From positions 1 through 23,207 of IMG/VR virus record IMGVR_UViG_3300030109_006445: 23,207 bases of DNA. The stretch is one strand, 5' to 3'. The translations under genes and the position numbers were made by a program. Positions 1 through 23,207 of this stretch are shown here, piece after piece. Positions within the stretch are counted from its first letter, which is position 1, and the number at the start of each line of letters is the position of its first letter. The DNA is from a virus. The notes below the pieces were generated by a model. That model did not search any database, was not told the origin of the DNA, and saw only the letters and a list, made by a program, of their open reading frames with translations.

Positions 1-240
1 TTTTATTGTTAATTTTACAAGAGCCTCAAAGGGTTTAGACCCCTTGTTTTCTACAAAGTCCATCCATACACCCGTATTTTTGTAGATTTTAACAGCAGTT
101 TTATTGTCTCCGTCTCGGTATAAAGCTTGTGTTCTCCAGTGATCACCACAATCAATTAACTCATAACCTATTGACTCTAAGATTCCTTGAAAGTCTTCAG
201 AATTGATCAAAGTCTGGGATTGTTTCTTGAGTTCCTTCAC
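1..240 (-). CDS. DNA primase, N-terminal part (runs off the window)
   Basis: This is the first 80 codons of a leftward gene that continues beyond base 1. The product reads like the N-terminal zinc-binding region of phage DnaG/gp61-type primases: a Cys-Gly-Asp-His segment is followed by WRTQALYRDGDN, then a KIYKNTGVWMDFVE-like stretch, which is typical of marine T4-like phage primases. The enzyme would make RNA primers for lagging-strand synthesis together with the helicase encoded just upstream. I chose GTG at 240 because AGGAGG lies about 9 bases upstream, inside the end of the helicase gene. A TTG at 210 is the alternative. The gene overlaps the helicase by about 44 bases. The catalytic TOPRIM part is outside the window, so the call rests on the N-terminus and on gene order. 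Confidence 0.72.
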   Translation of the reverse strand, partial: MKELKKQSQTLINSEDFQGILESIGYELIDCGDHWRTQALYRDGDNKTAVKIYKNTGVWMDFVENKGSKPFEALVKLTIK

Positions 241-1714
241 TGTCTAAATCCTCCTCCCCATCTAATATTCTGGCGATATCTCTTAAATCTCCCCTCTCGG
301 TGATATTAAAATTATTAAAATCTAAATTAATTGCATTCTTACGGAGGGCATCTCCAATTCTTACAGGCTCAACGGCACCTGCAATATCGCTACCTAAATG
401 TCTTGATTTAACGTTGATTAGCTTATGTGTTCCAAACCTTGCGCCTTCAGTTTCTACTTCATCATTAGTCTTATTTCTTAAAATAAACATATGAGAGCAG
501 AACTGTGTAATCCGATCAGAGAGAGAAACAATAGATTCGTCATCTACTATGCTGTCAGCACTTCTATTGTTTGTAATTCCATATCTGTTGGATTGAACTG
601 AAGTGATCATGGGTATAACAGGGTTTCCATCGTGCAAAATCTCTTTTTGAACACACTTTTTAAACTTATCCACCATTTCACCTACAACTTGCCACTCAGA
701 TTTATTGGCAATATTTTCTGAGGTAGTTTTAATGTAATCAAAGGAGAACACCATCTGGTTGCCTCTGCCAACTTTACCGTAATAAAATCTTTTTAGAGTG
801 TTAACCATTGAGTCTACGTCCATGCCCCCAACATTATAATAATAAAACTTTAAGGTTTTTATCTTCGGCCAAACAGAGCGAACTTTATCTACTACTTCTT
901 GCCCCGCTTTTCTCCACTTACCACTTTCCAGCAGATGCATAGATACACCTGAGAGTGCCGCACACTGCCTCATAATTAATTCTTCTTTACTCATCTCTCC
1001 ATTGTCAAAATGAAGCACAGGAACATCGTATTTTAGACTGACTTTAGTTGTATAGTCCATACAGAAATTAGTCTTTCCTACTCCAGACCTAGCCACAATA
1101 ACAGTGATGTTACCAGCCCTAAGAAGAGATCCATAAATTTCATTTACCTTGGGGTGTGGACCCATCATCCCAAACTCAGCTACAGGATTGTTTCCTCTCT
1201 CCTCAATAAGATCCTCCATCTCATCATAGATGTTTTCGGGAGAATCATTACCCATCTCATAAAGATTTATACGAGAGTTGTAAATGTTGTCTGAACTTTC
1301 GATAATAGAGCGATAGGATGCCTCAGGGGGCATATTCTTCATCTTGCTACCTATCTCTTGGGAAGATTCTAAAATTTCTCTGCGTATTGAATATTTTTTT
1401 AATTCTTTAGCTGTTTTTAGAGCATTGCCTTTTGGAACCTTTCTTAATCCTAGTGATTTAATATAATCCGCAGGATTTAAATTATCCTCAAAAGAAAGAC
1501 CAACCTCATTAACTCTTTGAGCTATAATTACTTCATCTACCTCATCGCCAGCATCAATAGCTTGTTGTATGATGCGAAAAATTGTAGAATGAAGTGAACT
1601 TTGTTTAGAGTAAAAATCTGAAGTTCCAATAAAATTAGAAATTTCAGATAAGCTTTCGGGCTCTTTGATTAGACCCGCTAATAGTTGTTTTTCAAGCTCA
1701 AAATTATAAATCAT
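197..1714 (-). CDS. DnaB-family replicative DNA helicase (T4 gp41 type)
   Basis: This is a hexameric 5'-3' helicase that would unwind the phage replication fork and work with the primase encoded next. Residues about 5-90 resemble the DnaB N-terminal helical domain, beginning EKQLLAGLIKEPE. The RecA-like ATPase core follows, with Walker A ARSGVGKT at 208-215, a FDNGEMS segment near 236-242 matching the DnaB region with the conserved Glu, and Walker B-like MVFSFDYIK at 321-329. A QSNRYG stretch follows further on. At 505 residues it is a normal length for phage DnaB-like helicases. Its ATG overlaps the previous stop as ATGA, indicating translational coupling. The acidic tail contains the ribosome binding site of the primase gene. 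The family assignment is firm; the exact loader and primase partners are inferred from gene order. Confidence 0.93.
   Translation of the reverse strand: MIYNFELEKQLLAGLIKEPESLSEISNFIGTSDFYSKQSSLHSTIFRIIQQAIDAGDEVDEVIIAQRVNEVGLSFEDNLNPADYIKSLGLRKVPKGNALKTAKELKKYSIRREILESSQEIGSKMKNMPPEASYRSIIESSDNIYNSRINLYEMGNDSPENIYDEMEDLIEERGNNPVAEFGMMGPHPKVNEIYGSLLRAGNITVIVARSGVGKTNFCMDYTTKVSLKYDVPVLHFDNGEMSKEELIMRQCAALSGVSMHLLESGKWRKAGQEVVDKVRSVWPKIKTLKFYYYNVGGMDVDSMVNTLKRFYYGKVGRGNQMVFSFDYIKTTSENIANKSEWQVVGEMVDKFKKCVQKEILHDGNPVIPMITSVQSNRYGITNNRSADSIVDDESIVSLSDRITQFCSHMFILRNKTNDEVETEGARFGTHKLINVKSRHLGSDIAGAVEPVRIGDALRKNAINLDFNNFNITERGDLRDIARILDGEEDLDSEGTQETIPDFDQF
250..255 (-). promoter_or_regulatory. Strong Shine-Dalgarno (AGGAGG) for the primase start
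   Basis: On the minus strand, AGGAGG lies nine bases before the GTG at 240. It sits inside the helicase coding sequence, where it encodes part of an acidic Glu-Glu-Asp run. It is the clearest ribosome binding site seen in the leftward block and decides the primase start. Confidence 0.6.
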
Positions 1715-1947
1715 TTGTTTTCCTCCATTGGTTCAGATGGACCCGAAAGATGATTCTCTAGGGCTTTCATTAAAGCGAATTCTGTCATGCCACAGTCAAA
1801 CTTGCAATAAACAAGAGGCTTGCCGTTTTCAGAAGAAACAGCCAATATTACCCCTTTATATTTGTCTGCACCACCAGACAACTCATAGAGCTTGTCAACC
1901 ATTTCGGTGGGTATAGAAAATTCTGAATCATCGTCTCCCAAGTTCAT
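1711..1947 (-). CDS. Small acidic protein of unknown function
   Basis: This is a 78-residue product I do not recognise. It is acidic (MNLGDDDSEF at the start, EPMEENK at the end) and has two cysteines in a YCKFDCG segment near the middle. I see no signal peptide or membrane segment. Both ends are coupled by ATGA overlaps, to the nuclease gene upstream and the helicase gene downstream, so it is a real gene of the replication operon. A role as a small replication accessory protein, for example helping helicase loading, would fit its position but nothing in the sequence proves it. Confidence 0.7.
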   Translation of the reverse strand: MNLGDDDSEFSIPTEMVDKLYELSGGADKYKGVILAVSSENGKPLVYCKFDCGMTEFALMKALENHLSGPSEPMEENK

Positions 1948-2351
1948 AAATAAATATCCTGTTTTTTAAATAATGATGCCGCAATCTCATCTTGCGGATA
2001 AACCTCTGCCAACTTTATATCATTAGCCTTGCAGAAATCAAGTTTCTTCTCGTCTCTTTTTAGTTGATCAGAATACTTAAAACGATTTTTATGGAAAAAT
2101 TTCACATACTTTGTATGTTGCGCCCCTTGCACTTCAACTGCAATTTTTTTGTTGGCGTTATAAAAATCTAAAGTTAATCTGCTTCCCACCACTCTAAACT
2201 CCTCAAAAACAATATCGTTTTTCCAATAGGGATAAAGAAATTTTTTGACAGCCGTTTGAAATTTGCTACGACTAGGTTTTTCCCAATCTATTAAGTATTT
2301 TTTTGCGTTTTTAAGGTTTCTTTCTTTACCATATCCATCAATAAACTTCAT
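1944..2351 (-). CDS. Small PD-(D/E)XK-type endonuclease, Vsr/DUF559-like
   Basis: This 135-residue protein has the layout of small restriction-endonuclease-like nucleases. A strand ends in TLDFYN (Asp62), followed by AVEVQG (Glu73-x-Gln75) and His79. A basic helix follows (RFKYSDQLKRDEKKLDF), then a final strand, IKLAEVYP. The Asp...Glu-x-Gln arrangement is a known variant of the D...ExK metal-binding core. This fold is seen in Vsr mismatch endonucleases and related Holliday-junction or repair nucleases. The gene is coupled by ATGA overlaps between uvsX and a small gene ahead of the helicase, so a role in recombination or repair of phage DNA is likely. Substrate is unknown; a resolvase, a nicking enzyme or a homing-type nuclease are all possible. 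Confidence 0.6.
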   Translation of the reverse strand: MKFIDGYGKERNLKNAKKYLIDWEKPSRSKFQTAVKKFLYPYWKNDIVFEEFRVVGSRLTLDFYNANKKIAVEVQGAQHTKYVKFFHKNRFKYSDQLKRDEKKLDFCKANDIKLAEVYPQDEIAASLFKKQDIYL

Positions 2352-3457
2352 GCTCCAATTTGTTCCCTAAAATATTTAATTAAGAATTTACACAATTCCT
2401 CATCCTGATCCAGAGTTTTAAATAAATTATTATCACCTTGAATTTGCTCAGGAAAGTTTAATTTGTTTTCTGTTAGTAGCTCGCAAAAATCCTCTGTTGG
2501 CTTAATCCATGCGCCTTTCTTTTCCACAAACTCCCACGCATAAAGCAAGTCTACAATTTCTTTTTCAATCCAGATGGAGTTGCCTCCTGACCGCTTATAT
2601 CTAACAGGATAAGTTAAACTAACATTAGATTTTTCATTAGGAGATTTGCATATTAAGACTTTTGCAAAATGCCCAATGATTGGATTCTTTTTTTCGTCAA
2701 TAGTTTTTAAGCTAGGGTTTTTCAGAATAAGATCTGATTTGTATCTAGGCTGAAATTGAATCACACTGTTAGCATAGTGCTGTAAAGCATACCCCCCTGT
2801 TGCTACAGACTGTCTAGGGGGTTCTTTGGAGTATTGATCTCTCATCTCTGACCTTACCTGACTAATAAAAATAGCCATATGTCCCCTCTTGCCTAAAGCA
2901 ATGCTGGTTTGTTTGCACCAAGTAGATGCAATGCTGGCTCCTGCGGCTATTTTGGCAAATTCATCAAACCCTTTAGATGCATCATTCTTAGCAACTAAGC
3001 CATCAACAGAATCTAATATAAAACAATATTTATGCTTATTCTTTTCATTGTCAATGAGTTGTTTGATGCAAGTCATCGCTGTTTCGTAGATATTAGTTTC
3101 CAAAACAAAGCAAGTGCCGTCTACCCATTCATCTGCTGACCACACAAATTTGACCCCAGACCTCTCCCTCACTTCTTTGCTTAATCTACCTTCAGCTTTG
3201 ATATATAAACCTCTAGGTTGTTCTATTGTATTTAGAAAGTTCTTCATAACCTCTAAAGCTTCAGAGGTTTTTCCACCTTCTGTCAAACCAGTAAAACGGT
3301 GTAACCCAGGTCCAAACCCTCCATTCATGCATAGGTCAAACTGAAGAGAGCCGCTAGAAACTTTGTAATCGCACTCGTCTTCAAAGTTGTAATGATCGCT
3401 TTTGTTTGATTTCAAGAAATTGCCTAGAATATCGTTTGGGTCTGGTCCTTCACTCAT
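2348..3457 (-). CDS. uvsX: UvsX/RecA-like recombinase
   Basis: This is a strand-exchange ATPase that would drive recombination-dependent replication and repair of phage DNA. The 369-residue product has Walker A GLTEGGKT at 57-64, Walker B FILDSVDG at 146-153, an IFISQVRSEMR strand matching the motif before DNA-binding loop 1, and a loop-2-like stretch TGGYALQHYANSVIQF. This layout and length are typical of UvsX-type phage recombinases rather than bacterial RecA. The ATG overlaps the preceding gene by eight bases, and its own stop is coupled by ATGA to the nuclease gene. It opens the replication/recombination segment that runs on to helicase and primase. Family assignment is strong; the symbol is given by analogy with T4. 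Confidence 0.93.
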   Translation of the reverse strand: MSEGPDPNDILGNFLKSNKSDHYNFEDECDYKVSSGSLQFDLCMNGGFGPGLHRFTGLTEGGKTSEALEVMKNFLNTIEQPRGLYIKAEGRLSKEVRERSGVKFVWSADEWVDGTCFVLETNIYETAMTCIKQLIDNEKNKHKYCFILDSVDGLVAKNDASKGFDEFAKIAAGASIASTWCKQTSIALGKRGHMAIFISQVRSEMRDQYSKEPPRQSVATGGYALQHYANSVIQFQPRYKSDLILKNPSLKTIDEKKNPIIGHFAKVLICKSPNEKSNVSLTYPVRYKRSGGNSIWIEKEIVDLLYAWEFVEKKGAWIKPTEDFCELLTENKLNFPEQIQGDNNLFKTLDQDEELCKFLIKYFREQIGA

Positions 3458-3797
3458 TTAAAAAATCTTTTATGGTTTTACTTTTAGGGGGGATAACTGC
3501 ATCCTCTCCAACTTTTTCTCCAATATGATAAAGCTTGTATTTGGAAAAATCAACTCTAAAATTAAATGCCCTAAACTTTTCATCCATTTTGGTTTTTAGT
3601 TTATCGCTTAATATATAAGCTAGCGAGTCAAATTTCTTGCTAAAACTTACAATATCCATAAATTCTAGAGAATACCGCTCACACAAAGTGTTAAGCATTT
3701 TCATTTCTCTAGCAAAAAAAGGTCTCCTTCCTTTATCGGGAACTTCCAATAAACGAAAAAGAATCTCTCTCTTGTTTGGACCTTTAGATTTTGCCAC
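3450..3797 (-). CDS. Basic protein of unknown function upstream of uvsX
   Basis: This is a 115-residue, lysine- and arginine-rich product that I do not recognise. It begins MAKSKGPNKREILFRLLEV and contains a region that looks helical (REMKMLNTLCERYSLEF), then a more hydrophobic segment near YKLYHIGEKVG. It has no membrane segment or signal peptide. The start is GTG, whose first base is the last base of the GMD stop codon. It overlaps uvsX by eight bases. Position and charge would suit a small DNA- or recombinase-associated protein, perhaps a UvsY-like mediator, but this is only context. It marks the boundary between the sugar cluster and the replication genes. Confidence 0.65.
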   Translation of the reverse strand: MAKSKGPNKREILFRLLEVPDKGRRPFFAREMKMLNTLCERYSLEFMDIVSFSKKFDSLAYILSDKLKTKMDEKFRAFNFRVDFSKYKLYHIGEKVGEDAVIPPKSKTIKDFLNE

Positions 3798-4843
3798 TAT
3801 GGATACATAACAGATGCAGTATCCTTGTCAACCATTTTTTTCACAAGCTGTATAAAACTACAGGTGGGTTGCCATCCTAGTTCTTGACGAGCTTTTGAAG
3901 AATCTCCGAGCAATAGATCTACTTCCGCTGGTCTATAAAAATCTTTATTAATCTCTACAAGACAATCATTTCCATGAAGATATTTTTCATCAATTCCTTC
4001 ACCCCTCCACTCAGATACCGATCTATGAAAACCAACAAAATTAAATGCTTCTATTACAAATTCTCTAATTGTGTGCGTCTCATCGGAAGACAAAACATAG
4101 TCTTTCTCTTTTCCTCGTTCTTGATTAAGCATTAACCAAACACCCTTAATAAAATCCTCTGCATCACTCCAGTCTCTTTGTGCATCTACATTTCCAAGTT
4201 GTAGAGGTTTAATGGTTTGTCCAGTTTCAAACTCTTTAAGAATTCTGGCTACATTTTTTGTTATTTTTCTTGTTACAAATTCTTCTCCTCTTCTCACTCC
4301 CTCATGGTTGAATAACCATCCTTGAATAGCATAAATATCATACGAATCTCTGTATACCTTAACTAAATGCCTAGCGGCACACTTGGATGCTCCATAAGGG
4401 CTTCTGGGGCGCAAAGGGTGCTTCTCCGACTGTGGAGATGTAACAACATCACCAAATTCTTCAGAGCTTCCTGCATTGTAATATCGACAATGTGGAGCAT
4501 GACGACGAATAGCCTCTAGTTGATGCAAAACAGCCATACAGTTAGTTTGCATATGATTGAAGGGCATATCCCAACTGCTGCCAACAAAAGAATTCGCTGC
4601 AAAATTGATAAAGTAGTCGGGCTTATGTTCCGATATAACTTTTTCTGTATTTTGCGGATCAGATACATCTAAATCAATAAGAAAAAATCTTGGGTTATTT
4701 TTTAAGTGTTGTATATTTTTATGATTTTCAACACTTAGTCTTCTTACACCCCCAATAATTGTGTGTTCCGTGTTTTTAAGAAGGTAATCAACCATCAGAC
4801 TGCCATCTTGACCTGTAACTCCTGTAACAATAATTTTTTTCAT
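3797..4843 (-). CDS. gmd: GDP-mannose 4,6-dehydratase
   Basis: This NADP-dependent short-chain dehydratase would convert GDP-D-mannose to GDP-4-keto-6-deoxy-D-mannose. That product is the branch point for GDP-fucose and GDP-perosamine, and genes for both branches lie in this cluster. The N-terminus has the cofactor motif GVTGQDGS. The catalytic region has AGSSEEFG (Ser-Ser-Glu) and the Tyr-x-x-x-Lys pair in SPYGASK. The stretch NHEGVRRGEEFVTRKI is a strong signature of this enzyme. I chose the ATG at 4843 (348 residues), one base after the previous stop. An in-frame ATG at 4912 would add 23 non-conserved residues that overlap the end of the fucose synthase gene. The 348-residue length is close to the family norm. 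The enzyme needs GDP-mannose, which no gene here makes, so it is presumably drawn from the host. Confidence 0.95.
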   Translation of the reverse strand: MKKIIVTGVTGQDGSLMVDYLLKNTEHTIIGGVRRLSVENHKNIQHLKNNPRFFLIDLDVSDPQNTEKVISEHKPDYFINFAANSFVGSSWDMPFNHMQTNCMAVLHQLEAIRRHAPHCRYYNAGSSEEFGDVVTSPQSEKHPLRPRSPYGASKCAARHLVKVYRDSYDIYAIQGWLFNHEGVRRGEEFVTRKITKNVARILKEFETGQTIKPLQLGNVDAQRDWSDAEDFIKGVWLMLNQERGKEKDYVLSSDETHTIREFVIEAFNFVGFHRSVSEWRGEGIDEKYLHGNDCLVEINKDFYRPAEVDLLLGDSSKARQELGWQPTCSFIQLVKKMVDKDTASVMYP

Positions 4844-4844
4844 A

Positions 4845-5753
4845 CTATGCAATATACCAGTTATATGTTTTCTCCAAACCTTCATCAAGAGAAGTCTCAG
4901 CTTCAAACCCAAACTTTTCTTTTGCTTTGGTTGTATCTAAACATCTACGTGGTTGACCATTTGGTTTGCTGGTATCGTATTTTATACCTCCCTTGTAATC
5001 AAATAACTTACTGATTTTAAGAACTAAATCTTTAATTGTAATTTCTGTTCCAGTTCCGATATTAATTGGATCAGGTTCATTGTAGTTTTCTAAAGCTAAA
5101 GCAATAGCATTAGCACAATCTCCAGCATATAAAAATTCCCTAGAAGCTGAACCATCACCCCAAACCTCAACAAAGGGATCTTTATTTTCTTTTGCCTTTT
5201 TGAATTTTTCAAAGAGAGCGGGGATGACATGCGAGGAATCAGGATTGAAGTTGTCATACTCTCCATACATATTTACAGGAATTAAGTGGAGGAAGTTGTC
5301 TCCATACTGTTTGTTGTAAGCTCGACACCCAACTAATAAACTCTTTTTTGCAATTCCATACGGAGCATTTGTTTCTTCGGGATAGCCATCCCAAATGTTT
5401 TCCTCTTTAAATGGAACCTCTGTAAACTTAGGGTAAGAACAAACGCTACCTAGAGTAATTAGTTTGTCTATTTTATGGTAATTCGACATAGACAAAATAT
5501 TTATGCTCATCATGGAGTTCTTGATGAAAAAATCTGCTGGGGCTTCTTTATTAGCTCCAATACCCCCACAAACTGCGGCTAGATGAATAATAATATCTGG
5601 AGAGTTTTCAACAATATATTTATGTAAATCTACTATATCTTGAACATTAAGCTCATAACTGGTTGGTGTTAGCAGATCATAATCATTTTCTAGTCTTTTA
5701 ACTAAATGTCGCCCAAGAAATCCTGTGGAGCCAGTTATCAATACTTTTTTCAT
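4845..5753 (-). CDS. fcl: GDP-L-fucose synthase (epimerase/reductase)
   Basis: This NADPH-dependent enzyme would epimerise and reduce GDP-4-keto-6-deoxymannose to GDP-L-fucose, directly using the product of the neighbouring dehydratase. The 302-residue product starts MKKVLITGSTGFLG (Rossmann glycine motif). It has the family-typical GSVCSYPKFTEVPFKEE region and the Tyr-x-x-x-Lys pair in APYGIAKKSLL. The length is standard for the family. I chose the ATG at 5753, which overlaps the upstream stop as ATGA. An ATG at 5768 would add five residues. Together with GMD this is the complete two-step de novo GDP-fucose pathway, and a GT10 fucosyltransferase lies two genes upstream in the operon. Confidence 0.93.
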   Translation of the reverse strand: MKKVLITGSTGFLGRHLVKRLENDYDLLTPTSYELNVQDIVDLHKYIVENSPDIIIHLAAVCGGIGANKEAPADFFIKNSMMSINILSMSNYHKIDKLITLGSVCSYPKFTEVPFKEENIWDGYPEETNAPYGIAKKSLLVGCRAYNKQYGDNFLHLIPVNMYGEYDNFNPDSSHVIPALFEKFKKAKENKDPFVEVWGDGSASREFLYAGDCANAIALALENYNEPDPINIGTGTEITIKDLVLKISKLFDYKGGIKYDTSKPNGQPRRCLDTTKAKEKFGFEAETSLDEGLEKTYNWYIA

Positions 5754-6646
5754 TGTGTTTTTATCCATTCTTTTAAATTAGTCTTTGGTTTCCACTGTAA
5801 AAGTTTTTTAGCTTTAGAGTTGTCAGCTAAACTTTCCCTTAATTCCCCTTCTCTAGCTTCAATAAAGGTGTAATCTCCTCCTATTTCTTGAGCTATTCCT
5901 AAAATGCTATAATTTACTCCCGTTCCTATGTTAATGACTTCTCCAGAAGCGTGGTTGCTTTGGGAGGCTAAAAAATTAGCATTAACAACATCTTTGACAT
6001 AAGTAAAGTCTCTACGCTGCAAGCCATCTCCCACTACTGTCATAGGCTTCCCTTCTTTTTTTTGTTTTAAAAATAAACCAATAACTGGTGCATATTGACC
6101 CCTTAATGGTTGACGTTCACCATATACATTGAAATATCTCAAAACCACAGTTTCCAAACCAAAAAGATTTGTATACATTTTACAAAATTCTTCTCCAGCC
6201 ACTTTGCTTACCGAATAAGGATTAAGACAATCAGTCATCATCCACTCTGCGTTTGGTATTTTATTAACAAGACCATAAGAAGCTGAAGTAGAACTATAAA
6301 CAACTCTTTTGACTCCTGCCTCCTTTGCACATTGCAATATTGTGCAAGTGCCTACTGTATTAACCTCAGTGGCTAATATAGGGTTATCTAAAGTAGGTTG
6401 AATTCTAGATTCTGCCGCTAAATGGAAAACTACATCTACTCCATCAAAAAGAGGTCTTATTGATTCATAATCGCAAATATCTTCTTGATAGTTTTCTGCT
6501 TCTTTGTTCCAGAAAAACTTATCGTGAGTTTCCGCAGATTCATTATCTATTACTTTTACATGCCACCCTGCGGAAAGTAGGTGATCCACAATATGTGAGC
6601 CAATGAACCCCGCGCCTCCTGTTACAATTGCTTTTTTTGTTACCAT
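5750..6646 (-). CDS. NAD-dependent nucleotide-sugar epimerase/dehydratase
   Basis: This is an extended short-chain dehydrogenase/reductase of the UDP-glucose 4-epimerase type, acting on a nucleotide sugar. The 298-residue product has the cofactor motif GGAGFIGSH near the N-terminus, VYSSTSASYG (catalytic Ser/Thr), the Tyr-x-x-x-Lys pair in NPYSVSKVAGEEF, and VLRYFNVYGERQ, which is a hallmark of GalE/WbpP-like enzymes. The substrate cannot be read from the sequence; a UDP-hexose or UDP-N-acetylhexosamine 4-epimerase is most likely. It could supply a third sugar donor for the cluster beside GDP-fucose and the predicted perosamine derivative. Its stop is coupled by ATGA to the fucose synthase gene, and it overlaps the previous gene by seven bases. 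Confidence 0.85.
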   Translation of the reverse strand: MVTKKAIVTGGAGFIGSHIVDHLLSAGWHVKVIDNESAETHDKFFWNKEAENYQEDICDYESIRPLFDGVDVVFHLAAESRIQPTLDNPILATEVNTVGTCTILQCAKEAGVKRVVYSSTSASYGLVNKIPNAEWMMTDCLNPYSVSKVAGEEFCKMYTNLFGLETVVLRYFNVYGERQPLRGQYAPVIGLFLKQKKEGKPMTVVGDGLQRRDFTYVKDVVNANFLASQSNHASGEVINIGTGVNYSILGIAQEIGGDYTFIEAREGELRESLADNSKAKKLLQWKPKTNLKEWIKTQ

Positions 6647-7290
6647 ATTCTTTCGTCGTTTTCATCCACAGGTTCTCCTATGAAATATTTTGGATTGCCA
6701 TTACTGTCAATGCCTTCTTTTCTTTTAGTCGGAAAAGGTTTTTTTTCAAAAAATTCATCATGCACACAAGAGGTATCTTTTACTATTGGATATATTTTTT
6801 CTCTTAAAAAGTTTTGATCTACCTGCCAAAAATTACCTTTAGAATATTCTGATATCAAAGGTTTCATTTCTGAAATTGACCCTGATTTTGCACCCCACAT
6901 GCCTCCAAGTATTTCTGTTCCATGTGCTGGGTGATCTCTCATAATGTGAAATCCTTTATCACTAGCAAGCCATTCGTCTACAGCAGTTTTTTCTCTATCT
7001 GACAAACGACTATCAGTATCCCTAGATATCATTACCTCTACATCACTATCAGAAGCAGGTAAAAACCTCCAAAACATACCTCCCCAATCACCTGATTCGT
7101 TCATAATGAAAATTTCTGTATTATCTTTTTCATACAAGCTTGTAATTATTTTTATGGGAGTAGATTTTCCAGCATAATAACGACAGGTCCAGTCTGGATA
7201 TATTTTTTTAGCTAGGTCTGCATTTTTTAATGCACCTACAGTATATCGGGGGTTGTCACCCCATAAACAAAAGCTTATAATCTTTTTCAT
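6640..7290 (-). CDS. Putative GT-A-like glycosyltransferase
   Basis: This 216-residue protein is probably a sugar transferase. It begins with a strand and loop (KKIISFCLWGDNPRYTVGAL) like the nucleotide-binding start of GT-A enzymes. A VMISRDTDSRLS segment, with RDTDSR at 90-95, has the Asp-x-Asp pattern used to bind the metal and nucleotide sugar. A later MRDHPAHGTEILGGMWG stretch is also conserved-looking. Similar small proteins occur in surface-polysaccharide loci, usually without a named family. No membrane segment is visible. ATGA coupling to the GT10 gene upstream places it in the same glycan operon. Donor and acceptor are unknown, and the assignment rests on the DxD motif and context. 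Confidence 0.55.
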   Translation of the reverse strand: MKKIISFCLWGDNPRYTVGALKNADLAKKIYPDWTCRYYAGKSTPIKIITSLYEKDNTEIFIMNESGDWGGMFWRFLPASDSDVEVMISRDTDSRLSDREKTAVDEWLASDKGFHIMRDHPAHGTEILGGMWGAKSGSISEMKPLISEYSKGNFWQVDQNFLREKIYPIVKDTSCVHDEFFEKKPFPTKRKEGIDSNGNPKYFIGEPVDENDERIW

Positions 7291-8228
7291 TGTTGGAAGT
7301 TTTTAATTAGTTTTTCTAAATAGTTTAGAAGATTATATTTTGTAAAATAATCATTTTTGCATTCTTTTATTGCTTCCAGCCTCCAAGAAATGGGGCTATC
7401 CATTATTTTTTTTAATTCTTTAATTACAGTGTTTGATTCTGGCTCAAAGGTGATAAAGGCATCTTTGTTATATGCATCTTTAATATTCAAGCAGCCATAA
7501 TAAACGGGGATACAATTGTTAAGAAACACATCAAAAAACTTTTCTGAAATATATAAATCCTCCGAACTGTTTTCCATACAAATAGAATACTTGTAATCTT
7601 TTAGTGCGGTAGTTTTTAGTGGAGGAGCACCCTTATATCTTGAATCGTTTATTGACCATCCTTTCCCATAAATATCAATATCTAAATCTGAATTTAAAAT
7701 ATTTAATAATAAATTTTCTCTAATATAATAATTAGACAATTCATGTTGTGACATACCTCCTAAAGTTCCGTGATTGGCAACTATAAAAGACATTTTTTTA
7801 GGATAATTGGGACAATCTATATTGTCTGGAAAAGAGTCATCATTTAAATACTCTTCCACCGTGGGACCATACAAATTATCTGTATGTGAATTATTCCTAG
7901 AGTCATGAGAAAAAAGAAAGGGGTATGTATAATCCACATTATCTCCTTTAATTTTTTTATCACAAGTAATTATATATTTGCAGTAATCATTAAGATTTTT
8001 AAGTGAATTAGGACTCCATGTCGGCTCCATTGTTACGGCTATATTTTTCTCGCGGGGAGAAGTATGCATTTCTGAGCTATGGTTTAGCACTATCAAATAG
8101 TCATAATCGTTGCCATGTGTTAACTCAAAACACTCAGGCGATTCTCCCCAGTTATATAGAACACGGGCATTGTTGGTCTCTGCGGAGTCCCAAGGAGAAG
8201 AAAATTTTAATTTTATTTTTTCCGACAT
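7287..8228 (-). CDS. Alpha-1,3/1,4-fucosyltransferase family (GT10)
   Basis: This enzyme would transfer L-fucose from GDP-fucose to a glycan acceptor. The C-terminal half carries the GT10 donor-binding signature: DYKYSICMENSSEDLYISEK followed by FFDVFLNNCIPVYYG, spanning residues 211-245. The YISEK tract is the counterpart of the YVTEK tract of known fucosyltransferases. The N-terminal half has an AVTMEPTWSP stretch and a Rossmann-like layout. At 313 residues it is close to bacterial members, and I see no membrane anchor. Its ATG overlaps the previous stop as TAATG. The presence of gmd and fcl a few genes downstream makes GDP-fucose the expected donor, so donor and transferase are encoded together. 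The acceptor is unknown. Confidence 0.85.
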   Translation of the reverse strand: MSEKIKLKFSSPWDSAETNNARVLYNWGESPECFELTHGNDYDYLIVLNHSSEMHTSPREKNIAVTMEPTWSPNSLKNLNDYCKYIITCDKKIKGDNVDYTYPFLFSHDSRNNSHTDNLYGPTVEEYLNDDSFPDNIDCPNYPKKMSFIVANHGTLGGMSQHELSNYYIRENLLLNILNSDLDIDIYGKGWSINDSRYKGAPPLKTTALKDYKYSICMENSSEDLYISEKFFDVFLNNCIPVYYGCLNIKDAYNKDAFITFEPESNTVIKELKKIMDSPISWRLEAIKECKNDYFTKYNLLNYLEKLIKNFQQ

Positions 8229-8914
8229 TAATAAGAGTCTCTTAGTGCAGATTTGAAATGATTTAAGTTTTCTTCATGAGCAGCTAAAACGCTACCGTGT
8301 TTTGTTAATGCTTTTCCCCAATATACTTGAAAATCCATTTTCTCAAAAGCAGTATTAAATTCCCAATCTAAAGGTTGGGTAATTTCGTTTGACTGAAGAT
8401 AGTTGTTTAGTTTTTTTATTGTGTCTTTTGTATAAAGGACCGTGCATAAACCATTGGTCGCTGGATGGTCTTTTTTGCTAAAAATATCTCTATTATCTCC
8501 ATATCTAATCCAAGCCTCACCCAAAAAAACACAATCGTATTTTACATTGTGGTCATTACAGAGCTGATTCATTTTTTGAACGTAACTTACTGGATTTTCT
8601 TTAAATATCACATCGTCTTCCAATATGAAAAAATGCTCGCCTTGAGTAGATTCAGCTATTTTTTGAACAGCATTTTTATATTTCATGCATAAAGACATTT
8701 CAGCTTTAAGCATTTCCCTGTCGAATTTTTTTTCAAAAACCTCTAAATCAAAGTTTTTATTTATAATTTCATCAGATAGATCTTCTTGATCAAAATCTTC
8801 TACAAACTCATATTCAATTTCTGGAAACCATTTATCCATTTGTTGAAGCATATGAGCTTTCCTTGCTTCCAGCTTTGTATAATGAATAATAAAAATTTTA
8901 TCTATGCCGTTCAT
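8228..8914 (-). CDS. Glycosyltransferase family 25 (LPS-type)
   Basis: This is a 228-residue transferase of the family that includes LOS/LPS galactosyltransferases and collagen galactosyltransferases. It starts GIDKIFIIHYTKLEARKAHM, matching the family pattern of a hydrophobic strand followed by an Arg-rich segment. It has EHFFILEDDVIF with the metal-binding acidic triad at 99-101. A LDWEFNTAFEKMDFQVYW region follows. No signal peptide or membrane segment is seen, so it is probably cytoplasmic. It is coupled by ATGA to the exostosin-like gene upstream and by TAATG to the GT10 gene downstream. The sugar transferred is unknown; galactose is common in the family. Confidence 0.78.
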   Translation of the reverse strand: MNGIDKIFIIHYTKLEARKAHMLQQMDKWFPEIEYEFVEDFDQEDLSDEIINKNFDLEVFEKKFDREMLKAEMSLCMKYKNAVQKIAESTQGEHFFILEDDVIFKENPVSYVQKMNQLCNDHNVKYDCVFLGEAWIRYGDNRDIFSKKDHPATNGLCTVLYTKDTIKKLNNYLQSNEITQPLDWEFNTAFEKMDFQVYWGKALTKHGSVLAAHEENLNHFKSALRDSY

Positions 8915-9732
8915 TTAAAAAATTTAAAGTTAAGAGAAGAAACTTTGAAGTCTTTCCAAATACTAGCATAAAAGTCTTCACATAAATCAAGATCATGGAA
9001 TTCAGACCAATCATCTAAAATGATTATCGGGATACCTAATTTTTTAAATCTCTCTGCACCATGCCATCTTTTGACAATAGGAATACTCTTCATGTATAAA
9101 GCTTCCCAAGTTTTATGACAGTCTTTGCCATTACCATCTGGCGAAATAGTAAAGTAAGAATTAGATATATTTCTTAAATAATTATCCTGAGTGCTGTTAA
9201 CAAAATCATCATGGTCTTTTATAGAAGCCGCATTTGGGTATTCTGTGTCGGGCTCTATACCTAATTTTTTGTAACAATCTAGTCTAGCTGGGGGGTTTGT
9301 AGATATATTGAAATTAGCATAGTATAACATGTCTTTCTCATTATCTTCCTTCATGATTTTTTGAAACCTTTCTTGATTTCCATGAGACCATTTTGGATTA
9401 GCTATGCCTATTGGTATCGGAGAAACTTTTGAATGTTCACATAAAAGGTTTTGAGTATACCAATGTTTCATGCGAGGAAAAAACTTAACAACTGCATTTA
9501 CATATTCTTCTGTAAAATTTATATCAGAGTTATGAGTCACTAAAGTAAAAGGTTCCTCTTTCATTAGCTTAGAGTCTTTTAATAATTGAAGAAACTCTGG
9601 CTTACAAAAAACAAAACCCTTATAACCTTCTTGATCTTCTTTGAAATCAAAAACTGGTGTTCTTTCGTCAATATAGTTGCTTGCTCTAGTGCTACATTGA
9701 TGTTTAAAATATGTTCCGCATATAAAGTTCAC
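8911..9732 (-). CDS. Exostosin/GT47-like glycosyltransferase
   Basis: This 273-residue product resembles the C-terminal catalytic half of exostosin-type transferases. Residues 191-245 contain NSYFTISPDGNGKDCHKTWE, then ALYMKSIPIV and IPIIILDDWSEF. This matches the family pattern of a Ser-Pro-x-Gly loop, an Asp-Cys-x-(Arg/Lys)-x-Trp-Glu motif and a final IPVV...DW strand. The N-terminal half is less conserved and has a THNSD loop. The start is GTG, overlapping the aminotransferase stop as GTGA. No membrane anchor is present, unlike eukaryotic exostosins. It lies between the aminotransferase and the GT25 gene, so it should add one residue of the glycan made by this cluster. Donor and linkage are unknown. 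Confidence 0.68.
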   Translation of the reverse strand: MNFICGTYFKHQCSTRASNYIDERTPVFDFKEDQEGYKGFVFCKPEFLQLLKDSKLMKEEPFTLVTHNSDINFTEEYVNAVVKFFPRMKHWYTQNLLCEHSKVSPIPIGIANPKWSHGNQERFQKIMKEDNEKDMLYYANFNISTNPPARLDCYKKLGIEPDTEYPNAASIKDHDDFVNSTQDNYLRNISNSYFTISPDGNGKDCHKTWEALYMKSIPIVKRWHGAERFKKLGIPIIILDDWSEFHDLDLCEDFYASIWKDFKVSSLNFKFFK

Positions 9733-10820
9733 GGTTTATAGTTCATTTGGTGGTTGGCTATTATGGAGCATATTTTTTTAATTTCAACATCTTTAAGCTC
9801 GGGATAAGAGGGGAGCATAAGCACCTCCTTATTTATTTTTGTCGAGACCTCTACGTCTCCCTTTATTTTTAAGTGATTGTGATAGGTGTGAGGATAAAAC
9901 ATTCTCCTAGTCTCCACTCGATTAGTGTTTAAATCTTCCTCAAGCTCATTTAGAGAAAAATATTTAGGGGAAAATCTAGCCGCAATCATCCACATAGAAT
10001 GGGTTGTATCTTTCTCTATATGTTGATTGGTAACCCCATCAATCTTGTCTAGCTCCTTCCTATAGAGATCAAATACTCTTTTTTTATTCTCTTTAATTTT
10101 ATCTATTTCTTCTAATTGACCTAAAAGAATAGCAGCCTGTATGTTGGTCATTCTGTAATTGTAACCCAGTTCATCATGAATATATCTTTTGTGGGTTTGT
10201 CCTTGGCATTTTATTTTACTGATGTAGTGGAAAAGAGAACTGTCGTTGGTTAAAAAAGCTCCACCTTCGCCAGTTGTTATGTTCTTATTGCCAAAAAAAG
10301 ATAATGAAGAACATAAAGATTTTGAACCAGATGGATTACCTTCATATTCTCCAAAAAAGCCCTCACAATTATCTTCTATTATAGGTATGTTAAATTTTTC
10401 TTTTAGTTTAATCACATTAGCGATATTGCCGAGGTTGTGAACTACCATAAGAGCGGAGTTTTCTTCTGGAATAAATGAATTATAATTTGAATTCCAGGTC
10501 TTGTCACAAAGGTCTACAGACTCTATATCCCACCCAACATTATCATATAATAAACAATTATATGCTGCTACATAACAAGCAGAAGGAACATAAACTTTTT
10601 TTATTTCGGGGTATTTTTTGGCTAAGGCTTTAGCTGTTAAGTGAGTTGCAGAAGTTCCATTATTGGTAAGGATACAATGTTTGACCTTATTAATTTCTGC
10701 CAATTTTTCTTCTGCTAATGAGGTGTATTTACCCTGCGAAGAAATCCAATTAGAAGATATGGCTTCATTTGAATAATTTATGCTAGCTTTAGGTATAAAC
10801 GGTTTATATACAGGTATCAT
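9729..10820 (-). CDS. DegT/DnrJ aminotransferase, GDP-perosamine synthase-like
   Basis: This PLP-dependent enzyme would transaminate a nucleotide-linked 4-keto sugar. The protein begins MIPVYKPFIPK and has SNWISSQGKYT, TNNGTSATH at 52-60, the PLP-contacting Asp150 in PIIEDNCEGFFG, and the Schiff-base Lys179 in SFFGNKNITTGEGG. These are hallmark segments of perosamine synthases (Per/RfbE) within the sugar aminotransferase family. Its expected substrate, GDP-4-keto-6-deoxymannose, is made by the gmd product in the same operon, and glutamate would be the amino donor. The 363-residue length is typical. ATGA coupling at the start and GTGA coupling at the stop place it in the cluster. A related specificity, such as GDP-4-keto-colitose chemistry or a dTDP-4-keto sugar, is not excluded, but no dTDP-sugar genes are present. 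Confidence 0.85.
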   Translation of the reverse strand: MIPVYKPFIPKASINYSNEAISSNWISSQGKYTSLAEEKLAEINKVKHCILTNNGTSATHLTAKALAKKYPEIKKVYVPSACYVAAYNCLLYDNVGWDIESVDLCDKTWNSNYNSFIPEENSALMVVHNLGNIANVIKLKEKFNIPIIEDNCEGFFGEYEGNPSGSKSLCSSLSFFGNKNITTGEGGAFLTNDSSLFHYISKIKCQGQTHKRYIHDELGYNYRMTNIQAAILLGQLEEIDKIKENKKRVFDLYRKELDKIDGVTNQHIEKDTTHSMWMIAARFSPKYFSLNELEEDLNTNRVETRRMFYPHTYHNHLKIKGDVEVSTKINKEVLMLPSYPELKDVEIKKICSIIANHQMNYKP

Positions 10821-12037
10821 TTTTTTTCAGCTAAAATCCAGTATCGAGGAGAGGGGCTAGAATCTAAAAATTTTATAGAAGTAAATTCTAAATCAGATAA
10901 AGTCTTAACAATTAATTCAGAAGATATTGGTCTATTACTCGTATCAAAGGGTATATATTCCAACATAATCCACTTGCAAGCCATAGAAGCCCACTCTGTA
11001 ATAATCTGTTCCAAAGGCTTGTTCTTCCCATGAACATGATGAATTACAGCAGGAACTATGACCGCTTCACTTTTAAATCTCTCTAAACAAGAGTGGTAAC
11101 AACCCTCCTGACCCCAAGACTTGATATTTAAGAAGTCGATGTAAGCAAAGTTACAATTTAACTCCATTTCTTGAGATTTTTTATTAGATGATGAAATCAT
11201 TTTTTGGCTGTAATCAAACCCTACAACAGTTGCACCGTGTAAGGCGGCAAAAAATGAATATAAACCATACGAACACCCAATGTCTAACAAAGTAGAGGGG
11301 GATTTTTCCTTTATAACCTCACATAAAGCTGGGCGATGCTTATAGGCATAAGATATTAGTTCATCTTTGCAATCAAGAGATTTTTTTTGAACGGGATAGT
11401 CGTCCCATACTTCACTTTTTTCAATTAATTGTATTTCTTCTAAAATATTTTTAGCTCTTTCTAGATAAGTTGCTGTATCTTCAATAGATTCAATAGCACT
11501 TAATTTAGATGAAATTATATCAAGATTAGAAATCCAGCTTTGAGGGTGGATTGGAGTATGGTCTGTGCCACCCATATTTGGTTGCCCATATATATGACCT
11601 AATATAGTTCCTTTAATACAGGGGAGGTTTATATTTTTATGAAAATCCCCAATATCTAATAAAATAGGCTTTCCGTTTTGGAGCACAACATTCCACATGT
11701 GAGATTTAATATGATAGTTATTTTGACACAAATAACTACTCACATCGCATAGGAATAGAAGGGTTTCTTTCCTGTCATGGTTAGACATTTCGGGCCAATG
11801 AATAACATGGTCGATGTAATCTACCTCTACTACATTAAAGTTTTTAGCAGGTGAGAACTCACCCTCCATGGTTGCAGATTTAACCTTCGGCCAAAAAATA
11901 TTACTCTTGTTTTTATATGTGTCAGAAAAAAAGAAATTATGATCACCTTCAGGTATATACCTGTAAGCTTTTCTGTTATCGTCATCTAACAATACGTGAC
12001 CTCTGCTTCTGGCAATACATGCATCAGGGATTCTCAT
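10817..12037 (-). CDS. Kinase-like domain fused to SAM-dependent methyltransferase
   Basis: This 406-residue protein appears to have two domains. Residues about 20-135 look like a degenerate protein-kinase-like fold: HIKSHMWN at 109-116 aligns with the HxDxxxxN catalytic loop, and LLDIGDF near 126-132 aligns with the metal-binding DxG. The catalytic Asp position holds Lys111, so this half may bind rather than phosphorylate. The C-terminal half is a class I methyltransferase, with LLDIGCSYGLYSFFA from 250 and VVGFDYSQKM matching SAM-binding motifs I and II. Related fusions are known in nodulation- and polysaccharide-associated methyltransferases such as NoeA-like proteins. It likely methylates a sugar or glycan intermediate. 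It is coupled to the aminotransferase by ATGA. Substrate is unknown. Confidence 0.72.
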   Translation of the reverse strand: MRIPDACIARSRGHVLLDDDNRKAYRYIPEGDHNFFFSDTYKNKSNIFWPKVKSATMEGEFSPAKNFNVVEVDYIDHVIHWPEMSNHDRKETLLFLCDVSSYLCQNNYHIKSHMWNVVLQNGKPILLDIGDFHKNINLPCIKGTILGHIYGQPNMGGTDHTPIHPQSWISNLDIISSKLSAIESIEDTATYLERAKNILEEIQLIEKSEVWDDYPVQKKSLDCKDELISYAYKHRPALCEVIKEKSPSTLLDIGCSYGLYSFFAALHGATVVGFDYSQKMISSSNKKSQEMELNCNFAYIDFLNIKSWGQEGCYHSCLERFKSEAVIVPAVIHHVHGKNKPLEQIITEWASMACKWIMLEYIPFDTSNRPISSELIVKTLSDLEFTSIKFLDSSPSPRYWILAEKK

Positions 12038-12038
12038 T

Positions 12039-12722
12039 TCATTTTTTTTCTCCGATTAAAATATAAGTTCCATAGTGATAATCGGGATTTCTTCCCTCAT
12101 CTCTTTTTAATACCTTATATAGTTTTTTATTATATTGAAAAGATAAAAATTTATCTAAGTATTGGTGGGTTAACCTTATAGGGTGCATAGGATCTAGTTG
12201 ATTCCACCCTTTATCGGTGGAGTCTTTTAAATCTTGACCCAATATTAAATGCCCTCCCTTTTTTAAACATTTAAAAATATTGTTTAACAAAGCTTCCACA
12301 TCATAAACATGGTCTAAAACATTGTTACAAATTGCAATATCAACAGAATTTGAATCTATTTCTTTTTCATCACAAGCTTCAAAAGGCTTGCTCAAAAATT
12401 TAGATTTGTTTTCATGTCTTTTTACAGATTTACCTAAAGAGATATAATTATCCAGAAGAGGATCGTTTAAAATAAAATTTTTTGCTGGTTTTTTTAAACT
12501 GGAATTTACTATTTCTAAATTTTTTGCATAGGGACCACATCCCACTTCTAATATTGTCTCAGCATCTAGCTCGTTAAAAAAAGTGTAATTATCGAACTTA
12601 GAAGCCCACCAGTTATTCCAATCCTCTCCATCTTGCGCTTCACGTTCCCAAGTTGAAAGCTCACAGCTTTGAGCCTCTATCCAAACTTGTTCTGTAGCTT
12701 TTACAGTTGAGTCATCTTTCAT
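12039..12722 (-). CDS. SAM-dependent methyltransferase (type 11)
   Basis: This 227-residue class I methyltransferase has motif I ILEVGCGPYAKNLE near residue 58, a DIAICNNVLDHVYD strand matching motif IV, and a later CLKKGGHLILGQDL segment matching the motif V/VI region. It probably methylates a small molecule or sugar of the glycan pathway; O-methylation of 6-deoxysugars is common in such loci. The start and stop are each one base from the neighbouring genes, so it is cotranscribed with the fused methyltransferase downstream and the DUF4254-like gene upstream. The N-terminal 50 residues, rich in Trp and acidic residues, are unfamiliar. The exact substrate cannot be read. Confidence 0.82.
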   Translation of the reverse strand: MKDDSTVKATEQVWIEAQSCELSTWEREAQDGEDWNNWWASKFDNYTFFNELDAETILEVGCGPYAKNLEIVNSSLKKPAKNFILNDPLLDNYISLGKSVKRHENKSKFLSKPFEACDEKEIDSNSVDIAICNNVLDHVYDVEALLNNIFKCLKKGGHLILGQDLKDSTDKGWNQLDPMHPIRLTHQYLDKFLSFQYNKKLYKVLKRDEGRNPDYHYGTYILIGEKK

Positions 12723-12723
12723 G

Positions 12724-13032
12724 CTAATAGGTTTTATGTTTTTTTTGTATGTATCCCTGTGAAGCTATATCTTTGCCCGAAACACCGTCTTTAATAATCT
12801 CTACTATCTTCTCATCAATCTCATCAATAATGTTATTTCTTTGGACATTTAAATCAGCTACCTTTTTAAAACAATTAAAGATATCTTCTTGATCTTTTTC
12901 TTCAGATAAATAACGTTGTTTAAATTCTGCAAAGTCCATGTGCCTGATCTCATAATAAATCTCTTGATTATTCCACATTTTTAAGTCGGCTGTAATCAAT
13001 TTATCAACTAAACTTCCTATAGTATCACTCAT
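12724..13032 (-). CDS. Small DUF4254-like protein of glycan loci
   Basis: This 102-residue, apparently all-helical protein starts TIGSLVDKLITADLKMWNN and has LNVQRNNIIDEIDEKI near residues 64-79. Both stretches match what I recall of DUF4254-type proteins: a Gly-Ser-Leu-x-Asp-Lys-Leu start and a final Gln-Arg-Asn...Glu-Ile-Asp-Glu helix. Such proteins are often encoded beside glycosyltransferases and sugar-modifying enzymes, but their biochemical role is not established. It overlaps the formyltransferase gene by eight bases and lies one base from the methyltransferase gene, so it belongs to the cluster. Family match is from memory of the pattern and should be treated as moderate. Confidence 0.55.
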   Translation of the reverse strand: MSDTIGSLVDKLITADLKMWNNQEIYYEIRHMDFAEFKQRYLSEEKDQEDIFNCFKKVADLNVQRNNIIDEIDEKIVEIIKDGVSGKDIASQGYIQKKHKTY

Positions 13033-13669
13033 AATTATTTTTGTTATATTTTAATTCATACTCATCATCACAAATTTTTATAGAGAAACCTTTGTGTGGT
13101 GGGCAATAAAAAGCTCTTATTTTTTTATCCAAAGAGTGTTTGCTTTCCTTAGATATATCCATAATATCCACAACTCGTTCTTTTTCTAACATCTCCCGCG
13201 AATAGTAGTTGCCTCTTTTTTTTTGAGGCTTTCTTGACTTGTTTAAAAAATGTTTTTTATTATTTAAAAATTTATTTAATTCTTTATGAAGATATGTATG
13301 AGATAGGCTTCTCAACGAATCTACTGTGTGATTTGGACCTATATTAAAATTAGTCTGTGAAATAATATCTCCTTCATCAAATTTTTCATTCACATAATGA
13401 CAAGTAACCCCCCATTTTGATTCTTCATTTAGTATCGCAAAATTGTAAACAGCTAACCCTTTATATTCTGGTAAAGGTGCTGGGTGAAAGTTTATGCATC
13501 CATACTTAGGACCGCTTATTAAAGGCTCTTTTATCCTAAAATTATAACAGTAAGAAATTACAAGATCTATATCACGATTACATTCTGTTATTTTTTCTGT
13601 AGAAACATTTTTAAACTTGTTCAGTATTTTTTTGTCACAGTTTCTGTTTGTTAGCAAAAGAATATTCAT
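13025..13669 (-). CDS. Sugar N-formyltransferase
   Basis: This is a member of the methionyl-tRNA formyltransferase-like fold that would transfer a formyl group from N10-formyltetrahydrofolate to an amino group. The catalytic triad is visible: Asn60 and His62 in CINFHPAPLPEYKG, and Asp101 in FDEGDIISQ. The product is 214 residues, short for tRNA formyltransferase and closer to sugar N-formyltransferases such as Brucella WbkC. The cluster also has gmd and a perosamine-synthase-like gene, so the likely reaction is GDP-perosamine to GDP-N-formylperosamine. I chose ATG at 13669, which overlaps the upstream stop as ATGA. An ATG at 13681 would add four residues. The last 80 residues are lysine-rich and less conserved. 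The fold is clear; the substrate is inferred from neighbours. Confidence 0.85.
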   Translation of the reverse strand: MNILLLTNRNCDKKILNKFKNVSTEKITECNRDIDLVISYCYNFRIKEPLISGPKYGCINFHPAPLPEYKGLAVYNFAILNEESKWGVTCHYVNEKFDEGDIISQTNFNIGPNHTVDSLRSLSHTYLHKELNKFLNNKKHFLNKSRKPQKKRGNYYSREMLEKERVVDIMDISKESKHSLDKKIRAFYCPPHKGFSIKICDDEYELKYNKNNYE

Positions 13670-14346
13670 ACAGTAATCCATTTTTTTCGACTAGAAAGAA
13701 TATTAGGTCGCACACTATTGTGGTGAAACAGTGAAATATTTTTAGTATCTAAATGTTCGGAATAACATCTTATACAACTTTCTATGCAATGAAATTCTTT
13801 TGCATTTTCAATGATTTTGCCATAGTGAAAAACACTCTCGGTGGGATCGTTTCTAATTATTTTGTAGTCGCTTTCAACATTAATTATAAATCCTCTTTCA
13901 GCATCATCATGAACGAAAATATAGTCTTCGCCTGAGGCGTTCAACTTTTCTAGAACTCTCTGTTCTTCTTTATCGTCTCTCTCAATTCTAAATCCATCAA
14001 ATCTTTCTTGATAAGGAACTCCAGCTATTTCATAAAAATATACATCACACGTTTTGTTTTCAGGTATATTACAAAATCCAACTCTTAAAAATTTGTCATG
14101 CTGAGATATATTTTCACTTACAAATTTATTTACGCAATGCAACTCTTTGCTGGGGTCATTATCAACAGGTATTAATTTAATGTTATCTTGAGTATAGAGA
14201 ATGTTTAAGTTGCTAAGATACTTCTCTTTACAAAATAAAAATATTTTTTCAAATTTACCTGTTTTTAAAAAGCTTAAAACCATACCATTTAAGCAGATAT
14301 GATCTCCCAAACCAAGATGGTGATGAAGGAATAAATTTTGTTTCAT
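13666..14346 (-). CDS. Putative GT-B/GT9-like glycosyltransferase
   Basis: This 226-residue protein begins NLFLHHHLGLGDHICLNGMV. That glycine-rich start resembles the N-terminus of heptosyltransferase-like (GT9) and related GT-B enzymes found in polysaccharide loci. The second half has YIFVHDDAERGF, a nucleotide-sugar-domain-like strand and loop, and AKEFHCIESCIRCYSEHL, similar to the donor-site region in which a His or Ser follows a strand. It is shorter than a full GT-B enzyme of about 350 residues, so it may be a compact or degenerate member. Its ATG follows directly on the GT4 stop, and its own stop overlaps the formyltransferase start as ATGA. Donor, acceptor and even activity are uncertain. 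Confidence 0.5.
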   Translation of the reverse strand: MKQNLFLHHHLGLGDHICLNGMVLSFLKTGKFEKIFLFCKEKYLSNLNILYTQDNIKLIPVDNDPSKELHCVNKFVSENISQHDKFLRVGFCNIPENKTCDVYFYEIAGVPYQERFDGFRIERDDKEEQRVLEKLNASGEDYIFVHDDAERGFIINVESDYKIIRNDPTESVFHYGKIIENAKEFHCIESCIRCYSEHLDTKNISLFHHNSVRPNILSSRKKWITV

Positions 14347-15198
14347 TTATTTTTCTACTTTTTCCCAAAATTTAGATGCTGCATTCTCACAGCGATTTTT
14401 AAATTTATCATAGCCCACTTCTTTAAAGTCTAAATAAGATCCAATGATAGAAGGGTTACCTAATATATCTTCTACTCCGCACAAAATAGCCTCTCCAACC
14501 ATTCTACAAAAAGGTTCGTTTACATTTGGGGAGTGAAACACTGAATTACATTTTTGAAAAATTTCAGCTATCCCAGAAGGATCGACCCATTTTGGGTGGT
14601 AAGTTATGTTTTCATACTTATCAAAATAAGAAGAGGGGACGACATTAGAACCTCCAAAAATATCTATTTTTCTATTGGGATTATTTTTAGAAAAATTAAT
14701 TAGGTTTTGAATTCCTTTTTGTGGGTGAACATAACCACAATAAACAACATCATATTCTTTTTTTAGATCAGACTTCTTAAAAATTGAAGTATCTAATGGA
14801 TCAGGAATAATTTCTATATTCTTAAAATAGTCTCCATATAATTCTTTAAAAAAATTATAGTGGAAGTCTGTTAAGAAAAATGTTTTTTTACAATTAGAAA
14901 ATAACTGTTCCCTATCTTCACTGCTTAAGTAATGGCAAGAATCATGTTCTAGTCTGACTGAATTGGGAAGTTTTTTAATTAAATTAAATCTTTCGGGAGA
15001 AGTTTTGTATATAAACTCCAAGTTGGAATTTATCACCAAATCATAGGATACAAAAAGATCTGTTATTGGAGAAGCTTGATGGTGTTCCTTTATAGTGTGA
15101 CCTCGTTTTTTGCCTTCCTCAATAATAATTGAGTTGCTAATTTGAGCCCCACCAACAGCTTGCTCTAAAGTAAAATCAGAAATGACTAAAACATTCAT
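14347..15198 (-). CDS. Glycosyltransferase family 4-like
   Basis: This is a retaining GT-B glycosyltransferase and the first gene of the glycan cluster in transcription order. The product (283 residues from ATG 15198) has the N-terminal acceptor-side motif DFTLEQAVGGAQISNS. The donor-domain segment YDVVYCGYVHPQKGIQNLI is typical of GT4. NEPFCRMVGEAILCG contains the Glu-x7-Glu pair that contacts the nucleotide sugar. A GTG directly before the ATG (15201) is an alternative start. No ribosome binding site is evident; a small inverted repeat covers the start codons and a TATAAT lies just upstream. It is separated from the preceding gene by about 30 bases. Donor sugar is unknown. Confidence 0.82.
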   Translation of the reverse strand: MNVLVISDFTLEQAVGGAQISNSIIIEEGKKRGHTIKEHHQASPITDLFVSYDLVINSNLEFIYKTSPERFNLIKKLPNSVRLEHDSCHYLSSEDREQLFSNCKKTFFLTDFHYNFFKELYGDYFKNIEIIPDPLDTSIFKKSDLKKEYDVVYCGYVHPQKGIQNLINFSKNNPNRKIDIFGGSNVVPSSYFDKYENITYHPKWVDPSGIAEIFQKCNSVFHSPNVNEPFCRMVGEAILCGVEDILGNPSIIGSYLDFKEVGYDKFKNRCENAASKFWEKVEK

Positions 15199-15216
15199 CA
15201 CACAGAATAATGTGAT
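15197..15216. repeat. Short inverted repeat over the start of the first cluster gene
   Basis: ATCACA and TGTGAT form a 6-base-pair stem around an 8-base spacer. In a leftward transcript the 3' arm would cover the GTG/ATG start region of the GT4 gene. A minus-strand TATAAT (15220-15215) overlaps the outer arm. The repeat could be an operator or a start-masking RNA hairpin, or it could be chance. Confidence 0.35.
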
Positions 15217-15228
15217 TATAGTTTAAAG

Positions 15229-15645
15229 TCAATCTTCTTCTAGCACGGGAGGGTAAAAAATTTTTTCAGATTCTGAATCACAAATGCTGGCTAGCAGTAA
15301 ATCTGTTCTGGCTGAAGTAAAATCTAGATTTGTAAAGTGCCAAAAAGGATCGGCTGACTCTTGTTTGTGAGTTCTATCTGTGCCTTCAGAAATATCAATA
15401 TCGTGAAATTTGTATTCTTTGTTTACTTTGCGGCCAGCAGAAAGTTTCAAAAACATATTCACTCTGGCCATAGCCCACTGAGCGGTTGTTTTTTGTGGTT
15501 GCCAGTTAATATCAGCGGCTTTTTCTCCTCTTTTGTAGACTCTGATTAGTTTTTCTACTGTTAATTTGGATTTGTTTTCTTCATTAAATTTCAAAACCTT
15601 ACCTATAAGACATTTATAGATTTTCTCTGAAAAAGCAACGTTCAT
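15229..15645 (-). CDS. Conserved-looking phage protein of unknown function
   Basis: This 138-residue product (139 if the adjacent ATG at 15648 is used) is one I cannot name. It starts like a helix (VAFSEKIYKCLIGKVLKFNE). A central TTAQWAMARVNMFLKLSAG segment has the look of a conserved amphipathic helix, and the tail is acidic (EKIFYPPVLEED). No signal peptide or membrane span is present. It lies between nrdA and the glycan cluster, about 30 bases from each, so it is less tightly coupled than the genes around it. Similar small proteins of unknown role occur in marine phages, as far as I recall. Nothing ties it to sugar chemistry or to nucleotide reduction. Confidence 0.68.
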   Translation of the reverse strand: MNVAFSEKIYKCLIGKVLKFNEENKSKLTVEKLIRVYKRGEKAADINWQPQKTTAQWAMARVNMFLKLSAGRKVNKEYKFHDIDISEGTDRTHKQESADPFWHFTNLDFTSARTDLLLASICDSESEKIFYPPVLEED

Positions 15646-15657
15646 CATAAAAAATTA

Positions 15658-15678
15658 CACTTTTAATTATTAAAAATG
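15658..15678 (-). terminator. Possible AT-rich terminator after nrdA
   Basis: A nearly perfect 21-base palindrome (ten pairs around one central base, one of them G-T) lies just downstream of the nrdA stop. On the minus strand it is followed by a TAATTTTTT run. The stem is almost all A-T, so it would be weak. It may instead be an operator or a promoter-proximal element of the next gene. Confidence 0.3.
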
Positions 15679-15682
15679 AATA

Positions 15683-17329
15683 TTAACCCTCGCAAGACGA
15701 GCAATTCAATATTGATCTAGCTAGCTCTTGGCTTGGATTAGCACTCCTTTGATAATAAAAGCTTTTTACACCTTGTTCCCATCCAAAAATGAGGAGTTCA
15801 CTTACTTGTTTTGGTGGACATTTAGGAGAGATCATTAAATTGAGGCTTTGACCTTGGTCGATGTATTTTTGTCTTTGTGATGCTTGAATAACTATTTCTT
15901 TTTGAGAAATTTCACCAAAAGTTTTAAATACTTCTTTTTCTTCATCACTCAAAAAATCTAGATGCTGCACAGAACCTCCTTTTTGTAGAATAGATTTCCA
16001 AGTTGTCTGCGTATTCTTTTTCTTCTCTTCTAGAAGTTTTTCTAGATATGGATTTTTATAGGTAAACTTACCCTTGGCTAAATCCTTGGTAAAATAGTTG
16101 CTGTTAAGAGGTTCAATAGATGGTGACACCTGACCCAATATAAATGAACTTGAAGTTGTTGGAGCAATAGCCATCGTTGTCATATTGCGCTTACCATAAC
16201 CTTTTAAGTGTTCTGGCTCTCCCAAAAGAACAGCAAGATCTTCTGTGGCTTTTTGGGATTTTTGTTTTATTGTTTTGTGAATTTCTGTATTGAGGAATTT
16301 TGCCTCCATGCTTTCAAATCCAATCATTTCTTCTTGTAAAAAAGAGTGCCACCCTAAAACACCCAAGCCTAAAGCTCTTTGTTTTTTGGCAAAATTATGA
16401 GAAGCTTCCATGAAAGGAATTCCTTCTGTCTTCTGGATGTATTCCTCCATTACTGCATCGAGAAAATATGTTAATGTTTCTATTGCATCTGTCTCCTTAA
16501 TCTCGTTCCACTTGACTAAATTTAACGAGGATAAGCAACAAACAAAGGACTCCTTTTCTGAAGAGTGTAAAAATATTTCACTACAAAGATTAGATGCACT
16601 AATTTTTAACTTTTTGTCCTTGTAAGCTTTTGGCGCTCGTTTGTTAGCTGTATCTGTAAAAAACAAATAAGGGTATCCTGTCTCAAATCTCTTTTTGATA
16701 ATTGATGCCCATATGGTTCTTTTTTTTCTATCTCCCTCCATCAATGAACGCATCCATTCATCGGTGATACAAACCCCAAAAGACATTTCTTGAATTGGAT
16801 TGCCTTCGCTCCTAATTCTTAAAAACTCTGATATGTCAGGGTGTTCTACAGGTAAGTAAGCAGCAAAAGATCCTCTTCTAACATTACTTTGAGAAACAAC
16901 AGAGGAAACTTTATCATAAAGCTCCATAAAATGAACTGGTCCACTGGAGGTTCCCCCTGCTGAGATCTCTACTCCTCTTCCCCTTAAATCACCAAAATAA
17001 GCAGATGTTCCAGCACCATGCTTTGTTTGCATTCCCACTTCAGCTTGCTTGTCCAAGATGGCATCCATTCTGTCTTCAATAAACACACCATTGCAAGAGA
17101 TGGGCAATCCTCTCTTTCTTCCGAAGTTAGCCCAAATAGGGCTGGCTAATGAATAGAATCCGCGAGAAAGGTAATCTTCAAATTTTTTAGCAAATCCTTT
17201 TACTTTAAGATATTTTTCCGCAGCAACAGCAATGTTGTTACCTCTCTCTTCAGCAGATTCACCTGTTTGTAAATACCCTCTTTTTAGAAAATCGCGAGAG
17301 TCCTTATTAAGCCATTTATATTTCGTCAT
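15683..17329 (-). CDS. nrdA: Ribonucleotide reductase class I large subunit (short form)
   Basis: This is the catalytic subunit that would reduce ribonucleotides to deoxyribonucleotides for phage DNA synthesis. Visible catalytic residues are Cys79 in LPISCNGVF, the Asn247/Cys249/Glu251 set in SASNLCSEIF, Cys264/265 in SFVCCLSSLN, the Tyr-Tyr radical pair in KSFYYQRSA, and the C-terminal Cys-x-x-Cys at 543-546 (NCSSCEG). At 548 residues it is far shorter than E. coli or T4 NrdA (about 750). It starts directly in the core domain, so the N-terminal ATP-cone, and with it the dATP off-switch, is missing. Short forms of this kind are known in phages. The ATG overlaps the nrdB stop as TAATG, so the two subunits are translationally coupled. 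Confidence 0.95.
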   Translation of the reverse strand: MTKYKWLNKDSRDFLKRGYLQTGESAEERGNNIAVAAEKYLKVKGFAKKFEDYLSRGFYSLASPIWANFGRKRGLPISCNGVFIEDRMDAILDKQAEVGMQTKHGAGTSAYFGDLRGRGVEISAGGTSSGPVHFMELYDKVSSVVSQSNVRRGSFAAYLPVEHPDISEFLRIRSEGNPIQEMSFGVCITDEWMRSLMEGDRKKRTIWASIIKKRFETGYPYLFFTDTANKRAPKAYKDKKLKISASNLCSEIFLHSSEKESFVCCLSSLNLVKWNEIKETDAIETLTYFLDAVMEEYIQKTEGIPFMEASHNFAKKQRALGLGVLGWHSFLQEEMIGFESMEAKFLNTEIHKTIKQKSQKATEDLAVLLGEPEHLKGYGKRNMTTMAIAPTTSSSFILGQVSPSIEPLNSNYFTKDLAKGKFTYKNPYLEKLLEEKKKNTQTTWKSILQKGGSVQHLDFLSDEEKEVFKTFGEISQKEIVIQASQRQKYIDQGQSLNLMISPKCPPKQVSELLIFGWEQGVKSFYYQRSANPSQELARSILNCSSCEG

Positions 17330-18300
17330 TAAAAAAGATCGTCAGCGTCAAATGTTTGAGAATTCTTAGAGTATTCCACGGGTCTAGAATGGAAGAAGTC
17401 GGTGGCATTATTGCCTAATAATTCTTCTTCGAACCACATTGTATCTTCCAATAAAGAAGTGTCAACATCAAACGCTGAATCAAAACCAATTTTTTCAAGA
17501 GAGTCATTTATTCTGTTTTTTATGAACTCTTTCAAGATGTCGGCATTGAGACCTTTTTCATTAAATCCATTTACCATCCAATCAATAATATTGCTTTCTG
17601 CAATAAAGGCGGCTTTAGCTTCTGTCGCTATTCTTTCTTCAAGCTCTTCATCAAAAAGCTCTGGGTGCTCGCTACGGATCGTGTTGATTATTTTAATCCC
17701 AGCCAGCGCATGAATGTTTTCTTCATTCCTAGTATATTTGACTTGCTGTCCAGTATCTTTAAGGACATTCCTATAACGATTAAACCAGTTAATAATATAA
17801 AATTGCGAAAACAGAGAAACATTCTCCACAAAAAGCGTGAAAAGAATGATGGAGTATACATATTGTTTTTTGGAGTCTTTGTAAAATTTGTGATTATATT
17901 TACGAAGGTATTTGACCCTTCCTTCAATGAAATCAAGTTCCAGATTTTTTTCGAAAATATCCTCTAGCCCCAAGACTTTAAGTAGTCTTTCATATGCATT
18001 GTTGTGAATAACTTCGATGTTGGCCATCACATATCCTAAATCAGTCAAGCTGGGATGAGGAAGGTTGTCCCCAAGTTTGCTCCAAAACTTCTTAACTGCC
18101 ACTTCAATCTGCCCAATAGCAGAAAGAGTTCGGATAATCATCTCTCTCTCGTCTTCATTTAAATTGACGTTAAAATCCTGAATATCGCTACTAAAGCTAA
18201 ATTCTTTGTCGGTCCAAAAACCGTTATGCATTGCCTCTATAAACTCCTGCGCCCATGGGTAATGATCGGGCTTCCTTGATACTTGTTCTTCGAAAATCAT
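17329..18300 (-). CDS. nrdB: Ribonucleotide reductase class I small subunit
   Basis: This is the di-metal ferritin-like subunit that generates and holds the radical used by NrdA. The metal ligands can be followed: Glu66 in GQIEVAV, Glu96 and His99 in NIEVIHNNAY, Glu159 in LFVENVSLF, and Glu194 and His197 in RNEENIHA. Tyr103 sits where the radical tyrosine of standard class Ia enzymes lies. The first ligand is Glu rather than the Asp of E. coli. The C-terminus ends FDADDLF, an acidic tail of the kind that docks on the large subunit. At 323 residues the length is normal. It is the first gene of the leftward block, and a candidate sigma70 promoter lies just upstream. Confidence 0.95.
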   Translation of the reverse strand: MIFEEQVSRKPDHYPWAQEFIEAMHNGFWTDKEFSFSSDIQDFNVNLNEDEREMIIRTLSAIGQIEVAVKKFWSKLGDNLPHPSLTDLGYVMANIEVIHNNAYERLLKVLGLEDIFEKNLELDFIEGRVKYLRKYNHKFYKDSKKQYVYSIILFTLFVENVSLFSQFYIINWFNRYRNVLKDTGQQVKYTRNEENIHALAGIKIINTIRSEHPELFDEELEERIATEAKAAFIAESNIIDWMVNGFNEKGLNADILKEFIKNRINDSLEKIGFDSAFDVDTSLLEDTMWFEEELLGNNATDFFHSRPVEYSKNSQTFDADDLF

Positions 18301-18309
18301 GACTAAACA

Positions 18310-18339
18310 ATTTTACACTTAGCAGTATGCCTCTGTCAA
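18310..18339 (-). promoter_or_regulatory. Candidate sigma70 promoter for the leftward block
   Basis: On the minus strand TTGACA (18339-18334) and TAAAAT (18315-18310) are separated by 18 bases. Initiation would fall only a few bases before the nrdB ATG at 18300, implying a leaderless or nearly leaderless message. The -35 is perfect; the -10 has one mismatch and the spacing is one base long. Confidence 0.45.
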
Positions 18340-18368
18340 GTCAATATCAAAATTTCCGAAAATTTAAT

Positions 18369-18396
18369 TTGACAAACAAAAAGTCTCCCGTATAAT
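18369..18396 (+). promoter_or_regulatory. Near-consensus sigma70 promoter for the rightward block
   Basis: TTGACA (18369-18374) and TATAAT (18391-18396) are both perfect and separated by 16 bases. The start of transcription would be near 18403, giving a leader of over 100 bases before the sigma-like gene. This would let the host polymerase transcribe the block early. A short CCGT-GAA-ACGG hairpin (18400-18410) sits at the predicted start. Confidence 0.75.
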
Positions 18397-18452
18397 ATAC
18401 CGTGAAACGGAGACAACGATTCTTCTTTTCCTAACGTAAAAGGTAAAGTATT

Positions 18453-18475
18453 ACGTTTTACTTACAGTAAAACGT
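18453..18475 (+). promoter_or_regulatory. Perfect hairpin in the leader of the sigma-like gene
   Basis: ACGTTTTACT and AGTAAAACGT form a perfect 10-base-pair stem with a TAC loop. A third copy of the GTAAAA arm lies upstream (18436-18441) and could pair with the TTTTAC arm instead. No U-run follows, so this is not a simple terminator. It may be an operator or an RNA switch between the early promoter and the late-type promoter. Confidence 0.55.
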
Positions 18476-18477
18476 TA

Positions 18478-18485
18478 TATAAATA
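18478..18485 (+). promoter_or_regulatory. T4 late-promoter motif (TATAAATA)
   Basis: The exact T4 late -10 consensus TATAAATA lies 35 bases before the GTG of the gp55-like gene, with no recognisable -35. In T4 this motif is used by gp55-bearing RNA polymerase. Here it would suggest self-activation of the sigma-like gene, but the stretch is very AT-rich and chance is possible. Confidence 0.45.
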
Positions 18486-18519
18486 TAATATAAAATCAGG
18501 AATTGAACTTTCAGTTTTT

Positions 18520-19128
18520 GTGGAAAAAGGTAAATCAGAGTATAGAATGGAGTCGATGAACAGTGATTTGACTCTAATTTCTAAGATTCAGGACGATAAT
18601 GATCAGGATAGTCTGATGGTGATCATTGATCGTCATTCTGGTATTTTTCATTCAATGGTGAATCATTTCATGTCTCACCCCCAAAACTCTCTAGACAAAA
18701 GTCAGATAGTAGGAGAGAAAGATTCAACCATCTATTCTGCCGCTCTAAATTACGATCCCGATAGGAAAACAAAATTTTCTACCCACTTAGCAAACCAAAC
18801 CAAGTGGAAATGCCTTAATGCTCTCAATAAAAGAAAAAAGAATAAAGAAATTTTTATTGATGATGAATACACTTACGTTGAACCCAGTTGTGACTCTTTT
18901 ATCACGGATATCAATAAAGGAGAAGCGATGTCTGTGTTTAAAAAGTGCCTAAAGGAAGAAAAAGACGAAAGGGTAAAAAAAATAGTTGACATGCGATATG
19001 AGGCAGGTAATAATAAGCTCATGCCTTGGAGATATATTGCGGAAGAGCTAAATATGAGTATTCAAGGATGTATTAATGTTCACAATAAATTTATTAACAA
19101 AGTAAAAAAAGAAGGAAATTATGTTTAA
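18520..19128 (+). CDS. gp55-like RNA polymerase sigma factor for late transcription
   Basis: This 202-residue product resembles the small sigma factors that redirect host RNA polymerase to late phage promoters. An IIDRHSGIFHSMVNHFM helix and KFSTHLANQTKWKCLNALNK (residues 85-104) match sigma region 2 as seen in gp55-type proteins. A C-terminal helix-turn-helix-like stretch, PWRYIAEELNMSIQGCINVH (169-188), could be a region-4-like element. The GTG at 18520 gives the longest form but has no ribosome binding site. ATG at 18547 or 18556, the latter with GGAG just upstream, may be the true start. It is preceded by the early promoter, hairpin and late-type motif described separately. It overlaps the SSB gene by eight bases. 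The sigma role is inferred from region 2 and context. Confidence 0.7.
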   Translation: MEKGKSEYRMESMNSDLTLISKIQDDNDQDSLMVIIDRHSGIFHSMVNHFMSHPQNSLDKSQIVGEKDSTIYSAALNYDPDRKTKFSTHLANQTKWKCLNALNKRKKNKEIFIDDEYTYVEPSCDSFITDINKGEAMSVFKKCLKEEKDERVKKIVDMRYEAGNNKLMPWRYIAEELNMSIQGCINVHNKFINKVKKEGNYV

Positions 19129-19483
19129 TTCAATCACAGCAGCAGCATATCTAGTAAAAGATCCTGAGGTTCGTCAAACTAGCAATGGTAAAAAAGTTGC
19201 AAATCTTAGGGTTGGTATTTCAACATCAAACGCTAAAACAAAATGTTTTATTGATATTGAATACTGGGACAAGACTGCTGAAATTGCAGAAAAATACCTC
19301 AGTAAAGGAAGAGAATTTATTGTTCAAGGAGAACTCTGTATGTCTTCTTGGGAAAAGGATGGTAAAAACTTTAGCAAATATCACATCAGAGGAAAAGATT
19401 TGCAATTTTTGAGTTCTGCTAAAAAATCCGACTCTGGTGGGGACAACAAATCATCCGAAGAAACTGACGATGTTCCTTTTTAA
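19121..19483 (+). CDS. ssb: Single-stranded DNA-binding protein, bacterial type
   Basis: This OB-fold protein would coat single-stranded DNA at the fork. Residues 1-105 match the SSB fold: an N-terminal strand MFNSITAAAYLVKDPEVRQT, then KKVANLRVGIST, DIEYWDKTAEIAEKYLSKGR and FIVQGELCMSSWEKDG. The remainder is a Ser/Gly-rich linker ending ETDDVPF, the acidic tip that in bacterial SSBs binds partner proteins such as helicases, primase and repair enzymes. This is a cellular-type SSB rather than T4 gp32, though the other replication genes here are T4-like. At 120 residues it is shorter than E. coli SSB (about 178), mainly in the linker. AAGGA five bases before the ATG is a good ribosome binding site. 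Confidence 0.92.
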   Translation: MFNSITAAAYLVKDPEVRQTSNGKKVANLRVGISTSNAKTKCFIDIEYWDKTAEIAEKYLSKGREFIVQGELCMSSWEKDGKNFSKYHIRGKDLQFLSSAKKSDSGGDNKSSEETDDVPF

Positions 19484-20562
19484 TGAAATTAATATTAGAA
19501 GCACCATTTAATAGCTTAAGTTTTGGCAATGTTGCTCTAAACATTGTTAGAGAGTTGCATAGAAAAAATGTCTCCTTGTCTATTTTTCCATCTGGAGATC
19601 TAGACTTTAAGGCTTATGAAATAGCTGATGATTTAAAAAAATACATCGAAGATTCCATAAATAATAGATGGAAAAATATTTCAGCAGAAACCCCCTCTCT
19701 TAAACTGTGGCATTTAAATGGAAGTGAGAATAGGAAAACAAAAGATCAATATCTTTTTACTTTCTATGAATGCAATCAACCTACAGAAGTAGAAACTAAA
19801 ATTTGTGGTTTACAAGACAAAACGTTCTTTAGCTCAAGAGAGGCAAAGAAACATTTTACGGATAAAGGGCTTACTAATTGTAAGTTTATCCCTTTGGGCT
19901 TTGACGAAGATTTTAAAACCACAGACAAAGAATATTTAAAAGATACTATCCATTTTGGTTTAATGGGTAAGTTTGAAAAAAGAAAACATACTCAAAAAAT
20001 AATCAAAACTTGGGTCAAGAAATACGGTAACAATCCAAAATATCAACTTTCTTGTTGTATTTCTAATCCGTTCTTTAAGCCTGAACAAATGCAAGGTCTA
20101 TGGAATGACACTCTTGAAGGAGTCAATTATAATAATTTAAATATTATTCCCCATTTGCAAAGAAACAGTGAGGTTAATGAATTATTAAACGCAATTGATA
20201 TTGATCTAACTGGTTTGTCGGGTGGCGAGGGTTGGAACTTGCCAGCATTCAATGCAACATGTTTAGGTAAGTGGAGCGTGGTTTTGAATGCAACATCACA
20301 CAAAGACTGGGCTACAGAAGAGAACTCTATTTTAATTGAGCCTTCTGGAGAAATGCCAGCCGAAGATGGGGTGTTCTTTAAAAAAGACTCCCTCTTTAAT
20401 CAGGGAACATTTTATACTTGGTCTGAAGATCAGGCTTTAGAAGCTATGGAGAAAGCTGAGTCTAAGGTGGGTCAAATTAACACTGAGGGTGTCAAGATGG
20501 GGGACACTATGACATATTCTAAAACTGTTGATTCTATTTTAGACTGTATATACAGCAGTTGA
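19483..20562 (+). CDS. GT-B glycosyltransferase, separate from the main cluster
   Basis: This 359-residue protein has the two-domain GT-B look. The N-terminal half starts KLILEAPFNSLSFGNVALNI, an acceptor-domain strand followed by a glycine loop. The C-terminal donor half begins near FGLMGKFEKRKHTQKIIKTW and contains LSGGEGWNLPAFNATCLG, a donor-site motif like those of GT4 enzymes. No membrane anchor is visible. The ATG overlaps the SSB stop as TAATG, so it is translated with SSB, although its function should lie in glycan synthesis. It is the only sugar gene on the rightward strand and lies about 4.3 kb from the main cluster. It could act with that cluster or independently, for example on DNA or virion protein. 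Confidence 0.75.
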   Translation: MKLILEAPFNSLSFGNVALNIVRELHRKNVSLSIFPSGDLDFKAYEIADDLKKYIEDSINNRWKNISAETPSLKLWHLNGSENRKTKDQYLFTFYECNQPTEVETKICGLQDKTFFSSREAKKHFTDKGLTNCKFIPLGFDEDFKTTDKEYLKDTIHFGLMGKFEKRKHTQKIIKTWVKKYGNNPKYQLSCCISNPFFKPEQMQGLWNDTLEGVNYNNLNIIPHLQRNSEVNELLNAIDIDLTGLSGGEGWNLPAFNATCLGKWSVVLNATSHKDWATEENSILIEPSGEMPAEDGVFFKKDSLFNQGTFYTWSEDQALEAMEKAESKVGQINTEGVKMGDTMTYSKTVDSILDCIYSS

Positions 20563-20587
20563 AGAATGGCACCTTAAGTGCTATAAT
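20559..20587 (+). promoter_or_regulatory. Candidate promoter for hsp20
   Basis: A perfect TATAAT (20582-20587) lies 17 bases after TTGAAG (20559-20564), a four-of-six match to the -35 consensus. Transcription would begin almost at the Hsp20 ATG (20596), giving a leaderless message. No ribosome binding site is visible before that ATG, which agrees with this idea. Confidence 0.45.
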
Positions 20588-20595
20588 ATAAGTAT

Positions 20596-20931
20596 ATGAA
20601 TACTTTAATTAATTCCCTTTTCAATGGTTTAAATGATCTCTCTCCAAGAGATCTAATGATTAGAAAAAAATCTTGCGTTTCTGATACAGGAGATGTTTAT
20701 GTGGCAGAAGTAGAGTTGGCTGGATTCTCTAAAAAAGATATCAACATTAGTATTACTGATGGAGTTGTAGAGCTTGAGGCAAAAAACAAAGATCGCTCTC
20801 AGAAATTTAAATTACATTTAAATGATTTAGTTTCGGAGGATCATGTATCTGCTGAGATGAAGAATGGATTGTTAAAATTAACTCTCCCAAAGAAAACTGT
20901 ATCAGAGGCAAAACAAATCGAAATCAAGTAA
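20596..20931 (+). CDS. Small heat-shock protein, Hsp20/alpha-crystallin family
   Basis: This ATP-independent chaperone would hold unfolding proteins, perhaps during virion assembly or host stress. Residues about 30-105 form the alpha-crystallin domain: VAEVELAGFSKKDINISITD, VVELEAKNKD, and the conserved C-terminal AEMKNGLLKLTLPKK. The short N-terminal arm (MNTLINSLFNGLNDL) is typical, and the tail ends QIEIK, close to the I-x-I motif used in oligomer formation. At 111 residues it is compact. Hsp20 genes are common in T4-like phages of marine bacteria. A candidate promoter sits just upstream, and the stop overlaps the next ATG by one base (TAATG). Confidence 0.92.
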   Translation: MNTLINSLFNGLNDLSPRDLMIRKKSCVSDTGDVYVAEVELAGFSKKDINISITDGVVELEAKNKDRSQKFKLHLNDLVSEDHVSAEMKNGLLKLTLPKKTVSEAKQIEIK

Positions 20932-21314
20932 TGCCTATTTATGTTTACAAACATCCCGAACAAGAAGAATACCGTGAGGTTGTTCAGGGGATGAATGATG
21001 AACATGTTTATTCTGAAGATGGCGTTGAATGGAGCAGGGTTTTTCTTGCTCCCAACGCATCTATAGATAATTCAATTGATCCTTTTAGTAAGCAACAATA
21101 TTTAGAAGCGACAAAAAATAAAAAAGGCACTGTTGGAGACATGATGAATCTATCAGCAGAACTTAGTCAAAAACGAGCAGATAAATCTGGAGGTCTAGAT
21201 CCTGTTAAAGAGAAATTCTTTGATAACTATGCCAAGGAAAGGGGTGGCTCTGAACACCCTGATAGACCAAAGAAAGTTTACGAAAGTAAAAACGTAAAGG
21301 TTGAGTATGATTAG
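20931..21314 (+). CDS. FmdB-like small protein lacking zinc cysteines
   Basis: This 127-residue protein starts MPIYVYKHPEQEEYREVVQG, which resembles the start of FmdB-type zinc-ribbon proteins (a MPxYxY strand then a Glu-rich loop). It has no Cys pairs, so a zinc ribbon cannot form. Related proteins, often called hypothetical, are common in marine T4-like phages as I recall. The middle reads WSRVFLAPNASID, and the second half is charged and probably helical (AELSQKRADKSG, EKFFDNYAKERG). It follows hsp20 with a one-base overlap and ends with its stop overlapping the convergent structural gene. Its function is unknown; a virion or assembly-associated role is only a guess. Confidence 0.6.
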   Translation: MPIYVYKHPEQEEYREVVQGMNDEHVYSEDGVEWSRVFLAPNASIDNSIDPFSKQQYLEATKNKKGTVGDMMNLSAELSQKRADKSGGLDPVKEKFFDNYAKERGGSEHPDRPKKVYESKNVKVEYD

Positions 21315-22405
21315 TAGGGTGTTCCACTAAGTCTTAATCCTTTTTCTTCAGTTACTTTAAAACTAAAGTCAGCACTAAAGTTCATTACATTATTTATACC
21401 CATGGTATAGTTGTAAGATGATAGCTTCGCATCTTGAACTTCATAAATTAATTTTTTGTTTCCAGAGGCTATTACACATTCAAAACTATAGTTTTCATCA
21501 TTGTCTAACACTCCAGTCAGGAATCCGTCATCAAAACCTGACACCAAGGAAGACACACTAAATGATCCATCAGCAGGAAATTGCGCTTTCCTATTATATG
21601 GAAAATTGTTTCCTAGTCCATAAGACGATACCCTAGACAAATTAACTTGCATATCTACAGACTGAACAAGATGAACTCCTGATAAGTTTTGTCCCCCTAC
21701 CTGTAAATTTTGTAGGGTTATACTACTATTCGGGTCTGTGGGATTAACAATGGGAGGAGTAATATCATTGCTCGTTCCAGGATCAATTTCAAAAATGCAA
21801 CGTTTAACATTGTCGTTATTTCCTCCAGTCAAGTTTATAGCTGGCATTTCCATTGAGGTTCCAGTTAAACTTTCATAAACCATATTAGAAGCAATATAGC
21901 TAGTGGTAACTAGCGGTAGACCACCAATTGAATAAGATAAAGAATATGAATTAGTATAGCAGTTTCCAAAAGCTAAACAATCAAAACCCGTGAGATTAAA
22001 AACATCACTACCACCCGTTATTACATCATAAGGCTCATAAGTTGCATTTTCAGGAGGAAGCACTACATAAAAGTTAGTGCTGTAATTAGAAACACCCCCA
22101 AACATTTGTTTATAATTTATCCATGCATTTTGTGAAAAAAGACCGAAACTTTCGTTCGCCAAGGATGGCTCTGGTATATAAGAAAAATTTAATTCAATGT
22201 CAGGTTGTCTATTAAGTTGGCGAAAAGATAAGTCTTGAGTTCCTAGCTGTTTAGGTTCCTCTCTAGACATTCCCACACTATAGCTAAAATTCTGAACTAA
22301 TTTATAAGGTTGAATAGTGGTATCACTTGGATCAAAAGCATTTCCTCCCCCCTCTCCAACAAGAACGGCTGCGTCATCACTTTGTATGGCTATAGATCTA
22401 GGCAT
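21311..22405 (-). CDS. Putative virion/tail structural protein
   Basis: This 364-residue protein is rich in beta-type sequence and in Ser, Asn, Gly and Tyr, as is usual for phage structural proteins. It begins RSIAIQSDDAAVLVGEGG and has repeated strand-like segments, such as VQNFSYSVGMSREEP, IELNFSYIPEP, MQVNLSRVSSYGLG and VMNFSADFSFKV. The alternating pattern of short strands suggests a tail-tube or tail-baseplate-type beta fold, but I do not recognise a named family. It is translated one base after the upstream structural gene and converges on the rightward block with overlapping stops. Tail tube or baseplate component is the most likely role, on composition and neighbourhood only. Confidence 0.55.
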   Translation of the reverse strand: MPRSIAIQSDDAAVLVGEGGGNAFDPSDTTIQPYKLVQNFSYSVGMSREEPKQLGTQDLSFRQLNRQPDIELNFSYIPEPSLANESFGLFSQNAWINYKQMFGGVSNYSTNFYVVLPPENATYEPYDVITGGSDVFNLTGFDCLAFGNCYTNSYSLSYSIGGLPLVTTSYIASNMVYESLTGTSMEMPAINLTGGNNDNVKRCIFEIDPGTSNDITPPIVNPTDPNSSITLQNLQVGGQNLSGVHLVQSVDMQVNLSRVSSYGLGNNFPYNRKAQFPADGSFSVSSLVSGFDDGFLTGVLDNDENYSFECVIASGNKKLIYEVQDAKLSSYNYTMGINNVMNFSADFSFKVTEEKGLRLSGTPY

Positions 22406-22406
22406 T

Positions 22407-23207
22407 TTATGTTCCTGTTGGTATTACACCGAGAGGATCTTCTACGAGATCAACGGTTAATTTATTAGAATCTGAATAATTCCAAGTATGACTCCATGTA
22501 GGGGAATAATATACTTTAGGTCTATTATATACAGAAGGAATCTGGTGTTCAAACCTCCTATAACCTCCTTTGTTTTCCAAGAAATGAATCATACACTTTG
22601 TCTGCTTGTCAGAAATATTTTCAAAAGAATAATTCATTCCAAAAGTAGAAATGTTGTCATTCGTTTTTAATCTTTGAGTAAAAGAGTTCTGATATTGTAA
22701 AATGTCAGCTTTAATTTGAACATCGTTTTGAGTTCCAATATCAGGCTCAAAAAAGAATTTTTGAGTCCACATTGATGAGGCTCCTGTAGGGCTGTTAGTC
22801 TCACTAGAAGAGTGATCTCCAGTGCAATAATAAAAGTTATCTAACTTGGTTTGATTTAATCCCGAATAAACAATGTCATATTTTTCATAACTAGTAGAAG
22901 GCTTCCATCCCTGAAAAGATAAATTAGGAAAAGTTCCCATCCCCGACCAATTAAACAAGGTAGGTGCATGATCTACATTGATTTTAGCAGCGACCTCGAA
23001 ATGTTGGTTGTTCATGAAATTAATTGCATAATTATCACAAAAACCTGAAAATGTTTTATAGATTCCTAAGTTATCGGGAGATATTTCTATAGGCAAATTG
23101 CCCGACTGTGCCTCGAAAAAAGCGGCTAGTCTACGAGCATTAGTCTCGTTAACGTCATACCTTAAAGAAAACGTTGCCGACAAACTGTTAGCAGATAAGG
23201 GAATTAA
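22407..23207 (-). CDS. Tail protein with carbohydrate-binding-like insert (5' end cut by window)
   Basis: The reading frame is open to the right edge, so the true start lies outside the window; a TTG at 23183 is a possible but unlikely start. Of 266 visible residues, the N-terminal part has ATFSLRYDVNETNARRLAAF and FFEAQSGNLP, a segment I associate with phage tail proteins. The middle (about 22761-22907) has a Trp-Tyr-x-x-Tyr-Asp-x-Val...Tyr-Tyr-Cys...Trp spacing like small carbohydrate-binding modules. The C-terminus (YYSPTWSHTWNYSD, then VDLVEDP) resembles the tail-tube-type ends of minor tail proteins. It is followed one base later by the other structural gene. The tail role is likely; the sugar-binding idea is inference. 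Confidence 0.6.
   Translation of the reverse strand, partial: LIPLSANSLSATFSLRYDVNETNARRLAAFFEAQSGNLPIEISPDNLGIYKTFSGFCDNYAINFMNNQHFEVAAKINVDHAPTLFNWSGMGTFPNLSFQGWKPSTSYEKYDIVYSGLNQTKLDNFYYCTGDHSSSETNSPTGASSMWTQKFFFEPDIGTQNDVQIKADILQYQNSFTQRLKTNDNISTFGMNYSFENISDKQTKCMIHFLENKGGYRRFEHQIPSVYNRPKVYYSPTWSHTWNYSDSNKLTVDLVEDPLGVIPTGT

Follow-up and report, generated by a model that had tools for sequence, protein, structure and literature searches.

The window analysed here, i.e., the whole 23,207-nucleotide stretch (positions 1-23,207 of the IMG/VR virus record IMGVR_UViG_3300030109_006445), harbors a run of sugar genes on the minus strand (3797-15201) that is flanked by phage uvsX-like and nrdA genes (Table 1). 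The phage-type genes on the flanks encode a DnaB-like helicase, a UvsX-like recombinase, NrdA/NrdB, SSB and a sigma factor, along with a weak match to a minor tail protein; together with the virus record, these flanking genes support a phage origin. The original prediction placed a GDP-N-formylperosamine branch at 9729-13669. Both of its genes, encoding an aminotransferase and a formyltransferase, have uninterrupted reading frames on the minus strand, but position 13669 corresponds to the second in-frame Met of the formyltransferase, whose frame is four codons longer (to 13681). The same span also holds three other genes, for two methyltransferase-domain proteins and a 102-aa protein. As predicted, gmd shares the minus-strand cluster, and so does fcl, although both lie outside that span.

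Table 1. Genes of the phage sugar cluster, with their positions in the window and the main evidence for each
Feature	Coordinates	Strand	Evidence
Gmd, GDP-mannose 4,6-dehydratase	3797..4843	-	PF16363 E 6e-101
Fcl, GDP-L-fucose synthase (other branch, same intermediate)	4845..5768	-	NF047922 294 bits
SDR-family nucleotide-sugar epimerase-like enzyme	5750..6646	-	Pfam/NCBIfam; motif SSTSASYG
orf216, conserved cluster protein	6640..7290	-	no Pfam match; homologues in 31/80 loci
GT10-type fucosyltransferase	7287..8228	-	PF00852 E 4e-10
GT25-type glycosyltransferase	8228..8914	-	PF01755 E 7e-8
Exostosin/RXYLT1-like glycosyltransferase	8911..9732	-	PF24785 E 4e-7
Perosamine-synthase-like PLP aminotransferase (phage clade of Per)	9729..10820	-	PF01041 E 1e-68
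Class I methyltransferase, long N-terminal extension	10817..12037	-	PF13847 E 3e-9; homologues in 8/80 loci
Class I methyltransferase	12039..12722	-	PF13489 E 9e-10
102-aa helical companion protein, module hallmark	12724..13032	-	homologue search, AF2 model
WbkC-like sugar N-formyltransferase	13025..13681	-	PF00551; profile, Foldseek, VIA-align
orf226, conserved cluster protein	13666..14346	-	no Pfam match; homologues in 44/80 loci
GT-B glycosyltransferase (GT4-like)	14347..15201	-	PF00534 E 2e-5

The start of Gmd was moved to the ATG at 4843 from the TTG at 4912, where the listed frame begins. Gmd belongs to the GDP_Man_Dehyd family and is 37% identical to E. coli Gmd; of the catalytic motifs, YxxxK is kept and S/T-x-E is present as S-S-E in place of T-S-E, while the score against TIGR01472 (316 bits) is under the cut-off of 415. 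Fcl is 39% identical to E. coli WcaG, and the active-site Ser, Cys, Tyr, Lys and His residues of a GDP-L-fucose synthase are kept in the alignment, with a score against NF047922 under the cut-off of 500. The third SDR was considered as a second 4,6-dehydratase and rejected, as the dehydratase Asp/Glu is absent from its motif; judging from its sequence, it is probably a 4-epimerase. The predicted two-branch system drawing on one intermediate is supported by the kept catalytic residues of Gmd and Fcl and by the co-occurrence of the aminotransferase, Gmd and Fcl in 18 of 54 related loci (described below). The GT10-type enzyme likely uses GDP-fucose, and the GT-B glycosyltransferase is a candidate perosaminyltransferase. 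The orf226 gene usually lies upstream of that for the 102-aa protein, at a distance of one or a few genes, and a GT9-like motif was recognized in it by eye.

The aminotransferase (363 aa) is a DegT/DnrJ/EryC1 family protein that contains SFFGNKNITTGEGG; its PLP lysine is K179, in SFFGNK, so that it carries the internal-aldimine lysine and not the histidine of ColD/RfbH. A PDB search identified Caulobacter GDP-perosamine synthase as its closest solved relative (E 5e-48), with scores of 167 bits for perosamine synthetase, 92 for QdtB and 62-63 for a dTDP-sugar transaminase and ArnB-type enzymes. A profile of the phage clade scored 234 bits against Per and at most 138 against named dTDP-sugar aminotransferases; 7b0m, a sugar aminotransferase whose substrate is not named, scored nearly as well as Per. 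The protein is 36% identical to E. coli O157 Per, and identity between the phage clade and bacterial Per is only approximately 29-37%. Phylogenetically, it falls in a phage-only clade adjoining the bacterial Per enzymes, and the Per grouping was supported at 95/87 and 96/92 in a large tree and at 87/78 in a reduced one, both with few dTDP/UDP references; a tree uniting it with WecE/ArnB without Per was rejected only modestly (p-AU 0.038). In the trees, the enzyme groups with Per instead of clustering with the dTDP/UDP-sugar enzymes available for comparison, and the PDB profile scores favour Per. Taken together with the kept K179, this agrees with the perosamine-synthase-like enzyme originally proposed and supports, at the level of sequence, a relative of GDP-perosamine synthase whose product would be GDP-perosamine.

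No cellular donor was found in a scan of 84,980 bacterial and archaeal genomes that depended on short peptide patterns, and the only relatives detected were two distant archaeal matches. In the two top-ranking kinds of plasmid homologue, those of Rickettsiales Ac37b and E. coli pCP53, the gene follows gmd immediately. The two genes share a cluster in the window, and gmd was also found in 7 of the 13 first relatives and on 24 of the 40 larger contigs, counting one split match; the other 16 show no Gmd.

The formyltransferase (218 aa; Formyl_trans_N, E 9e-19) retains the predicted Asn-His-Asp triad as N64, H66 and D102, which is invariant in 11 phage homologues. Profile searches were performed with a first profile, which had three ArnA-like members, and with an eight-member profile made without them; the latter scored 112 bits against WbkC, compared with 82 against both ArnA and Fmt. 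Using the AF2 model (pLDDT 88.7), Foldseek returned WbkC first among top rows that were nearly all 4-N-formyltransferases, and VIA-align 2 placed WbkC (Z 20.8) in the first group, tied with other 4-N-formyltransferases. Both the fold and the closest sequence relation are therefore those of sugar 4-N-formyltransferases. A locus retrieved along with the formyltransferase, L015, is a different system with an RfbH-like 3-dehydrase.

The last 8 bases of the formyltransferase gene are shared with the gene for the 102-aa protein. A search with this protein found 117 related stretches, of which 80 were kept and 54 distinct loci were counted. Across 58 sequences, 26 residues are invariant; conservation covers the core and a disordered C-terminal tail, in which KTY is always kept. 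The AF2 model has a pLDDT of 89. Foldseek searches of PDB and BFVD gave no match at E<=0.001, and a profile search gave no PDB relative. DUF4254 gave a weak match under Pfam's gathering cut-off (22.1 versus 27 bits; best E 1.4e-4). The protein was present in only one of 50,697 phage records and in no plasmid. The module containing it was found again in dozens of further uncultured phages: an N-acyltransferase gene comes first, followed by the gene for the 102-aa protein and by one for a Per or phage-clade aminotransferase, and gmd and fcl are frequently present as well. An aminotransferase is encoded in 51 of the 54 loci (phage-clade in 42 and O157-like in 9, never both together). Directly upstream of the 102-aa gene, at least 39 of the 54 loci carry a formyl- or acetyltransferase (21 GNAT, 8 formyl and at least 10 hexapeptide/PglD-like), compared with no more than 3 of 54 control genes (Fisher p 2.5e-13). 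On two contigs (L068 and L069), a formyltransferase 42% identical to that of the window lies next to an aminotransferase that shares 61% identity with O157 Per. Among nine formyltransferase-bearing contigs, gmd is found on seven (one as a split match), and one of 140 kb is without Gmd. That formyl- and acetyltransferases replace one another at a single position beside Per is an independent line of gene context in favour of the perosamine reading.

These data bear on several alternatives. One is that GDP-perosamine is indeed the product of the aminotransferase while the formyltransferase has another substrate, e.g., a host-made dTDP- or UDP-4-amino sugar. Compared with WbkC, the formyltransferase is approximately 40 residues shorter and shares only 20-24% identity, and in VIA-align WbkC was not separated from the dTDP-Qui4N formyltransferases (Z 19.9-21.3); however, WbkC was top in both profile searches, 30 bits above the next family in that with the eight-member profile. 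Moreover, the formyltransferase gene directly precedes the 102-aa gene and is usually one gene from a Per or phage-clade aminotransferase, acetyltransferases occupy its slot in sister loci, and a strong dTDP-glucose dehydratase occurs on just one of the nine contigs. Separate activity of the formyltransferase is thus unlikely, and its gene context favours GDP-perosamine as the substrate. It is also quite improbable that the aminotransferase uses a dTDP- or UDP-4-keto-6-deoxy sugar, like enzymes of the RffA/WecE, LegC, PseC or VioA type, and yields an amino sugar other than perosamine. No Per model was seen among the NCBIfam models, and the aminotransferase scores far under their cut-offs, with LegC as the best match by score; this match carries no information, however, because LegC is also the top match of phage enzymes that share 61-64% identity with O157 Per. 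On one contig (L110), a dTDP-glucose-dehydratase-like gene follows the aminotransferase, and the phage clade has a long stem (approximately 1.5 changes per site), which together with the low identity to Per may reflect a substrate shift; nevertheless, the trees and the PDB ranking favour Per, and Gmd is the sole dehydratase-type SDR within the window. Finally, although the formyltransferase matches a cyanophage PurN family in PHROG and has an Fmt as its best single-sequence PDB match, and although PurN-annotated genes occur in phages of cyanobacteria, a PurN or Met-tRNA formyltransferase relative unconnected to the sugar genes is highly improbable, as its gene lies inside the sugar operon, the protein stops soon after the PPxxG region and lacks the C-terminal tRNA-binding domain of Fmt (approximately 310 aa in all), PurN matches cover the catalytic core only whereas WbkC aligns over residues 2-212, and with its eight closest phage homologues WbkC scored far above Fmt and PurN.

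The most likely explanation, to which we assign a probability of roughly three in four, is that the cluster makes both GDP-fucose and GDP-N-formylperosamine from GDP-mannose. The original match to the Brucella route, from GDP-mannose through GDP-perosamine to GDP-N-formylperosamine, is upheld by the Per-type trees and by WbkC as the best profile match, and GDP-N-formylperosamine is a well-supported, predicted product. Sequence comparison shows the gene identities, the conservation of the catalytic residues, the predicted fold and a recurring module in which the acyltransferase is exchanged. In the proposed pathway, Gmd would convert host GDP-mannose to GDP-4-keto-6-deoxymannose, part of which Fcl would convert to GDP-L-fucose for the GT10 enzyme. 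The aminotransferase would transfer an amino group, probably from glutamate, to C4 via PLP-Lys179, giving GDP-perosamine, and the formyltransferase would use Asn64/His66/Asp102 and N10-formyl-THF to cap its amine. One glycosyltransferase of the cluster may then build a glycan containing fucose and N-formylperosamine. We infer these substrates and products, the glycosyltransferase assignment and the acceptor, which may be a virion protein or a host surface glycan.

The 102-aa protein would act as a partner reserved for either the N-acylperosamine step or the subsequent transfer. A bolder and tentative proposal is that it might be an essential, dedicated component of a glycosylation system for N-acylperosamine that is specific to phages, serving as an adaptor or even as the acceptor protein itself; in that system, swaps among GNAT, hexapeptide and formyl enzymes would vary the sugar cap and thus what the virion or the infected cell presents at its surface. 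If the pathway operates as proposed, phages make and cap a 4-amino-6-deoxy sugar that occurs in bacterial O-antigens, and their relatives exchange the acyl cap in one gene slot, much like surface antigen variation. The 102-aa protein also provides a testable gene marker for N-acylperosamine modules in uncultured phages and raises the question of which structures such glycans decorate.

Brucella is coated with N-formylperosamine, and the phage encodes the same three enzyme types as the Brucella O-polysaccharide route (Gmd, Per and WbkC). It differs in that Fcl/GT10 and the 102-aa protein are joined in, the aminotransferase belongs to a separate divergent clade, the formyltransferase is shorter, and the window holds neither exporter genes nor manA, manB or manC for GDP-mannose supply. 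The E. coli O157 O-antigen cluster makes the same two-branch use of GDP-4-keto-6-deoxymannose, with gmd, fcl/wcaG and per together; its perosamine is N-acetylated, not N-formylated, and it has a flippase and a polymerase, whereas the phage locus has a formyltransferase, with no flippase or polymerase seen there.

Earlier work has described gmd, fcl and rfbE in viruses: cyanophage S-SCSM1 carries gmd and a GDP-fucose synthase gene with fucosyltransferases (PMC9602691), and gmd, fcl and rfbE appear in the viral gene table of a Chlorobium single-cell study (PMC8226683). The available portions of these two sources show no formyltransferase step or 102-aa companion, and no earlier report of either in viruses was found in the literature examined. 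Giant viruses likewise encode an N-acylated 4-amino-4,6-dideoxy sugar for their own glycans, with a viosamine pathway in Mimivirus and perosamine suspected in Marseilleviridae (PMC9614988, PMC12866637). These are, however, viruses of eukaryotes, the sugar is UDP-viosamine or a perosamine inferred from mass spectra, and its cap is acetyl, not formyl.

The source record is a virus fragment of 23,207 bases, in which the sugar genes form a single minus-strand run from gmd to a glycosyltransferase gene. One border of the run has genes for a UvsX-like recombinase and a DnaB-like helicase, the opposite border those for NrdA/NrdB. The aminotransferase and the formyltransferase lie within this run, in the same cluster as gmd, as the original prediction had stated. 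Both genes were found where it had placed them (9729-13669), although the upper limit, 13669, is the second in-frame Met of the formyltransferase, whose frame reaches 13681. As the UvsX-like protein had no match at 1e-5 in 50,697 phage records, this phage lineage appears to be poorly represented by isolates. The protein encoded next to it is nuclease-like by eye (VEVQGAQH...KLDFCKANDIKL).

Features of the sugar-gene run and its surroundings
Feature	Position	Strand	Remarks
135-aa protein	1944-2351		adjoins UvsX-like gene; no Pfam match
UvsX-like protein	2348-3457		
gmd	3797-4843	minus	one end of sugar-gene run
aminotransferase	9729-10820	minus	363 aa; PF01041, E 1e-68
methyltransferase	10817-12037		N-terminal part of about 230 aa (LLDIGDFHK motif by eye) has no Pfam match; found again in 8 of 80 related clusters
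102-aa protein	12724-13032	minus	gene overlaps formyltransferase by 8 bases
formyltransferase	13025-13681	minus	218 aa; PF00551, E 9e-19
glycosyltransferase	14347-15201	minus	other end of sugar-gene run
359-aa protein	19483-20562		adjoins SSB; glycosyltransferase-like by eye, no Pfam match; conserved in two related viral loci (L009, L010) near SSB and sigma genes, outside the main cluster
Hsp20 small heat-shock protein	20596-20931		phage gene; PF00011, E 1e-10

The aminotransferase retains the catalytic lysine (K179 in SFFGNK). In a phmmer search against solved structures, its top match was the Caulobacter perosamine synthetase (167 bits), followed by 7b0m, an uncharacterised sugar aminotransferase (144 bits), QdtB (92 bits), and dTDP-sugar transaminase and ArnB-type entries (62-63 bits); a profile of 17 phage homologues gave 234 bits for Per (GDP-perosamine synthase), 219 for 7b0m, 138 for QdtB and 135 for a named dTDP-sugar transaminase. 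The enzyme is 36% identical to Per of E. coli O157 and approximately 25% identical to WecE and ArnB. With respect to clustering with dTDP-sugar enzymes, the trees put it with Per, away from WecE/ArnB. In the main tree (76 rows), it falls inside a phage-only clade of 53 members (100/100) with a long stem, which joins Per of O157, Rickettsiales and Caulobacter (95/87 and 96/92), apart from WecE/ArnB and the ColD/RfbH-like 3-dehydrases. A reduced tree with a small reference set recovered the same Per grouping with lower support (87/78), and the placement of the window enzyme with WecE/ArnB without Per was rejected on this small set (p-AU 0.038). The top NCBIfam match, LegC, is uninformative: phage enzymes that share 61-64% identity with O157 Per match it as well. 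The best plasmid homologues, from Rickettsiales Ac37b and E. coli pCP53, immediately follow a gmd gene. As an exception to the Gmd pattern, a window-type aminotransferase in another viral locus (L110:7591-9620) is followed by a dTDP-glucose 4,6-dehydratase-like gene.

The predicted Asn-His-Asp triad of the formyltransferase is intact (N64/H66/D102) and invariant in 11 phage homologues, and a profile built from the eight nearest phage homologues scored 112 bits with WbkC, the Brucella formyltransferase, and 82 with ArnA and Fmt. WbkC was also the best Foldseek match of the AlphaFold model (pLDDT 88.7, pTM 0.84). In VIA-align, WbkC (Z 20.8, rmsd 2.2-2.3 over 203-204 residues, 24% identity) was level with Qui4N formyltransferases (Z 19.9-21.3), with ArnA and Fmt lower (Z about 18-19). 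By this ranking, the modelled fold reads as that of a sugar 4-N-formyltransferase, and sequence together with gene context points to GDP-perosamine as its substrate. The viral locus L015 (6586-10326), in which a formyltransferase and a second DegT aminotransferase accompany an RfbH-like 3-dehydrase, represents a set for another amino or dideoxy sugar.

The main new evidence is the gene context around the 102-aa gene. Used as bait in IMG/VR, this gene retrieved 117 related stretches, of which 80 loci were kept, corresponding to 54 distinct 102-aa proteins at 97% identity. An aminotransferase lies within about 6 kb in 51 of these 54 distinct loci, belonging to the window clade in 42 and to the O157 Per type in 9, never both; aminotransferase, Gmd and Fcl occur together in 18. 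The gene directly upstream of the 102-aa gene encodes a formyltransferase (8/54), a GNAT acetyltransferase (21/54) or a hexapeptide/PglD-type acetyltransferase (at least 10/54), while acyltransferases made up at most 3 of 54 control genes drawn at random from the same loci (Fisher p 2.5e-13, the loci being only partly independent). In one distinct locus represented by two contigs (L068/L069), the order is orf226 (a conserved cluster protein), formyltransferase (42% identical to that of the window), 102-aa protein and Per (61% to O157 Per). Seven of the nine formyltransferase-bearing contigs carry gmd, in one case as a split match; a strong dTDP-glucose dehydratase is present on one of the nine. 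ColD-like 3-dehydratase genes in two further clusters (L049:7871-9034 and L089:446-1630) accompany Gmd and Per-type genes, which suggests a third use of the GDP-keto sugar.

The 102-aa protein has 26 of 102 positions invariant in 58 sequences, all ending in KTY. It is modelled as a hairpin of helices (pLDDT 89) whose tail is disordered (pLDDT 47 over the last block), and no fold match reached E 0.001; in Pfam, only DUF4254 was matched, under threshold. Of 50,697 phage records, a single one contained it, that of an uncultured phage of 636 kb, and no plasmid did. In many uncultured phages, the protein is a near-constant neighbour of Per-type genes; it is hardly found in isolate phages or plasmids. 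Its nearly invariable position next to an acyltransferase gene and a Per-type gene suggests that it is a partner in making or transferring N-acylperosamine.

Taken together, sequence, fold model and gene context support the predicted GDP-N-formylperosamine branch, with a probability of roughly three in four. Gmd would convert host GDP-mannose to GDP-4-keto-6-deoxymannose, from which Fcl would lead to GDP-L-fucose, with the GT10 fucosyltransferase as a plausible user, and the aminotransferase to GDP-perosamine; the formyltransferase would then yield GDP-N-formylperosamine for one of the other glycosyltransferases of the cluster. The enzyme identities rest on sequence, and we infer each substrate and product. 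Aligned to their E. coli counterparts, Gmd and Fcl retain their catalytic residues, although both score under NCBIfam cut-offs. A third SDR, which carries SSTSASYG and lacks the acid pair of the dehydratases, is probably an epimerase. Among the families matched in the fragment, there was no flippase, polymerase, ABC exporter or lipid-carrier transferase. With no export genes in view in this fragment, a virion protein or another acceptor in the cytosol may be slightly likelier than host lipopolysaccharide.

A literature search largely outside the subscription journals turned up no earlier account of N-formylperosamine formation in a phage, nor of the 102-aa companion. Viral gmd, fcl and rfbE are already listed in PMC8226683, and PMC9602691 describes gmd and GDP-fucose synthase with fucosyltransferases in cyanophage S-SCSM1. 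A viral branch of GDP-sugar metabolism was discussed in PMC5513705, where the perosamine synthetase is microbial, and giant viruses are producers of N-acetylviosamine and possibly also of perosamine (PMC9614988, PMC12866637). The two-branch gmd/fcl/per set of the window is the same as that of E. coli O157. The broader module and its small 102-aa protein are of more interest than the pathway alone.
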